In this document: positions 1 through 64,000 of the stretch, in pieces
How positions within the stretch are numbered: position 1 is the first letter of the stretch
Layout of the letters: each line of letters starts with the position of its first letter
NCBI RefSeq assembly: GCF_900215485.1
Contig: NZ_OCMZ01000002.1
Coordinates: 682,001-746,000 of the forward strand
From: Nitrosovibrio sp. Nv4
GTDB taxonomy: Bacteria > Pseudomonadota > Gammaproteobacteria > Burkholderiales > Nitrosomonadaceae
Direction: 5' to 3'
DNA: 64,000 bases
Translations under genes and position numbers: made by a program
Notes under the pieces: model-generated
Seen by the model: the letters and a program-made list of their open reading frames with translations, nothing else
Databases searched by the model: none
Told to the model about the DNA's origin: nothing

Positions 1-321
1 AACGATAGCTTCGTTATGCGCTTCGTCCCTTGCGCCGTATACCAGCGTGACAACTTCGTTCTTTATTTTTTCCTTAAGCAGCGCGACCTGCTCATCGTTC
101 TCCTTGAGTTCGGCCCGGTAACGCTTCTTGAACTCCACCCACTTATCGGTATCATGACCGAACCACTTTCGGAGTTCGGTGCTGGGGGCGATTTCCTTCA
201 GCCAGAGGTGAACATCAGCTTTTGCCTTTGTCAAACCTCGAGGCCAGAGCCTGTCGACCAGGATGCGCGTTCCATCTTCTTTGTCTGATGGCTCATAAAC
301 CCGTTTGATCCTGATGTTCAT
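1..321 (-). CDS. DUF488 family protein (3' end beyond window)
   Basis: This reading frame runs leftward from an ATG at 321-319 and stays open for 107 codons to the window edge, so its C-terminus is missing. The N-terminus reads [19 protein letters not shown] and is followed by [12 protein letters not shown]. That is the hallmark of the DUF488 (YeaO-type) family, small cytoplasmic proteins of about 115-120 residues with no settled function. A second family-like stretch, [19 protein letters not shown], follows. A purine-rich GAGAGAAAG lies upstream of the ATG. The family call comes from motif recall; the biochemical role is unknown. Very little of the protein should be missing. Confidence 0.85.
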
Positions 322-658
322 TTTGTCTGCCGCTTTCTCTCAAAGATTTAATGACGGGGATTCGTCGAATTTAGTCATCCTTACTTTGAAGCTTATCGAG
401 AGTTTCGCACTATCGCAATGGCTTTGGAATTTCAAGTAAGCGCGGAATTTCAATCGGTGTTGTACCATGAACCGCTTGCCGCGATTTGCGGGGCTGAACT
501 GTGGGTTTCAAAAAGTGAATTTAGCGCGGGCAGCCCGCATAATAGAAATGGAAAAATGCATATGGGCGAAGACCTCGAAATAGGACATGAACACTACGTC
601 GTCCAGCTCAGCCGTTCGACTCGTCCATATTGATCGAGAATTTAACAATGGAGGAAGA
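322..658. other. Intergenic region between the DUF488 gene and creA
   Basis: This stretch of about 337 bases separates two divergent genes, so it should hold promoters for both. A 71-codon plus-strand frame opens at 418, but it lacks a ribosome-binding site and shows no recognisable family pattern, so I do not call it a gene. A good Shine-Dalgarno (GGAGGA at 651-656) at its right end belongs to creA. I see no repeat or terminator. Confidence 0.6.
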
Positions 659-1138
659 ATGTCGGTAATAAGATTTACAGCGAGAATACTGGTTATGACA
701 ACGTTCTGCACGATGGCAAAAGCAGAACTGATCGGTGAAGTGGATACCGCCTTCCGGTGGCTGGGAAAGGATGATCGCGTGGTGATAGAAGCATATGACG
801 ATCCCAAGGTACAGGGAGTGACTTGCTACGTTTCGCGCGCAAGGACCGGCGGCGTCAAAGGCACCGTGGGATTGGCGGAGGATAGAGCGGAGGCATCCAT
901 TGCCTGCCGGCAGGTGGCTGAATCGGTCCGGTTTCTGGAAAAACTCCCCAGGCAAGAAGACGTGTTTACTGAACGCATGTCTATTTTATTCAAGCGTCTG
1001 CACGTGGTCAGAGTGATCGACTCCATGCGCAACACGCTTATCTATCTTACCTATTCCGATAAATTGATAGAAGGAAGTCCCCAAAACAGTATTAGTGCTG
1101 TTCCCGTGGGGCACGGAAATCCTATCCCCGTTAAATAG
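659..1138 (+). CDS. creA: CreA family periplasmic protein
   Basis: The product is a 159-residue protein of the CreA family; E. coli CreA has 157 residues. I placed the start at ATG 659 because GGAGGA lies three bases upstream and the resulting N-terminus (MSVIRFTARILVMTTFCTMAKAE) is a credible signal peptide. Family features follow: GEVDTAFRWLGKDDRV, then DPKVQGVTCYVSRARTGG, then a conserved EDRAEASIACRQ segment. CreA proteins are exported and their function is not established; the name comes from linkage to creBCD in E. coli, which is absent here. The next gene is 600 bases away, so it is probably monocistronic. Confidence 0.88.
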   Translation: MSVIRFTARILVMTTFCTMAKAELIGEVDTAFRWLGKDDRVVIEAYDDPKVQGVTCYVSRARTGGVKGTVGLAEDRAEASIACRQVAESVRFLEKLPRQEDVFTERMSILFKRLHVVRVIDSMRNTLIYLTYSDKLIEGSPQNSISAVPVGHGNPIPVK

Positions 1139-1755
1139 ACGCTTGATAGTCATCAATAAAGCCATTCCTTTGATTATGGTTCGCACATCGCTGAACTCCA
1201 CCGTAATCTCGAAAACCAACATGAGAAGAGCGGTCTGGAAAAACAGCGGGATGCCTGTCCAGCAGCCTTAGACACTACTCATCATATAATTTCCGCGTAC
1301 CCCTACTCAGTTTATTATTTAAGTAGGCCATTGCATCAATGGCCTCTTTTTCTTCATTTTTCCTGAAAAGCTACTCCGACCAACTCGAAGCTGGGTATAA
1401 GCAGAAATAAGGCATACCGTGCGCCTTTCACGGTCATCCCCCGAACAGCGCTCACGCCGGACAGCGTCTATCGGGAAGCGGAGCTTTCCTGCACGAAGTT
1501 TCAATATGCACAGCTTGTATTTTAAGCCTTATCGAGCTCCCAATCCTGATCTCTGAAATCGGGTATAACGTGAATGAGAATTGATAACTTACGTACGCTA
1601 CCGTACGGACTCATCCTTGAAGGCAAAATAAAATAACAAGAATTGGCTTCACCATTCGCAGACACGACAGCGCAACTAATAGAAGCGGACGCGAATGGAA
1701 CCAGTCAAGGAGCCATCATAATCCATAATTTATCATTCTGAAGGAGGCAAACTAA
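1139..1755. other. Intergenic region between creA and the CHRD gene
   Basis: This is 617 bases without a convincing gene. It contains the plus-strand terminator near 1325-1361. Around 1595-1610 there are overlapping palindromic hexamers (CGTACG and CCGTACGG) that might form an operator for the CHRD gene. A 61-codon minus-strand frame at 1319-1504 overlaps the terminator and has no family resemblance, so it is not called. I recognised no clear -35/-10 pair. Confidence 0.5.
1325..1361 (+). terminator. Intrinsic terminator downstream of creA
   Basis: A perfect 9-bp stem (AGGCCATTG at 1325-1333 paired with CAATGGCCT at 1337-1345) closes a 3-base loop. It is followed by a T-rich run, CTTTTTCTTCATTTTT. 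The orientation fits transcripts leaving creA, although the hairpin sits about 190 bases past the stop codon. Confidence 0.75.
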
Positions 1756-2208
1756 ATGAACACAATTGTTCAAAAATCCCGATTCTCCCTGGCTATTGCT
1801 GCATTGATTGCTGGCGCACTGACTCTGACTGGAGGCGCAGGACTAGCGACCGCGGGTGAAATCAAGGTGAATCTGAGTGGGGACCAGGAAGTGCCACCGG
1901 TCCAAACCTCCGCGTCCGGCAGCGGCGCCATAACGGTCGAGGACAATAAATCTGTCAAAGGCAAGATCACCACGTCCGATATAAAAGGCACCGGGGCGCA
2001 TATTCACGAGGGAGCAGTAGGCAAAAATGGCCCTGATATCATTACGCTCAAAAAGACTGCTGACAACGAGTGGTCGGTTCCAAGTGACGCACAGTTGACT
2101 GATGCGCAATACGATGCCTTCAAGGCAGGAAACCTGTACATTAATGTGCATAGCGATGCGCATAAGAGTGGAGAAATACGCGGTCAGCTGAAACGCGTAC
2201 TCCACTGA
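1756..2208 (+). CDS. CHRD domain-containing exported protein
   Basis: This is a 150-residue secreted protein. A signal peptide covers about residues 1-33, with a long Ala/Gly/Leu core ending in ATAGE. The rest is a single CHRD domain: KVNLSGDQEVPPVQTSASG at its start, GAHIHEGAVGKNGP in the middle, and LYINVHSDAHKSGEIRGQL at the end. These are the signature HIHxG and NxHSxxxxxGEIRGQ blocks of the family. CHRD domains occur in chordin and in many bacterial envelope proteins; their bacterial role is unclear. The start is firm, because AAGGAGG lies nine bases upstream of the ATG. A GC-rich inverted repeat follows the stop but lacks a T-tract. Confidence 0.92.
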   Translation: MNTIVQKSRFSLAIAALIAGALTLTGGAGLATAGEIKVNLSGDQEVPPVQTSASGSGAITVEDNKSVKGKITTSDIKGTGAHIHEGAVGKNGPDIITLKKTADNEWSVPSDAQLTDAQYDAFKAGNLYINVHSDAHKSGEIRGQLKRVLH

Positions 2209-2288
2209 AACCTTGACGTAGGCCTTCAGCGCCGCCGGTCCCCCAGGGCTGGCGGCGATTCAAGTGTATTTTACTGGGCGAGTACACC

Positions 2289-2543
2289 ATGACAAAATAT
2301 TATTCTCAAAACCGGCCGAATGGACCGGATGGACCGAATGGACCGGGTAAGCCGGAGAGGCCCAATGGCCCCCGACCCCATCCTGACCGCTCTCCCGACA
2401 AACCTGTAGAAGACCCTCCTCGCCCCATCGATCCTGACAAACCAAGAAGGGATCCGGAGAAGCCTGTAGACCCTCGGCCGTATGATCCCGATCCAACGCC
2501 AGGAGATCCGATCATAGACCCGGCGGATGAGCCTCTACTATAA
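2289..2543 (+). CDS. Proline/aspartate-rich small protein
   Basis: An 84-residue frame encodes a low-complexity protein dominated by Pro, Asp, Arg and Gly. Early NGP/DGP units (NGPDGPNGPGKPERPNGP) lead into a DPDKP/DPEKP-type segment and a PGDPIIDPADEPLL tail. There is no signal peptide or membrane segment, and I recognise no family. The ribosome-binding site is poor (GGGCGAG). The NGP part reflects a short tandem repeat in the DNA (about 2320-2350). The complementary strand also shows a long open Gly/Ser frame, which is a compositional shadow. It follows the CHRD gene by 80 bases on the same strand. It is probably expressed but could be spurious. Confidence 0.5.
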   Translation: MTKYYSQNRPNGPDGPNGPGKPERPNGPRPHPDRSPDKPVEDPPRPIDPDKPRRDPEKPVDPRPYDPDPTPGDPIIDPADEPLL

Positions 2544-2578
2544 AATTCAGAGGTACGGCCGTTGATTCGAATCGTATA

Positions 2579-3895
2579 TCAATGTATGCCTTCCCGGCTC
2601 TTGTCGACTTGAGCTGCCGTAATCAGGCTGGCACGATTACCCCATGCGTTGCGGATATACGACAAAACCAGCGCGACCTCGCCATCATGTAGAGCCTGTG
2701 CGAATGGCGGCATGCCGTAAGGATGCGGGTTACCCGCGGTAACTGGCGGATAACCCCCATTGAGAACGCTGCGAATCACGTTAATCGGGGGAGTCATGGT
2801 GACAGCGCGGTTACCCGCCAAAGGTGGATAGATGCCGGGTGCGCCTTGCCCCGAGGCCCCATGACAATCCTGACAATGTTGTTTGTAGATCCTGGCGCCC
2901 TGCCGCAACCAATTCTGCACTTCCTCGGTAGGAGCAGGAGCGCTTGCTCGGGAGCGTGCCTTGGTCTCGCGTAATGATTTCAGATAAACCGCCATTGCAT
3001 GTGCGTCTTCCTTTGTCAGGTGCTGAAGGCTTTGCCCCACAACTTCCGCCATAGGACCTGACGTAGTCGCTCGCGGTGAAACACCAGTGACGAGTAACTG
3101 CACAATGTCTCCCACCGGCCAGTCCGCCGAGCCTGCTTCCGCACTCGAGCTTAACGATGGGGCATACCAGTTGGAGCCCATGATCTGCCCTCCCCCCAGA
3201 GTAGTTTCCCCCGCGGCACTCCTCATGCTGGCAAGGGGATTGCGTTCCGTGTGACAAGCGCTGCAATGCCCGAGTCCCTGCACCAGGTAAGCGCCGCGGT
3301 TCCATTCGTCGCTTTTCGAAAGGTCCGGCTGATAAATGCCGGGCTTGAAATAAACGGCGCGCCAGAGACTCAACAGTGGCTGAAAATCGTAGGGAAAATT
3401 GACCCGATTAGGCGGATTATGTTGGGCCACGGGTGCAAGCGATTGAAGATGGCTGAAAATGGCGTTGGAGTCCTCGCGTGTGACTTTTGTGTATTCGGTA
3501 TAGGGAAAGGCCGGATACAAGGGACGACCATCGCGTGATTTGCCCTCGTGCATCGCCTTCCAGAAATCTTCCTCATTCCAGTCGCCGATACCGGTTGCCT
3601 TATCGGGCGTGATATTAGTCGTGATAAATGTCCCGAAAGGCGTGGATAGGCTTCGCCCACCGGCATAAGGTCGACCACTCTGGGCTGTATGGCATCCCAC
3701 GCAATTAGCTGCTCGCGCAAGATAAGCGCCACGGGCACGCTGCTGCTCCGCAGATATAATCGTTTCAGGCCTTGCTTCCTTTTCTGTGGCCGTCGCACCT
3801 ATCAATTCAAATGAAAAATCTGAACCAGATAGAGTCGCAAAAGCTGCCAAACCAAGCAGGCATGTAATAGTCACGACAATAACGTGCAGTTTCAC
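2579..3895 (-). CDS. Triheme cytochrome c
   Basis: This is a 438-residue exported protein with three CXXCH heme-binding sites: CVGCH near residue 65, CSACH near 213 and CQDCH near 342. The N-terminus has one hydrophobic segment (VIVVTITCLLGLAAFATL) that serves as signal or anchor. Three consecutive class I cytochrome domains resemble the cytochrome subunit of membrane alcohol, aldehyde or gluconate dehydrogenases, which pass electrons to quinone or oxidase. No dehydrogenase subunit is encoded nearby, so the electron donor is unknown. It starts with GTG, and its start overlaps the stop of the upstream diheme cytochrome (GTGA), so the two are translationally coupled. It probably acts on the periplasmic face. 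Confidence 0.88.
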   Translation of the reverse strand: MKLHVIVVTITCLLGLAAFATLSGSDFSFELIGATATEKEARPETIISAEQQRARGAYLARAANCVGCHTAQSGRPYAGGRSLSTPFGTFITTNITPDKATGIGDWNEEDFWKAMHEGKSRDGRPLYPAFPYTEYTKVTREDSNAIFSHLQSLAPVAQHNPPNRVNFPYDFQPLLSLWRAVYFKPGIYQPDLSKSDEWNRGAYLVQGLGHCSACHTERNPLASMRSAAGETTLGGGQIMGSNWYAPSLSSSAEAGSADWPVGDIVQLLVTGVSPRATTSGPMAEVVGQSLQHLTKEDAHAMAVYLKSLRETKARSRASAPAPTEEVQNWLRQGARIYKQHCQDCHGASGQGAPGIYPPLAGNRAVTMTPPINVIRSVLNGGYPPVTAGNPHPYGMPPFAQALHDGEVALVLSYIRNAWGNRASLITAAQVDKSREGIH

Positions 3896-4632
3896 CGAAC
3901 TGTGCCTTCATGAACGAGGCTTCCACAACGCTTTGTCATCTCGATGGAAAGAGCGGTGGCAGGGCTACCGTTCTGCGGAACGGGCTGCGCTGCCAGCCAT
4001 GCTGCAACAGCATTCGTCTCGTCGGTAGTAAGCTGTTTTGCGATTTCCGACATGCAGTCCGCTGTTTGCCCTCGTATTAATCCACCGTTCTTCCAGGCGC
4101 CGAACTGGGCCACCATGTAGACGCGCGGAAGGCCCAACAAACCGGGAATAAATGGTGCCGTACCCATTAACTCTTTACCGTGGCATTCGGTGCATGCCGG
4201 AATTTTTCGCGCAGGATCTCCCTGATCGATGAGCTTTTGAGCCAGCCTGATTTCTGCAGGCGATGAAACCATGCGTTCTGGTGGCGGGTAAGGCTGTTTA
4301 AGCGCGGAAAAATAGGCAGCCATTTCCACAAGATATGAGTCTGTCATGTTCGAAAGCAGCAAGGCCATAGGCCGGTAATAGCGCCGGCCATCCCGGAAAT
4401 TGCGCAACTGATTGAACAAATAGCCTTCTGGTTTGCCCACGATACGCGGGTAATAGTCCCCTCGCCCTTTTTTATCTTCCAGACCGTGGCAAACAATGCA
4501 GGGTTTTACCCGCTCCGCCATGGTGTCCGGCACTTCGACTGGAGCCGCAGTGGCGACAGTGGTGACTAACGCCGTGGCATTGGCAAGCCCGCTAGCAAAT
4601 AAAAAAGAGGTTATAAAAACAAGTCGTCTCAT
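3892..4632 (-). CDS. Diheme cytochrome c (c4/c553-like)
   Basis: The product is a 246-residue exported cytochrome with a signal peptide (about residues 1-30) and two CXXCH sites, CIVCH at residue 45 and CTECH at 147. Each sits in a small cytochrome domain, giving a c4-like two-domain layout. Motifs such as YYPRIVGKPEGYLFNQLRNF and PFIPGLLGLPRVYMVAQF match the repeat pattern of that group, including the methionine ligand regions MALLLSNM and MSEIAKQL. It is the first gene of a two-gene operon with the triheme cytochrome. A periplasmic electron shuttle is likely; partners are not shown by the sequence. Confidence 0.88.
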   Translation of the reverse strand: MRRLVFITSFLFASGLANATALVTTVATAAPVEVPDTMAERVKPCIVCHGLEDKKGRGDYYPRIVGKPEGYLFNQLRNFRDGRRYYRPMALLLSNMTDSYLVEMAAYFSALKQPYPPPERMVSSPAEIRLAQKLIDQGDPARKIPACTECHGKELMGTAPFIPGLLGLPRVYMVAQFGAWKNGGLIRGQTADCMSEIAKQLTTDETNAVAAWLAAQPVPQNGSPATALSIEMTKRCGSLVHEGTVR

Positions 4633-4953
4633 GAGTTACCGCTTACATCCACTGGATTTTACTGATGAGACTATGACAGTCTGACGAAGTTGCCGCAAGG
4701 GTGTCTTTCCGGCCGGCCATTTCCAAACCCATAAGCTGCCCGTAAGTTATGTCGAGCATTGCAGGGGAATCGCTGCGGAATACGGCCGATTATTGCTTAC
4801 TCTCTCGCTCTTTCGGATACATTGTCACTGTTCCAATTACGCCTAGTCACCCTGCTTGTGCTTGCATAAGCCACGCCTCCGCGGCGGAATAGCGTTATTC
4901 TGCTAGACTGAATCATGCATGACGCGCTCAGGGTTCTATGGATGGAGGCGTAA
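4633..4953. other. Divergent intergenic region
   Basis: These 321 bases separate the cytochrome operon (leftward) from the membrane protein gene (rightward). They must carry promoters for both, but I see no near-consensus pair. GGAGG at 4944-4948 is the ribosome-binding site of the rightward gene. No repeat or hairpin stands out. Confidence 0.5.
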
Positions 4954-6429
4954 ATGTTCGGTTCAAATATATTGGAAGTCGCGATCGGCATCATTTTCGT
5001 CTACTTGCTGCTCAGCCTGATATGCACCGCACTCAACGAGGGGATCGCATCGCTGATTGACAAGCGGGGAAAAAACCTCGTGGCGGGCATTAAAAACCTT
5101 CTCAACGATCCGAAATTTACCGGGTTGGCGCAGCAAGTCTACAATCATGGACTGATAGGCGGCATTTCACAGTATGCGTCCAATCCTGACAAACGGACTC
5201 GCTTGCCGTCGTACATGTCCTCTTCTAATTTTTCGCTCGCTTTGCTGGATATTCTTGCTGCCCGCGGCGCTATTGCAGGGAAATACGGCGAACTGCTGGA
5301 TAATGCCGAAAGGGCGGAAGACGCATATGAAGAAGCTCGGGAAGCAGCGGCAGCGGCCCCTAACGATCCCAAGATTGCCAACGCGGCCAATCAGGCGAAA
5401 ACCGCTCGAGACCAGACCCGCACAGCACTGGAAACTATCGCTGACGAGGCAAAGGAGGCATATGAGCATGCCCTGCAAGCTTCGAGCGCAGCGCCTGGTG
5501 ACGCCGATCTCGCCAGGGAGACAGCACAGGCCAGGAATAGCATCGACAGTATAAACGCTGCGGTGAAAATGCTGGATGCGCGCCGCGCCGCGATTGCTTC
5601 CGCGAAAAATCCCAAGGAGGTCAAGCTGCTCACGACGGCAGGGGCCACCTTGAAAGAGGCGCTTGCCTATGCTCGCGAGCTCGCCGCCCAGCATCCAGAC
5701 CCGCTGGGCAACATTCAGGAAGGGCTGAACAGCCTTCCCGAAGGACACACTAAAGAAACGCTTCTCGTTCTTGTGGATAAAACCCGCCGTGAAGTGACCA
5801 CAATGGACCGCCAGGCGGAAGCCTTTCGGGAAAACCTTGAGGACTGGTTCAACAACGCCATGGAAAGGGTTGGCGGCTGGTACAAGCGCTGGACGCAAAG
5901 GGTGCTGTTTTGCCTGGCGGCGCTGGTCGTTGTCGTTTCCAATGCGGATACAGTAATGCTTATCCAGCGGCTTTCAAAGGATAATGCGCTGCGCGCGTCC
6001 CTCGTTGCCGCGGCACAGAACGCAGTAAAGGTCCAGCCTGTCTTGAAATCGACCGAACCAGCATCCGGAGAAACGGCAGCTGCATCCTCTCCATCGCAGT
6101 CTGGCTCAGGCGGGGAAGCGAGTACCAGTCCCGATTTGCAGATGGTCCTTAAAACGGCGGAAAACCTTAAATTGCCGGTCGGTTGGTCGTTTGACTCCAA
6201 AAATCCTGATGACCCCCGCTATTTTCGAAGTCCAGAGCTGTCGTGGGGATTCGCGGGCTGGGCCTTTTACAAAACGTTCGGTCTGCTGATTTCCGTACTC
6301 GCCGTCTCGATGGGAGCGTCCTTCTGGTTTGATACCTTAAGCAAGTTCATCAATCTGCGCGGCACCGGCACCCGGCCCGGCGAGACGAGCAAGAGTGCCG
6401 GTCGAAACGCCGGTCGGAATTCCCGATAG
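4954..6429 (+). CDS. Membrane protein with internal coiled-coil repeat
   Basis: This 491-residue protein has no name I can give. The N-terminal segment (about residues 5-28, VAIGIIFVYLLLSLICTALNE) is hydrophobic. The middle is Ala/Glu-rich and helical, with a repeat of about 31 residues found twice, 45 residues apart (about 121-151 and 166-196), both following an A-x-x-AYE-x-A pattern. A second membrane segment follows RWTQRVLFCLAALVVVVS, and a third (about FAGWAFYKTFGLLISVLAV) lies near the C-terminus. A low-complexity Ser/Gly linker separates the last two. The start is set by GGAGG seven bases upstream. The pattern suggests a scaffold or mechanosensing-type membrane protein; function unknown. 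Confidence 0.8.
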   Translation: MFGSNILEVAIGIIFVYLLLSLICTALNEGIASLIDKRGKNLVAGIKNLLNDPKFTGLAQQVYNHGLIGGISQYASNPDKRTRLPSYMSSSNFSLALLDILAARGAIAGKYGELLDNAERAEDAYEEAREAAAAAPNDPKIANAANQAKTARDQTRTALETIADEAKEAYEHALQASSAAPGDADLARETAQARNSIDSINAAVKMLDARRAAIASAKNPKEVKLLTTAGATLKEALAYARELAAQHPDPLGNIQEGLNSLPEGHTKETLLVLVDKTRREVTTMDRQAEAFRENLEDWFNNAMERVGGWYKRWTQRVLFCLAALVVVVSNADTVMLIQRLSKDNALRASLVAAAQNAVKVQPVLKSTEPASGETAAASSPSQSGSGGEASTSPDLQMVLKTAENLKLPVGWSFDSKNPDDPRYFRSPELSWGFAGWAFYKTFGLLISVLAVSMGASFWFDTLSKFINLRGTGTRPGETSKSAGRNAGRNSR

Positions 6430-6528
6430 CTCATCTTCGAACGCACCGGCGAAGAAACCGGGCCCGATCCGTAGCATAACCTTAGAGAAACAGATAACGA
6501 ACTTGCCGCATTCGAGAGTCGAGCTTTC

Positions 6529-8040
6529 ATGAATATACTCATTATTGTCGATGAGCCCGAAGATTGGCCTCTGCAGGTTCCCGATGTAACGATTGTCGCA
6601 GCACAAACTTATCTGACCGATCCCGCTTTCGCTGTTGGCCATGCCACCGGCCATGACTCCAACCGTGGCACGGGTGTCATGAGCCGCTCTGTCAAGTTGT
6701 TCAATCTTTGCAAATCCTACCGCTACCAGGGCTCGGGCTATTACGTTTCGTTGCTTGCCGAGGCACGCGGACATAAACCGCTGCCAAAGGTCGGCGCCAT
6801 CGAAGATTTACAGTCCTGGAATCTGGTGCGCCATCTTACCGAGGATATGAAAGATCTGATTCAGCGGCAGCTGGCGCCGCGGCAGATGGATGATCTCGAA
6901 CTCGGCGTCTACTTTGGCCGCAGTACAGCCGGCTACGATTCGCTCAGCCATCAACTTTTCAACTTATTGCAGGTGCCGCTCCTGTCGGCTCGTTTTGAAC
7001 GCCATCGCAACCAATGGAGTCTGCGCGGTGTACGAGCCATTGGCGCAGGCGATATACCTTCTGATCACCAGGAGTTTGCAGTGCTTGCGGCTACCGAATA
7101 TTTCATGGGACGCAGGAAATGGTCGAAGAAGCATCCGCCGCGCTTCGACCTTGCCATCCTTCACGATCCAGACAATCCCGAGCCCCCTTCCAACGCAAAA
7201 GCCTTGCAAAAGTTCAAAAAAGCCGCCGAAGAACTGAGCATGCGTGTGGAATTCGTCACACACGCCGACATCCGCCGCCTACCTCAGTTCGACGCCTTAT
7301 TCGTTCGCGACACAACCTTTGTCAACCACTATACATATCGTTTCTCGCGATTGGCATCCGCAGAAAGACTGGTGGTAATCGATGACCCGGACTCCATCCT
7401 CAAGTGCAACAACAAAGTCTATCTGGCCGAACTCCTCGCTCAACATAATTTACCGACCCCAAAAACGCTATTGGTGCACCGGGACAACATTTCCCGAATC
7501 GTCCCGGAACTGGGTCTTCCCTGCATCCTGAAACAGCCGGACAGCTCGTTCTCGCGCGGGGTGGTAAAGGTCGAAACAGAAGCCGAGCTGATACCCAGGG
7601 TAACCGAACTGCTGGCCAACTCTGTGCTGATTATTGCCCAGGAATGGCTGCCTACCCAATTCGACTGGCGGGTCGGCATACTCGATCGGAAAGTGTTATT
7701 CGTCGCCAAATATTACTTTCCCACAGGGCACTGGCAGGTCATCAAGCGCGACGAGCGCCGGCGCAAGCTGAGTGAAGGCCCCACAGAGGCTATCCCGGTG
7801 GATGCGACGCCTGAAGAAGTAATCAGGATTGCCCTTGAATCGGCCAATCTTATCGGCGACGGATTCTACGGCGTGGATATCAAGCAGATGGATAACCGGT
7901 GCAAAGTAATCGAGGTCAATGACAATCCGAATGTGGACGCTGGCAATGAAGATGCGGTGCTGAAGGATGTGCTCTACCGGGAAGTGATGGGTGTTTTCCT
8001 GAAGCGGATAGAAGCGCACAAACAAGGCAATTCTCGATGA
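6529..8040 (+). CDS. RimK-like ATP-grasp ligase with N-terminal RLAN domain
   Basis: This 503-residue cytoplasmic protein carries an N-terminal RimK-like ATP-grasp N-terminal (RLAN) region (about residues 1-190) and a C-terminal ATP-grasp domain. The ATP-grasp signs are DDPDSILKCNNKVYLAELL, then LGLPCILKQPDSSFSRGVVKV (substrate/phosphate loop), QEWLPTQFDWRVGIL, and the metal-binding IEVNDNPNVDAGNED near the end. RimK itself adds glutamates to ribosomal protein S6. Longer RLAN-containing relatives are predicted peptide or amino-acid ligases with unproved substrates. It stands alone on this strand and converges on the next gene. A short ORF at 11363 is one speculative substrate, without direct evidence. 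Confidence 0.82.
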   Translation: MNILIIVDEPEDWPLQVPDVTIVAAQTYLTDPAFAVGHATGHDSNRGTGVMSRSVKLFNLCKSYRYQGSGYYVSLLAEARGHKPLPKVGAIEDLQSWNLVRHLTEDMKDLIQRQLAPRQMDDLELGVYFGRSTAGYDSLSHQLFNLLQVPLLSARFERHRNQWSLRGVRAIGAGDIPSDHQEFAVLAATEYFMGRRKWSKKHPPRFDLAILHDPDNPEPPSNAKALQKFKKAAEELSMRVEFVTHADIRRLPQFDALFVRDTTFVNHYTYRFSRLASAERLVVIDDPDSILKCNNKVYLAELLAQHNLPTPKTLLVHRDNISRIVPELGLPCILKQPDSSFSRGVVKVETEAELIPRVTELLANSVLIIAQEWLPTQFDWRVGILDRKVLFVAKYYFPTGHWQVIKRDERRRKLSEGPTEAIPVDATPEEVIRIALESANLIGDGFYGVDIKQMDNRCKVIEVNDNPNVDAGNEDAVLKDVLYREVMGVFLKRIEAHKQGNSR

Positions 8041-8106
8041 GCGATCAATGGCCTTCCCCAGGCGCACGCTCATGCTTTTATGAGGCCACTGGGCGGATTT
8101 AGGTTA

Positions 8107-8139
8107 AAAAGCTCCTTGTATCCACGTAACAAGGCTTTT
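8107..8139. terminator. Bidirectional terminator-like hairpin
   Basis: CCTTGT (8114-8119) pairs with ACAAGG (8129-8134). The flanking AAAAG (8107-8111) pairs with CTTTT (8135-8139) across a two-base bulge. The A-run on the left and T-run on the right suit termination in both directions between the convergent ATP-grasp and regulator genes. Confidence 0.5.
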
Positions 8140-8165
8140 AGCGTGCGGATGATTGAAAAATTGCC

Positions 8166-11100
8166 TCAGGCCAGGCTGTATCCTGTTGAGGAAAGGGAAT
8201 CGTGGCTTTCCGCAAGATTTAGCAAATGTTCCCGCAAGGGGTCTGATACTTGAAGAGAGTTGAGCAGTTGATCGATCTCATCCTGTTTTTTTGATCGGCA
8301 GTGACTCATCCTTCTCACGTCATCCAGCCGATGATACAGTTTTTCCCCAGTCGCGTAGACCCTCCACGCGGCAAGGGGAATTTTCGCGTTTTCAACGATT
8401 TCGAGCGCCTCCGCAATATGCGAATTCGCTTCGTCCAAAACCTCTTCCGTTATCGCAATCTCGGCAAGCAGGCGGTGGCCGAGTGCAAGATAGGTGCGCT
8501 CAGGCGGACCGCTGGAAAGATCACATAAGCGCTGCGCATGGTCACGCGCCTTATCCAATTTTCCTAGTGCGAGCCATGTTTCCCCCGCTCCAAGGCAAGC
8601 AGGGAAGAAATAGTTGGAGAATATCGGGAGAGCCTTATTTTTTTCCGCCTGAAAAAAAGCGTCAAAGCATCGAATGGCGCCAGCATAATCCTTTAGTCCG
8701 TACAGGGCATTTCCCAGGATTGCGGAACAATGAACCGTGACGAAATCAGCCCAGGCACCGACGCCTTCCGACAGCGCTTCCTCGCAATATGCTTTAGCAC
8801 CCAAAAAATCACCGCCCGCCACATGCAACCAGCCCATCAAGATGTGATGATGCAACCGAAGCAGCAAACCGCCGTCATGCCATTCAAACGCACGCCTGCT
8901 TTGTTCTGCAGTCTCGCGCAATCTGCCCCATTCACCGCCATGCAGCAGAGTTAAACCATAGTAGTAATGGCCCGCCATGAACATGTAGCCATCTCCCAAC
9001 AAGCGCGATAGCGCTAGCGCCTCGACTGCTGTCGTCGCAGCGCTCTGGTAATTCGAGGCCAGCAATTCAACGTAAATGTGCTGGGTCAACCGCGAGTGAA
9101 GCGCTAGCGGATTTCCCGTGGCGCGAACCGCATCCATGGATTCGTGACATGCGGCAGAATATTCCTTCCGCCACGGCCGCAACAATAGGTTCAGGCCACC
9201 CCACATGCCCTTGACAATCGCCTGCAGGATCTTGTCTTCAAGGGCTACGCAAGCTGAAAGCGCTTGCTCCGCGAACTCGAGACACTCAAGGCGATTCAAC
9301 AAAACAAGGACTCGACTTAATTCGAGGAGTCCTACAACCTGTTCCCGGCTGTTTCCCAAGGCTCTTGCCACCGCCAGCATTTTCTCCAGATCGGTTTTCG
9401 CTCCCGCCATGTCGCCCATCGAACGCCTTACCGCCGCTGATTGCTTGAGGAGGCTCATGCTTGTTTCCGCCTGTTGCTCCGCAGGTAAACGTTCTATTAC
9501 CTGAAAGGCGTGCACCAGGTAGTCGTGCGCCTGCCGATTGGCAAAGCGCCGGGTGCTGTTGTCAGCCGCCTGTACCAGATAGCGGATCGTCCGAAGCCAT
9601 TCCCACCCGTTTTCAAAGTGCAGAGCGAGTTCACCTGCATGCTCGACGTTTTGCTCGCCGTATAACGCTTCAAGACATTCTCCAATGCGAAGGTGCATTC
9701 GTATCGCTTCAGCGAGAGAAAGCCGCTGGTAGAGAACTTCAAGGTATAAGGCATGGCGGAATGCATAGTGGCCCGCAACATCCCCTTTCGCGCTTTGCTC
9801 CATTCCATCGGATACCAATATCTGGCCGCGTCTGACCAGGGTATTGCAGCAGCGGTCTACCTCGACGATCTCCATACCAAGAACAGCGCAAAGCAGGCTC
9901 GCCCGAAACTGCATTCCGGCCACGCTCGCTGCCGTCAGAACGCGCTGCTCCTCCGGACTCAATCGTTCGATTTCACGTTCTATAACCCTGCGGATGGTTT
10001 CCGGCAGCGCTGTATCCACCGCAATTTTTTGAGACGACGGCGACCATTGATGCTGATTTATCAAGTATTCGATCAGATTGGATATGAACAAAGGATGCCC
10101 GCCGGTTCTGATAAAAAATGATTGGCTCATCGAGTCGGGAATGTCTATGCCTGGAAAACGCCGAGTGAGGTAATGTTTGACTTCGTTGCGGGAAAACGGC
10201 CCAAGGGCAACTTCGGAACAGATTCCCCTCAGTTGCAAATCCCGATGGATCACCGTAACCGGGTGCACCTGCTGGCTTGCATCGACGGGACGATATGTCG
10301 CGAGCACCATCAGGCACGCCGGCACATGACGCTGTGCAAGCAGACTTAAAAAGTCCAGTGTTGCGTGATCACTCCAATGGACATCCTCAAGCACGAGAAT
10401 CAAGGGTACCTTGCTCAAGGTTTCCAGCAACTCGCAGCCTTCTCGCACCATACGTCCACGGCTTGCACCAAAAATCTCGCGCTGAAGCGCTGCGCGCTCT
10501 TCGGGTTGTAGCACTGACGGCAATTGCGCAAGCCAAACCGGTGCGTGTCGATACAACAGCTCGACGAGTTTCCTTCCCTCAGGTGCACTGCAACGCTTTT
10601 CAATAGCCTCGATCATAGGAAGCAGCGCTTCACCCTGGCCAAAGCGCTCTACGCAACGCATGCGCAAGACGCCCGGATTTTGGCTGGATACTGCGGAGAG
10701 AAACATCTCGATCTGCGTCGTTTTGCCGATTCCGCTCTCCCCTGTGACGAAAACGACTTGGCGCGAACCTTTCATTGATTTCTGCCAAATAGCCAGCAGA
10801 CGAGTTTGTGGCGAACCCCGGTCTATCCAATATTCGGCTTTGTCAGGTAGCTGGTTTTTGAGGTAAACAGTGGAGACTGCTTCTTCCGTTTCCTGTGGAG
10901 ATCTAGTAACCGGGGCAATGAAACGGTAGCCGCGCCTGGGGACAGTTAAAAGGTAGCTTGGGGCTGAAACATTGTCACCGAGAGTCCGGCGCAATTCGTT
11001 AATGCATACTTTCAGCACTGCTTCTCCAACGCAGCGGTGCTGCCATACCTCATCAAGCAACTCATCCTTCGTCACAAGCGTGCCGGATCGCTCCGCGAGA

Positions 11101-11234
11101 TAGCACAACATGGCGAAACTCTTCGGACGTAACCGCACTACCTGATCGCCGCGCCACAGGATCGCGTTGGTTTTATCCAGCCTGAAAGGATGGAATTCCA
11201 AGTAATTTGTCTGCACGCCATTGTTCCTGAACAC
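8166..11234 (-). CDS. Winged-helix regulator with AAA-type ATPase and TPR region
   Basis: A 1022-residue cytoplasmic regulator. Residues about 10-110 form an OmpR/PhoB-type winged helix (RPKSFAMLCYLAERSG, then LDEVWQHR, then the SYLLTVPRRGYRFIA wing). Residues about 135-430 are a STAND/AAA-like ATPase with Walker A GESGIGKTT at 165-173 and Walker B LILVLEDVHWSD. The rest is helical and TPR-like, typical of a sensor. This architecture resembles CadC- and BTAD/MalT-like signal-responsive activators; the ligand is unknown. It begins with GTG. No receiver domain or kinase is nearby, so it probably binds its ligand directly. Tandem 11-bp repeats just upstream are a possible binding site. Confidence 0.85.
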   Translation of the reverse strand: MFRNNGVQTNYLEFHPFRLDKTNAILWRGDQVVRLRPKSFAMLCYLAERSGTLVTKDELLDEVWQHRCVGEAVLKVCINELRRTLGDNVSAPSYLLTVPRRGYRFIAPVTRSPQETEEAVSTVYLKNQLPDKAEYWIDRGSPQTRLLAIWQKSMKGSRQVVFVTGESGIGKTTQIEMFLSAVSSQNPGVLRMRCVERFGQGEALLPMIEAIEKRCSAPEGRKLVELLYRHAPVWLAQLPSVLQPEERAALQREIFGASRGRMVREGCELLETLSKVPLILVLEDVHWSDHATLDFLSLLAQRHVPACLMVLATYRPVDASQQVHPVTVIHRDLQLRGICSEVALGPFSRNEVKHYLTRRFPGIDIPDSMSQSFFIRTGGHPLFISNLIEYLINQHQWSPSSQKIAVDTALPETIRRVIEREIERLSPEEQRVLTAASVAGMQFRASLLCAVLGMEIVEVDRCCNTLVRRGQILVSDGMEQSAKGDVAGHYAFRHALYLEVLYQRLSLAEAIRMHLRIGECLEALYGEQNVEHAGELALHFENGWEWLRTIRYLVQAADNSTRRFANRQAHDYLVHAFQVIERLPAEQQAETSMSLLKQSAAVRRSMGDMAGAKTDLEKMLAVARALGNSREQVVGLLELSRVLVLLNRLECLEFAEQALSACVALEDKILQAIVKGMWGGLNLLLRPWRKEYSAACHESMDAVRATGNPLALHSRLTQHIYVELLASNYQSAATTAVEALALSRLLGDGYMFMAGHYYYGLTLLHGGEWGRLRETAEQSRRAFEWHDGGLLLRLHHHILMGWLHVAGGDFLGAKAYCEEALSEGVGAWADFVTVHCSAILGNALYGLKDYAGAIRCFDAFFQAEKNKALPIFSNYFFPACLGAGETWLALGKLDKARDHAQRLCDLSSGPPERTYLALGHRLLAEIAITEEVLDEANSHIAEALEIVENAKIPLAAWRVYATGEKLYHRLDDVRRMSHCRSKKQDEIDQLLNSLQVSDPLREHLLNLAESHDSLSSTGYSLA

Positions 11235-11237
11235 ATC

Positions 11238-11297
11238 TTAACCTTATGGAAGGGTTGAGAAAAATAAACTGAGCAATATTTAACCGATATTTAACCG
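11238..11297. promoter_or_regulatory. Tandem 11-bp repeats, candidate operator
   Basis: Two adjacent copies of ATATTTAACCG occupy 11276-11286 and 11287-11297. A third TTAACC core sits at 11238-11243, just before the regulator's GTG. PhoB-type winged helices commonly bind direct repeats spaced 11 bp apart, so this is a natural site for the regulator encoded next to it. It lies between that gene and the divergent 51-codon ORF. Binding is inferred, not shown. Confidence 0.5.
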
Positions 11298-11362
11298 AAC
11301 CTTTATGAATTTTCCTTTCAATTCCGCGATTCTAGCTGATGAATAATCAAGAGAAGCACGTA

Positions 11363-11518
11363 ATGAAGAAATCAAATTCAATAGACATGTTTGGCCTGAG
11401 TGGTGACCCATCCGAAGTGGGCCGGTTGGAAAAATTGCTTCCCCATCTTGCGTCAGACGAGCTTGATACGCCTGCGGCAGGTTCCAGCACTGCCTGCTTG
11501 CCGCTCATGATCCAATAA
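11363..11518 (+). CDS. Possible 51-residue small protein
   Basis: A short frame begins at ATG 11363, with a purine-rich AAGAGAAG about 6 bases upstream, and ends at TAA 11516-11518. The product starts MKKSNSIDMFGLSGDP and ends in a Pro/Ser/Thr-rich tail with one Cys (GSSTACLPLMIQ). There is no membrane segment. It is divergent from the large regulator and lies downstream of the 11-bp repeats, so it could be that regulator's target. Length, start context and placement support a real gene, but no family is recognised and it may be chance. Confidence 0.4.
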   Translation: MKKSNSIDMFGLSGDPSEVGRLEKLLPHLASDELDTPAAGSSTACLPLMIQ

Positions 11519-11626
11519 TTGCCTCCGGGTATGGCGGGCACGTTTTCTGCTTCTCTATTAGGGTCACGCTCCCAAGCTCATACTCAGGCGTTACATTTTA
11601 TCAACTGTTAGGAAGAAGAGGGAAAT

Positions 11627-12133
11627 ATGAAGATGTGGAAAGCAATACCGGTTTTATTCGCTTCAACTGTGCTGGCTGGCTGTGCCACCATCATGGGGAA
11701 TAGTGCTCATGAAACCTTGAATGTCCGGAGTGCACCTGATCAGGCGACTATTGTGATCCTGGATGAATCCGGCACCAAAATATTCGAAGGCAAAACGCCT
11801 ACCTCGTTGCCCCTTGAGAAAAAGAAGGGCTATTTCAGCGGTAAAAAATATTCGGTAAACATCAAAAAAGAAGGTTTTGCAGAACAAAATATTACTGTGG
11901 ATACAAAGGTTAATGGCTGGTATGTTGCGGGCAATCTGGTATTTGGAGGAGTTATCGGCTGGCTCATCGTTGATCCTGCAACGGGAGCCATGTGGAAACT
12001 GGATACAAATGAAATAGATGTCACATTGCAAGCACCAAGACAGGGTAGAACAGTTGAGAATACAACTCGCATTGTTCTTTTAGAAGATGTTCCGCCATCT
12101 CTGCGTAGCAAGATGGTTAGAGTCTCGCAATAA
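11627..12133 (+). CDS. Predicted lipoprotein
   Basis: This 168-residue protein begins with a lipoprotein signal peptide, MKMWKAIPVLFASTVLAGC, whose lipobox LAGC places Cys at residue 19. After the cysteine come a PEGA-like beta-rich segment (SAPDQATIVILDESGTKIFEG, then TPTSLPLEKKKGYFSGKKYSVNI) and a hydrophobic glycine-rich stretch (VAGNLVFGGVIGWLIVDP) that may be a membrane-embedded turn. GAAGAAGAGGGA just upstream gives a good ribosome-binding site. It probably sits in the outer membrane or periplasm. I recognise no functional family. Confidence 0.75.
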   Translation: MKMWKAIPVLFASTVLAGCATIMGNSAHETLNVRSAPDQATIVILDESGTKIFEGKTPTSLPLEKKKGYFSGKKYSVNIKKEGFAEQNITVDTKVNGWYVAGNLVFGGVIGWLIVDPATGAMWKLDTNEIDVTLQAPRQGRTVENTTRIVLLEDVPPSLRSKMVRVSQ

Positions 12134-12375
12134 CAAGTTGCGGAGAAACCAGGATTCCCGACAGTCATCACGCCTGCCTTGATTGATGGCTGCCGGGAAT
12201 TAAAACCAGAGAAATCCGTGGCTTGACGAGGAGCTGCAAGTAGTCTGATCGCATGCTCGCCTTAATACATGTACCAAGCATTCAGGATGCCATTCGGACG
12301 CCGACGAACAGGCTTTAGCTTTTAACAAGCGGCGCAAGTACCAAGAGGTGAAATTTTAATTTCAGGAGGAAAACA

Positions 12376-13005
12376 ATGAACGTAACAACAAAGTCTCTAC
12401 TGGTTGCTATGGCTTTTGGAGGATCAGTTGCCACCGCAACCGCTTCTTCCGTCATAACCGGCATCACAGCGAGCGGACCAGGCTTGGGGTCATTTTCTTT
12501 TGAAGATCCTGCTCCTACGTTTAAGTATCTTTCAACCGCGTTCTCCAGTGCCGATCCTGTCACTCTGAGGTTCACGGTTGCCCATACGGAAGGGGATAAT
12601 TCAGAACATCATATATATGAAACAATCACTAATAGCACTGCAACAGCATTTACTGACCTCCACTTGCATATTGATGAGTCTGTGGGTATTCCTGGCGATG
12701 GCGTTGTTTTCAACTACTTTAGCGCTGATCATTACTTGGCACCGGATTTCGCCCCTAACTTCACTCTCGACTCAGTATCTGCTGGCCCCAGGGAATTGAA
12801 TTTTACTGGAGAGTTGGAGGCGGGCGCCTCGGTCGAGGATAGCTACTTCAACCTGAACCTCCCCGACCCTGGGGCTGGGAACACTTATACTTTTTCCTTG
12901 ACCCAGACCGCGACTGTCGGAGTAGTCCCAGAACCTGAAACATACGCAATGCTTTTGGCAGGTCTTGGCCTGATGGGCTTTATGGCTCGACGAAAACAAA
13001 ACTGA
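12376..13005 (+). CDS. PEP-CTERM sorting domain protein
   Basis: A 209-residue exported protein with an N-terminal signal peptide (cleavage near ATASS) and a C-terminal PEP-CTERM tail: VPEPETYAMLLAGLGLMGF, then ARRKQN. The tail (PEP box, hydrophobic helix, Arg-rich end) is the recognition signal for exosortase EpsH/XrtA-type transpeptidases, which tie such proteins to exopolysaccharide production. The body is Ser/Thr/Asn-rich and probably beta-structured; its substrate or partner is unknown. AGGAGG lies eight bases before the ATG. No exosortase gene is in this window. A second protein of this class lies at 57161-57862. Confidence 0.93.
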   Translation: MNVTTKSLLVAMAFGGSVATATASSVITGITASGPGLGSFSFEDPAPTFKYLSTAFSSADPVTLRFTVAHTEGDNSEHHIYETITNSTATAFTDLHLHIDESVGIPGDGVVFNYFSADHYLAPDFAPNFTLDSVSAGPRELNFTGELEAGASVEDSYFNLNLPDPGAGNTYTFSLTQTATVGVVPEPETYAMLLAGLGLMGFMARRKQN

Positions 13006-13346
13006 AACATTAGCGTGAAGCAGCGAAGGAACCCGCATCCTGCGCTTCTGCTCATCCAGGAGAAAAGAACCTGCACAGATTAGGATGTGTTAGCCATCAG
13101 GGTTAACACGTCCTAATGCAGATGTTCCCTTGGGCTGCGAAAGCGATGCCGCCAGGATATTAACGGAGCAGGTCTCATCGGTGTCGGGCAATCCGACAAT
13201 CAGTCGGAAGGAATCCCTCTCCATTTTTGGCTACGCCCCCATCCATTGGTCATCATTCACGGGTCCGAATAAGGACTGACGTTCTGATGACGTCCATGAA
13301 AGCGTTCGGCGGCTTCTTCTCCACAGGGTTCGCTATGCCATCCAGT
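13006..13346. other. Intergenic region between convergent genes
   Basis: These 341 bases hold one strong hairpin (listed separately) and no gene I can support. The rest is unremarkable. Confidence 0.5.
13080..13116. terminator. Long hairpin, weak terminator candidate
   Basis: A 16-base arm at 13080-13095 pairs with 13101-13116, with two G-T/A-C type mismatches and a 5-base loop. It lies between converging transcripts, where transcription-end hairpins are expected, but it lacks a T-tract on either side. It may stabilise a 3' end rather than terminate. Confidence 0.35.
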
Positions 13347-14348
13347 CTACCCATCATTCTCAATGGCATTTGGCAGCCGTGCCCGATCATGAGGCTGATC
13401 AAGGTCCAGAATTGGACCTGCAGGTACAATACGATTGGGGTTGATGGTAGGATGACTGCGGTAATAATGCTCCTTGATATGCCGCATGTTCACCGTTGCC
13501 GCTACACCGGGCCACTGGTACAGCTCACGGACAAAACTCCAGAGGTTGGGGTAGTTTATCAAACGCCTGAGATTGCACTTGAAGTGGCCGTGGTAAACCG
13601 GATCGAAGCGGATCAGCGTAGTGAATAGCCGCCAATCAGCCTCCGTGATACGGCTACCCAGGAGATAACGCTGGCGCGACAGACGCTGCTCCAGTTCGCC
13701 CAGACAGTCAAACAAATCCGCTACCACGTGCTCGTAGACTCGCTGATCAGTGGCGAAACCGGCCTTGTACACACCATTATTAACGTTGTCATAGATGCGC
13801 CCATTGATCTCGTCGATCTGCGGCAGCAGTGCAGCAGGCGCGTAGTCCCCTTCCACTGCGCCTATGCCATCAAAGGCCGCGTTCATCATGCGGATAATGT
13901 CCGCCGACTCATTGCTGACTATGGTATCCCGCTGTAAATCCCATAGCACCGGCACGGTTACCCTCCCGCTGTAATCAGGGGCCGCGCGCAGGTAGACCTC
14001 ATAAAGATAGCGGGCGCCACCCACGGGATCGGGCGCCACTCCCGCAGCCTCCTCAAACGTCCAGCCGTGATCCCCCATGTAGGAATTGACGACCGATATT
14101 CCAATCATGTTTTCCAAACCTTTCAGGACGCGAAAAATCAGAGAGCGATGCGCCCAGGGGCAGGCCAGCGACACATACAGGTGATAACGGCCCTTCTCAG
14201 CCGGAAAACCGCCTTCGCCGGTCGGTCCAGGGCTTCCATCGGCCGTGATCCAATTGCGAAACCGAGCGTTGGTGCGGACAAAACTGCCCCCCGTCGATTT
14301 GGTGTCGTACCATTCATCGACCCATTTGCCCTTGACCAGTAAGCCCAT
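13347..14348 (-). CDS. S-glutathionyl-hydroquinone reductase (Xi-class GST)
   Basis: A 333-residue cytoplasmic enzyme of the Xi-class glutathione transferases (YqjG/PcpF group). These reduce glutathionyl-hydroquinones with glutathione, through an active-site cysteine. The signature block is YHLYVSLACPWAHRSLIFRVLKGL, where the Cys of CPWAHR is catalytic. Other conserved features are NSYMGDHGWTFEE, VPVLWDLQRDTIVSNESADIIRM and, in the C-terminal helical domain, ITEADWRLFTTLIRFDPVY. The start was placed at the internal ATG (14348) because MGLLVKGKWVDEWYD is the family's usual beginning; an upstream in-frame ATG at 14390 would add 14 residues. It is probably a single gene, convergent with the PEP-CTERM gene. 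Confidence 0.92.
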   Translation of the reverse strand: MGLLVKGKWVDEWYDTKSTGGSFVRTNARFRNWITADGSPGPTGEGGFPAEKGRYHLYVSLACPWAHRSLIFRVLKGLENMIGISVVNSYMGDHGWTFEEAAGVAPDPVGGARYLYEVYLRAAPDYSGRVTVPVLWDLQRDTIVSNESADIIRMMNAAFDGIGAVEGDYAPAALLPQIDEINGRIYDNVNNGVYKAGFATDQRVYEHVVADLFDCLGELEQRLSRQRYLLGSRITEADWRLFTTLIRFDPVYHGHFKCNLRRLINYPNLWSFVRELYQWPGVAATVNMRHIKEHYYRSHPTINPNRIVPAGPILDLDQPHDRARLPNAIENDG

Positions 14349-14871
14349 TTTGAATTTCTCGCGGATCAGATTGTGCGAGAATCCGTTCAATACCGCGCTA
14401 TTTACCCATCAACTCACATTACAACGCCTTTTCTGGGAAATAAAAATGTCGGATTGAGGGTACTCCCACCGGCCTGCGCCTCGCGTCCAACCCGGCCAGT
14501 AGGAATAAAAAGCCCGCGTGAAGCGGGCCAAGATGAAACGTGGTGTATGAACACCTTATTATTGTTTTTCTTTCGATTTGCGCTGCGCGACGCAGAAGCC
14601 AGGCATTCCCAGATCAAGAAGCGCGAGGGGTTGCCGGTTTGGAAGCAGCTGCTATTGTTGTTGCGAACTATCAAGCAATTACTATGCCATAATAGCTCAG
14701 AAAAACATTATCGATGTGAATGAAAGGCTTACACGACCTTGGGATTCCGGCTCTCACCTCAGGTGTGAGATATCTCGACAGGCGGGAGGAGGTCAAGTCT
14801 CGCCACGCGCAATCGATGCAGCGTGATAACCTATCTACTCCTGGTACTCAGTTCCGTTCCAATTCCTCCGC
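14349..14871. other. Intergenic region downstream of the pel operon
   Basis: Between pelG and the glutathionyl-hydroquinone reductase lie 523 bases. I see a minus-strand intrinsic terminator (14506-14528) and a short palindrome (CACCTCAGGTGTG) near 14755-14770. Minus-strand frames across 14414-14674 run through the terminator and do not resemble any family, so they are not called. Confidence 0.5.
14506..14528 (-). terminator. Intrinsic terminator for leftward transcripts
   Basis: Read on the minus strand, GCCCGC-TTCAC-GCGGGC forms a 6-bp hairpin followed directly by TTTTTATT. It lies about 340 bases after pelG and is the first good terminator that pel transcripts would meet. Confidence 0.7.
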
Positions 14872-16242
14872 CTAATTCTGCAACATGAAGGTTTCATATT
14901 CCAGGCGGTTGAATTTATGCGATAGGATGAACAGGCTGAGAAAGGCCGACAGCGTTACCGATGCTGCAAATCCGTAGCCGAATGTTTCCGCTCCCAGTTG
15001 CAATGTGGCAAAGGTGAATAGCAGGTTCGTGATGAAAAAACATGCTGTAACAATCAGTACCTCGCGACGGGCATCGAGGTAAAAGAGCACGTTGAGAATT
15101 GCCATCAGCAATACCTGCACGCTGACTGCAACGACATCGATGTAAAACAAATGAATATATAATGGAGAAATGCCAACAGCATGCAACAGGTCCCTGCCCC
15201 ATAGCAGACACAGTACAACCGTTAAACCCTGCACTTTGAAAATCTCATAGATTCCTTGTCGGGCGGCATAGACCATCCGGTCGCGCCTGTATTCTATATG
15301 CATAAGCGTGTCGCCTTCCCGGACGGCACGGTAAAAGCGCTCGTGCTGTTCGGCGAAGTCCGCTTCTATACTCACGAGAAACACGGCCATTCCGGGCAGA
15401 ATAAACAGATAGGCCAGAAAAATAGGAAGATCGTAGATGATGGAGGCACGCAGCGGACCGATGACCGCTTCGGACGTGAACGGCACGAACCAGAAAATGA
15501 ACTTATCGATCCATACTGCCAGGTAATATAGAGTTCCGACTGCGAACAGGCTATAAAAACTTCGGTTGCGGTCGAGAAAATCGAATTTGAGCAGGGAGTT
15601 CCCTGGATATTCGCGAACGATATGATGCAGGAACGAAAACAGCAGATAGCCATGAGCCACCAATACACCCAGCAATAAACCGTTCAGTTCCCATGTAGAT
15701 GCCACCAGCGCCACCACAATACCGAGCAGATAACCTTTGGCTAATGTCCAGACTATCCGGCGATAGGCCTTCATTCCCGATAGAAAGATCAGGGTGATCC
15801 ACATGCCGCTCAGTACGACAAAATTACTCAGCAACAACAGTTGCTGGAAAAACGATCCAGTGAAAGACCAGAAAATAAACGGGCCAGCCCATGCGAAGCC
15901 GCCCGCCATCGTGATAATCAGAACGCCGAACAGGTTTGGCAGGACCTCGGGCTTGTCGTTTGCATAAGTCCGATCCGCGACGAAACGCGTAAACATCAGC
16001 TGCATGCCGCCGGTCCAGATTAACGAGCCCGCCATGAGGTAAGTGACGCAAATCTGGAATGCGTTGACCTCCTGCTGCGCGACACCAAGTGTGACGGCAA
16101 GAATGCCGATCATCATGATGCTCAGGATAGAAAGCACCCATGGGCCGCCGCTGACTAAACCCGCGTAGCCGTAGGCGCGCAGCACCGACCAGTAGCTGTC
16201 GCGCTCCAGGATTTTGCGAATTTCAAATCCTATGCCTGCCAT
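14872..16242 (-). CDS. pelG: Pel polysaccharide inner-membrane protein PelG
   Basis: A 456-residue integral membrane protein with about 12 hydrophobic segments (for example YAGLVSGGPWVLSILSIMM and LAYLFILPGMAVFLVS). PelG belongs to the Wzx/MATE-like group and forms the inner-membrane translocation part of the Pel synthase with PelD, PelE and PelF. N-terminal MAGIGFEIRKILERDSYWSVL is the typical PelG opening. Its ATG follows the pelF stop by a single base, giving tight coupling. It is the last gene of the operon. Pel is a cationic, partially deacetylated GalNAc/GlcNAc polymer in Pseudomonas; the same product here is an inference. Confidence 0.92.
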   Translation of the reverse strand: MAGIGFEIRKILERDSYWSVLRAYGYAGLVSGGPWVLSILSIMMIGILAVTLGVAQQEVNAFQICVTYLMAGSLIWTGGMQLMFTRFVADRTYANDKPEVLPNLFGVLIITMAGGFAWAGPFIFWSFTGSFFQQLLLLSNFVVLSGMWITLIFLSGMKAYRRIVWTLAKGYLLGIVVALVASTWELNGLLLGVLVAHGYLLFSFLHHIVREYPGNSLLKFDFLDRNRSFYSLFAVGTLYYLAVWIDKFIFWFVPFTSEAVIGPLRASIIYDLPIFLAYLFILPGMAVFLVSIEADFAEQHERFYRAVREGDTLMHIEYRRDRMVYAARQGIYEIFKVQGLTVVLCLLWGRDLLHAVGISPLYIHLFYIDVVAVSVQVLLMAILNVLFYLDARREVLIVTACFFITNLLFTFATLQLGAETFGYGFAASVTLSAFLSLFILSHKFNRLEYETFMLQN

Positions 16243-16243
16243 C

Positions 16244-17830
16244 TCAGGTGCTTACTGAAGGTTGCCGAGCCGGGGCGAGGCCAGAATCCAGCGCTTTGGC
16301 ATAAAGATCCCCATAGGACGAGAACATCAACTTGTCATTATAGTAACGTTTCACCCGCTCGAGCCCTGCCTGTTGTGCAGCGTGCCATCGGGGTGGGTTA
16401 TTGAGCAGTTCAAGCGCGGCTTTTGCCGTTCCCTCCGGATCGGCGATAAAAACCAGGCTTCCCGCCGCGCCTAGCGCGCGATCCTCCTCGCTGCGTCCCT
16501 CGATAAGCTCGCGACAGGAACCCACATCGGTTGCAAGACATGGCACACCGCTGGCAAATGCCTCGAGCACTACCAGAGGCAAAGCTTCGCTGATCGAGGT
16601 CAATACCATCAGTCCCAGTTGTGGAAGAATTTCAAGCATATTCTGAAAGCCCAGGAATTTGACTTGGTCTTTCAAACCGAGGCTGGCGGCCAATTCCTTG
16701 CACTCATTCACATATACAGGGTCTTCATCTTCCGGACCCACGATCCATCCCTGCGCATCGGGTCGCTCATTAACGAGCATTCGCAACGTCCTGATGAATG
16801 TCTTGATATCCTTGATGGGCACCACGCGCCCGATCAATCCCAGCACCGGCGGAATTTCTTCCGGCCGCTTCTCCAGCGCGGCCTGATAGCGTTGAACATC
16901 GATTCCATTGGTAATGACCAGCGTTTTCTCCGCCGCTGCCCCATCCGCTATTTGTCTCAGGCGATTGCCCTCATACAGGCTGACAATGGGCGACGCTTGT
17001 GCGTAGGCCATGCGGCCGATCTGCTCGTAGAATTTGATCCACAAACCACGGATGTATCCCATTTCATCATGCAGCGTGTTACATACATCGTCATTATGAT
17101 CGTGAATCCATGTAGCCTGTGCCAGATCGATTTTCCGCTCCTTCGTGTAAATGCCGTGCTCGGTAAGCACAAACGGAATATTGCGCCGCAGGCGAATCAT
17201 CGCTCCAAGCAATCCGGCATAACCGGTCGAAATAGCATGCACCGCACGCACCGGTGGCAACCCCGCTGCAATATCCGCCAATACAAATAAGGGCGTATGC
17301 ATTGCGCGTATGGCCCAGAAATAGTCGACAAACGAGGGCTCAGTGCATCGCTGCCGGTACTGCCCGGTGATGTAATCCCATGAAGCTTCGCTATACAGAA
17401 AATCTTCCTTGCTGATGCCGCCACCCGAACCCAGCCGGGAAAATGCATTTATCATTTTCTCGCTCGGTATTGATTCGGACTGGCGCATGTACGCGTGCAA
17501 CTCGTCCATTTCCGAGAAGGCCCTGCGGTTGCCCTTGCGGGAGTTCGGCTTGAGCTGCTTTTCATGTTGCATTAAATAATGCGTTTCGACATGCGTTACG
17601 TTGGATGGGAATTGATACTGCGCGGAGCCATACATTTCCTGTTCGGCGCCAATAAAAATTACGGCGAATCTTATTTCCGGCAAACCCGCGATGATCTGGT
17701 GCACCCACGACGATACGCCACCACGTATATATGGATAAGTACCTTCCAGCAACAAGGCGATATCAGCCACCGGTTCCGTCGACGGTCCCCTCAGGGATTT
17801 GTCCGTGTCTGCCCTGATGGCGCTATTCAT
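16244..17830 (-). CDS. pelF: Pel polysaccharide glycosyltransferase PelF
   Basis: A 528-residue cytoplasmic GT4 glycosyltransferase that polymerises the Pel chain from a nucleotide sugar. The N-terminal PelF signature is LLLEGTYPYIRGGVSSWVHQ. The C-terminal GT4 part holds LGLIGRVVPIKDIKTFI, the donor-site ExxxxxxxE in SEALPLVVLEAFASGVPC, and VATDVGSCRELIEG-type turns. The start is ATG 17830, inside an ATGA overlap with the pelE stop. A longer frame extends to 17953 but would add 41 residues overlapping pelE, and the coupling pattern of the operon favours the shorter form. Confidence 0.92.
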   Translation of the reverse strand: MNSAIRADTDKSLRGPSTEPVADIALLLEGTYPYIRGGVSSWVHQIIAGLPEIRFAVIFIGAEQEMYGSAQYQFPSNVTHVETHYLMQHEKQLKPNSRKGNRRAFSEMDELHAYMRQSESIPSEKMINAFSRLGSGGGISKEDFLYSEASWDYITGQYRQRCTEPSFVDYFWAIRAMHTPLFVLADIAAGLPPVRAVHAISTGYAGLLGAMIRLRRNIPFVLTEHGIYTKERKIDLAQATWIHDHNDDVCNTLHDEMGYIRGLWIKFYEQIGRMAYAQASPIVSLYEGNRLRQIADGAAAEKTLVITNGIDVQRYQAALEKRPEEIPPVLGLIGRVVPIKDIKTFIRTLRMLVNERPDAQGWIVGPEDEDPVYVNECKELAASLGLKDQVKFLGFQNMLEILPQLGLMVLTSISEALPLVVLEAFASGVPCLATDVGSCRELIEGRSEEDRALGAAGSLVFIADPEGTAKAALELLNNPPRWHAAQQAGLERVKRYYNDKLMFSSYGDLYAKALDSGLAPARQPSVST

Positions 17831-18930
17831 TGGGTCCACCATGCTCTTACCAGCGCCAGTTCGCGTCCCTTCTCGCCAGGCCGCGTGAGTGCCGACAGAT
17901 AGCGCTTCACGTCTGAAAATTTTCGTTCCCGAAAGGCAGCTTCGGCGAGCCACGGCAGAATTTTCTGTTCCTCCATGCCGCCGGTTCTTGCGCTGATAAA
18001 GGCCTCGCGCGCGATTGAGAGTTCGCCCGATTCCAGCAGAATCCGTCCATATAATAGCCAGCTGTTTGCATCTGTCGCATCGCGCACAGGAGATGCGACA
18101 GGCTTACCGGCCGTTGTGGGCATACGGGGTCCAGCGGACGAAACGGGTGCGTCGGCTGGCGCACCGGACGATGGGACAAGTACAAGCTCCATGTGATGCC
18201 TGGCCGTATCCAGCCAATGCTGTCTGACGGCGCCTTGAACCAGACGGTGATATACCAACTCCCAGCATAATGCCGCAATCGTTTTGTGGTAAGAGTTCTG
18301 CATACGGGCTGGAACTTCCGGCAGTGCCTCCGTCAAGGTCAGGATGCGTTCAATCAGTTTTTTTTCGTTATCGTCCCTCATTGCATAAGCCAGCAGCCGC
18401 ACGTCGTCGACAGGGTCGCGGGTCGCCTTCGACCACACCATCATGGCCTCGCGTGGCGCCATGTGCCGGGTCGCCATCACAGCTTTCAACCGCTTCAACG
18501 GACGCTCGGCAAAATATATTATCTGGCGCAGTGCGCCCTCGCTGTAGGGCGGCGTCGGGAAAATGACAGGAGGCGAAAAAGGGAGCTCAGGCAACGCAAC
18601 CATTTTTACGTTTTTCGAAGAACGGCTGCGAGGGCGTTTCAAGGCGGTAGTGACACTCCACAGCACGCCCAACACACCGACGACCGGCAAAATCCATAAC
18701 AGGACAAACAGAAAACCCAAGCTGCTCCGCGCGGGGAGCTTGTATCGGCGTGGCAGCAAAAGCCAGAAACCTCGAGCAAAATAATAAGATGAAACAGAGT
18801 GAAATCCCAAGGCTGCCAGCATCGCCAGATTCGCCGTCCAATTCGCTACCCAGCCACTCCCGCTCAACCAGAGCAGCAAGCCGGCCAGTGCCTCGGCTGC
18901 CAGCCCCAATAGCATGGGCATTCGATACAT
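17827..18930 (-). CDS. pelE: Pel polysaccharide membrane protein PelE
   Basis: A 367-residue protein with two N-terminal membrane segments (LLGLAAEALAGLLLWLSG, then SSLGFLFVLLWILPVVGVLGV) followed by a cytoplasmic helical TPR-like region. In Pseudomonas, PelE has this layout and joins PelD to the synthase. Cytoplasmic motifs include YFAERPLKRLKAVMATRHM. I chose the ATG at 18930, which overlaps the pelD stop (TGATG). A TTG one codon earlier is possible. An Ala/Pro/Ser linker precedes the last TPR-like part, where ESGELSIAREAFISAR is a typical helix-turn-helix repeat unit. PelE is poorly conserved, so position strengthens the call. Confidence 0.85.
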   Translation of the reverse strand: MYRMPMLLGLAAEALAGLLLWLSGSGWVANWTANLAMLAALGFHSVSSYYFARGFWLLLPRRYKLPARSSLGFLFVLLWILPVVGVLGVLWSVTTALKRPRSRSSKNVKMVALPELPFSPPVIFPTPPYSEGALRQIIYFAERPLKRLKAVMATRHMAPREAMMVWSKATRDPVDDVRLLAYAMRDDNEKKLIERILTLTEALPEVPARMQNSYHKTIAALCWELVYHRLVQGAVRQHWLDTARHHMELVLVPSSGAPADAPVSSAGPRMPTTAGKPVASPVRDATDANSWLLYGRILLESGELSIAREAFISARTGGMEEQKILPWLAEAAFRERKFSDVKRYLSALTRPGEKGRELALVRAWWTQ

Positions 18931-20210
18931 CAATGCTGCTCCAGAGAACGAACCTGTTGGGGGTCGATATCGCTGATGGCTACCAGTTCGCTTGACACCG
19001 ATGCAAGAACATCATCCACGCGTTGCATCCATACTCGCGCATTCGCCGTATCGGTCAGCGGCAGCAGGAGCCAGATGACGAGCTGATCCTTATCATGCGT
19101 CATACAAAACAGGTCAATAGCGCGCACGGAAGACCGTAATTTTCCGTAAGTACTTGTGACATCCCCGGAAGATCCCGATAACTTCAGGAGCGTTGCGTCG
19201 AGATTGAATCTCAGAAAATCCTGATACACACGCTCGAAAGAAGCAATAAAACGCGCAACGGAAGAGCTGGCCGTGCCAAAACGAAGATGATCGACGCCAT
19301 GCGCGGCAAGCACTGCAATAAGCTTTAAATTGTTTTCGTGGAACGCAAAGAATGGCATGGATTTGACCAACAGCATTGCATGAATCTCGCCCGTGGAGTC
19401 GGCCAGAGGAATGGCGGCCAATAACTGGTTCTGATCCAGCGCATATTCTTTTATAAGATTTACCGCCGCCAACTCGCCGCTTTCAATCGCGCTTTTCGCT
19501 ACAGGATCGCTACCATCAATTGGAAACTTGTCCCCGATACAAGCCAACACTCTGCCCGTATCAATCCGGTCGGCTGTTATTCCGACGATACATGCCTGCG
19601 TCAGCGCACCGTATTCCGCAATGAATTCGATAAGCCGTTGTAGCGAGGATTCATTTAGCATATTGGCGCCATTCATGGCATCGAGCGCCGGTTGCAAGCG
19701 CATGATGCCTTCACGCAGCGAAAATCCGCTGTTGGCAACTGTTTGCTCCAGCCGATCATGCGACAGGCGTAACAACTGATAACTGCGCGTAAACTCCTCA
19801 AGACGTTCTGCACGATATTGATAGGCGCCTTCCAATCGATGTAAGCGACGCCCCCACATATCGCGAAATTCTCCCGCCACCATTGCCACGATAACCGTGC
19901 CAATCGCCCAGGGCAGCGGAAATCCGGTCGAAATTTGCCACTGCTGATTGATGGCCACGCCCAACGTCGCCAGTATCAGCAAGGCACTGACAAAACCATA
20001 GACAAATCCATATCGTAGTCCTGCCAGCAAGGGGGCGAGGACCGGCCATGGAAATCCTCCGCCCAGCCGGAAAGGATCGTGCTGCTGAGTAACAAATGAC
20101 GCCGCGATCACAATTGCAGTCACCACGAATGTTTCGAGCCACCCGCCCCACGCCGACACAGGAGTATTGACGTCAATGACTTCAATTCCCTCCAGCCAGG
20201 GTTTTTTCAT
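18930..20210 (-). CDS. pelD: c-di-GMP-sensing Pel protein PelD
   Basis: A 426-residue inner-membrane protein. Four N-terminal membrane segments (about residues 25-115) are followed by a coiled stretch, a GAF domain (about 180-325) and a degenerate GGDEF domain. In Pseudomonas, PelD binds c-di-GMP at an RxxD inhibitory-site motif and switches on polymerisation. Here the motif is intact as R363-A-I-D366, while the catalytic GGDEF position reads HDKDQ and so cannot make c-di-GMP. The LLLPLTDTANA segment after it matches the GGDEF fold. The ATG at 20210 overlaps the pelB stop (ATGA). This is the clearest regulatory input in the operon. Confidence 0.93.
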   Translation of the reverse strand: MKKPWLEGIEVIDVNTPVSAWGGWLETFVVTAIVIAASFVTQQHDPFRLGGGFPWPVLAPLLAGLRYGFVYGFVSALLILATLGVAINQQWQISTGFPLPWAIGTVIVAMVAGEFRDMWGRRLHRLEGAYQYRAERLEEFTRSYQLLRLSHDRLEQTVANSGFSLREGIMRLQPALDAMNGANMLNESSLQRLIEFIAEYGALTQACIVGITADRIDTGRVLACIGDKFPIDGSDPVAKSAIESGELAAVNLIKEYALDQNQLLAAIPLADSTGEIHAMLLVKSMPFFAFHENNLKLIAVLAAHGVDHLRFGTASSSVARFIASFERVYQDFLRFNLDATLLKLSGSSGDVTSTYGKLRSSVRAIDLFCMTHDKDQLVIWLLLPLTDTANARVWMQRVDDVLASVSSELVAISDIDPQQVRSLEQH

Positions 20211-22921
20211 AGCTTTGCCGGCTCCTTGTCCGGTTTAGATATCATTTTGGATTCGCGGACTTTTGTCAGCGTTTGACGGCAGACGTCCAACTCCTTATTT
20301 AAATCGCTTTGATTGGGCGGCGCTTCTCCCGCAAGCCATCGGTTGGCCCGGTCAACGTCATCGATGGATAACGGCAGCATGTCCTTATGCGAAGGTCCGG
20401 CTGGCTGGCGTTCCAGATGCTCGGAAATTGCTGCCAGTTGCGCCGACACCGCCGGATCATCCTTCTTTCTTACCGCATCGGCAAACGCTTCCCACGCGGT
20501 CGTCTCCAGGCGTTCGCGTTGACGCCGCAGCGCAAAGTGATCCGCATTGTCCAAAATCCCCGTAAACCCCCAGCGCTCGCGTATCGATTGCAGCTTCTTA
20601 AAGTCATCCCTGCCCGCACCGTGTTGTACCAGCGAATCTTTTGATCCGAAGAGGTACTCGGCCAAACGCGGAGGAAACTTCACTACCGTTTGAGGGAAGC
20701 GCTGGGAAGCAAACATTTGCAGCGCATCCAAGCGGACATGGTTGGCGTTAGCGGGACAACCTGCCCACTCCATGTTGTCGGCCAATGTCAATGTCCATAA
20801 AAAATCACGAGGTCTTGCTTCCAGGGATTGCAGATACCGGGCCGCCGCCTGAGGGGATCTGCCCAGCGTGTGCTCTGCCGCTGCAAGGGCTTCAGCCAAA
20901 GGCGGACTTACCGCCGGTTGAGTACCCGACGGGTTATGGTACGGCTTAACGACCGTATCAAGCAATGCGGAATCGACTTTTTTGTCGGACAATAACAGCC
21001 AGATCATTGCCTCTGTAACTTCAGGTTCCGGCCCACGCAGCCGCAAAAGCTCGCGCAATGCCTCCCGGACCGCGTCCCTGTCGCCGCTGGCCATTTTTCG
21101 TATCGAACGAAAATACCAGTAATCAGGCGCGTGCGCTATCGCCGGCTGCGCTTCGGCGACAGACAGCAAATGATCAAGCTCTTCCCAATTTTTCCGAGCC
21201 CAGGAATAATGCATGAGGCGTTGCAGATCTTCGACACGCTTCAATCTATCCCATCCATAGTGCGCAAGACGCTCGCTTTTCTTATCGTCATGATGGCGTG
21301 CCGCCAAACGTTGCAGATGCTCGAGTATTTCCACATCCTTCGGTCGAAGAACCAGGGCTTTTTCATAGGCTTTGACTGCATGGTCATCCTTGCCAAGTTG
21401 CATGGAAACTTTAGCCAGCAACAACCAATACTCCTCGGCATACCCCGCATCGGGCGCACCGGATTCGCGAAACAGCAGTTCGAAACTTTTTTGAGCGTTC
21501 CCCGCTTCTTCATATAGCCGGGCCAATGCCAACCTCTGCTGTCCATTCTGCTTATCAGGCATTTCTTCGTACACCTTAATCGCCTCGAGAGGCTTGCCTT
21601 GAAGGACAAGTAGGTCTGCCAATGCTTTCATTATTGCTGGAGGGTCATCGAAACGTTCGGCGTGTCGGCGCAATTGCTCCTCCACATGGGAGGGCTGTGC
21701 GGTGCTAAGACCCGCTTTGACATAAGCATCGACTTCGGCCGCGGCCAGCTTGCGCCGCGGCATGACAGCCTCAAGCAACTGCACCAGCGCTGCGTGATCC
21801 GGTTTCGCTCGTGCAAGGGCAAATGCGCGCGACTCCGCCTCTTCATCGGCTGCATGGCGTGCAAAAGACAGCCAAAGGTCCAGCGCTTCGTCCGGCCGCG
21901 CGTTCCAGTCATAAATGCGGGCAAGCAAACGATGGCGTTCACTGCCGACGACAAGGGAAGTTCGCAGCGACGCCGCGCGCGAAAGACTTTCGGCCAGCAG
22001 TCCCATGGAAACCTGCAGCCGCAGGACGCGTTCGGCAAGCGCCTGATCCCGGGGTAATAACCGGCTGGATTCTTCCAGCCAGGCCAATGCGTGCTCACTA
22101 TCCCCCATCGGCTCGGCAATATTCGCGGCCAGCAACAAAAGCCCGGCATCGCCCTTGAGACCAGAGCTTGCGGAACTGCTCAGCATCTGTACGGCAGCCT
22201 TCAACGCCTCTTGATCGACGCCTGCCTGAAGGTAGGCATGCAAACAGGATTTCGCTATTTCCATCTTTTTCTTTGCGGTTTGCTCAAGCACCAGGGCCTC
22301 GCACAGATGCCGCGCGGCCAAGCGGGGCTGAGCAGCCGCCATGCGCTGCTTTGCGGCGAAAACAAGCCAACGTGATTTTTTTTCGTCAGTTTCATCCCGC
22401 AGAACAAGCAACTGCTCAAACGTTTCGGCCAATACCGAGGGATCGCCAAACTGTTCTGCCAGTGTAACTACCTGGTTTAATTCGCTGTCTTTATCCGCAA
22501 TGCGCAATAATGAAGGAACGAGTTCAGCGATGCGGGCGCGCAGCGCTGCTTCGACATCCTCGGCAGGACGCCGGTAGAGCTGCTGCAAGGACAGCTTGAG
22601 CTCCGCAAGACGGATTTCATAGGTCAGGTCCGATTCGGGAGCACGCTTCAAGGGATCGATGGCCTGGGCGGCCTCATCGGTCATGCCCGCTTCAGTCAAC
22701 ACCTGGACGAACGACAGACGCAACGGTGTATTGTGAGGATCGGATTGGACGAGGACACGAAGATAAGCCACTGACAAGGCATCGTTTGCGGATAAATTGG
22801 CCGGATCCCTGAATGCGGGCTGACGAGGAAACAGTATCCAGAAAACGATTAGAAGTACGGCACTAAGGAACATTAGCGCTGGCGCATTCAACAGCGATTC
22901 TCGCCGTATTTCAGCACTCAA
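20207..22921 (-). CDS. pelB: PelB-like TPR protein lacking the C-terminal barrel
   Basis: This protein, about 904 residues long, has one N-terminal membrane segment (ALMFLSAVLLIVFWILF) followed by a long run of TPR-like helix pairs, as in the periplasmic part of PelB. Pseudomonas PelB is about 1193 residues and ends in an outer-membrane beta-barrel. Here the frame stops after a charged helical tail (RQTLTKVRESKMISKPDKE), and no barrel-like strands are visible. The stop overlaps pelD, so this is not a frameshift with lost sequence nearby. I prefer the TTG at 22921 as start, because AGGAG (22931-22935) lies nine bases upstream; an ATG at 22960 has no such site. It overlaps pelA. Confidence 0.85.
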   Translation of the reverse strand: MSAEIRRESLLNAPALMFLSAVLLIVFWILFPRQPAFRDPANLSANDALSVAYLRVLVQSDPHNTPLRLSFVQVLTEAGMTDEAAQAIDPLKRAPESDLTYEIRLAELKLSLQQLYRRPAEDVEAALRARIAELVPSLLRIADKDSELNQVVTLAEQFGDPSVLAETFEQLLVLRDETDEKKSRWLVFAAKQRMAAAQPRLAARHLCEALVLEQTAKKKMEIAKSCLHAYLQAGVDQEALKAAVQMLSSSASSGLKGDAGLLLLAANIAEPMGDSEHALAWLEESSRLLPRDQALAERVLRLQVSMGLLAESLSRAASLRTSLVVGSERHRLLARIYDWNARPDEALDLWLSFARHAADEEAESRAFALARAKPDHAALVQLLEAVMPRRKLAAAEVDAYVKAGLSTAQPSHVEEQLRRHAERFDDPPAIMKALADLLVLQGKPLEAIKVYEEMPDKQNGQQRLALARLYEEAGNAQKSFELLFRESGAPDAGYAEEYWLLLAKVSMQLGKDDHAVKAYEKALVLRPKDVEILEHLQRLAARHHDDKKSERLAHYGWDRLKRVEDLQRLMHYSWARKNWEELDHLLSVAEAQPAIAHAPDYWYFRSIRKMASGDRDAVREALRELLRLRGPEPEVTEAMIWLLLSDKKVDSALLDTVVKPYHNPSGTQPAVSPPLAEALAAAEHTLGRSPQAAARYLQSLEARPRDFLWTLTLADNMEWAGCPANANHVRLDALQMFASQRFPQTVVKFPPRLAEYLFGSKDSLVQHGAGRDDFKKLQSIRERWGFTGILDNADHFALRRQRERLETTAWEAFADAVRKKDDPAVSAQLAAISEHLERQPAGPSHKDMLPLSIDDVDRANRWLAGEAPPNQSDLNKELDVCRQTLTKVRESKMISKPDKEPAKL

Positions 22922-25664
22922 GCCGGAATTCTCCTGATGCCTTGTTTGCTGACACCGCATAAATGGAATGGGAATTATCGCGGCGGGCGGTCAACGCCTC
23001 CCCATTCAGACTCACAGCGCAGGATTTGGATACCTCAAGGGTCAAATCACCGCGCGGCTCAAATAAAAGGGTGGCGGATCCATCGTCATTGAGATGCCAG
23101 GATTTCAACGGGGCGCTGGCATCGATCAGTCTCAAGGCCGGGGCCTCGTTTCGCTTATCACGCCTGTGCTTGAGGACGGCATGATTGCGCGCCAGATAAA
23201 TATAGCGGTCGGCATTTCGATTAGAATATCCGACAACATCGGTTGAGATTTCCGGTGCCATTTCAGAAACAGGCAGTCGCACCGTTCTGAGCGCATCTCC
23301 GAAAAGTAGCCAATTGCCATTGAGGTCGCGCGCAATGCTCGCTGTTTGAAAGGCCTGCGCACGCTGAACATATTCATCAAGCCATATGCCAAGCACATTT
23401 TCGTTACGCTGTTCAGCGGCTAACTGATCCAGAAGGTCCGCGCCTCGCGCGTGTAATAGCGCGTCGGCATGTATGGATAGGGATGATATGCGCAGCCGCC
23501 GTGGAAAATCGAGCTGCCGGTTCCAGTCGCTGATCGTACCGAAGTTCAATGCTTCCCCATACCAGAGTTGCGCGAACAGCGGTTCGCCGGTCAAGGGGGT
23601 CAACACCTGGGTACCCCATTCCGTGGGCCGCAGTGTCGGAGAAAGATCAGCTATGGATAACGGGCCGCTCTGCCAGTGGAGACCGCCTCCGCCGTAATTG
23701 GGCAGGCCCGCCTTCCCCGCAGCCGCCAAAGCGGCCGGGACGGGTTTGCCATCGCCGGACCAGATAAGCAACAATGGAGAACCGGGCGCCACCGATTGCA
23801 GAAACGGGATGGTTCCCGCAGTTTCGCGCGTCATCTCCGCCGCATAACCTTCCAAAAACACGCTATAGCGATAAGGCTGCTGATCGGCATCTGTCTTGCC
23901 CTCGAACACGCCCCAATAGAAAGGGTGGCTATATGTGTGGCTCGCCAATCGAACCTGTGGCATGGCAGCCAGTTGCCGTACTTTCGCGCGCCGCTCTTCA
24001 CTGTTTGCCTCAGCCTCGATGATGCCCAGCGTTACCGGCGATGGATTCCTGCCGATCCATGCCCGAAGCCGGTCGATTGCTTCAACACCGTGCTCATCTT
24101 TCTCAAACAGACGGTCGCCCCGCACCTCGACTATGCCCAGGCGGCGTCCATTTTCCGTCGTCATATCGAATACTGGCTGCACCGGCAGGCGGAAAGCCGC
24201 CTGGAAAAAAGAAAAAGGATCAAGCAGCCATTCATGGCGGCCCGATGCGGTCTCGCTCATCAAATGGGGGTGTAATGCATAGCCTCCCCATGAGCTGACC
24301 GCAACGGGATGATATACATTGGATCCATCGCTCAACGTCAACCATGCCTCCGTGCGATCTCGGACGCGCACGTCAAGCGTACCGCTGCCAACTACCGGCA
24401 CTGCACCTGGGCGGCCCAGGCGCTCGCTGGCGGCGTCCAGCTTAAGCATGCCTGTTGTAGGTTGCAAGTTTCCTTGATAATCGATCAGATTGCGGCAGGC
24501 GATGCCCCCTGGCAAGTAGCCCATGAATACTACCGGTAAACCGGCATCGACCTCTGTTTGCAAACGCGCGCAGACATTTTCGTGGCGGCTCGTACCATTT
24601 TCGTTGTCTTCGCCCAGCCATGCAATTACGCCGGCGTAACGCCCGACGAGCGGTTCGATGGGCAAAGGAAGCTTATCGACATACCAATAGTCGAGCGCCA
24701 GACCGAGATATTCCAGCGGCATGGCTGCATGCTTGAACAGATCCTGATCCATTTGTTGCGCCGGGGTACCGTTTATGATGGCCAGCAGCCTGCGCGGCGC
24801 TAAACGGATGCGGCCATGCCCCAACCACGTCAAATCGCCATTTGCGACCCAGGGCATAAACCCCAGTTTGACAATTTCCCGCGCCGTTTTTTCGCCTTCT
24901 GTCCAATTGCCCGGCTCGACATAATCGAGCACGATAACCGGTACCTTGAATTCATCTTGCACACGCCTCAACTGGCTGAGGAGCCACGTCCTGTTCTCTT
25001 CCTTGACTGGCGCGTGCTTGCCGGTAACCGGATCAAAACCCTGAAAAAGCGATTCCGCAACCATACCATCCGCATATTGGCTGGCGCGGTCCAGCACTTC
25101 GAAGCCGCGATTGAGAATGAGCTTGCAACCGGGAAAGCGCCGCTTCACTTCCGCCAGCAGCGCAACCAGCCCTTTCTCCTGTTCGGTACGTTCTGCACCT
25201 TCCTTTGTCACAAGCAGATAGCTGTCAACAGTATCGAGGAAGAAGGCGCGGTAGCCATCACGCCATAAGCGACCGAAATGGTGCTCCAGCAGATATTCGT
25301 GCCAGGCAGGATCGTTCATGTCCATCACCAGGCTGTTCCATGCCGGATTAACACCGATCGACCATTTCGTATCAATTCGCTCCATGTCGTCGCTGTTGCG
25401 CGCGATCTCGCCGAATGAAATATAGGCAAATATGAGCGAATCCAGATTCAACAAGGCCGTTCTCTCGTGCGGGAGAACCTGGCTTGGCTGAATGACAATC
25501 TGATCGAAATGGCGCAAATCCTCGACCGGCGGCCGGCTGCCATAGTAAAACGCGATGTCGCGCTGTTCGAGCTCATCGGCGGACACTGTCGATGCCACTA
25601 ACATGAGCGGCAGCAACAACGGCCAGATACGGAAGCGGAAACACAGTATTTTGCTATTAAGCAT
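22911..25664 (-). CDS. pelA: Pel deacetylase/glycoside hydrolase PelA
   Basis: A 917-residue exported protein, close to the 948 residues of Pseudomonas PelA. The signal peptide is MLNSKILCFRFRIWPLLLP, cleaved near VSADE. The N-terminal half is the GH166 hydrolase (IAFYYGSRPPVEDLRHFDQIV, FLDTVDSYLL, MVAESLFQGFD). The C-terminal half contains a reductase-like part and a NodB-like deacetylase, with VEVRGDRLF and the metal-binding ASHTYSHPFYWG. PelA deacetylates and trims Pel in the periplasm. The start is uncertain: upstream in-frame ATGs at 25688, 25727 and 25784 exist, but only 25664 gives a normal signal peptide, and none has a strong ribosome-binding site. It leads the operon. Confidence 0.92.
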   Translation of the reverse strand: MLNSKILCFRFRIWPLLLPLMLVASTVSADELEQRDIAFYYGSRPPVEDLRHFDQIVIQPSQVLPHERTALLNLDSLIFAYISFGEIARNSDDMERIDTKWSIGVNPAWNSLVMDMNDPAWHEYLLEHHFGRLWRDGYRAFFLDTVDSYLLVTKEGAERTEQEKGLVALLAEVKRRFPGCKLILNRGFEVLDRASQYADGMVAESLFQGFDPVTGKHAPVKEENRTWLLSQLRRVQDEFKVPVIVLDYVEPGNWTEGEKTAREIVKLGFMPWVANGDLTWLGHGRIRLAPRRLLAIINGTPAQQMDQDLFKHAAMPLEYLGLALDYWYVDKLPLPIEPLVGRYAGVIAWLGEDNENGTSRHENVCARLQTEVDAGLPVVFMGYLPGGIACRNLIDYQGNLQPTTGMLKLDAASERLGRPGAVPVVGSGTLDVRVRDRTEAWLTLSDGSNVYHPVAVSSWGGYALHPHLMSETASGRHEWLLDPFSFFQAAFRLPVQPVFDMTTENGRRLGIVEVRGDRLFEKDEHGVEAIDRLRAWIGRNPSPVTLGIIEAEANSEERRAKVRQLAAMPQVRLASHTYSHPFYWGVFEGKTDADQQPYRYSVFLEGYAAEMTRETAGTIPFLQSVAPGSPLLLIWSGDGKPVPAALAAAGKAGLPNYGGGGLHWQSGPLSIADLSPTLRPTEWGTQVLTPLTGEPLFAQLWYGEALNFGTISDWNRQLDFPRRLRISSLSIHADALLHARGADLLDQLAAEQRNENVLGIWLDEYVQRAQAFQTASIARDLNGNWLLFGDALRTVRLPVSEMAPEISTDVVGYSNRNADRYIYLARNHAVLKHRRDKRNEAPALRLIDASAPLKSWHLNDDGSATLLFEPRGDLTLEVSKSCAVSLNGEALTARRDNSHSIYAVSANKASGEFRLEC

Positions 25665-25842
25665 TTTAAGTTCACGATTGCTATGCATGAGGGCAAGGAT
25701 ATCAAACCAGGCAGTTGATCTTCCCATTACCAACTCTTTTGCTGGTTGAGCACCGGTAGAGCATTGTGATACAGCGTGGAGCAAAACTTATCGAGATATT
25801 CTTGCCGATCTGAACGATACGCCGTGACATACCCAGCAGGCG

Positions 25843-25904
25843 CTTAAGGTACCCCGGATAGCGTAATCTGTCGAACGTATGATATTTTTTGGTAATACCT
25901 TAAG
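25843..25904. promoter_or_regulatory. Inverted repeat upstream of pelA
   Basis: CTTAAGGTA at 25843-25851 and its exact complement TACCTTAAG at 25896-25904 lie 44 bases apart, about 180-240 bases before the pelA start. The spacing suggests two operator half-sites or a looping element for the pel operon. The regulator is unknown, and this may be coincidence. Confidence 0.35.
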
Positions 25905-25935
25905 TTCATAAGATGAAAAAAGTGGTGGTATTTTG

Positions 25936-27006
25936 TTATTGACTCACTTTATAAGGTAGTGGCATGATCTCCAGTGCCGGACCGTTCAGAGACTTCCAAT
26001 AAATTTTACCAGCTCCGACGCTGCTTATCTGTACGACAGCTAACACATCATATCCACCGTCTGGCGAGGCTGCTGCGTTGACTACCATACCGCTTGATTG
26101 TTCTCCCATATCCGCGCTGAACAACTCGTCCCCCGCTTCAATCGGAATTTCTGGGCCAGTCGGCTTAATGTTGGCGAGATACATGCGGCGTTTTATTTTG
26201 CCCAAATACTGGGTGCGGGAGACGATTTCCTGGCCAGGGTAACAACCTTTCTGAAAACTTATCCCCCCGATGGCATCCAGATTGGCCATTTGTGGCACGA
26301 ACTGCTCCTGGGTTGCAGGCGTAATCAGCGGAATACCGGCCTTGATCTCCAGCCAGTCCCAGCAGGGGGCGCCGACTGGCATAGCATCCCGACTCAAGCG
26401 TTCCGCTATTGAAGACGCATGCTCTGGGGCAACGATCAGTTCAAACCGGTCCTGTGCAAGGCGAATTACACTTGCATGTTCACCGTGAATCACGCCGAGA
26501 TGGGAATCGGGAATACCACCCGTAACTTGCTGCACAAGCGGCCCGGCACCACTCCCGGCAAGGCCCATGCGCACCCACATACCGCTACTGTCAAACAGAT
26601 TGACTTTGGCGCGCAGCACGTACATGGATAAACGCTTCTGAATGGCTGCAAGCAATGCCGATGGCAATTGCATGACAAAGTTGCCATCATCTCCGTCACG
26701 GTCGCGCCAGATCAGAAAACTTGCCAGCATTCTGCCTTTTGGATTGCAATAGCTCCCGTACAGAGCAGCTGAGGAACTGACCTGCCTTACATCGCAACTC
26801 AACTGTCCTTGCAGGAACGATTGCGCGTCGCCTCCCGAAAACTGGATCAGGCCGAAGTGCGAAAGATCGCTCAGCACCGTAGCAGATCCGGTACTTGCGG
26901 CGCGGGTGTTCGCAAGCTCGGCAGGGGCGTTGCCATAGCTGACGACGCGACCATCCCTGATTATTGCGCGACAATTTTGCAGATAGGCTTGCCAGATAAG
27001 GTTCAT
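25936..27006 (-). CDS. ygfZ: Folate-binding protein YgfZ
   Basis: A 356-residue cytoplasmic protein of the YgfZ/GcvT-like family, which binds tetrahydrofolate and helps repair or maintain certain iron-sulfur enzymes such as MiaB. The diagnostic motif K-G-C-Y-P-G-Q-E-I-V is present in GISFQKGCYPGQEIVSRTQ. Upstream stretches DLSHFGLIQFSGGDAQSFLQG and YGSYCNPKGRMLASFLIW are also typical. It lies divergent to ygfX with 88 bases between. The pel operon follows on the same strand, but about 270 bases separate them, so cotranscription is not certain. Confidence 0.93.
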   Translation of the reverse strand: MNLIWQAYLQNCRAIIRDGRVVSYGNAPAELANTRAASTGSATVLSDLSHFGLIQFSGGDAQSFLQGQLSCDVRQVSSSAALYGSYCNPKGRMLASFLIWRDRDGDDGNFVMQLPSALLAAIQKRLSMYVLRAKVNLFDSSGMWVRMGLAGSGAGPLVQQVTGGIPDSHLGVIHGEHASVIRLAQDRFELIVAPEHASSIAERLSRDAMPVGAPCWDWLEIKAGIPLITPATQEQFVPQMANLDAIGGISFQKGCYPGQEIVSRTQYLGKIKRRMYLANIKPTGPEIPIEAGDELFSADMGEQSSGMVVNAAASPDGGYDVLAVVQISSVGAGKIYWKSLNGPALEIMPLPYKVSQ

Positions 27007-27094
27007 TCAGAACGATCTATGGCTGCGAAAAAGGTCGATTATAAAGCATACGCTCCGGATGAGCGGCAAATTGCCAGGAATGAGATAATTGACC

Positions 27095-27616
27095 ATGGCT
27101 GATCTCCTGCCTCCGTCCCTTCCGCCGATACTCGTTGTCCGCCTCAAACCCTCCGCACGCCTTGCGGTGATGCTGAGTTTTGCCCACTTTTCCGCTATAG
27201 GCCTGTTGTGGCCCCTTTTGTTGCCTGCGTCAGTCAAGCTGGCAGGTTCCGCAATGCTTGCTGTCAGCCTTATTTTCTACCTGAGGCGTTATGTATTGTT
27301 ACGTTCACCGGATTCGGTAACTGGTTTCGAACTATCCGATGAAATGGCTTGCATGCTTGAAACCCGACGCGGAGAACGCATTGCCTGTGCACTGCTCGCC
27401 AGCAGCTTTGTTGCGCCCTACCTTACCGTGCTCGAATTGAAACCCGTGAAGCCCGCCGATGTCCGATTTTCAGAGCTTCCCCGACGAAGCGTTTTCTCGC
27501 GCAGCGTCGTGATACTGCCAGACGCAATAGACCCCGAGGAGTTCAGGCAGTTGCGGGTGCTGCTACGGTGGAAATGGAAAGACCCGAAAGACGCTCCGGC
27601 TGATCATCAGGGCTGA
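27095..27616 (+). CDS. ygfX: YgfX/CptA-like membrane protein
   Basis: A 173-residue protein with an N-terminal region of two hydrophobic segments (LAVMLSFAHFSAIGLLWPLLL, then AGSAMLAVSLIFYLRRYVLL) and a basic C-terminal part ending LRVLLRWKWKDP. This layout matches the YgfX (CptA) family. In E. coli ygfX is paired with ygfY (sdhE/cptB), the two having been described as a toxin-antitoxin-like pair and sdhE as a flavinylation factor; no sdhE is in this window. A TTG at 27089 sits two codons before the ATG; AGGAA upstream suits either start. The family is poorly conserved, so the symbol is moderately secure. Confidence 0.7.
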   Translation: MADLLPPSLPPILVVRLKPSARLAVMLSFAHFSAIGLLWPLLLPASVKLAGSAMLAVSLIFYLRRYVLLRSPDSVTGFELSDEMACMLETRRGERIACALLASSFVAPYLTVLELKPVKPADVRFSELPRRSVFSRSVVILPDAIDPEEFRQLRVLLRWKWKDPKDAPADHQG

Positions 27617-27743
27617 GGCATTAGCATTGCGATAGCTACCCCCGCTTCCCGGGCTTCGGAAATCAGCGGTTTAATATACGGGCAGTTTAAGGCAACCCGC
27701 AATCAATTGCTCTGAATCTGCTCCGAAGCTTCACCGCTCCACC

Positions 27744-27806
27744 TTTGGCAAAATGTATTTTCCGGGCTTTTTGCCAAATGCCAAATACATCACGAGGCTA
27801 TACAAT
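27744..27806 (+). promoter_or_regulatory. Nested inverted repeats before the cysB-type gene
   Basis: Two inverted pairs are nested: TTTGGCAAA (27744-27752) with TTTGCCAAA (27770-27778), and ATGTATTT (27753-27760) with AAATACAT (27783-27790). A -10-like TACAAT follows at 27801-27806 without a good -35 at normal spacing. This is what a LysR-type autoregulatory site looks like. Confidence 0.5.
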
Positions 27807-27873
27807 ACCCTTCGGTTATCCGCGCGCTGAGAAACAGGCTCAATCATTATGAGATATCTGGAAAAATAACAAT

Positions 27874-28821
27874 ATGAACTTTCAACAGTTGCGCATCATC
27901 CATGAGACCGTCCGGCAGAATTACAATCTCACCGAAGCGGCAAATGCCCTCTTCACGTCGCAATCCGGCGTCAGCAAGCACATAAAAGATCTGGAAGACG
28001 AACTGGGTGTCGAACTATTCGTGCGCAAGGGCAAGCGACTTCTCGGATTGACCGATCCGGGAAGGGAGTTGGTGAAAATCGTCGAACGCATCCTGATTGA
28101 TACCAAAAACGTCAAGCGACTGGCTGAACAGTTCAGCAATCGGGACAAGGGACGGCTTACTATCGCCACCACCCATACGCAAGCGCGGTATGCGCTGCCC
28201 TCAGTGGTGACGCTATTCAAAAAGGCTTTTCCCCAAGTACATCTCGTTCTGCATCAGGCTAGCCCTGGTGAGATCGTAACGATGCTGCTCGACGGCATCG
28301 CGGACATCGGGATCGCTACCGAGGCGCTGGAGAGCGTCGCGGAATTGGCCTCTTTTCCCTATTATTCGTGGCATCATGCTGTGATCGTGCCACACGAGCA
28401 TCCGCTGAAATCGATACATCCGCTCACCCTTGAGGCGATTGCCGAGTTTCCAATTATTACGTATCACGAAGGCCTGACCGGACGAGCCGGAATTGATCAG
28501 GCGTTTGCAAGGGCCGGTTTGCTGCTCGATATCGCAATGTCGGCCTTGGATGCCGACGTCATCAAAACATACGTTGAGCTCGGACTGGGGGTGGGTATCG
28601 TTGCCTCGATGGCTTTCAATCCGACACGGGACACACGACTCAATCTGCTCGACAGTTCACACCTTTTCGAGAAAAATACGACAAATATCTCTGTTCGCCG
28701 CGGCCATTATCTTCGCGGATACGCCTACCGCTTCATCGAGTTGTGCCTACCCTCCCTAACCGAGTCCGCAATTCGCTCGGGCGTCAAACCGGAGGCTGAT
28801 GATGTAGAACTCGATAATTGA
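27874..28821 (+). CDS. cysB: CysB-type LysR family regulator
   Basis: A 315-residue LysR-family regulator. The N-terminal helix-turn-helix is EAANALFTSQSGVSKHIKDLEDELGVELFVRKGKR, a CysB-type variant. The C-terminal effector domain includes IATTHTQARYALPSVV and ELGLGVGIVASMAF, again close to CysB/Cbl. Family members sense O-acetyl-serine, N-acetyl-serine or sulfate and activate cysteine and sulfur genes. CysB proteins are usually about 324 residues. No sulfur-assimilation gene is in the window, so the regulon is elsewhere. Nested inverted repeats upstream may be its own operator. Confidence 0.88.
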   Translation: MNFQQLRIIHETVRQNYNLTEAANALFTSQSGVSKHIKDLEDELGVELFVRKGKRLLGLTDPGRELVKIVERILIDTKNVKRLAEQFSNRDKGRLTIATTHTQARYALPSVVTLFKKAFPQVHLVLHQASPGEIVTMLLDGIADIGIATEALESVAELASFPYYSWHHAVIVPHEHPLKSIHPLTLEAIAEFPIITYHEGLTGRAGIDQAFARAGLLLDIAMSALDADVIKTYVELGLGVGIVASMAFNPTRDTRLNLLDSSHLFEKNTTNISVRRGHYLRGYAYRFIELCLPSLTESAIRSGVKPEADDVELDN

Positions 28822-28885
28822 ACCGACTGCCGCGACATTTCATTCCCTCTCGCTGTCCGTCCCAGAGAACCGATGCTTATCAACA

Positions 28886-30715
28886 CTACATATCTTCCCC
28901 CAGAAACCCGCCGCTCTGATGGTTCCATAAGCGCGCATAGAGACCATGGAGTGCCAGGAGGCTCTGATGATTACCTTCTTCTACAATTCGGCCTTTATCG
29001 ATCACTATCAGCCGATCCATCGCCGCAATCGTCGATAAACGATGGGCTATTGCTATCACCGTCTTGCCTTCCATCAGCCGGTATAAGCTTGACTGAATGA
29101 CAGACTCCACTTCGGAGTCCAATGCGCTGGTGGCTTCGTCAAGCAGAAGAATCGGTGCATCTTTCAGCATGACACGCGCGATCGCAATCCGCTGGCGCTG
29201 ACCACCTGAAAGCTTTATTCCGCGCTCGCCCACATGCGCGTCATAGCCTTTACGTCCCATTGGGTCGGTCAAACCCGTTATAAAGCCGTGTGCTTCGGCT
29301 TTTTTGGCAGCCGCTATCATGTCCGCGTCGGTTGCTTCCGGCCGGCCATAGAGGATGTTCTCCCTTACAGAGCGATGCATGAGCGACGTATCCTGGGTGA
29401 CCATACCGATATGGGCACGCAAACTGTTCTGGGTAACGTATCTGATATCCTGCTCATCAATCAATATGCGCCCCTGCTCGACGTCATAAAATCGGAGCAG
29501 CAAATTGACTAAAGTGGATTTTCCGGCGCCCGAACGGCCAACCAGGCCGATTTTTTCACCGGGCCTGATATGCAAAGAAAGATGGTCTATCACCGGGGTA
29601 TCCCCACCGTAACAAAAGAGGACATCCTCAAACCTGATTTCGGCATTTTTAATCTGAAGCGTCTTTGCTTCCGGATAATCGGTTACCACATGCGTGCGGG
29701 ACAAAGTGGTAATACCATCCCGCACTGTACCAATCTGTTCAAACAGTGTAGTCATTTCCCACATGACCCATTGCGACATACCGTTGAGTCTCAGCGACAT
29801 TGCACCGACGGCCGCCACCGCGCCGACCCCTATCTGTCCTTCCGTCCACAGCAGCAAGGCGGTGCCGACTGCGCAAATGATCTGGGCGGCGCTCATGATC
29901 TGATTCACGATTCCAAAGCCGGAGATCAATCGCATCTGGCTGTGCACCGTTTGCAGAAACTCTTGCATGGCCGATCTTGCGTAACCCGCCTCCCTCCCTC
30001 CATGAGAGAAAAGCTTTACAGTGGCAATATTCGTATAGGCATCGCTGATGCGTCCCGTCATGAGCGCCCGTGCATCGGCCTGGGATTGAGAAACACGGCT
30101 CAGCCGCGGTACAAAAAACCACAACACGAAAATATAAACGAGGAACCATCCTATAAAAGGAATTGCCAGCCAGGAATTAAAATTGCTCACCACTGCAACC
30201 AGCGTAAAAAAATAAATCGTCACATAAACGAGAATGTCGCCCAGAATAAAACAGACATCGCGCAGCGCCAGCGAGGTTTGCATGACCTTGGCCGCTACCC
30301 TGCCAGCAAACTCATCCTGATAAAAATTCATGCTTTGATTAAGCATCATCCGGTGGAAATTCCAGCGCAGCCGCATGGGGAAATTGCCCGCCAGTACCTG
30401 GTGCTTGACGAGATTCTGCAATCCCACCAGTAATGGACTGACTATCAATAACCCGGCAAACAGTAAAAGCATATTCCGTTCCTGAACCCATAAAAGAGAG
30501 GGCGGTATCTGGTTCAGCCAGTCGACAATTTTTCCCAGTATGGCAAACCATATTGCTTCGAATGCGCCTATGGTTGCGGTTAGCAGTGTCATCGCAACGA
30601 GATGCCACCTCACGCCGGTCGTAGCTACCCATATGAATGCCAGAAAGCCCTTTGGCGGGATTCTGTCCATCGAATCGGGATAGGGGTAAAGCAGTTTTTC
30701 GAAATAACTAAACAT
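28886..30715 (-). CDS. ABC transporter, fused membrane and ATPase domains
   Basis: A 609-residue exporter half-transporter (MdlB/MsbA-like). The N-terminal half is a six-helix transmembrane domain (about residues 20-330). The C-terminal ATPase has Walker A GRSGAGKST, the signature LSGGQRQR, Walker B ILLLDEATSALD and the H-loop IAHRLS. It probably homodimerises and exports lipid or drug-like compounds, but the substrate is not shown. There is no MFP/TolC partner nearby. Two adjacent copies of TTGATCCTTG lie 58-77 bases upstream of the start, a possible operator. It converges with the cysB gene. Confidence 0.92.
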   Translation of the reverse strand: MFSYFEKLLYPYPDSMDRIPPKGFLAFIWVATTGVRWHLVAMTLLTATIGAFEAIWFAILGKIVDWLNQIPPSLLWVQERNMLLLFAGLLIVSPLLVGLQNLVKHQVLAGNFPMRLRWNFHRMMLNQSMNFYQDEFAGRVAAKVMQTSLALRDVCFILGDILVYVTIYFFTLVAVVSNFNSWLAIPFIGWFLVYIFVLWFFVPRLSRVSQSQADARALMTGRISDAYTNIATVKLFSHGGREAGYARSAMQEFLQTVHSQMRLISGFGIVNQIMSAAQIICAVGTALLLWTEGQIGVGAVAAVGAMSLRLNGMSQWVMWEMTTLFEQIGTVRDGITTLSRTHVVTDYPEAKTLQIKNAEIRFEDVLFCYGGDTPVIDHLSLHIRPGEKIGLVGRSGAGKSTLVNLLLRFYDVEQGRILIDEQDIRYVTQNSLRAHIGMVTQDTSLMHRSVRENILYGRPEATDADMIAAAKKAEAHGFITGLTDPMGRKGYDAHVGERGIKLSGGQRQRIAIARVMLKDAPILLLDEATSALDSEVESVIQSSLYRLMEGKTVIAIAHRLSTIAAMDRLIVIDKGRIVEEGNHQSLLALHGLYARLWNHQSGGFLGEDM

Positions 30716-31620
30716 TTAAACCATCCAGAAGCAGTTTTTGAAACGCAAAGCTTATCGCCAAATACCACTAATTTGATCCTTGTTGATCCTTGGCGGACGC
30801 AGATATATTCGATGTTCGATGCGCAGCTATGCTTAATGGAATGATGGCTACAGCCCTATGCGTGCTGAATGCAATAAAATATACAATAGCACCGATTCTC
30901 CAACGCGGTATCCGGTCATCGATCGTCCATCGGCCTATCGAATCGTTGAATGGCGCATATCGAATAACGCAAAATCATGGAGCAGCGCTGCCTTGGCGCC
31001 GATGCGCACATCCCTCATCAATCCGATCCGGGAACCGGTCCGCTGCCTGGAAAATCACGTTGTCAGCCCCTGATTATCCTAATCTGCATATTGCTCGTCC
31101 TGACGCTTGCCTGAGCAGAGCGAATGCGCCATGAGAGGATCGGCGACATGATTAAAATGGGAATTACCCAATTGGAAAACTGGAAGGCGGATCCGGCGGA
31201 AGACATTTTCCTGGAGTGCCGGGATACGCCGGCCTGTTGTAACGAAGCGGCGATATGTATATCAAGAACCTCGGCGCTCACGAAGCTCTCCGCCATGGTG
31301 GAATTAACTGTGCGCTACAAGAATCCATCGCCTGAGCTACCGAATCCGAATTGCTGGCGCTCGCCGGCACGACCCCCTGCTGCTTGAAAATTTCAGAGGC
31401 GAAGGTCTGGGTGATGCGCAGAAACGCCACTCGTTGTACTTGTATCCAATGCGTCGGCAGAACTGCTTTCTGGAAGATGCGGAACGTTTCAGGCTGATGG
31501 ACCGCGATGCGCAATGGGAAAGCCACGCGAGTTTTCGATCGATGCCAAAGGAGTATGTAAGAGAAATCGATGGTTTTACCAGGACTGCTCAATGCCGGAA
31601 TGCGGCGGCATTTATCGTTT
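30716..31620. other. Long region without a supported gene
   Basis: These 905 bases lie between the ABC transporter and nadB. They include tandem TTGATCCTTG copies (30773-30782 and 30783-30792). Plus-strand frames of 71 codons (30858) and 79 codons (ATG 31148, with GAGAGGA eight bases upstream) are possible small genes; the second reads MIKMGITQLENWKADP at its start and contains three nearby cysteines. I recognise neither, so I leave them uncalled. The density of short protein-like frames suggests decayed coding DNA, but this is an impression. Confidence 0.4.
30773..30792. repeat. Tandem 10-bp direct repeat
   Basis: TTGATCCTTG occurs twice with no gap, 58-77 bases before the ABC transporter start. 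Ten-base spacing puts both copies on one face of the helix, as in an operator for an oligomeric regulator. Confidence 0.6.
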
Positions 31621-33213
31621 TCAGCTTTGCCTTTTCAGCACCGTATCCACCGCCTCAGGCAACAACTCGGGATAATCCCGGCTATAGTGCAAGCCGCGGC
31701 TTTCGTGACGCAACATGGCGCTTTGCACGATAAGGTCGGCGCTATCCACCAGATTACGCAGTTCCAGCAGGTCGCTGGTTACACGAAAATTAGCGTAATA
31801 CTCGTTAATCTCTTCGTGCAGCAGCTTGATACGGTGCTGCGCCCGTTGCAGTCGTTTCGTGGTGCGGACGATCCCGACGTAACTCCACATGAAACGCCGC
31901 AGTTCATCCCAGTTGTGCGAAATGACGATTTCCTCATCTGCATTGGTCACGCGGCTTTCGTCCCACTGAGGCAGTTTCATCGCGGGCTCGAACGGTTGTT
32001 CGATAATATCCCTGGCTGCGGCCTGCCCGAACACCAGGCATTCCAGCAGCGAGTTGCTCGCCAGCCGGTTGGCCCCGTGCAGACCCGTATGAGCGGTTTC
32101 GCCAATCGCATAAAGGTTGTCCAAGTCCGTCTTGCCTTTCCAGTCGGTCATGATGCCGCCGCAAGTGTAGTGTGCGGCAGGCACGACGGGTATCGGCTCT
32201 TTGGTTATATCGATGCCGAACTCCAGGCAGCGTTTATAAATGGTGGGAAAGTGCTCCTTCAGGAAATTCGCCGACTTGTGAGAGATATCAAGATAAACGC
32301 AATCGAGCCCGCGCTTCTTCATTTCAAAGTCGATCGCTCGGGCAACAATGTCGCGTGGAGCCAATTCGGCGCGCTCGTCGTGTAAAGGCATGAAGCGCGA
32401 ACCATCCGGGAGCCGCAGCAGGCCTCCTTCGCCGCGTACCGCTTCGCTGATGAGAAAGGATTTGGCGTGGGGATGATAGAGGCAGGTCGGGTGGAACTGG
32501 ACGAATTCCATGTTAGCCACGCGGCAGCCTGCCCGCCAGCCCATGGCGATCCCGTCGCCTGTAGCGGTGTCGGGATTGGTGGTGTAGAGATAAACCTTGC
32601 CGGCGCCGCCCGTCGCCATTACGGTGTTGTGCGCACGAATGGTGCGGACTTTTCCGGTCACACTGTCCAGGGCATAAGCGCCGTAGCAGCGGTTGCTGGT
32701 TCCGGCGATATGGCCCAGTTTGGCGCTGGTAATGAGATCGATGGCAACATGATGCTCAAGCACGGAGATATTTGGATGGGTGCGTGCCTTTTCGCTCAGT
32801 GTCCGTTGCACAGCTTGACCGGTAGCATCCGCGGCATGAATCACCCGCCGCACACTATGACCCCCCTCCCGCGTCAAATGATAACCCGTCCCGTTGTCAT
32901 GATCGCGTGTAAAAGGCACGCCTTCGCTGATGAGCCACTGGATGGCCTGTGGGCCATTTTCGACGACGTATCGGGTAACCCCTTCGTTGCACAAACCGGC
33001 GCCCGCGATAAGCGTGTCCCGAATATGGGCCTCGGGAGAATCTTCTTCAGAGAGCGTAGCAGCAATGCCGCCCTGCGCCCAACCGCTCGCACCATCCAGT
33101 AACGCGCGTTTCGTGATGAGACCTACCTTGTTGGTTTGCGCCAGGTTAAGCGCAAGAGTGAGACCAGCCAGACCGCTGCCGATAATCAGGGTATCAAAGT
33201 TGAGCTGTGGCAC
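31621..33213 (-). CDS. nadB: L-aspartate oxidase NadB
   Basis: A 530-residue FAD enzyme that oxidises L-aspartate to iminoaspartate for NAD synthesis. The FAD-binding [11 protein letters not shown] is at residues 12-22. Further family blocks are [12 protein letters not shown], the active-site [23 protein letters not shown], the RDIVARAID helix and [10 protein letters not shown], followed by [27 protein letters not shown] in pieces. Length matches E. coli NadB (540). It begins with GTG. In many betaproteobacteria nadB sits divergent from the rpoE operon; here a metal-exporter cassette of about 2.2 kb lies between them. Confidence 0.95.
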
Positions 33214-33379
33214 TTGAGTGTCATTATTTTATTTTTGTGAATAGAGGATGATAACAGACCGTTGCTGCCCTTTATACCCGCCTGACAGCTTCTGCGCCGC
33301 GCGGCTTCTTTACCCGGCAGCGAAACAGGATAATTCAGACGCAGTTGTCGCTATCTGGAAGATTCGCTCGGTTTGAGGA

Positions 33380-34327
33380 TTATTTGACGGGACAAAAATG
33401 ACTGATGGTCCCCTGTTCGATTTCCAGGGTGCAGTGATGAATTGCGTAACGATTTTCGAGGGTCTCTCTGATGCTATCCATGAACTCGTCGCCGGGGTAG
33501 CCGTCCGGCATAACCAGGTGGACTGTTAACGCACTTTCCGTAGTGCTGAGGCCCCAGATGTGCAAATCATGAATATCAGTCACGCCGGGTTGGCATCTTA
33601 GATAAGCGTCAATTGCATCGATATCGATATTTGCCGGCACTGCGCTCAAAATCAGTTGCACTGAATCACGAAGCAGGCCCCAGGTACTGCCGATGACGAT
33701 AGCAACGATGATCAGGCTAATGACAGAATCGAGCCAGTACCAGCCGGTGAAAACTATAACGGTTCCCGCGATTACCACTCCTGCGGAAACCGCAGCATCC
33801 GCCGCCATGTGCAGGTAGGCGCCCCGGATATTCAAATCGTTCTTGCTACCCTTCAAGAACAGCCACGCGGATAAGCCATTGACAATGACGCCGGCCATTG
33901 CGACGAATGCAATAGTCAGACCTGCTACGACCGGCGGTTGCGAAAACCGTTGGGCGGCCTCCCAGGCGATTGCACCGCATGCCACGAGAAGCAGCGTGGC
34001 ATTTGCCAGCGCGGCCAATATGGACGTGCTGCGCAGCCCATAGGTGTACCGTCCGCGCGCTGGCCGGCGCGCCAGAATCGCAGCTCCCCAAGCTAGTACC
34101 AGGCCCAGCACGTCCGACAGATTGTGTCCCGCGTCCGCCATCAGTACCGTAGAGTTGGCGGCAAAGCCATATCCGAACTCAACCACTACAAAACTGATGT
34201 TTAACACGATTGCGATGACAAAAGCGCGTCCAGTGTTGTTATGCAAGCCAGTGTGACGATGATGGACATGTCCGGTCTGCAGAGGCGCCCCGGAAGAATC
34301 ATGTTCGTGGCTGTGGTGATTTACCAT
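33380..34327 (-). CDS. Cation diffusion facilitator (CzcD/ZitB-type)
   Basis: A 315-residue (from ATG 34327) inner-membrane metal exporter of the CDF family, antiporting Zn2+, Co2+, Cd2+ or similar against protons. It has six membrane segments and a C-terminal cytoplasmic metal-binding domain. The conserved sites are MADAGHNLSDVLGL in TM2 and HMAADAAVSAGVV in TM5, each supplying His/Asp ligands. A histidine-rich N-terminus (HHSHEHDSSG, then HVHHRHTGLH) is typical of zinc-type members. An upstream ATG at 34363 would add 12 residues. It is divergent from the cysteine-rich copper protein, which suggests a shared metal-response promoter. Confidence 0.92.
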   Translation of the reverse strand: MVNHHSHEHDSSGAPLQTGHVHHRHTGLHNNTGRAFVIAIVLNISFVVVEFGYGFAANSTVLMADAGHNLSDVLGLVLAWGAAILARRPARGRYTYGLRSTSILAALANATLLLVACGAIAWEAAQRFSQPPVVAGLTIAFVAMAGVIVNGLSAWLFLKGSKNDLNIRGAYLHMAADAAVSAGVVIAGTVIVFTGWYWLDSVISLIIVAIVIGSTWGLLRDSVQLILSAVPANIDIDAIDAYLRCQPGVTDIHDLHIWGLSTTESALTVHLVMPDGYPGDEFMDSIRETLENRYAIHHCTLEIEQGTISHFCPVK

Positions 34328-34693
34328 CGGTTCGCTGGATGAGGAACGAGATCTGGCAATCATGTGTACGCATATCGAGTGGGCTGATCCTCAACACTAC
34401 CGGCTTTGATCCCACCCTGGCTGATGTGGACGCATGATTTACTCATAGGGTACTCATAGAAGCATGATAGCAACTTATTCATGCTCCTGATCGGATTGGA
34501 AAAGCTGGGAAAAGGAATATCTGGAATATCCGCGAGAAAAAGGATTGCCAGCTCTACCTTCTCTGTTTTAACGGCAAGGATTATGTCTGTTAGCGTACAG
34601 AATACGTCGGCCCGTTGGCGCACATTACGGATAGCCCGGTTTTGCCATGGCGAAACCGGGAAACCGTTGATGATCCTTGAAAAGGAGACTCCC
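34328..34693. other. Divergent intergenic region between metal genes
   Basis: Promoters for the CDF exporter and the cysteine-rich protein must lie here. I see no clear MerR-type spaced dyad or consensus promoter. GGAGA just before 34694 is the ribosome-binding site of the cysteine-rich protein. Confidence 0.45.
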
Positions 34694-35035
34694 ATGTTCA
34701 TGTATATGACTAACGACCAAAGCGTGCAGACCTGCATTGCAGCATGCGACAATTGCCATCAGACTTGCTTGCAGGCCGCCATGAATCACTGCCTGGAATT
34801 GGGCGGCAGGCATGTCGAAGCCGATCATTTCCGCCTGATGATGAACTGTGCCGAAATCTGTCAGACGTCGCTTAACTTCATGCTGAGCGGTTCTCCGTAC
34901 AGCAATCAGATCTGCGGAATTTGCGCCGAGATTTGCGATGCGTGTGCCGAAAGCTGCGAACAGTTGGACGGCATGGACGACTGTGCCACGGCATGCCGCG
35001 AGTGCGCCGAGAGTTGTCGCGAAATGTCGGGCTAA
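34694..35035 (+). CDS. Four-helix bundle copper-binding protein
   Basis: A 113-residue protein with 16 cysteines and no signal peptide, so it is cytoplasmic. Cysteines come in CxxC, CxxxC and CxxCxxxC spacings (for example CIAACDNCHQTC, CGICAEICDACAESC, CATACRECAESC), at residues 14, 18, 21, 25, 33, 52, 56, 74, 77, 81, 84, 88, 97, 101, 104 and 108. This is the DUF326/Csp-like fold in which cysteines line a helical bundle and store many Cu(I) ions. The ATG at 34694 has AAGGAGA just upstream. Position beside a CDF exporter fits metal homeostasis; copper is inferred from the family. Confidence 0.88.
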   Translation: MFMYMTNDQSVQTCIAACDNCHQTCLQAAMNHCLELGGRHVEADHFRLMMNCAEICQTSLNFMLSGSPYSNQICGICAEICDACAESCEQLDGMDDCATACRECAESCREMSG

Positions 35036-35493
35036 ATGTCGGGCTACAGCGGCTGATTTTCCGGTAAATGCGGACAGTTTTCGAGTTTGGTGAAACCCGT
35101 CACACCAGCATGGCGGGTTGAACGTTCTCCCAATGCGGCGCGATGCGGTGTTCTTTTGCATTGCGTCGGAGTAACAGCGATTCGGGCCATAGGTAACCTC
35201 AGGGAAAACCGGATTGCGGCTGGTTGAATTCCCCTTTAATTCCTTTTATCCGCCCTTGAATCCTTGCTGGCCCGTTATTAAAACCGTCATGAATTTTGCC
35301 ATGAACTCTGTCTCACTGAATAACCATATCTTCAACTGAACTAATTTATAATGTGCGTTGTCTCTTCACACAGACCACGGATAGTGAGCCTCCGCGTAAT
35401 TCCCTGATGGACCCTTGAACGGGTATACTTGGCTGGGCTGCCTCGTAATGCAGCAGTTGCAAGTAAAAAATCATAATTCAGGGATCAGGCGGC
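35036..35493. other. Region upstream of rpoE
   Basis: These 458 bases should contain the rpoE promoter. A TATAAT at about 35347 and a TATACT at about 35425 are -10-like, but neither has a good -35 at 17 bases. I found no sigma-E type GGAACTT element. No gene is supported. Confidence 0.45.
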
Positions 35494-36096
35494 ATGGGTG
35501 ACCGGGAAATCGATCAGCAGTTGGTGGAACGCGCGCAGCATGGCGATAAACAAGCGTTCGATCTGCTGGTGGTCAAGTATCAACGCAAACTTGCACGATT
35601 GCTGTCGCAATTTATCCGCGATTCGGCAGAAGTGGAGGATGTGACCCAGGAAGCCTTCATCAAGGCTTATCGTGCGTTGCCGTCATTCCGTGGTGATAGC
35701 GCGTTTTATACCTGGCTGTACAGGATTGGTATTAATACGGCAAAGAATTTTTTGGTGGCTCAAGGGCGGCGAGCGCCAACCACCAGCAATGGATTCGATA
35801 ATGAAGATGCCGAAGGCTTCGAGGAAGCTGGCCAGTTAAGAGAAATGAACACCCCCGAAAGTGAACTGACAAGCAAGCAGATCGCTCAGACGGTGAACCA
35901 GACGCTGGAAGAATTGCCTGAAGAATTACGTACGGCAATTACGTTGAGAGAAATTGAGGGGCTGAGTTATGATGAAATTGCAGTCATCATGAATTGTCCC
36001 ATCGGTACGGTCCGATCGCGAATATTTCGCGCCCGGGAAGCGATAGCGGAAAAATTACGGCCCCTGCTGGGAACCGGCAAAGATAAGAGGTGGTAG
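35494..36096 (+). CDS. rpoE: RNA polymerase sigma factor RpoE/AlgU
   Basis: A 200-residue ECF sigma factor. Region 2 is DSAEVEDVTQEAFIKAYRALPSF in pieces, with the -10-reading FYTWLYRIGINTAKN. Region 4 holds ELPEELRTAITLREIEGLSYDEIA and GTVRSRIFRAREAI, the -35-reading helix. It is first in the envelope-stress operon rpoE-rseA-rseB. It directs transcription of outer-membrane stress genes when misfolded porins release it from RseA. Length matches E. coli RpoE (191) and Pseudomonas AlgU (193). An ATG at 35494 follows GGATCAGG. Confidence 0.95.
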   Translation: MGDREIDQQLVERAQHGDKQAFDLLVVKYQRKLARLLSQFIRDSAEVEDVTQEAFIKAYRALPSFRGDSAFYTWLYRIGINTAKNFLVAQGRRAPTTSNGFDNEDAEGFEEAGQLREMNTPESELTSKQIAQTVNQTLEELPEELRTAITLREIEGLSYDEIAVIMNCPIGTVRSRIFRAREAIAEKLRPLLGTGKDKRW

Positions 36097-36098
36097 AC

Positions 36099-36647
36099 AT
36101 GGAAGATAAAGTATCAGCGCTGATGGACGGCGAACTCGACCCGGAAGATGCTGCGGTTTTGGTCGAGCAATTCGCCGGAACAGATGGGCTACACGAACAA
36201 TGGGCCATTTATCATTTGATCAGCGATGCGTTGGGACAATCGGAGGTAAGGCCTTTCAATATCTCGCGGCGTGTTAGCGCAAGATTGGCCTCTGAACCCG
36301 CTATACTGGCTATACCGGCTGTGTCCGTGCTTCGTCCGGCGAAGAGGCGGAAACCGGTTGCTTATGCGGCCGCAGCCTCGATCGCGGCGGTTGCAGTAGC
36401 GGGATGGATGAGCCTGCAAACAACGCAGGGCCCAGACCCGTTGCAGCAAAATCTTGCCGACAACCAACCGGCTCCCGCGGGTGCTTTACCGGCGATTCCT
36501 GTAGCGGTTTCTGTTCCAGCCTCCACTCCCGCTCAAATTAACGATTACCTGCTGGCACACCGGGAATTCTCGCCCAGTACCGCCATGCATGGCGTAGCGC
36601 CCTATATGCGTACAGCTGCGGAATCACGCGAAAACTTCGCCAGATGA
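36099..36647 (+). CDS. rseA: Anti-sigma-E factor RseA
   Basis: A 182-residue inner-membrane protein. The N-terminal domain MEDKVSALMDGELDPEDA is the sigma-E-binding anti-sigma domain of the RseA/MucA family, continuing with HEQWAIYHLISDAL. A single membrane segment follows KRRKPVAY (AAAASIAAVAVAGWMSL), and the rest is a short Pro/Ala-rich periplasmic tail. RseA holds RpoE inactive until cleavage by the DegS/RseP route. The ATG at 36099 is chosen because AGAGG lies eight bases upstream; a GTG at 36090 is in frame. It ends in an ATGA overlap with rseB. Confidence 0.93.
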   Translation: MEDKVSALMDGELDPEDAAVLVEQFAGTDGLHEQWAIYHLISDALGQSEVRPFNISRRVSARLASEPAILAIPAVSVLRPAKRRKPVAYAAAASIAAVAVAGWMSLQTTQGPDPLQQNLADNQPAPAGALPAIPVAVSVPASTPAQINDYLLAHREFSPSTAMHGVAPYMRTAAESRENFAR

Positions 36648-37648
36648 CACGGATTGCATTGATACGGGGCGCACTAGCCGCCCTGTTGCTGCTATCCGCC
36701 CACGCTCAGTCCGTATTCGCGCAACATCCATCGAATTCATCCCCAGAAGCATTAAGCTGGTTGCAAAAGATCGCTGCCGCACCTCGCCAATATAATTACG
36801 TCGGCACCTTCGTTTATTCATCCGGTAACCACATCGAAACGTCTCGCATCATCCATTTGGTAAATGAGGAAGGCGAGCATGAAAAGAGCGTAGTGCTCGA
36901 CGGCCCCCCGCGGGAGATCATCCGCAATAATGACGAGATGAGATGTTATTTGCCGGAAAGCAAGACCGTCGTGACCGAGAAACGCTGGTTGCGGAAGGTT
37001 TTTCCGGCACTTCTACCCCAGCCATTGAGCAATCTCGATGAAAGCTATATTGTTAAAAAAGGCGGAGAGGAGCGTGTCAGCGATTACCTGTGTCAGGTGA
37101 TCGAGCTCGAGCCCCGAGATGACAGGCGTTATGGCCAGAAATTGTGGGTGGATGTCGACACCGGTCTGCTTCTTAAAGCTGCGGTAATGGATAAGGATAG
37201 GGTGGTGGAACAGTTTGTTTTTACCGATCTGAAAATTGGCGGCGAGATAGACAAGGAACTGTTGAAATCAAGATATGCCGCGAAAGCTGCCGAGTGGCGG
37301 ACAACCAATCTTGTGTCGTCGACAATGAGAAGCGGCAAACTCGGCTGGCAGGTAAACGATATCCCGCCAGGATTCAAAAAAATCATTGAAATGAAACGCA
37401 ACCTCTCGGGAAAATCGGGTCCTGTCGGTCATATCGCGCTGTCGGATGGTCTTGCCGCGGTGTCAGTGTTTATCGAGCCAGTGTCGAAGGACATTCCGCC
37501 TCCGGCCGAGGGGCTTTACCACAGCCGGGGGGCCATCAACATCTATAGTCGCACCGCGGCCGACAACGTCATTACCACGGTAGGCGAGGTGCCGCCAGCC
37601 ACTGTGATGCAAATCGGAAACTCAGTAACAAATCATAAAGTCCATTGA
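36644..37648 (+). CDS. rseB: Sigma-E regulatory protein RseB
   Basis: A 334-residue periplasmic protein of the RseB/MucB family with a signal peptide (IRGALAALLLLSAHAQSVFA). Family blocks are NYVGTFVYSSGNHIETSRI, LPESKTVVTEKRWLRKVFP and the late FSDGLAAVSVFIEP-type beta strand (here LSDGLAAVSVFIEPVSK). RseB binds RseA and shields it from proteolysis, and senses lipopolysaccharide or lipid. It overlaps rseA by ATGA. A terminator before mucD marks the end of the three-gene unit, and RseC is not encoded here. Confidence 0.95.
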   Translation: MTRIALIRGALAALLLLSAHAQSVFAQHPSNSSPEALSWLQKIAAAPRQYNYVGTFVYSSGNHIETSRIIHLVNEEGEHEKSVVLDGPPREIIRNNDEMRCYLPESKTVVTEKRWLRKVFPALLPQPLSNLDESYIVKKGGEERVSDYLCQVIELEPRDDRRYGQKLWVDVDTGLLLKAAVMDKDRVVEQFVFTDLKIGGEIDKELLKSRYAAKAAEWRTTNLVSSTMRSGKLGWQVNDIPPGFKKIIEMKRNLSGKSGPVGHIALSDGLAAVSVFIEPVSKDIPPPAEGLYHSRGAINIYSRTAADNVITTVGEVPPATVMQIGNSVTNHKVH

Positions 37649-37885
37649 ACGCTGGTATTGAAGTATTCCGCAAGAGCGGTATTGTGATACGTTTGGGCAA
37701 TGCCTTCGGGAAATACCCTGTCACGGGCATTTGTTCAGATAACTTCGCATCAGGCTTGGATAATATGTATGCGAAACAAATAGTCAGACAATGATGAAAA
37801 AACATCTCAATCCGAAACGTTTGAGTTGAATCAGCTAGGACCTCATACCAACGCGTCAGGCGATTCGGTATGAATACGTTGGCAA

Positions 37886-37919
37886 GTTCGCTTGATCAGG
37901 TCAAGCGGACGGCTTTTTT
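37886..37919 (+). terminator. Intrinsic terminator after rseB
   Basis: GTTCGCTTGA (37886-37895) pairs with TCAAGCGGAC (37901-37910) with one G-T pair. GGCTTTTTTC follows. Transcription of rpoE-rseA-rseB probably ends here, so mucD would need its own promoter in the short gap. Confidence 0.75.
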
Positions 37920-37946
37920 CATTTTTATTCCAATGGAAGACAGAGA

Positions 37947-39356
37947 ATGATAAATAAACTTGTTCTGATGGCGCTATTTGGACTATCCACGACCGTCTTC
38001 GCCCAAGCTCAGGATTTACCCGATTTTACCGACCTGGTTGAAAGAGAAGGTCCGGCTGTAGTGAATATCAGTACTGTACAAGCGCCCAGCATGGGAACCC
38101 CGGCTTTCCCGGGCATGCCGAATATCCCGGAGGACGATCCCTTTTTCGAATTTTTTCGTCGGCACATGCAACCTCACGGTAATCCAAGAGATTTCGAGTC
38201 AAAATCGCTGGGTTCAGGCTTCGTCATAAGCTCCGATGGCTATATTCTGACAAACGCCCATCTGGTGGATTCCGCCGATGAAATTAACGTAAAGCTCACC
38301 GACAAGCGCGAGTTTCGCGCCAAGCTGATCGGTGCCGACCGCAGAACCGACATCGCGCTCCTCAAAATCGAAGCCAATGGTTTGCCAAAGGTGACTCAAG
38401 GCGATCCAGCCAAACTGCGGGTTGGCGAATGGGTGATAGCGATCGGCTCGCCCTTCGGTTTTGAAAATAGCGTGACTGCCGGTATTGTCAGCGCCAAGGG
38501 GCGCTCTCTGGCACAGGAAAATTTTGTTCCTTTCATTCAGACCGACGTAGCTATCAATCCCGGCAATTCCGGTGGTCCCCTGTTTAACATGAAAGGTGAA
38601 GTAGTCGGCATCAATTCACAAATTTACAGTCGTACCGGTGGCTTCATGGGTTTGTCATTTGCCATCCCTATCGACGTGGCCACGAATATTTCTACCCAGT
38701 TGATCGCTACAGGCAAGGTGAGCCGTGGCAGAATAGGTGTATTGATTCAGGAGGTTACAAAAGAACTCGCGGAATCCTTCGGACTACCCAAACCCAGCGG
38801 TGCGCTGGTTGCTTCAGTCCAAAAAGACGGTCCTGCGGAGAAAGCGGGTATCGAGCCCAGGGACGTCATTATGAAGTATGACGGCAAAGCCGTGACCGCG
38901 GCGGGTGATCTGCCCCGCATGGTAGGCGCAACCAAACCAGGCTCGAAGGTACCGGTACAGGTTTGGCGAAACGGCGCCACCAAGGAAATGACGGTGACCG
39001 TGGACGAAATTCCGCCGGACGAAACACCTGTAGGCCGCGGCGGTAAACGGGGCAAAGCACCCGATACCTCGAACCGTATCGGGCTAAGTCTGAGCGAGCT
39101 CAACGCCGAACAGAAGAAACAACTGGAAACCGACAGCGGTCTTCTGGTGGAAGATATGGTACCGGGCATAGCGAGCCGTGCGGGCGTCCGTCCAGGCGAC
39201 GTGATTCTCAGCATTAACAACCAGGACGTCAAAACCGTCGAGCAATTCAACCAGTTGCTTAATAAAACCCCGAAAGGTCGCAATATCGCGCTGCTGGTAA
39301 GGCGTGGCGACACCGCGACTTTCATAACGATGAAAATGAATGGCGAGAATAAATAA
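37947..39356 (+). CDS. mucD: Periplasmic serine protease MucD (DegP/DegQ family)
   Basis: A 469-residue periplasmic protease/chaperone. A signal peptide covers residues 1-19. The catalytic triad is visible: His in ILTNAHLV, Asp in RRTDIALLKI and Ser in DVAINPGNSGGPLF. Two C-terminal PDZ domains follow (first from IGVLIQEVTKEL, second from RIGLSLSELNAEQ). MucD/DegP degrades misfolded envelope proteins and dampens sigma-E signalling. It lies directly after rseB, as usual in betaproteobacteria, but behind a terminator. The ATG at 37947 follows GGAAGACAGAG. Confidence 0.95.
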   Translation: MINKLVLMALFGLSTTVFAQAQDLPDFTDLVEREGPAVVNISTVQAPSMGTPAFPGMPNIPEDDPFFEFFRRHMQPHGNPRDFESKSLGSGFVISSDGYILTNAHLVDSADEINVKLTDKREFRAKLIGADRRTDIALLKIEANGLPKVTQGDPAKLRVGEWVIAIGSPFGFENSVTAGIVSAKGRSLAQENFVPFIQTDVAINPGNSGGPLFNMKGEVVGINSQIYSRTGGFMGLSFAIPIDVATNISTQLIATGKVSRGRIGVLIQEVTKELAESFGLPKPSGALVASVQKDGPAEKAGIEPRDVIMKYDGKAVTAAGDLPRMVGATKPGSKVPVQVWRNGATKEMTVTVDEIPPDETPVGRGGKRGKAPDTSNRIGLSLSELNAEQKKQLETDSGLLVEDMVPGIASRAGVRPGDVILSINNQDVKTVEQFNQLLNKTPKGRNIALLVRRGDTATFITMKMNGENK

Positions 39357-39357
39357 C

Positions 39358-39630
39358 ATGGCTACCCCTGATCCCGATCGCCCTCCTCTCACGCTGGTTG
39401 TATACGGCCGGGAGCATTGCCATCTTTGTGAGGATATGATTGCCGCCCTGCAGGAATTGCGGGGGCGGCTTCCTTTTCGCCTCGACGTAATAGATGTGGA
39501 TAGCGATAGTGATCTACGTTCGCGTTATGGTGAACGAGTTCCGGTACTGGTAGCGGAAGGGGAGGAAATATGTCATTATCATTTCGATCCTATTGCGGTA
39601 GCCAGAATATTCCCCCAGTTCGCGGGATGA
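39358..39630 (+). CDS. Glutaredoxin-like (DUF836) protein
   Basis: A 90-residue cytoplasmic protein with the CxxC motif in REHCHLCEDMI and a thioredoxin fold of glutaredoxin type (LTLVVYGREHC, then DVIDVDSDSDLRSRYGERVP and VLVAEGEEI). The cis-Pro is in RVPVL. This is the glutaredoxin-related DUF836 family, often next to degQ/mucD and lepA. The redox partner is unknown. Its ATG follows the mucD stop by one base and there is an alternative in-frame start at 39340 inside mucD. Confidence 0.85.
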   Translation: MATPDPDRPPLTLVVYGREHCHLCEDMIAALQELRGRLPFRLDVIDVDSDSDLRSRYGERVPVLVAEGEEICHYHFDPIAVARIFPQFAG

Positions 39631-39769
39631 TTGCGATGGGTGAGCGAGCAGATTTCGCGCACCCCATTTTCAAGTGAGGTCATGTTTGCTTCATGTCGCT
39701 TTTGCAATAATTCTCCTGACCTGTCTGATGAAACAACCAGCGCTGGATGCTTATTTTGCCGAAATTCGC

Positions 39770-39860
39770 TAGAATGCGAATTCTTGAATAAACAGGGTCG
39801 CCGGGTCTCGCGGAACTTGGAGTGACCAAGCTTTCAAGAGGGCACACGTGTGCCCTTTTT
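39770..39860 (+). ncRNA. Candidate small RNA or lepA leader
   Basis: A -10-like TAGAAT (39770-39775) is followed by about 80 bases ending in a strong terminator at 39840-39860. The interval can fold: TCTTGAA (39782-39788) pairs with TTCAAGA just before the terminator, and CTTGG-AGTGA-CCAAG forms an inner hairpin. This looks like a short transcript with its own promoter and terminator. Alternatives are a lepA attenuator or simply the end of the mucD operon. A -35 box is not obvious, which keeps confidence low. Confidence 0.4.
39840..39860 (+). terminator. Intrinsic terminator upstream of lepA
   Basis: A perfect 16-base palindrome, GGGCACACGTGTGCCC (39840-39855), is followed by TTTTT (39856-39860). 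It faces rightward and lies 68 bases before the lepA ATG, so it either closes upstream transcription or attenuates lepA. Confidence 0.85.
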
Positions 39861-39927
39861 AGTTGTTCCGGTGCCAGCCCGCTCACCATCCTCTTTGATT
39901 TTATCCGTCCCCATTCCCGGACAACTG

Positions 39928-41721
39928 ATGCAGCACATTCGTAATTTTTCCATCATTGCCCACATCGACCATGGTAAATCCACCCTGGCGGATCGCATTA
40001 TCCATTTGTGCGGCGGCCTTTCCGACCGTGAGATGGAAGCACAGGTGCTGGATTCCATGGACCTGGAGCGCGAGCGCGGTATTACCATCAAGGCGCAGAC
40101 GGCCGCTCTGGAGTATAAGTCGCGCGACGGCAATACTTATTTGCTGAATCTCATCGATACGCCCGGCCACGTCGATTTTTCCTACGAAGTATCGCGTTCG
40201 CTGGCTGCCTGTGAAGGCGCGCTCCTGGTGGTGGATGCTTCTCAAGGGGTCGAAGCCCAGACCGTGGCCAATTGCTACACGGCCATTGAACAGGGTGTGG
40301 AAGTAGTGCCGGTATTGAACAAGATTGATTTGCCCGCTGCCGAACCGGAACGGGTCATTAAAGAAATAGAAGATATCATCGGCATAGACGCACAGGAGGC
40401 CTTGCGTGCGAGCGCCAAGACTGGCGAAGGCGTACAGGATATTGTGGAAGCGGTCATTTCGCGTATTCCGCCGCCGAAGGGAGATCCTGCCGCGCCGCTA
40501 AAAGCCTTGATTATCGATTCCTGGTTTGACAACTATGTCGGCGTAGTAATGCTGGTACGGGTACTGGATGGCGCGCTCAAACCGAGAGACAGAATATTGC
40601 TCATGGCCAGCAAGGCCATCCACCTGTGCGAGCAGGTGGGCGTTTTTACACCCAAGTCAAAGAACCGCGAATCGCTCAGCGCGGGTGAAGTCGGCTTCAT
40701 CATTTCCGGTATCAAGGAACTGAAATCCGCTAAAGTTGGTGATACGGTAACATTGGTGGATCGTCCGGCGCTACAACCGCTGCTCGGCTTCAAGGAAATA
40801 AAACCCCAGGTGTTTGCAGGACTCTATCCGGTGGAGTCCAATCAGTACGATGCCTTGCGCGATGCACTCGAAAAACTGAAACTCAACGATTCCTCATTAC
40901 AGTATGAGCCGGAGACGTCCCAAGCCTTGGGATTTGGTTTTCGCTGCGGTTTTCTCGGTCTTTTGCACCTCGATATCGTGCAGGAGCGACTCGAGCGGGA
41001 ATATGGCATGGATCTCATTACCACCGCCCCAACGGTGGTGTATCAGATAGTGATGCGCGACGGTTCAATAGTTGAAATCGAGAATCCGTCAAGACTGCCT
41101 GATCCTTCAAAGGTAGAGGAAATTCGCGAGCCGATCATTACTGCTACTATCCTGGTTCCACAGGAATATGTCGGATCAGTCATTACACTGTGCATAAATA
41201 AGCGCGGCGTCCAGAAAAATATGCAATACATGGGCAGGCAGGTGATGCTGACCTATGAAATCCCGCTCAACGAAGTCGTTATGGATTTTTTTGACAAATT
41301 GAAATCCACCAGCCGTGGCTATGCTTCGCTTGATTACGAGTTCAAGGAATTCCGGGGTTCCGATCTGGTCAAGCTGGACATTCTTATCAATGGCGAGAAA
41401 GTGGATGCACTGTCTCTGATTGTGCATCGGGGAAGCAGCCAGTACCGCGGGCGGGAACTTGCACAAAAAATGCGCGAGTTGATTCCCCGGCAAATGTTCG
41501 ATATTGCAGTGCAAGCCGCCATCGGCTCGCATATTATTGCCAGAGAGAGCATTAAAGCCCTGCGCAAGAATGTACTCGCCAAGTGCTACGGTGGTGATAT
41601 CAGCCGTAAGCGCAAGCTTTTGGAAAAACAGAAGGCAGGAAAAAAACGAATGAAGCAAGTCGGCAACGTAGAGATTCCGCAGGAAGCTTTCCTTGCGATT
41701 CTTCAGGTCGGTGACAAGTAG
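39928..41721 (+). CDS. lepA: Elongation factor 4 (LepA)
   Basis: A 597-residue translational GTPase that binds the ribosome and affects initiation and back-translocation. P-loop [14 protein letters not shown] begins near residue 11, DTPGHVDF and NKIDLP follow. The LepA-specific C-terminal part includes [25 protein letters not shown] and a [12 protein letters not shown] stretch. The start ATG 39928 ([16 protein letters not shown]) is the family norm; an in-frame extension to 39850 overlaps the upstream terminator and was rejected. It is followed by lepB, as in E. coli. Confidence 0.97.
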
Positions 41722-41830
41722 ACAAACAATAGCTCTGCCTGTATCGAAAAACCACGTTGCCGATAGGCAGGTTTGCGTCAGTTCGGTGAAAGGCGCGGGG
41801 CATCTTCTACTAAAAGAATAAGGAACAGGA

Positions 41831-42634
41831 ATGAATTTTCCGCTCATTATGCTGATACTGCTGGTAATAACCGGTGGTATCGCGTTACTTGATCGCTTCG
41901 TACTGGAGCGTCGCCGTGCGCCGGAAGCCCAGGGACCATGGTGGGTGGAGTACCCAAAAAGTTTTTTCCCGGTGATACTCGTCGTTTTCTGCCTGCGTTC
42001 ATTCCTGGTGGAACCTTTCAAAATCCCTTCGGGCTCAATGATTCCGACCCTGTTGGTCGGGGATTTTATCCTGGTGAACAAATACACTTATGGTATCCGT
42101 CTGCCGGTCATAAACCTCAAAATAATGGACATAAAAGAGCCCCAGCGTGGCGAAGTCATGGTGTTTCGTTATCCCGAAAACCCTTCGATGGATTACATCA
42201 AACGGGTCATCGGCGTACCGGGAGATACTGTCACGTACCATGATAAGCATTTGATTATCAATGGTGCTCCCGTAAAAATGGAGCCGAATGGGGAATATAC
42301 TTATGTGGAGTCCGGGCTGAATTATATTTATAGCCGCCGCTTTACCGAATCGCTGGGAGATCATGGCTATAAAACCCTCATCAATCCGGAGGTTCCCGAC
42401 ATACAGCTTGCCGGCGTCCGTCCGTTTCCCTTCCGCGACAACTGCACCTACAATGACAGTGGGTTCACCTGCAAGGTACCTGACGGCAACTACTTTACAA
42501 TGGGCGACAATCGGGACAGCAGCAGCGATAGCCGCTACTGGGGCTTTGTGCCAGAGCGTAATATTGTGGGCAAAGCCTTCATGATCTGGTGGAATTTCAG
42601 TGATCTCACACGAATTGGATTGTCCATCGAGTAG
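41831..42634 (+). CDS. lepB: Signal peptidase I (LepB)
   Basis: A 267-residue inner-membrane protease that removes signal peptides from exported proteins. Two membrane segments lead into the periplasmic domain. The catalytic Ser is in IPSGSMIPTLLVGD and the catalytic Lys in MDYIKRVIGVPGD; the GDNRDSSSDSRYWGFVPE box confirms the family. The length is shorter than E. coli LepB (324). The ATG has AGGAACAGG upstream. Many betaproteobacteria place a DUF4845 gene between lepB and rnc; here that gene is missing. Confidence 0.96.
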   Translation: MNFPLIMLILLVITGGIALLDRFVLERRRAPEAQGPWWVEYPKSFFPVILVVFCLRSFLVEPFKIPSGSMIPTLLVGDFILVNKYTYGIRLPVINLKIMDIKEPQRGEVMVFRYPENPSMDYIKRVIGVPGDTVTYHDKHLIINGAPVKMEPNGEYTYVESGLNYIYSRRFTESLGDHGYKTLINPEVPDIQLAGVRPFPFRDNCTYNDSGFTCKVPDGNYFTMGDNRDSSSDSRYWGFVPERNIVGKAFMIWWNFSDLTRIGLSIE

Positions 42635-42816
42635 CGTTGGCAAATAGAAAATGCTGAAGCAAGAGCTGATATGCAGAAAAAAACGGTCTCTTGAAACAGA
42701 CAAAGCAGGAAGCAGTTGGACGACGCGGAATATAACCGGGGAAAGCACAAAGGAAGCTGACAAAGCAAGGAAGCTGAAAATTGGGAAGCTGCATATAGGG
42801 TTCTACTTATCAGGAT
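42635..42816. repeat. Short purine-rich repeats between lepB and rnc
   Basis: GGAAGC occurs four times in about 80 bases (42708, 42752, 42769, 42784), with two near copies of GACAAAGCA(A)GGAAGC. No gene fits. The region lies just before rnc, whose product controls its own leader in E. coli, but I see no clear stem for that. Confidence 0.45.
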
Positions 42817-43491
42817 ATGGACAGTGAAGCACTTTGCCGGAAGCTTGGCTACACCTTTAACCAACCGAAACTGCTGCACCAGGCACTCACTCATCGCAGC
42901 CACAGTCTCCCGCACAACGAGCGCCTTGAGTTTCTGGGTGACAGCGTGCTCAACTGTGCAGTAGCCGGACTGATATTCCGGCATTTTCCCGACCTTACCG
43001 AAGGCAGCTTATCTCGGGTTCGGGCCAACTTGGTCAATCAACAGTCGCTGGCTGATTTGGCGCAGATGCTCGACCTGGGCAAGCTGATCAGATTTGGTGA
43101 CGGAGAAATCAAAAGCGGCGGGGATCGGCGTCCCTCGATTCTTGCTGATACGCTGGAGGCCGTGCTGGGGGCGATCTATCTCGACGGAGGTTTTGCACAA
43201 GCCGAGAAAGTGGTCGCGGCCCTTTTCGCTCACGCTCTGCAAGATTGGGATGCGCGAACTCATGGCAAAGATCCCAAAACCCTTCTGCAGGAATACCTGC
43301 AGAGCCACAGGCTGGCACTCCCGCAATACTCTGTTATCGCCACCAGTGGCGAAGCTCATCAACAGCAATTCAAGGTGGAATGCATGATTTCCAAGCCCGA
43401 TATCCGCACTGTGGGGGAAGGCGCCTCCCGGCGCAGCGCTGAGCAGGAGGCAGCAAAGCGAGCCTATGAACAACTTCATCCACAAGACTAG
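42817..43491 (+). CDS. rnc: Ribonuclease III
   Basis: A 224-residue endoribonuclease that cuts double-stranded RNA in rRNA and mRNA. The signature [14 protein letters not shown] is at about residues 36-49, and the second acidic site [16 protein letters not shown] follows. A C-terminal double-stranded RNA-binding domain includes [18 protein letters not shown] and [16 protein letters not shown]. Length matches E. coli RNase III (226). CAGGA lies close to the ATG. It heads the rnc-era-recO group. Confidence 0.96.
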
Positions 43492-43580
43492 CAGGTTGGG
43501 GATAGGCCAATCAATGCCTCAGGCCTCTTCCGGTTTCCCCAGGCGGGATTCCCTTTTTGTACGTGCGGATAGCTGCGTCC

Positions 43581-44492
43581 ATGACCGCTGATTCCAACGC
43601 CTCAGGCGCCCCCGACCATCGTTGCGGCTATGTTGCCATCGTAGGGCGGCCCAATGTCGGCAAATCCACGCTGCTCAACAAGCTGGTCGGGCAGAAAATC
43701 AGTATTACCTCAAGGAAATCGCAGACGACTCGACATCGCATCAATGGCATTCTCACCGACGAAAAATCCCAGTTTATTTTTGTCGACACACCCGGTTTTC
43801 AGACGCAGCATACAAACCGCCTGAACAGCGAGATGAATCGCATGGTTACCCAGAGCATGCGCGATGTCGACGCGGTGATATTTGTTGTTGAGGCCATGCA
43901 TTTTGATGATCGCGACAAGCTGGTCGTAAATCTTCTACCTGCGGACCGACCGGTGATTCTCGCTGTCAACAAAGTGGACCATCTCGCGGAAAAATCCCGC
44001 TTGCTTCCCTTTCTCGAAAAAATGGCAAAGGAATTTGCTTTTGCTGCAATCGTTCCGATAAGCGCCGAGCAGGGAACACAGATAGCGGACCTGATACGTG
44101 CGGTACGGCCATATCTGCCGCAAAATCCGCCATTGTTTACCGAAGATGAGGTCACCGATCGCGACGAGCGCTTTATTGCCGCTGAGCTGGTTCGCGAAAA
44201 GTTGTTTCGGCTACTGGGTGAAGAAATTCCCTATTCCACCAGCGTCGTAATCGATCAATTCTCAATGGAAGGTGAACTGCGCAAAATTCATGCTTCCATC
44301 ATTGTAGACAAAGCCAATCAGAAAGCCATCGTCATCGGCAAAGGTGGAGAAAAACTCAAGCTGATCGCCACAACGGCACGCAAAGATATGGAAGAAAATT
44401 TTGGCGGCAAAGTATATCTCAACGTCTGGGTGAAAGTGAAAAGCGGCTGGGCTGACGATGCGCGGGTATTGAGAAACCTCGGATACGAGTAA
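43581..44492 (+). CDS. era: GTPase Era
   Basis: A 303-residue GTPase needed for 30S ribosome assembly, which binds 16S rRNA near its 3' end. G1 is [17 protein letters not shown]3 is DTPGFQ and G4 is NKVD. The C-terminal KH domain contains [22 protein letters not shown] in pieces. The ATG at 43581 is preferred over a TTG at 43557, which would add eight residues without a better ribosome-binding site. It lies between rnc and recO, the standard order. Confidence 0.96.
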
Positions 44493-44507
44493 ACGTTCGC
44501 ACAAACA

Positions 44508-45236
44508 ATGATTGCGGATAAACAGCGACAAGACGCACAGGCCGCATTCGTGCTGCACACCTACCCCTACCTCGAAACCAGCCTTGTAGTTGAAGCCTTC
44601 ACCCGCAACTTCGGCCGGATCGCGCTCGTCGCGAAAGGAGCCAAGCGTCCCAAATCCGCGTTGAGAGGCCTGTTGCTGGCATTTCAACCATTGCAACTCA
44701 GCTGGGGAGGTAAATCCGAATTACGCACGCTGTACAAGGCGGAATGGCAGGGCGGCCAGAGATCGTTGCAGGGCACGGGCCTGATCTGCGGTTTTTATCT
44801 GAATGAACTGCTGATCCGGCTATTGCACCGCAACGATCCCCATGAGCAATTATTCGTTTACTATCAGGAAGCATTGGCAGCATTGAGCATGCAGACGGAT
44901 TACATTCCCATACTGCGCCGCTTCGAGCAGCGCCTGCTGCAGGAACTGGGTTATGCGCTGACACTCAATCAAGACGTTGCGTCCGGTAAACCCATCGACT
45001 CGAATAAGGATTACTCTTACGAAATCGAACGCGGTCCCGTGGAAGTCGATAATGGTAACCGCCACCATGGCCTGCCAATCCGAGGCAGCACCCTTCTGGA
45101 CATGGAACAGGGCGATTACTCGGATACCTTGACCCGGCAACAAAGCAAAACGCTAATGCGCTACATACTGAACCATTATCTTGGCGACCAACCGCTACAC
45201 ACACGGCAATTACTGAAAGACCTTCAACAATTATGA
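44508..45236 (+). CDS. recO: DNA repair protein RecO
   Basis: A 242-residue protein that binds DNA and helps RecR load RecA at single-stranded gaps. The N-terminal OB-fold begins AAFVLHTYPYLETSLVVEAFTRNFGRIALVAKGAKR in pieces, characteristic of RecO. The helical C-terminal part continues with LNELLIRLLHRNDPHEQLFVYYQ and ending NHYLGDQPLHTRQLL. The family zinc-binding cysteines are absent, as in many proteobacteria. It is 15 bases after era. It is usually followed by pdxJ, which here lies 1.5 kb downstream. Confidence 0.94.
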   Translation: MIADKQRQDAQAAFVLHTYPYLETSLVVEAFTRNFGRIALVAKGAKRPKSALRGLLLAFQPLQLSWGGKSELRTLYKAEWQGGQRSLQGTGLICGFYLNELLIRLLHRNDPHEQLFVYYQEALAALSMQTDYIPILRRFEQRLLQELGYALTLNQDVASGKPIDSNKDYSYEIERGPVEVDNGNRHHGLPIRGSTLLDMEQGDYSDTLTRQQSKTLMRYILNHYLGDQPLHTRQLLKDLQQL

Positions 45237-45346
45237 TACTTCATCATATTGATGGAGCTTGCTTTCCTGATTGCGGCTGCCTGGACCATATGGATAAATT
45301 CGCAGACCTCAACCCGAACCCTATCAGGCTGACTATTCGACAGTTA

Positions 45347-45601
45347 TCAAGCTTCCTTGTCCAGCTCGGACATCAAGTGGCTTGCTTCGGCACGGAGCCC
45401 TTTTGCGCGGTTGGCGAGGTCACGCGACTTCGCGTCCACGCGTTTGCGGGTTCTGACTGCCGCGCTGTACATCTTGTCCCTCGCCAATGCGCGGCGCCGG
45501 TTCCCTTTATCGGGGTCCAGCAGAAACATTGTAAGGGCGCCAAGCGCGATACCCCCGAGTATCCAATTAACCCGAGACACATTTGTTAAATATTGATTCA
45601 T
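45347..45601 (-). CDS. Small membrane protein (YtxH-like layout)
   Basis: An 84-residue protein with one N-terminal membrane segment (NWILGGIALGALTMFLLD) followed by a basic, helical tail (PDKGNRRRALARDKMYSAA, then a long Arg/Lys/Glu/Ala helix). This resembles YtxH-like envelope proteins. GGAAGGAG lies eight bases before the ATG, a strong ribosome-binding site that supports this strand against the overlapping plus-strand frames. It converges with recO and is preceded by a 26-residue frame on the same strand. No function is known. Confidence 0.75.
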   Translation of the reverse strand: MNQYLTNVSRVNWILGGIALGALTMFLLDPDKGNRRRALARDKMYSAAVRTRKRVDAKSRDLANRAKGLRAEASHLMSELDKEA

Positions 45602-45674
45602 CTTTATCTCCTTCCATCAACGCAATACCGGAAGTAGCAATCGCCCCTTCCGGCTTTACAGCTGAAACTGCAAT

Positions 45675-45755
45675 TCATACCCAACCTATTCCCAAGACCC
45701 CCAAACCAGCGACCAGTATTACAATATACGCGATCCAGGAAGCTATGCTGTTCAT
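45675..45755 (-). CDS. 26-residue hydrophobic small protein
   Basis: A tiny frame begins at ATG 45755 with GAGGAGG about six bases upstream and ends at TGA 45675. The product, MNSIASWIAYIVILVAGLGV plus LGIGWV, is almost wholly a membrane helix. The strong ribosome-binding site and its place just upstream of the 84-residue membrane protein support a real small-protein gene. I cannot name a family. Confidence 0.55.
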   Translation of the reverse strand: MNSIASWIAYIVILVAGLGVLGIGWV

Positions 45756-45874
45756 GGCGCCCTCCTCTTCATAAGCAGATCACGCTGATATCATTTTCCT
45801 TTTTACTTGCCGCATCTGTGCGTTGAGTAACATAGAAAGGCAGAACGGATAAGGCGACGGCTTATAGATAAGCT

Positions 45875-46255
45875 TCATGAAAATACCAGGTATACCGCAA
45901 GCAAAACTCCAATTGTGACAACCGATAAAGATAGAAACGAGGTAAGCCATGGTTTGGTCAACCGGGGTATATCCTCAGGTGGGAGCGAGCGCAGGTAAAT
46001 TCGATGATTATGTAGAGCAACCAGCGTTGTTGCGGAGCCTGTGAGTACAAGAATGGTCCCAAGCACACCGGAGGGCCAATGCGCGGAGTGGGCATTCGTG
46101 ACAGCCGCACCGGAATCTGCTAATGACGCCGTCAGGAGATTCAGAAACAGGCCAAACCTGGCAACGACAAAACCGAGCGCCATCAGGGTAAGTCCTGTAC
46201 GCACCCACGCCAGAAGCGTGCGCTCAGCTGCGAAGAAAACGCGCGAGTCCGACAT
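45875..46255 (-). CDS. DUF202 (YidH-like) membrane protein
   Basis: A 126-residue inner-membrane protein with three membrane segments. The N-terminus SDSRVFFAAERTLLAWVRTGLTLMALGF holds the DUF202 signature, AAERTxLAWxRTGLxLxALG. YidH and YidG of E. coli are related; function is unknown. It is at the head of a run of minus-strand small membrane genes. AAGAGAAA precedes the ATG. Confidence 0.88.
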   Translation of the reverse strand: MSDSRVFFAAERTLLAWVRTGLTLMALGFVVARFGLFLNLLTASLADSGAAVTNAHSAHWPSGVLGTILVLTGSATTLVALHNHRIYLRSLPPEDIPRLTKPWLTSFLSLSVVTIGVLLAVYLVFS

Positions 46256-46806
46256 TTTCTCTTTTTTCCCCTATTTATCCATGGATCTTCAAGGATACCG
46301 CTTTCCCGGTAACTGGGACTCTTCTATCGAACTGAAAACCCGCAGCCCAACCTGATCCACCGGTTTCAGCTCGGGAGCAGGGTTGTTACCGCTTGGAATG
46401 GGGATCCTACGGCACAAGATCATGTAGATTGCCGTTCTTCTATCAGAAAACAGAAAAAAGCCGCTCGGCCCAAGCCGATAGCAGATCGGTGCCGAATATA
46501 AAATATATAAATTAAATGCATCTGCGGAGCCTGCCGCGAACCGGGCTGCCGCTGTTTTTACGCACCTGCGGTGACCTGAACAATCAAAACGATTAAACTT
46601 CCATCCTTGAGTTGTACAGCGCTATGTAGCATGGGTATGCGGCGGTGCGTTTTGAGCAGCCGTTTCATTTTAGCCCTCAATCAGCCGGAAATCAGCCATC
46701 ACCGCAGACGCGGGCGGCAGAAAACGCTGATGTGCTGCATTGCTGTTTATCTATCTCGCCAACAACCGGATACACTCTCCCTAATTACTAAAGAGATGCA
46801 ACAACT
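46256..46806. other. Intergenic region before pdxJ
   Basis: These 551 bases hold no gene I can support. An A/T-rich stretch at about 46495-46521 may be promoter DNA. A GC-rich imperfect stem lies at about 46522-46560, followed by a short T-run. The 67-codon plus-strand frame at 46607 lacks a ribosome-binding site and family resemblance. Confidence 0.45.
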
Positions 46807-47532
46807 ATGATCAGACTGGGCGTCAATATAGATCATGTTGCCACCTTACGGCAGGCACGTGGTACGACATATCCTAACCCTATCGAGGCAGCACTGATTG
46901 CGGAATCCGCCGGGGCGGATGCTATTACACTGCATTTGCGCGAAGATCGCCGTCACATACAGGACAGGGACGTCGAAATCCTGCGAAATCTGCTTAAAAC
47001 CCGCATGAATCTGGAAAGCGCCGTCACTGACGAGATGGTGGAGTTTGCGCTGCGTATCAGACCTCACGATGTTTGTCTGGTGCCCGAACGGCGAGAGGAA
47101 TTGACTACCGAAGGAGGGCTTGATGTGGTGCGCTATTTCGAACAGGTACAGCGTGCTTGCCGCAGACTGGCTGAGGCTGACATCCGGGTATCTCTGTTCA
47201 TTGATGCCGACCAAGCCCAGATAGACGCCGCGGCGCAGACCGGCACGCCAGCTATCGAGGTTCATACCGGCCACTATGCCGACGCACGCACTGCGAGTGA
47301 GGAACAAAATGAGCTGGAGCGAATTCGCGCAGCAGTAATGCAAGGCATCGGCCTGGGATTGAGGGTCAATGCCGGGCACGGATTGCATTACCGCAATGTC
47401 CAACCGATAGCAGCGATAACCGATATATCGGAGCTGAACATCGGGCATGCAATTGTAGCCCACGCACTGTTTATCGGCTTTGAACAGGCCGTAAAGCAAA
47501 TGAAAAGATTGATGCTGGAAGCGCGCGAATGA
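46807..47532 (+). CDS. pdxJ: Pyridoxine 5'-phosphate synthase PdxJ
   Basis: A 241-residue enzyme that condenses 1-deoxy-D-xylulose 5-phosphate with 3-amino-2-oxopropyl phosphate to make pyridoxine 5'-phosphate. The N-terminal [19 protein letters not shown] is the family signature. Further active-site blocks are [40 protein letters not shown] and [11 protein letters not shown]. Length matches E. coli PdxJ (243). It overlaps acpS by ATGA, as in E. coli. Confidence 0.96.
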
Positions 47533-47906
47533 TTTACGGAATTGGAACCGATCTGGTTGATCCATCCCGTATTGCACGTTTGCTGGAAAAATATGGGGAG
47601 CGCTTTGCCAGACGATTACTGGCTGATGAGGAATGGCCTGAATATATCGGCAGCGGACAGCCTGCCATGTTTCTGGCCAAGCGTTTTGCCGCCAAGGAAG
47701 CGCTTGCGAAAGCATTTGGGACGGGTATGCGTTATCCGGTAAGCCTGAACCACATTGGAATAACACATGATCATCTGGGCAAACCATACTTTACATTTCA
47801 CCCCGCATTGAGTGCGCTTGTCATAAACGAAGGTATTACAGGCCATCATCTTTCCATCAGCGATGAGCTGAATCTTGCTTGTGCTTTTGTGATTCTGGAA
47901 AAATAG
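47529..47906 (+). CDS. acpS: Holo-acyl carrier protein synthase AcpS
   Basis: A 125-residue enzyme that transfers the phosphopantetheine arm of CoA to the serine of acyl carrier protein, a step in fatty acid synthesis. [20 protein letters not shown] is the N-terminal signature with the metal-binding Asp. [19 protein letters not shown] contains the second conserved Glu/Lys site. Length matches E. coli AcpS (126). It is translationally coupled to pdxJ. Confidence 0.95.
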
Positions 47907-48105
47907 CGAGCACCATAAAAATTTTCTCTGGATATAGATGTGGTGCGTCCCCAAGAATTTGTTTCCTGTGCGTAAACATATGCATATATACGGCGAGTTA
48001 AAACTTCTTTGCCGGCATCCGTCTCAGTGGAATCCCGTCGTTACCTTTCTCCCCGCAGTCGGCAAATGAGGTTATCCGGAACTTCAAATTTATGGAGGTG
48101 AATTA

Positions 48106-49155
48106 ATGTCGCTCGGGCCCATCATGCTCGACATCCAAGGCACGCAACTTACTGCCGGTGATAGGAAAAAACTCCGGCACCCGCTAGTGGGAGGGGTGAT
48201 TCTGTTCACCCGCAATTACTCGTCACTCAGGCAACTTACGGAGCTGACCACCGAGATTCACGGGCTCCGAGCACCGCCGCTATTGATTGCGGTCGATCAT
48301 GAAGGTGGAAGAGTGCAGCGTTTCCGGGAAGAGTTTACAAGGCTGGCTCCCATGCGCGAACTGGGCAGGATCTGGGATGAGCACCCCGGCCAGGCTCGCC
48401 ACCTGGCGCAGCAGATGGGTTATGTGCTCGCGTCGGAACTACGGGCCGCAGGCGTGGATTTCAGTTTTACGCCGGTATTGGACATGGATTACGGGCAGAG
48501 CTGTGTCATCGGCGATCGGGCTTTTCATGGTAGTCCGCAAGCTATTATCGATCTGGCTCGCAGCCTTATCTCCGGCCTGAAATCAGCGGGGATGGCGGCA
48601 GTGGGAAAACACTTCCCAGGACATGGCTATATCCAGGCCGACTCCCATTTTGAAATGCCTGTAGACGAACGACCTTATGCAGAAATCGAAATGAACGACT
48701 TGATTTCATTTCGCAAAATTATCGATTTCGGGCTCACGGGCATTATGCCAGCCCATGTCATTTATCCCAGAGTCGATACGCATCCCGCGGGTTTTTCCGA
48801 AGTCTGGCTGAAAAGGATTCTGCGCCGCGAACTCGGATTCGAGGGCTGCATTTTCAGCGACGACTTGAGTATGGAAGGCGCCGCAGTTGCCGGCAGCATG
48901 TTGCAGAGGGCGGAAAATGCGTTAAATGCAGGTTGCGACATGGTGCTGGTATGCAACAATCCGACTGGTGCGGATAAATTGCTGGCGGAATTACGATGGG
49001 ATATCCCCGCCATCAGCGTTATCCGTCTTGCGCGCATGCGCGGACGACCAAACCCCGATTCAATCATAAAACTCCATGAAACGGCCAGTTATGTCAAAGC
49101 TGTGGAGAACATTGCAACTATCGGAATCCGTAGCGGCGAGTTGCCGCTGGCATAG
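48106..49155 (+). CDS. nagZ: Beta-N-acetylhexosaminidase NagZ
   Basis: A 349-residue cytoplasmic GH3 enzyme that removes GlcNAc from muropeptides in cell-wall recycling. [15 protein letters not shown] and the catalytic [14 protein letters not shown] loop are clear family signs; [16 protein letters not shown] carries the catalytic nucleophile Asp. The start has GGAGGTG eight bases upstream. It is on the same strand as pdxJ-acpS, 200 bases on, the common betaproteobacterial order. Confidence 0.95.
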
Positions 49156-49298
49156 ATAAAGCAGAGGCTCCGCTACTCTTTCCTTCCCCATCTGTTTTCC
49201 AATCCGGTCCCGGTGGATCAAGTCCGCCATTTCTCCTGTTTTACAACTCTATTAGATTCTCTCGCCGATACGCATTCCGAAAAGAATAAGAATCACGG

Positions 49299-49326
49299 TT
49301 GAAAAATAGGCAAATGAACCTATATT
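49299..49326 (+). promoter_or_regulatory. Sigma-32-like promoter before hsp20
   Basis: TTGAAA (49299-49304) and CCTATATT (49319-49326) lie 14 bases apart, close to the heat-shock pattern TTGAAA-N13/14-CCCCATNT. It is about 70 bases upstream of the Hsp20 start, so the pairing with a small heat-shock gene is sensible. The -10 part is only a partial match. Confidence 0.55.
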
Positions 49327-49393
49327 GATTACAGAGTGCTGATTTGAATACCTCAGCATTGGCAGGTCAACCTTAAAATCATATGGAGGTATT

Positions 49394-49831
49394 ATGGCTA
49401 TTGCTCGTTACGAACCGTGGAGTTTATTACATCAATTACATAGGGAACTGGACCGTGCACGCGAGGGCGGGAACGGCGAGGGATCAGCCGCTACCGCAGA
49501 ATGGGCACCGGCGGTCGATATCAAGGAAGAACCTGATAAATTCCTTATTGAGGCTGATCTCCCAGGCGTTAAACCTGAAGAAATTGACATCACGATGGAA
49601 GACGGAGTACTGACCATCAAGGGTGAAAAGAGAACCGAAGCAAAAACAGAGAAAGAAGGCTATAAGCGGGTGGAACGTACCTATGGTTCTTTCCACAGGC
49701 GTTTCAGCTTGCCGGACACTGCCAATCCCGACGCGATATCGGCAAAATCGAATCATGGCGTATTGGAAATCGTCATTCCCAAGCGCGAAGCTGTCCAGCC
49801 CAAGAAAATTAACGTAACCGCCGCCGAATAA
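49394..49831 (+). CDS. Small heat-shock protein Hsp20
   Basis: A 145-residue cytoplasmic chaperone of the alpha-crystallin family. The crystallin domain runs from PAVDIKEEPDKFLIEADLPGV to the end, with LTIKGEKR and FHRRFSLPDTANPDAISAKSNHGVLEIVIPKRE in pieces. The GVLxIxxPK motif is diagnostic. Oligomers of this family hold unfolded proteins for refolding by Hsp70 and Hsp100. GGAGG lies seven bases before the ATG. A UUCG hairpin follows the stop. Confidence 0.95.
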   Translation: MAIARYEPWSLLHQLHRELDRAREGGNGEGSAATAEWAPAVDIKEEPDKFLIEADLPGVKPEEIDITMEDGVLTIKGEKRTEAKTEKEGYKRVERTYGSFHRRFSLPDTANPDAISAKSNHGVLEIVIPKREAVQPKKINVTAAE

Positions 49832-49846
49832 TAGCAACAACCGAAC

Positions 49847-49862
49847 GGAGTCTTCGGGCTCC
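49847..49862 (+). terminator. UUCG hairpin after hsp20
   Basis: GGAGTC-TTCG-GGCTCC forms a six-pair stem with one G-T pair and a stable UUCG loop. The following sequence is only mildly T-rich, so it is a weak terminator or an mRNA-stabilising end. Confidence 0.45.
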
Positions 49863-49975
49863 ATTTCGGGCTTCGATTTTAATTCCAGTTATTCCAATTC
49901 GGAATAACCAAAGTGCGCGCCTCGCCAGGCGCGAGGGCTTTTCGCCTTCCAACGGCAAATTTCATAAAGATCAGC

Positions 49976-50779
49976 ATGAGCAAATCCAGATTGCCCGCGT
50001 TATTCATATCGCATGGGGGCGGGCCGTGGCCGTATATCCAGGAAATGAAAAAACTGTTTGCGAAAACAGCCGTCGAGTTCAGCAGAATTCCTGAAACGCT
50101 ACCCTTCAAACCTGACGCAATTCTGGTGGTTTCGGGCCACTGGGAAGAGCCCCAGTTCACGGTGGCTACTTCCGAGCATCCGCCGATGGTATACGACTAT
50201 TCCGGTTTCCCGGAGCATACCTACCATATCAGCTATCCGGCGCCCGGTTCTCCTGCCTTGGCAGGCCGGATACGCGCCCTCCTCAGCCAATCCGGGATCA
50301 ATTGCAAAGAAGATCCCACGCGAGGTTTCGATCATGGGACCTTTACACCGCTGGTACTGATGTATCCGGACGCTGATATTCCCGTGGTTACGCTTTCGAT
50401 GAAATCAAACTATGACCCGCTAGAGCACATACGTCTTGGGCAAGTGCTGTTGCCACTGCGTGACGAGGGCGTGTTGATTATGGGCAGCGGCCTCTCGTAT
50501 CACAATATGCGTGGCTTTGGAGGCGATCAAGCGAAACCGGTTTCCGAGCAGTTTGAAGCGTGGCTCAATGAAACCATTTCAGAAGCTGACGTGCAGGTTC
50601 GAAATGAGCGGCTGCAAAACTGGGAAAAAGCGCCTGCAGCCCGTTTGGCCCACCCCCGGGAAGATCACCTGATCCCCCTCATGGTAGTGGCGGGCGCGGC
50701 AGGAGAAGATAGAGGCCGCCGGATGTTTATAGATACTGTATGGAACACCGTCATGGCCTCATATCGGTTCGGTGACTGA
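49976..50779 (+). CDS. DODA-type (LigB-family) dioxygenase
   Basis: A 267-residue enzyme of the extradiol dioxygenase family (YgiD/DODA type), which opens aromatic rings with a non-heme metal. Conserved ligands and neighbours appear: LFISHGGGPW, VVSGHWEEPQF, RGFDHGTFTPLVLM and SGLSYHNMRGFG. The start ATG 49976 opens MSKSRLPALFISHGGG, as in relatives; an upstream ATG at 49913 adds 21 poorly conserved residues. Its substrate is not shown; similar genes act on DOPA-like catechols. It stands alone and converges with the DUF4139 gene. Confidence 0.9.
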   Translation: MSKSRLPALFISHGGGPWPYIQEMKKLFAKTAVEFSRIPETLPFKPDAILVVSGHWEEPQFTVATSEHPPMVYDYSGFPEHTYHISYPAPGSPALAGRIRALLSQSGINCKEDPTRGFDHGTFTPLVLMYPDADIPVVTLSMKSNYDPLEHIRLGQVLLPLRDEGVLIMGSGLSYHNMRGFGGDQAKPVSEQFEAWLNETISEADVQVRNERLQNWEKAPAARLAHPREDHLIPLMVVAGAAGEDRGRRMFIDTVWNTVMASYRFGD

Positions 50780-50801
50780 AACTCGATTCGTGCCTCCCTG
50801 G

Positions 50802-50833
50802 CGGCCTGTCGGACTTGAAGAATCGACAGGCTG
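50802..50833. terminator. Hairpin between convergent genes
   Basis: GCCTGTCG (50804-50811) pairs exactly with CGACAGGC (50824-50831) and the stem extends by two further pairs. It sits between two converging stops. Neither side has a T-tract, so termination is uncertain. Confidence 0.4.
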
Positions 50834-52300
50834 CTAGTTCCTGTCCTTATATTTGACGCGTACGCGATAACTCAACGTGGTCTTCCCGTCGGCGGGGATC
50901 GAGACTTGCCATTCCGCCACCCCGGACGCAACTTTGGTATGAGGTTGCGACTCTGATACCATCGTCCAGTCACCCGGCACTGGTTCCCGCACCGTCACTA
51001 CGACCGGTTGTTTCTTTGCATTCTTCAATACGATCTGATGGGCGGTTTCGTAGATGCTGCTGTAGCGCTTTTCACCGTCCAAGCTTTTAAAATCCGTCTG
51101 CTTTTTCTCAGCGGTCACATCGAACGCATTCCCCAGTTTCAGACGAACGGCTTCATTCGCGGGAGTGTGATCAATCTGATCTTCCCCCACAAATTGAGCA
51201 TTACCCATCCCGTCCTTCTTGTAAACCCGGGTTATTCCCTTGGGTAGCGGAATGCCCAGGCCGGCACCCTTATTCATGAATTCGACAAATACTGCCACTT
51301 TCAGCTTCCGGCCTATGTCGTCGTACCGGCCCGAGTAATAATAATCCGCACCGATCAGCAAAAATTCCTTCCTGACTGGCACATTGGTGGCTGACATCAG
51401 CGCTACCTGCTTGGTTTGATTCTCTGCCAATGACGCAGGGCGCTGCAGCGTATAAAGATGGTATTCGAACAGGACTTCCTGCTTCATGTCCATCGCTTCG
51501 GCCATTTGTGACATACCCATCACCTTGCGCGATACAGGCTGCTGCTGACGCACTCTGTTCAAATCCCCGGCAACCAGTTGCAGCCTTGCGTCCGGATAGG
51601 TTGCTCCACTCTGGTTAGTCAATGTAACCCAGCCATTCAAATCGAGGTGGTCGTCGTGCTCATTCAGTTCCGCAACGTAATCGGCGCGCCACGACAGCCC
51701 CGTGGTCAAATAGGAAAGTTCGAGATTCTGTTCGCCCGACACGGGCGTAATGAGCGAGACAACAAGGGTCGGCTTGTCGCGCAAATTTTCGGGTACACCA
51801 CGAAATGCCAGGCGGCCCTCGCCCGGTATGCCGCTCTCGATCCGATCAGCATATTTGAGTATGGCGCCATTATTTGTGGCAAGCACTGTGGCCGCTTCCG
51901 TGGTTTCCTTGCCCGTCGCGGGATTCACGCGAATGACCATCACTTCCTTGCCAAGATATTTATCCAGCAATGTCTGGGGGGTCAAGAGGTCGAAATCAAA
52001 GTTCTGCTCCTGCAAACGGAACCCATCCGCATGGGTCAGATTGCGCAATTGTGCTGTTTCGGGCTGCATCTGAGCGGAGACCTCACGCCACGCCAGTTTA
52101 TTGAAACCGGCTCCCAGTCCGACTCTGCGTGAGTCTTTCACCAATGCGAGGTTATCATTGTAGATCGTAACGGCGACCTCCTGCTGCTCCGAGGCCGTTG
52201 TGACTATCTCACCTTTGCCGCTTCCGGAGGCGGCAACACCAATCGGGGAAATTACTGCCAGGCTTACTGCAAGGATGTTCGCGATCAATATCTTCAGCAT
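50834..52300 (-). CDS. DUF4139 domain-containing exported protein
   Basis: A 488-residue exported protein with a signal peptide (ILIANILAVSLAVISPIGVAA). The body is the DUF4139 family, with EVAVTIYNDNLALVKDSRRVGL at the N-terminal part and LSYLTTGLSWRADYVAEL in the middle. The late segment GDWTMVSESQPHTKVASGVAEW and a final KTTLSYRVRVKY strand are typical. The family is probably beta-rich and surface-exposed or periplasmic; its function is unknown. GAGGGAATG lies just upstream of the start. It lies downstream of the glycosyltransferase fusion on the same strand. Confidence 0.88.
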   Translation of the reverse strand: MLKILIANILAVSLAVISPIGVAASGSGKGEIVTTASEQQEVAVTIYNDNLALVKDSRRVGLGAGFNKLAWREVSAQMQPETAQLRNLTHADGFRLQEQNFDFDLLTPQTLLDKYLGKEVMVIRVNPATGKETTEAATVLATNNGAILKYADRIESGIPGEGRLAFRGVPENLRDKPTLVVSLITPVSGEQNLELSYLTTGLSWRADYVAELNEHDDHLDLNGWVTLTNQSGATYPDARLQLVAGDLNRVRQQQPVSRKVMGMSQMAEAMDMKQEVLFEYHLYTLQRPASLAENQTKQVALMSATNVPVRKEFLLIGADYYYSGRYDDIGRKLKVAVFVEFMNKGAGLGIPLPKGITRVYKKDGMGNAQFVGEDQIDHTPANEAVRLKLGNAFDVTAEKKQTDFKSLDGEKRYSSIYETAHQIVLKNAKKQPVVVTVREPVPGDWTMVSESQPHTKVASGVAEWQVSIPADGKTTLSYRVRVKYKDRN

Positions 52301-52516
52301 TTCATTCCCTCATTAGCGCCACTCCCGCGCGACGCGCGGGAACCCAATATCCCGCTATCCCCGTTTTCGTTCATGCAGCGATATGAAAACATGCAACAAC
52401 AGCAACTTCGCGAGAATAAAGGATTACGAAACTGTCGAGTCCGGCGGCCACGGGAATCTCCAGATAAACCTCGATCGCGTTGCCAACCAACCGTCGTTAT
52501 TCAGAGGATTCTAACG

Positions 52517-55228
52517 TTAATCCTGCTGCGCGCGAGAGCCGAGGTATCCCTGCGCCACCCGATAGTACACGCGACGCAGCGGTTTGCCGTCCCGCTCGAT
52601 CGCCACCTCCTGAACCGCGCCAGGCTGGATGAGCACTGGGGTAATATTGTCATTGCCCTCTATATCACGCTCGATCTGCCAGGGCCTCATGCCCACAAGA
52701 ATGATCGGCCGGCTTGTCGGCGGCTCTGTCGGATACCAGAAATTGTACATGGCGGCATTCTGGCTGAACATATTGCGCGAGCGTATGTCCATCGGCTGCG
52801 CTTTATCGTTGTAGAAGGATAGCGCGCTGGCAACCGACCACTTGCTCATGCCTACGACAATTGGCTTTTGTCCGGTCTCGTGTTGAACCTTCGCTGCAAT
52901 CTGCTCGACTTCATGCGTTGCCTCGCGCCAGAAATAGTGCTCGGTAAAACCCGCGTATGGAATGCCGGGGATGCCAAGCACCACATAATGCATCGCGAAT
53001 GCGTAGAAAAACAGGCAAACCGCTATGGTGGGTTTCCAGGCCGTTCTCAGGCGAATTGCAATGCTGCGCAAATCGCCGGTTTGGCCCATCATCCACGCCA
53101 TCGTTGGCAGCAGTGCAAGCCAGACCGGTCCGGTCCAGTGAAATTTAGGTGCGCCAAAGAGGCTGAGCCCGAAGAACACGGCCAATGGCACACCGGTGAA
53201 AACCCTCACGAACAGGCGTCGCCTGTTCGCAAGCGGGCGGGAATCATGGTCCCGCTCAGGCAACAACGCCAGTATGGCAGCCATCAAGCCAGCGGGAGTC
53301 AACACCAGCAGCATGTGGAGAAACAGCCAATGCAACGAAAATTTATTGCCTATTCCGGTTGCCCGCTCCGATTGGAACAGAATCGAGGCCCAGTCGTGCT
53401 GGATATTCCAGATGATCACGGGCGAAAATAGCAGCAGTGCAAGCGCCGCCGCAAGATACGGATGAGGGCGACGCAGCCACGGTCGTGCAATGGGATCGAG
53501 GATGACAAACAACAGCGCCGCAAGACCGAGCAGGCCCAGCGTGTATTTCGACAGTAGACCCAGGCCGAAAGCGATGCCCATACCCAACCACACTGAACGG
53601 CTGTAGCCTGCCAGCAACGCCCTTTCCATATAATAGAGCGTTGCGGCCCAGGCCGCCATCAATGGCGCGTCGGCTGTCATTAATGTTGCCGTAACAAAGC
53701 CAAACGGCAGCACGGCCAGCAATAGCACCGCGCGAATGCCCGTCGATTTATCGTACAGGTTGCGCGCCAGCGCGTATGAATAGCCCATCGTTACCAGGCC
53801 GCAGATAAATGCGCCGATCCGAACCCCGAACTCGTTATCGCCAAAAATTGAAGTACCGAGCCATATCAGCCATGCGACCATTGGCGGATGGTCGAAAAAA
53901 CTAAGATCCATGTGCTGAGCATAGTTCCAGTAGTAAGCTTCATCGGGAATCAGTTGCGCCACGCCGAGATAGACCAGACGCAGCAGCACGGCAAACATGA
54001 CGATACCGAATGAGGCTACGCGCCAGCGTATATCCAGCGAGGGAGGATTCAGCCTGACAGGAAATACATAGAAGGCGGAGCCGAAGTAGTTGATTGCCGC
54101 CGTCGCGGCGATCGCGGGGAAAATGGCCAGGAACGACGGCACATTCCATCCATAGACCAGCAGGGCCAGTACGCCGCCGCGCATCAACAATGCAAACACG
54201 CCCACCGTTAGAAAGCGGCCGAACTGATCCCACCGCAAATACCCTTCATGGTGGCGGCGGAACGACCATTTCGAATTGAGCGAATAATTCAGCGCCGCAG
54301 CCGCGAAGAAGCTCATGATATGCGCCAGCGCAAGTCCGGCGCCGCTGCTCATGAGCCATTGAAACAGCAGCGCATCGACGACCACGCCGAACAAACCGAC
54401 AGCTGCAAATCGGCTGGCGGTACCGACGGAAACCGTGCCGCCGGCGAGTGTCATCAAGCGCTGCAGATAAGTCCACTGGTGTAGAAAGGACAGCTTCGAT
54501 GTGCCGCGGGTTCGATCATGAAAGCAGATAGGCACTTCGGTCACCCTGAGCTTGCCGTGACCTGCCATTAGCAGTTCGAGCAGAATCTTGTATCCGCGGG
54601 CGCGCTCGGCAACGGCGGTGGCCAGTTCCCGGCGGAATGCAAAAAATCCCGAGGTTGCATCGTTTACATCACAGAGGGGTCGGGCAAGCCAGCCGCCGAG
54701 TCGCGATAACCACTGACGATGCAGCGGCCATCCCACGGTGCTCCCACCCGGCACGTAGCGACTGCCGACAGCCACATCGTGGCTTCCATCCAGCACGGGG
54801 GCAATGAGGGCGGGCAGCCGCTCAGGCGGGTGGCTCAGGTCCGCATCCATCACGACGATGACGTCGCCACGCGCGAGCGCAACCCCAGCCAGAATCGAGC
54901 GTGTGAGATCCGGCTTTTCACGGCGTTCAAGCAGCTGCACATGCAGCGGTGCATCCACCAGCTTCGCCCAGGCTCGGACCCTGTCGGGCGTTCCATCGCT
55001 TGAGCCATCATCAACAAAAATGACCTCAAAACTCGACGCTGGCAGGTCAAGCGCAGACAGACGAGTCAATAAGGGATCGATATTGTCTGCTTCGTTAAGC
55101 GTTGGAACCACCACCGAGAATTGTACAGTGCTGGTTATAGCCGCGTTAGGCGAGCCGGACGACGTTGAGGAGAGAGAACGCAAAGACAGGAAACTGGTTG
55201 GGTCGGGCAAATTGATTAAGGAGTTCAC
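52517..55228 (-). CDS. GT2 - GtrA - GT39 fusion glycosyltransferase
   Basis: A 903-residue membrane protein that joins three usually separate parts. Residues about 36-265 are a dolichol-phosphate-mannose-synthase-like GT2 domain (VVVPTLNEADNIDPL, VDDGSSDGTPD, VVMDADLSHPPERLP). About 268-385 is a GtrA-like four-helix membrane domain. About 400-800 is an ArnT/PMT-like GT39 domain with the DEAYYW motif and a following DHPP. Such a chain could make a polyprenyl-phosphate sugar, flip it and transfer it to lipid A, protein or polymer. It begins with GTG and has no strong ribosome-binding site, so the start is uncertain. Acceptor and sugar are unknown. Confidence 0.88.
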   Translation of the reverse strand: MNSLINLPDPTSFLSLRSLSSTSSGSPNAAITSTVQFSVVVPTLNEADNIDPLLTRLSALDLPASSFEVIFVDDGSSDGTPDRVRAWAKLVDAPLHVQLLERREKPDLTRSILAGVALARGDVIVVMDADLSHPPERLPALIAPVLDGSHDVAVGSRYVPGGSTVGWPLHRQWLSRLGGWLARPLCDVNDATSGFFAFRRELATAVAERARGYKILLELLMAGHGKLRVTEVPICFHDRTRGTSKLSFLHQWTYLQRLMTLAGGTVSVGTASRFAAVGLFGVVVDALLFQWLMSSGAGLALAHIMSFFAAAALNYSLNSKWSFRRHHEGYLRWDQFGRFLTVGVFALLMRGGVLALLVYGWNVPSFLAIFPAIAATAAINYFGSAFYVFPVRLNPPSLDIRWRVASFGIVMFAVLLRLVYLGVAQLIPDEAYYWNYAQHMDLSFFDHPPMVAWLIWLGTSIFGDNEFGVRIGAFICGLVTMGYSYALARNLYDKSTGIRAVLLLAVLPFGFVTATLMTADAPLMAAWAATLYYMERALLAGYSRSVWLGMGIAFGLGLLSKYTLGLLGLAALLFVILDPIARPWLRRPHPYLAAALALLLFSPVIIWNIQHDWASILFQSERATGIGNKFSLHWLFLHMLLVLTPAGLMAAILALLPERDHDSRPLANRRRLFVRVFTGVPLAVFFGLSLFGAPKFHWTGPVWLALLPTMAWMMGQTGDLRSIAIRLRTAWKPTIAVCLFFYAFAMHYVVLGIPGIPYAGFTEHYFWREATHEVEQIAAKVQHETGQKPIVVGMSKWSVASALSFYNDKAQPMDIRSRNMFSQNAAMYNFWYPTEPPTSRPIILVGMRPWQIERDIEGNDNITPVLIQPGAVQEVAIERDGKPLRRVYYRVAQGYLGSRAQQD

Positions 55229-55619
55229 GTGACCGTTATTTTTCTGCGCATCATCATGCGCTTGTTTCTTGATTACAGCAGGTCAAATGGCGGACTGGAC
55301 AACATGCCGAAGGGTAGCATAATTCATGGCTGCGCGGCTGTGAATGGCGCTGTGTGGTGTGCAGAATGTGACGCTGAATATCGAGACCAACGATTTCCAA
55401 ACAAATTCCAGTATTTCTTTTTTATGTGGCGAGCATGTACCCTCGGGCGCTCCAACGGTATTTTATGCTCTCTCTTCGACTGCTCATTCCTCGCGGAACC
55501 ACCAGGTAAGTAAAACGCTCCCGGCGAGCATCAATTTTCGAGATGCCGCCCAAATATCTCAATGGTATGCTAGTATTAAGTTGGATTTAATTTATTTAAT
55601 CTACTATAGGGAGGTATCT
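55229..55619. other. Divergent intergenic region
   Basis: These 391 bases separate the glycosyltransferase fusion and the TIGR04073 gene. An A/T-rich stretch at 55570-55607 precedes the second gene and contains TTGGAT and TACTAT with a 15-base gap, which is short for a sigma-70 promoter. No gene is supported. Confidence 0.45.
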
Positions 55620-56051
55620 ATGAAAAACATGTTGAAACCATTACTGATACTGTCTGCACTATTATTCTTTTCGCCTCAAGGGGCAATGGCTCATAGTTAT
55701 GCGGAGGGAGTGGGCGACAAACTGGCGCATGGCGTAGCGAACACGGTAACAGGGATAGGGGAAATCCCAAAAAACATTATCCTCAATACTAACCAGAAAG
55801 GCCTTGCTTATGGAATTCCGGTTGGATTGTTTACCGGAATTGTACACGGGATTGGGCGCACATTAACCGGAGCTGTAGACCTGGTGACGTTTGTCATTCC
55901 CACCAAGCCGATAATTTACCCCGATTTTATCTGGAAAGATTGGGATAAGGAAACGCACTACCATCCCGACTGGAAGCTAAGCACAGATTCCAACGGTAAA
56001 CCCGCGGGCAGCTCCTATCAGGACAAGCCTAGAGATCAGACTTACCCATAG
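55620..56051 (+). CDS. Exosortase-associated protein, TIGR04073 type
   Basis: A 143-residue exported protein with a signal peptide (LLILSALLFFSPQGAMA). The body is typical of the TIGR04073 family found in exosortase/PEP-CTERM organisms: KLAHGVANTVTGIGEIPKNI, then GLFTGIVHGIGRTLTGAVD and VTFVIPTKPIIYPDF. Its role is unproved. GGGAGG lies five bases before the ATG at 55620, which overrides longer in-frame starts. A strong terminator follows. It supports an active PEP-CTERM system in this genome, though the exosortase is not in the window. Confidence 0.88.
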   Translation: MKNMLKPLLILSALLFFSPQGAMAHSYAEGVGDKLAHGVANTVTGIGEIPKNIILNTNQKGLAYGIPVGLFTGIVHGIGRTLTGAVDLVTFVIPTKPIIYPDFIWKDWDKETHYHPDWKLSTDSNGKPAGSSYQDKPRDQTYP

Positions 56052-56360
56052 TTCATTGTTTTGCCATCTCTCAAAAAGGGAGCTTCGGCTCCCTTTTTGT
56101 TGGGAACAGTGAAGCGTACAGAAAGTATCCACTTCCGTCTCCGGCACCTGCCGCGACATATCTTTTGGGCTTTACAATATTGCGCTTCCGATTGAGCGAG
56201 TTGCCTGCATTCCATGCGCTTCGGTTTTGTTGATGGCCGATATCATGCGCGCTATCATTCCTCGTAATACGCATCCTCAAGCAGAGCACGCATTTTGCAA
56301 TCGCGTTAAACTACGGGCTCCATCGAGTTCAACCCATCCGGATACAAGGTTGCTTCAGGC
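56052..56360. other. Intergenic region after the TIGR04073 gene
   Basis: A strong intrinsic terminator occupies 56078-56098. The remaining bases hold no gene or repeat I can support. AAGG near 56347 probably serves the next gene. Confidence 0.5.
56078..56098 (+). terminator. Intrinsic terminator
   Basis: GGGAGC-TTCG-GCTCCC is a perfect six-pair stem with a UUCG loop, followed by TTTTT. An A-run on the left also lets it work on the minus strand. It ends the TIGR04073 transcript. Confidence 0.88.
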
Positions 56361-57035
56361 ATGACGACAAACGACACTCTCAAAACCAGGTTCGAAGCCA
56401 TTGATGCTGACTGTGAAAGTGCGGCAAAACTGGAACTCGACAGATTGTTCGATCCCACACACTATGACGACGCGAAATTCCACGCGCCATCCCCCCAGGC
56501 GGCCGAGGCAATTTGGCTCAAGCTTATTGCCAGGAAGGAACATGACTTTACCCAGGAGATAGGCCAGGTTCTGAAGCCGAAATCTGCTGTCCAGTCTAAT
56601 GCCTTGAGTAAGGAAGCTGTCTCTACCCTCAAGGCAATGGTTGACGCCATGTTTGCAGATGAACGATACCTGGAACGCATGCAGGATTTCTACAAGGAGG
56701 TGGCAAGGAAGGCGCTGTCATACGAATCGTCTTTTGTAATGGAGGCTAAACGGCTCGACCTTATCGACGACACATATCGGGCAGGAGTCAAAGACGCACT
56801 AAGCCGTACCCGGCGCAAGATTTTTGCGGAATTCGAACGGTATCAGACCAACGAACCGAAGGATACCGGATTTCTATCGCAGTGGCGCCATTACTCCACC
56901 CTCAGTCCATGGCAATCTATTGGTACGGTCGTCCTGTTAAGTTTAACGTCATACCTCATCGCGTTTCTCATCGCAAGCGATACAATTCAGGAGCTACTGG
57001 AGCGCTTCGGCTGGTCCAGTGGAACAGGCCTGTAA
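56361..57035 (+). CDS. Hypothetical protein with C-terminal membrane helix
   Basis: A 224-residue protein, mostly helical and charged, with no signal peptide. One hydrophobic segment (IGTVVLLSLTSYLIAFLIAS) lies near the C-terminus, so it may be tail-anchored with its N-terminal domain in the cytoplasm. I recognise no family or motif. It is flanked by a terminator before and a short hairpin after, so it is probably monocistronic. The reading frame is long and clean and is likely real. Confidence 0.65.
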   Translation: MTTNDTLKTRFEAIDADCESAAKLELDRLFDPTHYDDAKFHAPSPQAAEAIWLKLIARKEHDFTQEIGQVLKPKSAVQSNALSKEAVSTLKAMVDAMFADERYLERMQDFYKEVARKALSYESSFVMEAKRLDLIDDTYRAGVKDALSRTRRKIFAEFERYQTNEPKDTGFLSQWRHYSTLSPWQSIGTVVLLSLTSYLIAFLIASDTIQELLERFGWSSGTGL

Positions 57036-57123
57036 TACTCGAGTACCGTTCCAGTTACGGCCTGCCAGAATCGCTCTTAACAGTCTGCTCAAAACCAATC
57101 ATTCAACAAGATGGCTGAGCGAG

Positions 57124-57144
57124 CTGTCCCCGGACAGGCCGTTT
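57124..57144 (+). terminator. Weak terminator
   Basis: CTGTCC (57124-57129) and GGACAG (57132-57137) form a short stem, followed by GCCGTTTT. It may end the preceding gene. The loop is very tight, so this is a weak call. Confidence 0.4.
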
Positions 57145-57160
57145 TATCTCATTGATTCGC

Positions 57161-57862
57161 CTACTTTTTGCGTTTACGCATGGCGCCCAAGCCGAGCAAT
57201 CCCAGACTAATGAGCGCGAGCGACCCAGGTTCCGGGATCGGGTTTTGTGGAACATCCACGGGTGGAGTGCCTACGCTCCCGACATACTTCAGAGAATCGT
57301 CTCCGCCTTCCCCGGCGCCCACTTGCTGGATGTGTACCATGGCCAGCGAAGCGGGGCCTTTACCCGGTACAGAGACAAGGAAATCGTCTAGTGAGACATT
57401 GCTGATTGTCCACGTGGTGAATTCGCCATCAACGAATCTATCCGCGAAGGAGGTGGGGTAATCCAGGTCCAGATAAAAGTCGTAGCCCGCATTCTTTCCG
57501 GACGGATCTATGCCAAAATCATCAGCATTTATCAGCTGCGTTCCTCCAAAATTCAGGAATGAAGCGCTGGTGAGAACAGGGGAACCGCTGTAGGAAAAAA
57601 AGAATTGCGAGATATAGGCATCGTCTCCGATATTTCCGGCAAGATTATTCACCATATTATTGAGTCTAAAGTCAACATTAGCCCCGTTCTGGCCCAGTAT
57701 CAGGGTAGCGACCGTCGCTTCGGTTCCAGAAGACGGGCTACCCGTTACATAGGTATTTATGTCGATCGTCAGAGCAGAGGCGGACAAAGGCAAAGCCATT
57801 CCCAGGCCTATCAGTGCGCTCGTGACAAATTTATTTCGAGTTGCCGTTGGGGTAACTTTCAT
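57161..57862 (-). CDS. PEP-CTERM sorting domain protein
   Basis: A 233-residue exported protein. The signal peptide reads LIGLGMALPLSASALT. The C-terminus has the PEP-CTERM tail NPIPEPGSLALISLGLLGL, then GAMRKRKK, with the PEP box, helix and basic end. The body is Gly/Ser/Asn-rich with short aromatic segments, probably a beta fold. Its substrate is unknown. GGAGGGAG upstream of the ATG supports the start. It is the second such protein in the window and lies close to the TIGR04073 gene. Confidence 0.92.
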   Translation of the reverse strand: MKVTPTATRNKFVTSALIGLGMALPLSASALTIDINTYVTGSPSSGTEATVATLILGQNGANVDFRLNNMVNNLAGNIGDDAYISQFFFSYSGSPVLTSASFLNFGGTQLINADDFGIDPSGKNAGYDFYLDLDYPTSFADRFVDGEFTTWTISNVSLDDFLVSVPGKGPASLAMVHIQQVGAGEGGDDSLKYVGSVGTPPVDVPQNPIPEPGSLALISLGLLGLGAMRKRKK

Positions 57863-58128
57863 GCTCCCTCCATGGAATAAAATGCTCGCTTGAGCATTTT
57901 AATAATAAGCAAATATCATGCCTAACTATAGATTATTGATTATTAAGGATTCACCTTTATTTATGAGATTTAATGTAAGTTTTATCGACCCAATACGTTT
58001 AGCTATTCCAAACACATGGAGAGGTCAGCCCCTTCCACTCGACGGCGATTTACAAATGGTCATTGACCGAATGAAAATTCCTGATCAAAAACAGCAGCGG
58101 TAAACGCGTTCCCTTGCCGCTCCCAGTT

Positions 58129-58629
58129 TTACATCGAGTTTAAATCTTCAATGGCATCGATAACCATACCGGTCCCGACCGCAATCAGAAGAATGTCGGC
58201 GGCAACCCGAACATAACGGTAGCCGGGACCGGGTCCGCCCAGCCGCCCCATCAAATGAGGCGGCAGATCATAAAAGATTATATCCCGGGGCAAGGGGTAA
58301 CCCATTCTCCATTTCTTCGCTTGCCCTGGGGGCGTACAGCCATTGTATTTTTTTGCCAGCCCGGGCGGACAATGGCCGCTCCGAAGCCTGGGCGCGTAAT
58401 AATCTTGAACGATCGTGCGTTGACGATCATCAAAGTTATGAGGGATATACCTGTTGGTACTCCGGTGTTCCCTATAATTCCTGTCTTTATTCCCTTTTTT
58501 TCCTTTGTGATGACTATGCTGATCAGCTTTATGATTGCCTCCCCCCTTTTCGGCGGAGACAGGCATGGAGATGGAAAACATGGATAATGCAATAGTCAAA
58601 GCAAAAAACTTCAGAAATGTTGTATGCAT
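58129..58629 (-). CDS. CigR/RcnB-like exported protein
   Basis: A 166-residue exported protein with a signal peptide (FFALTIALSMFSISMPVSAE), a His/Lys-rich stretch (HKADQHSHHKGKKGNK), a PPGLAKKYNGCTPPGQAKKW middle and a C-terminal GYRYVRVAADILLIAVGTGMV, then VIDAIEDL. This matches the CigR/RcnB-like family. RcnB tunes nickel/cobalt export in E. coli; CigR is an anti-virulence regulator in Salmonella. The His-rich stretch could bind metal. I chose the second Met as start because the signal peptide then begins normally. Confidence 0.72.
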   Translation of the reverse strand: MHTTFLKFFALTIALSMFSISMPVSAEKGGGNHKADQHSHHKGKKGNKDRNYREHRSTNRYIPHNFDDRQRTIVQDYYAPRLRSGHCPPGLAKKYNGCTPPGQAKKWRMGYPLPRDIIFYDLPPHLMGRLGGPGPGYRYVRVAADILLIAVGTGMVIDAIEDLNSM

Positions 58630-58673
58630 GGGCTCATCCATAAAAAAACATGAAACTGCTGCCGGATATCAAG

Positions 58674-59306
58674 CTATTTCATCAACCCTTCATCAAGCTT
58701 GGTACGCAATTCCTCAAACGAACAGTAGCCTGCGGAAAGCAGGCTGCGATCCACTCCATTCTGCCCTATCACAGTGGGGAAGCCGTGCACGCCCCACTGG
58801 CGCGCCTTTTGAAAATGAGCAAGCGTCTGTCTTTTTGCCGTATCAGACTCGAGTGTCGGGAGGAACTGCTCCGCGTCCAATCCTACGCTGCTTGCAAGCT
58901 TTGCCAGAACAACGGGGCTAGTGACATTCTGCTGCTCGACATAAAATGCGGATTGCACTGCCTTGAAAAACGGGAAAACCGCTTCAGGGTTGATGAGGGA
59001 AACGGCGACCACTCCACGGCTGGCGGGTTCGGTATCGTAGACAAATCCTTCCGGCATCGCGCCTTCGAACTTGAACGATTGCCCCGTCACGCGATGCACG
59101 GTATGCCAGTGATGGAGTATCTCTTCGCGCTGTGCGGAAGGCATTGGCTCGTTCGTACCCGGCCGCAAGCCACCCAGCAATAACTCCACTTTCAGGTGGC
59201 CGCCATATTCATTCCGGATTCTCTCGATCACCGGCGTAAAGCCCCAGCACCACGAGCACATGGGGTCGGCAACATACCAGAGAATTTTTTCATTCATGGC
59301 GGACAT
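58674..59306 (-). CDS. DsbA family (FrnE-like) thiol protein
   Basis: A 210-residue protein of the DsbA/FrnE family. The active-site motif is CSWC at residues 17-20 in YVADPMCSWCWGF. The helical insertion and cis-Pro region (GVHGFPTVIGQNG) follow. No signal peptide is present, so it is likely cytoplasmic, which is usual for the FrnE branch. GGAGAGG immediately upstream of the ATG supports this start. It lies just before the CigR-like gene (45 bases), so they may be cotranscribed. Its redox partner is unknown. Confidence 0.88.
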   Translation of the reverse strand: MSAMNEKILWYVADPMCSWCWGFTPVIERIRNEYGGHLKVELLLGGLRPGTNEPMPSAQREEILHHWHTVHRVTGQSFKFEGAMPEGFVYDTEPASRGVVAVSLINPEAVFPFFKAVQSAFYVEQQNVTSPVVLAKLASSVGLDAEQFLPTLESDTAKRQTLAHFQKARQWGVHGFPTVIGQNGVDRSLLSAGYCSFEELRTKLDEGLMK

Positions 59307-59444
59307 GACCTCTCCATACGAATACCATTCGGCTAATGGAGAAGTATAGACGCACTGACCGCCATGCTGCCGATCGCATGCGGATAAAATGGGCGGAACA
59401 TACTGACAAGCTTATCCGCCCGGCTCTGATTCATTTGAATTTTC

Positions 59445-61259
59445 TTACGCAGCAGCGCGGGAAGCTCTCTTGCGTTCGTGTTCCTGCAGCAAACGCTTGC
59501 GAATACGAATGGTTTTTGGCGTAATTTCCACCAGCTCATCATCGGCGATGAATTCGATCGCGGATTCCAGCGTGAGCTGAATCGGCGGCGTCAGGGTCAC
59601 TGCTTCGTCGGTCCCCGATGCACGTATATTGGTGAGCTGCTTGCCCTTGATGGGGTTGACCACCAGATCATTGTCCCGGCTGTGTATGCCGATCACCATT
59701 CCTTCATACAAACGTTCGCCCGGACTGACAAACATGCGTCCGCGTTCCTGCAATTTCCAGAGCGCGTACGCCACCGCTTCGCCCTGCTCCGCTGAAATCA
59801 GTACGCCGTTCCGGCGCGCAGCAATTTCCGGCCGCATCGGAGCGTATTCATCGAATACGTGGCTCATCAGGCCCGTTCCGCGTGTCATCGTCATGAATTC
59901 GGACTGGAAACCGATCAAGCCCCGCGCGGGAATGCGATAGTCCAGCCTGACCCGCCCGCGTTCATCCGATACCATGTCCTGCAAATCACCCCGGCGTGCA
60001 CCCAACGCCTCCATTACAGCCCCTTGATGGGTCTCCTCTACATCCACGGTGAGCATTTCAAACGGCTCGCATTTGACGCCGTCAATTTCGCGGATCACCA
60101 CATGCGGACGCGACACTGCAAGCTCATAGCCTTCGCGCCGCATACTCTCAAGCAAAATGGTGAGATGCAATTCGCCCCGCCCCGACACCAGAAACGAGTC
60201 TGTATCGTTCGTTTCCTCCAGTTTCATCGCAACATTGGTCAGCAACTCTTTCTCGAGGCGCTCGCGCAATTGCCGACTGGTTACAAATTTTCCTTCCTTA
60301 CCGGCAAAGGGCGATGTATTCACCTGAAAATTCATCGTCAGCGTGGGTTCGTCCACAGCAGGCATCGGCAAGGCCTCGGGCTGATTGATATCGGTCAGTG
60401 TCGCGCCGATACAGAGCTCTTCAATACCATTGATCAGGACAATATCTCCTGCCAGCGCCTCGTCGAGCTGCACTCGCTCGATGCCGCGAAAACCGAGAAC
60501 CTGGTTGACCCTGGCCTTCTTCGGTACGCTCGCTCCAGCCATCACCATTACGTCCTGGCCGGGCTTGAGCCGGCCCCGGCTGATGCGGCCAATGCCGATG
60601 CGCCCGACGAAACTGGAATAATCCAGCGCGCTGATCTGCAGTTGCAGCGGTTTCTCGGCATCGCCCCCGGGCGCATGGACATGCTTGAGTATGGTGTCAA
60701 ATAACGGGCGCATATCGGTACTGGTTTGTTTCAGGTCCGTCATGGCATAACCGTTGAGCGCCGAGGCATATATCACCGGAAAATCCAGCTGCTCTTCGTT
60801 TGCCCCCAACTTATCGAACAAATCGAAGGTATGATTCACTACCCAATCAGGACGCGCGCCGGGCCGGTCAACCTTGTTGACGACGACAATAGGCCGCAGT
60901 CCCAACGCCAGCGCTTTTTTGGTAACAAAACGGGTCTGCGGCATCGGACCTTCTACTGCATCGACCAGCAGCAGGACGCCATCCACCATCGACAGCACGC
61001 GCTCCACCTCACCGCCGAAGTCGGCGTGGCCAGGTGTGTCGACGATATTGATATGCACCCCTTCATAATCCACCGCGCAATTCTTGGCGAGGATGGTGAT
61101 ACCGCGTTCGCGCTCGATATCGCTGGAATCCATTACTCGATCGGCAATGTGCTGGTGCGCGGCAAAAGAGCCTGCCTGATGCAGCAGCTTATCCACCAGA
61201 GTGGTCTTGCCGTGATCGACGTGGGCGATAATAGCGATGTTGCGGATGGAACGAAGCAT
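59445..61259 (-). CDS. typA: GTP-binding protein TypA/BipA
   Basis: A 604-residue translational GTPase of the TypA/BipA family, which helps ribosome assembly and growth under stress. P-loop [36 protein letters not shown] and [15 protein letters not shown] are typical. The C-terminal TypA-specific domain has [18 protein letters not shown] and [18 protein letters not shown]-like ends (here [17 protein letters not shown]). Length matches E. coli BipA (607). The start ATG 61259 is the family norm. Confidence 0.96.
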
Positions 61260-61396
61260 GGAAAAAACCTCAGTCGAAAGGACAAAAGGGCGGCATTATA
61301 ACAGGTTGCTCAGGAGCCCGCCTGCATATAACCGATGGTGATCTTTCGGGTAAAATAACACGTGCCGCCTTTAAAAAAAACTATTGGGATTCGATT

Positions 61397-61430
61397 AAAA
61401 AACGAAACCCCGAACTCGCCGGGGTTTCGT
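61397..61430 (-). terminator. Intrinsic terminator after the ComEA-like gene
   Basis: ACGAAACCCCG (61402-61412) and CGGGGTTTCGT (61420-61430) form a perfect 11-pair stem with a 7-base loop. On the minus strand it is followed by a T-run. It ends the transcript of the small ComEA-like gene and lies just upstream of typA. Confidence 0.85.
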
Positions 61431-61528
61431 ATATTCCCGGGAAAATACTTCATACTCAACGTCTGCGTGTCCTGCGCATTTATGACAGCCTTCATCTCGT
61501 ATCGTTCTCGGCAACCGCTATCTCCACT

Positions 61529-61828
61529 TTACTTGACTGCAGCCTTATCCTTCATTTTCAGAACAGTGGGGCCGGTAACTGTAATATCCTCGCGGAGTTG
61601 TTGCATATCCATAGTGTGGCTATTAATGCCTTCAACGTTTGCGATATCATCCGTCGCCCTGAATGAGCCCGCCTTTGAACGATAATCGATGATCGCCTTC
61701 GCATTGGCGGCGGTGATGCCTTTGACAGTCTGAAGCTCGGCCTGGGTAGCCGTATTGATATTGACGGCCGAGTAAGCAGTGCCAGTAAAAGTTAACAACG
61801 TGGCAATGGCAATAAGCGTTTTTTTCAT
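61529..61828 (-). CDS. ComEA-like helix-hairpin-helix exported protein
   Basis: A 99-residue exported protein. The signal peptide (LIAIATLLTFTGTAYSA) is followed by a ComEA-type helix-hairpin-helix: VNINTATQAELQTVKGITAANAKAII, then DYRSKAGSF and IANVEGINSHTM. ComEA binds DNA at the cell surface during competence, but short versions like this one are common in non-competent species, so uptake is not proven. The ATG at 61828 follows AAGGGGAA. A longer in-frame start would break the signal peptide. Confidence 0.88.
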   Translation of the reverse strand: MKKTLIAIATLLTFTGTAYSAVNINTATQAELQTVKGITAANAKAIIDYRSKAGSFRATDDIANVEGINSHTMDMQQLREDITVTGPTVLKMKDKAAVK

Positions 61829-62673
61829 GGGTTCCCCTTTTGTTAAAAATAAATGATGCGTAACGAAAAACTCCTGTCGAATAAAAATACCAGACAGACT
61901 TGAACCTCCATCCAGGATCGACACCGAAGAGTATCAGATCAAGATTCACATCGCTTGCCTTCTCGCCGGCGTCATTCTTGACGTTGCTGTCAAAGTAGAC
62001 TTTCTTTGTGTCGAAATTCGATACAGGTAGTTGACCAATGCCGTGTCGAACCCGCCTGCAGCATCACTCACGCAGTTGATTTTTATGCCATCGTTCTACC
62101 ACTGGTCAGGTGACAACGGGCATCAACGCCGACAAAGAAGTCTTTCCAAATTCTATAATCGGTACCAGCGCCAAACATGTCCGGGAATCGAGCGCTGTCA
62201 TACCCTCACCACGACCGATCGAGCCCATCCCCAGTCTCGACGCGGTCGACTGCTGCTAGCTAGCAGCAGAAATCGCAAAATTCGGGCAGAATCATGTCTA
62301 CAGCTTATACGAATCGCATTACGATGGTGCAACTGCGGTTTCAGAAATTGAAGACAGGCAAATTTTCATATCCGATAATCGATGTATAGCCACGGGCGGA
62401 AAAAATATCCTGACGAAGATCAGCTTCCTGTAGCGTTGCAGCAGGGATTTGACGAGTCTGATTCCATCGGATAAGAAGAAATTTGCATTTGATGCGTCTG
62501 AAACCGGAACGAGTCTTCCGTGGGAACGATATTGAAGCTGGTGAAGATTATCCGACTTTCGAAGAGCACATTATCAATGAAGTTAAGAGGCCCTTGCCAT
62601 AGGACCACGCTTGCGCCGCCAGCAGAAAGGCTCAGCGATTTCCGAATTGACGGGAATTAAATGGATCGGCGCC
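61829..62673. other. Region without a supported gene
   Basis: These 845 bases lie between comEA-like and the FNR-type gene. Several short plus-strand frames look protein-like, for example one reading NDIEAGEDYPTFEEHIINEV just before 62600 and another rich in Ser/Ile near 62110-62260, but stops and frame changes break them. This could be a decayed gene. I cannot name its family, and nothing here is a firm call. Confidence 0.4.
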
Positions 62674-63450
62674 TCAGCGGGAGAGGGCCGGACGATTGTA
62701 GCTGGGCCGATGATTGGCGATCTGCTGTAAGCGCGTTATATCGTTGAGCTTGATATGCCGGTATGCGCTGCTGATGATTCCGTCATCCTGAAAGCGCGCA
62801 AACACGCGGCACACAGTTTCCTCCGCGATTCCCAGATGGTTGCCTATATCACTGCGGGACATGCTCAGGTTGAATTCCGTCGATGAACAATGACGCTTCG
62901 CAAACTGTCGCGATAGACGGAGCAAAAAGATGGCCAGGCGCTCCTCGGCATTGTGCTTACCGAGCAGCGTCAGCAATTCATGGCTGTGCCGGATTTCCGC
63001 ACTCATGATCTTGAGAACTTCATATTGAATGGAGGGATCTTTTTTGGCCAATTCTTCAAAACGATCAATCGACACTTCGCAAACCGAGGTGACGCCCATT
63101 GCCCGAGCCTCGCAGTGATATTCCCTGCTCTCGATAGCATTCAGCCCCAGCAGTTCTCCCTCCACGTGAAAACCTATTACCTGTACCTGCCCGTCTTCGG
63201 TGCTGACACTGGTCTTGACCGACCCGCCCCGAATGACATACATGTGCTCCACGAGTTGCCCCATGCGGTACAGGACTTCCCCGCGTTTGAACACCTGCTT
63301 TTTCTTGACGACGCGCTCAAGCAGTGATGAATCGCCGGTTTTCAGCCAAAGGGACATACATAACTGATAGGCGCCGCAATTTTTGCAATCAATTGGCACA
63401 TTGGCCGATTCCGCGGTTGAGGATATCTTTTCAGGGGCATTTTTTAACAT
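62674..63450 (-). CDS. fnr: FNR-type oxygen-responsive regulator
   Basis: A 258-residue Crp/Fnr-family regulator. Four cysteines match the oxygen-labile [4Fe-4S] cluster of FNR: C22, C25 and C31 (DCKNCGAYQLCMS) and C124 (SVCEVSIDRFEEL). The cyclic-nucleotide-like sensor domain follows, then a helix-turn-helix, MSRSDIGNHLGIAEETVCRVFARFQ, that closely matches the E. coli FNR recognition helix. It should activate or repress genes when oxygen is low. The Rrf2 gene lies 42 bases upstream on the same strand, so the two are probably cotranscribed. FNR-box targets are not identified. Confidence 0.92.
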   Translation of the reverse strand: MLKNAPEKISSTAESANVPIDCKNCGAYQLCMSLWLKTGDSSLLERVVKKKQVFKRGEVLYRMGQLVEHMYVIRGGSVKTSVSTEDGQVQVIGFHVEGELLGLNAIESREYHCEARAMGVTSVCEVSIDRFEELAKKDPSIQYEVLKIMSAEIRHSHELLTLLGKHNAEERLAIFLLRLSRQFAKRHCSSTEFNLSMSRSDIGNHLGIAEETVCRVFARFQDDGIISSAYRHIKLNDITRLQQIANHRPSYNRPALSR

Positions 63451-63492
63451 ATCAGGACCTGCAGGTAATAGAAATACAAACTATCCAGGCAA

Positions 63493-63966
63493 TTACAAGT
63501 CGCCTGGAACCTCACCAGGGAGAATTGCTCCTGGAAAATCGGTCAGTTGATACCTTCCGCTCGCCACCTTCGCAGCAAGCATTTCCAGGGTCTGGCCCTG
63601 CAGCAGTTTCACGATTTCCTGCTTGATCGGCCACCATCTCGCATGCATCGGGCAAGCGGTTTTGTCGCTGCAAACCTTGAGTCCCAGCACACAGTCTTCG
63701 GTAAACCCGGGGCCTTCCGTAATTGTGACAATTTGCATCAGATTGATTTTATCGCCGCTTTCCCGCAAACAGAAACCGCCTTGCTTGCCACGAAAAGAAT
63801 AGAGCAGATTGCCCCTGCATAATTCCTGCAGGATCTTGGCAAGATACGTGGGCGGCGACCTCAAACATTCGGCCATGGTGCGATTCAATACCGCCACGCC
63901 GGGAGGTTGTGTCGCCATGTAGATGAGCGCCTGAATGGCATACTGCGTTGTGCGAGACAGAATCAT
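63493..63966 (-). CDS. Rrf2 family iron-sulfur regulator
   Basis: A 157-residue Rrf2-family regulator. The N-terminal winged helix is ILSRTTQYAIQALIYMATQ with PPTYLAKILQELCRGNLLYS following. Three conserved cysteines, C92, C99 and C105 (DCVLGLKVCSDKTACPMH), with a nearby His at 108 form the typical iron-sulfur ligand set seen in IscR and NsrR. It could sense iron-sulfur status or nitric oxide; the spacing does not decide between these. It is the first gene of a likely two-gene operon with the FNR-type regulator. Confidence 0.88.
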   Translation of the reverse strand: MILSRTTQYAIQALIYMATQPPGVAVLNRTMAECLRSPPTYLAKILQELCRGNLLYSFRGKQGGFCLRESGDKINLMQIVTITEGPGFTEDCVLGLKVCSDKTACPMHARWWPIKQEIVKLLQGQTLEMLAAKVASGRYQLTDFPGAILPGEVPGDL

Positions 63967-64000
63967 CTATGTATCAGTGCAGTATCACTGTAGAGGTAGA

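Follow-up and report, generated by a model that had tools for sequence, protein, structure and literature searches.

As far as the available sections of the papers cited here go, the closest described counterpart of the locus analysed here is the Pel system of Pseudomonas aeruginosa, which is encoded by pelABCDEFG and includes the PelBC complex (PDB 9h80; PMC12141448). The modelled length of the PelB scaffold of this bacterium is sufficient to span the periplasm, an N-terminal helix equivalent to the one described below has been reported for the same protein (PMC12141448), and PelC has been proposed to funnel the cationic polymer (PMC10269871). The Gram-positive pel operons, such as pelDEADAFG of Bacillus cereus (PMC7112168, PMC13254593), lack the barrel and PelC, and the B. 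cereus system retains and requires the deacetylase PelADA (PMC13254593). Unusual pel loci in the genus Nitrosospira have been noticed before: the available portions of PMC7112194, including the legend of its Figure 5, report 'duplication', 'locus gain and loss' and 'pelB fission' for N. multiformis, and do not mention loss of the barrel, of pelC or of the deacetylase base in the genus. This was the only paper found for Nitrosospira together with pel; no phrase on the absence of pelC occurs among the literature matches listed, and nothing relevant, judged by titles and the beginnings of abstracts, was found on a Gram-negative PelB without porin or PelC.

Operon layout and architecture of PelB

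The window, that is, the whole analysed stretch of DNA (64,000 nucleotides of Nitrosovibrio sp. Nv4, contig NZ_OCMZ01000002.1, positions 682,001 to 746,000), contains a pel operon in the order pelA-pelB-pelD-pelE-pelF-pelG, without pelC and with all six genes on the minus strand. Its features, in window coordinates, are as follows.

22911..25664, minus strand: pelA, with GH166-type hydrolase, mixed, deacetylase-like and beta-rich domains; structural match to PelA 9cgy
24111..24128, minus strand: PelA deacetylase motif 1, EVRGDR, residues 553-558 of the 957-aa frame, located by alignment to P. aeruginosa PelA (PaPelA)
23925..23939, minus strand: PelA deacetylase motif 2, metal-binding H616 and H620 (PaPelA H600 and H604), located by alignment
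20207..22960, minus strand: pelB, helical scaffold without barrel; match to the solved P. aeruginosa PelB
22832..22882, minus strand: PelB N-terminal hydrophobic helix, residues 27-43, from the model (block pLDDT 50-66)
20708..22783, minus strand: PelB TPR scaffold, approximately residues 60-751, homologous to canonical PelB
20207..20698, minus strand: PelB C-terminal helical tail, residues 755-917, from the model and profile comparison
20207..20210, minus strand: pelB-pelD junction, a 4-base overlap, ATGA; site of the PelB barrel and pelC in canonical operons
18930..20210, minus strand: pelD, c-di-GMP receptor; PF16963 match below the family cut-off
19113-19124, minus strand: RxxD of PelD, residues 363-366, kept
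17827..18933, minus strand: pelE, 34.7% identity to PelE of the P. aeruginosa PA7 locus
16244..17953 (first ATG at 17842), minus strand: pelF, glycosyltransferase; NF038011, E 1.5e-231
14872..16242, minus strand: pelG, inner-membrane transporter; PF16933, E 6.2e-149

The original prediction had placed the same six genes in this order, overlapping or one base apart and with no hidden pelC, and this reading holds: a single base separates pelF from pelG, the remaining neighbours overlap, and the stop codon of pelB overlaps the start codon of pelD within ATGA at 20210-20207, which leaves no room for pelC. The pelA product has 917 aa from the ATG at 25664, in a frame open up to 25784, and translation of pelB gives 917 aa when started at the ATG at 22960 or 904 aa when started at the TTG at 22921. 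PelA, PelD, PelE, PelF and PelG are homologous to the P. aeruginosa components, although PelE matches no Pfam or NCBIfam family. The glycosyltransferase PelF and the transporter PelG expected of a Gram-negative Pel system are both present, and the arginine and aspartate of the PelD RxxD, which we take to be the c-di-GMP site, occur in 23/23 cases. Further shared features are the N-terminal helix and repeats of PelB and the fold of PelA; unlike the P. aeruginosa system, the present one lacks pelC and the PelB barrel, and the catalytic base of its deacetylase is replaced.

Residues 19-758 of the 917 of PelB align with residues 11-733 of the 1193 of the solved P. aeruginosa protein, and PelB stops about where the barrel ought to start. 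The AlphaFold2 model (mean pLDDT 83, pTM 0.50) consists of helices with zero strands; in the tail, pLDDT is 38-61 over residues 751-790, 80-91 over 791-870 and 56-74 over 871-890. The earlier description of PelB as a barrel-less protein of about 904 residues with a helical tail thus agrees with the length from the TTG and with a modelled C-terminus that is helical and devoid of predicted strands. A frameshift or pseudogene masking the barrel can be rejected given that pelD starts inside the pelB stop and that 22/22 orthologues are alike. The helix of residues 27-43 is probably an inner-membrane anchor; at residues 31-60 the majority residue accounts for a mean of 93% across the orthologues of the genus. 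There is weak evidence that the repeats preceding the barrel in canonical PelB are colinear with residues ~775-845: the hhalign probability between the tail and this region is 23%, weak taken alone, and the best match of the tail profile among 368 other genomes of the class falls between the repeats and the barrel of a barrel-bearing PelB. As far as seen, the last ~70 residues are lineage-specific, and the restriction of the tail to the genus is provisional because at most 10 candidates per genome were scored. The tail has no match in Pfam, its best match in the PDB reaches only E 0.48, and Foldseek with the PelB model retrieves generic helical-repeat proteins (TM 0.11-0.32 among the 50 matches listed).

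Distribution of the operon and search for an outer-membrane exit

PelG is present in 23/23 Nitrosospira/Nitrosovibrio genomes searched. Every readable PelB of the barrel-less operon (22/22, 899-945 aa) lacks the barrel, so that this architecture is more than a chance occurrence; all six frames are open in 22/22 readable operons. Of 259 named PelG loci, the best 80 include 63 from outside the genus, and PelB is readable, though in some cases cut or split, in 57 of these 63; the barrel is present in 57/57 and pelC in 56/57, as detected with profiles enlarged from those same 80 loci. The Gram-negative Pel architecture that had been called unusual on the basis of one locus is therefore both real and common to the genus. 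In canonical operons, the barrel and pelC lie side by side, preceded by the pre-barrel part of pelB and followed by pelD. Locus L090 has a barrel-bearing operon without pelC, so that the barrel and pelC may be lost independently. Loci L073-L089 are largely identical records to the genus genomes and hence not independent.

Five Nitrosospira genomes (L033, L034, L035, L040 and L045) additionally contain a second pel operon, which shares PelA and PelD-E-F-G homologues with the barrel-less one but differs from it in the presence of pelC and the PelA aspartate, found in all five operons, and of the barrel, found in all five genomes. PelG of the two operon types is 48-49% identical, and the second operon forms a separate clade of the tree (FastTree, midpoint-rooted, 63 rows, with loci L119 and above thinned to six), which rejects a recent duplication, as opposed to the 'duplication' named in the available part of PMC7112194.

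The original prediction had pointed to a genome-wide search for pelC and a PelB-type barrel, and neither was found in the organism's own genome (3.27 Mb, 98.8% complete): PF24604 (PelB barrel) and a 20-row pelC profile give nothing there even at E 1, nor is a BcsC-type barrel detected at E 1. Profiles run against all six frames of the window and of the 22 barrel-less loci likewise detect neither pelC nor the barrel at E 1, so that neither is concealed in or near the operon, and the absence of a barrel match sets the operon apart from the pelB fission type, with its separate barrel gene nearby. Strong matches to both profiles occur in 5/23 genus genomes, exactly those with the second, canonical operon. 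Weak barrel matches (E 0.03-0.36) in four genus genomes span 52-63 of the 309 positions and lie in frames of 88-137 aa, three of them with an internal stop, and weak pelC matches (E 0.23-0.79) occur in three genomes; the control with PF24604 gave a single weak match, in Haloferax. In the one-contig genomes G006 and G021, the barrel is unmatched at E 1; at the same threshold, G021 has no pelC match and G006 a single one (E 0.79).

No conserved neighbouring exporter or outer-membrane channel was found in the 3-4 kb flanks of the 22 loci, where the only neighbours shared by 21/22 are a YgfZ/GcvT-like gene and one encoding 175 aa. GST and LysR genes each flank 11 loci, and an ABC transporter flanks 8. 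AlgE-family barrels occur in 23/23 genus genomes, in a search with relatives that left out same-family genera without pel; the own genome has 3 AlgE-like barrels, in other gene contexts and unlinked to pel. OPX exporters number 2 or 3 per genome across the 23 genomes and, in the own genome, likewise lie in other gene contexts. Given these contexts, a borrowed exit is a conjecture; the polymer would either leave through such a borrowed channel or be retained in the periplasm. Of the alternatives originally considered, a barrel encoded elsewhere becomes unlikely for one of the PelB type, leaving export by other proteins or no export.

The deacetylase domain of PelA and selection on the operon

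PelA has the four-domain fold with the GH166 hydrolase, assigned by PF03537, and matches PtPelA (9cgy) both by sequence (E 3.4e-120) and by its model (TM 0.87 by target length). The catalytic base expected in a Gram-negative Pel system, PaPelA D528, is missing: in motif 1, glutamate occupies the position of H526 and arginine that of D528, with D530 retained. This position is Arg in 22/22 barrel-less PelA and Asp in 60/60 canonical ones, the five second operons included, and E-x-R-G-D-R is found in 22/22. This replacement of the deacetylase base in all 22 barrel-less operons is a new observation; neither it nor the genus-wide spread of the architecture was accessible to the original prediction. 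H616 and H620 are each histidine in 22/22, the metal triad is intact in 22/22, and the putative catalytic acid is His in 19/22 and N in 3/22. The hydrolase motif residues D184 and E244 are retained in 22/22, in comparisons that rest on 15-17/60 canonical PelA because the fetched stretches of the other 43 to 45 end before the compared positions. According to the available text of the respective papers, the D517A mutant of a solved PelA homologue has no detectable esterase activity, the base being essential (PMC12022489), and extracellular Pel is undetected in the P. aeruginosa D528A mutant (PMC10269871). By analogy with these Asp-to-Ala mutants, deacetylase activity may have been lost; considering the intact metal triad and the largely conserved putative catalytic acid, the chemistry may instead have changed without disappearing.

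The change is not limited to one residue. Of the positions that never vary among the canonical proteins, those with another residue fixed in the barrel-less operons number 16/49 in the deacetylase domain, compared with 6/47 in the other PelA domains, 2/45 in PelD, 3/38 in PelE, 2/144 in PelF and 6/131 in PelG, and the sixteen deacetylase replacements are themselves fixed (at least 90%). Median dN/dS is 0.06-0.20 for each gene and sub-region tested, including 0.064 for the PelA hydrolase and 0.09 for the deacetylase domain, as computed from 29-68 of 231-253 pairs, the remainder lying beyond the accepted dS range. These sequence comparisons indicate purifying selection on the whole operon across the genus.

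The proposed likeness to Gram-positive pel operons extends to the absence of the barrel and PelC and is otherwise loose: unlike the operons described in the available text of PMC7112168 and PMC13254593, which have no PelB and an active deacetylase, the present one encodes a PelB scaffold and the PelA hydrolase and has lost the deacetylase base.

Candidate roles of the system

A Gram-negative Pel system typically exports partially deacetylated alpha-1,4-GalNAc, which owes its charge to the deacetylase. Here the balance tips slightly towards a GalNAc polymer that is fully acetylated, carries no charge and does not pass through a PelBC pore; it would be either a c-di-GMP-controlled periplasmic glycan or passed by the scaffold to an unlinked channel. 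The more specific account preferred here, put forward tentatively, is a derived, functional Pel system that keeps synthesis and inner-membrane transport, has shed the deacetylate-then-export half, bypasses PelBC and makes an uncharged polymer. PelF would act with PelD, PelE and PelG, the predicted c-di-GMP site being intact, and the polymer would stay N-acetylated and hence neutral, so that an anionic PelC ring and a PelB barrel for a cationic polymer would not be needed. The barrel and pelC, being contiguous in canonical operons, may have been lost in one deletion; both losses and the PelA change are shared by one clade and so count as a single case for any link between them. The anchored PelB scaffold would bear the polymer through the periplasm to a separately encoded outer-membrane channel. 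This hand-over is the weakest step, as the operon has no linked channel. In alginate export, AlgK serves the separate AlgE barrel; the present system resembles it in principle, with a helical repeat scaffold apart from any barrel, but has no linked barrel gene.

The lack of a linked exit and of a PelB- or BcsC-type barrel in the own genome also fits a neutral GalNAc polymer that is never exported but is held by PelB and trimmed by the PelA hydrolase, yielding a glycan or oligosaccharides under c-di-GMP control. The retained and strongly constrained hydrolase points the same way, as does the hypothesis, in the available text of PMC10269871, that acetylated periplasmic Pel of P. aeruginosa is degraded by the PelA hydrolase; nevertheless, such retention seems doubtful, considering that a long scaffold is kept into the pre-barrel region and that its modelled P. 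aeruginosa counterpart can span the periplasm, which points to a partner close to the outer membrane. Equally doubtful, and overlapping with the other readings, is a PelA domain with a new activity or polymer binding rather than a dead deacetylase: the sixteen fixed replacements, the universal E-x-R-G-D-R, the metal triad and the low dN/dS would be accounted for, whereas the essential base of the solved homologue (PMC12022489, available text) and the N at the putative acid position in 3/22 speak against it. Fast-evolving barrels can escape profiles, and weak matches do exist in the genus, but a highly diverged PelB barrel or PelC that was missed elsewhere is improbable in view of the empty search of the own genome, the barrel-free one-contig genomes and the short, partly interrupted barrel matches. 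Least probable is a decaying relic that chance alone has preserved since the loss of export; one clade has indeed shed three features of export or modification, yet the frames remain open and constrained, the chromosomal neighbours are unchanged in 21/22 loci, and the new residues are fixed rather than drifting.

A single lineage in which base, funnel and barrel are all missing while the rest of the system is under selection offers a natural test of polymer charge as the reason for PelBC, and of whether acetylated Pel can exit the cell. Accordingly, a Gram-negative pel operon cannot be assumed to give exported, cationic Pel. The Nitrosospira group are common soil ammonia oxidisers, so that a surface or envelope polymer of these bacteria is also of ecological interest.

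Barrel-less pel operon in the window

The pel genes of the window, pelA-pelB-pelD-pelE-pelF-pelG, all lie on the minus strand in one cluster, and their identities follow from profiles, the solved PelA and PelB structures and comparison with the Pseudomonas aeruginosa PA7 locus. The first two genes are:

22911-25664, minus strand: pelA, identified by a profile and the solved PelA
20207-22960, minus strand: pelB, 917 aa from an ATG or 904 aa from a TTG, identified by a profile and the solved PelB

The stop codon of pelB and the start codon of pelD share the tetranucleotide ATGA, so that pelC cannot fit at this junction, and no pelC profile match was detected in any of the six frames of the window. 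The solved P. aeruginosa PelB aligns with residues 19-758 of the window PelB only, and a Pfam search detected in the latter no match to the PelB barrel family PF24604, which is found at the end of a canonical PelB (that is, one from an operon with the barrel and pelC). The AlphaFold2 model of the window PelB, built from a 35-row alignment, contains only helices (mean pLDDT 83, pTM 0.50), with tail helices at 784-851, 866-873 and 892-905 and a tail pLDDT of 80-91 over residues 791-870 that drops on either side. Barrel-less and canonical PelB profiles are colinear along the scaffold in global mode, which forces the ends; the tail alone weakly matches the pre-barrel region (hhalign probability 23%, window residues ~786-844). 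Across 369 genomes of the class, the tail profile recovered the Nv4 genome itself and two weak matches (E ~0.002), the better one in a PelB with a barrel, in the segment that separates barrel and repeats, and the other in a sequence without a match to any pel profile. Given the model, the scaffold colinearity and the tail matches, the window PelB most likely stops near the expected start of the barrel. Its last ~70 residues, which keep a conserved motif, are, as far as seen, peculiar to the genus.

Two genes downstream of pelG, a PEP-CTERM protein (PF07589) is encoded at 12376-13002. Upstream of pelA, there are a YgfZ/GcvT-like gene (PF01571; 25936-27006) and a gene whose 175-aa product matches a CptA-toxin-like Pfam family (PF07254; 27089-27613); homologs of both are present in 21 of the 22 barrel-less loci.

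Distribution and descent of the two pel operons

PelG is present in all 23 Nitrosospira/Nitrosovibrio genomes searched and in none of the 38 other genomes of the family and order; the window PelG shares 99% identity with its Nitrosovibrio sp. Nv6 counterpart and 94% with the one from Nitrosospira briensis Nsp8. The same gene order with a PelB of 899-945 aa is found in 22/22 operons that have PelB on the contig, the 23rd being cut by a contig end. One genome (G007) yielded a single PelG match. In Nitrosovibrio tenuis (G011), the barrel-less operon has ~2.8 kb between its pelD and pelE (L048:8563-11352), an arrangement unlike that of the other operons.

Narrow and broad profiles (our alignment A2 and PF24604 for the barrel; A1 and the 20-row A4 for pelC) agree in giving strong barrel and pelC matches in five of the 23 genomes. 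These are the genomes with a second pel locus, which encodes pelC in all five; all five genomes also contain the barrel, in open frames of 1196-1229 aa that in G016 and G011 fall outside the fetched stretch. Neither was matched in the Nv4 genome even at E 1 (3.27 Mb in three contigs, completeness 98.8%); other genomes of the genus gave weak matches to the barrel in four cases (E 0.03-0.36) and to pelC in three (E 0.23-0.79). Among the best 80 of 259 named PelG relatives, the 17 loci from the genus, of which 16 stretches include PelB, contain neither. The other 63 loci include 57 with a readable PelB, all with the barrel and 56 with pelC; in the remaining six stretches no PelB was found. The exception among the 57, L090 from a gammaproteobacterial MAG, encodes a barrel-bearing PelB (2277-5609) on a 14 kb stretch in which pelC was not matched at all, possibly a PelC-independent barrel.

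In the tree built from PelF plus PelG, all 23 barrel-less operons fall into a single clade (support 0.92) that groups with Marinobacter, Microbulbifer and relatives (1.0). The second operons comprise a separate clade (1.0) next to a deltaproteobacterial MAG (0.90), which rules out recent duplication as the origin of the two operons. This separate descent differs from the duplication wording in the Figure 5 legend of PMC7112194, which addresses gain and loss of the N. multiformis pel locus. That paper was the only published work on Nitrosospira pel genes found, and its available text contains no account of a missing barrel, pelC or deacetylase base in N. multiformis; the matches listed in literature searches for pelC absence or PelB without PelC included nothing on a barrel-less Gram-negative Pel system.

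Four of the five second operons also contain Agd3-like deacetylase genes, oriented opposite to the pel genes; where a stretch includes both pelB and pelC (three cases), they lie between these two. The substrate of Agd3 is a fungal galactosamine polymer. The copies, of which those outside L045 match the L045 copy in the range of 73-77%, are:

L045:4258-6471, minus strand: Agd3-like gene matching PF25115 and 6nwz
L033:6438-8663, minus strand: Agd3-like gene, partly masked
L034:9800-11203, plus strand: Agd3-like gene
L035:3588-5717 and 6389-8548, both minus strand: two Agd3-like genes

L045 additionally encodes a GH114 protein (6937-8370). Between the two L035 genes, the final 17-21 residues of the PelB barrel recur as an isolated copy (5765-5827), as if a segment had been tandemly duplicated.

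Altered PelA deacetylase

Motif 1 of the PelA deacetylase is H/Q-x-D-G-D in 60/60 canonical PelAs and E-x-R-G-D-R in 22/22 barrel-less operons. The Asp replaced by Arg corresponds to D528 of P. aeruginosa PelA and D517 of the solved homolog PtPelA (9cgy); in the D517A variant of the latter, esterase activity is undetectable (PMC12022489), and extracellular Pel was not seen in the P. aeruginosa D528A strain (PMC10269871). The five second-operon PelAs retain this Asp and serve as a good internal control. At H526, the proposed activator of the base, the barrel-less PelAs have Glu and the second operons Gln, so this position is variable. The metal triad (D530, H600, H604) and E723 are retained in all 22 barrel-less PelAs; the residue at H761, the putative acid, is His in 19 of them and Asn in three. 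According to the available part of PMC12022489, the active sites of the PelA homologs considered there are conserved, with minor differences only. The deacetylase domain looks remodelled rather than lost because the PelA model (mean pLDDT 80) shares the 9cgy fold (TM 0.87 by target length).

We counted sites invariant in canonical operons (at least 95%) yet fixed to a different state in barrel-less ones (at least 90%). Within PelA, these make up 16/49 in the deacetylase domain, 2/18 in the mixed domain, 1/12 in the beta-rich domain and 3/17 in the hydrolase, the last counted on canonical sequences reaching that far (15-17 of 60 at motif residues); for PelA as a whole, the count is 21/84 under a stricter coverage rule with gap columns included. 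The values are 12/29 for PelB (ten being gaps towards the missing barrel), 2/45 for PelD, 3/38 for PelE, 2/144 for PelF and 6/131 for PelG, and all 23 PelD proteins keep the RxxD residues. Judging from these counts, the synthesis and inner-membrane parts are conserved, and change has affected those for modification and export. For the subset of pairs analyzed, median dN/dS is 0.06-0.20 in all genes and sub-regions tested (0.19-0.20 in the PelB tail, 0.09 in the deacetylase), which at the sequence level indicates that the barrel-less operon is under selection.

Putative route of a neutral polymer

The GalNAc polymer would be made and translocated by PelF with PelD, PelE and PelG under c-di-GMP control, and would keep its acetyl groups and stay neutral, since the only deacetylase of the operon has lost its base. 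PelC is a proposed electronegative funnel for deacetylated Pel, and the PelB barrel has a mostly negative interior (PMC10269871, PMC12141448); both would thus be dispensable for a neutral polymer. Since the barrel and pelC adjoin in canonical operons, one deletion could have removed them together.

Candidate channels, unlinked to the pel operon, are three AlgE-family (PF13372) barrels (G000:C3:1508895, 1067872 and 1547426) and two OPX exporters in the Nv4 genome. The AlgE family is present in 23/23 genomes of the genus (1-6 matches each, some of them fragments) and in 1/14 same-order genomes sampled. By eye, the gene clusters around the OPX exporters resemble exosortase-type exopolysaccharide loci (clusters of this kind are L163 and L164), and one AlgE-like gene is next to an apparent sulfate ABC transporter, which suggests an ordinary porin role. 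The anchored PelB scaffold might guide the polymer to such a separately encoded channel or else keep it in the periplasm, where it would be trimmed by the conserved PelA hydrolase.
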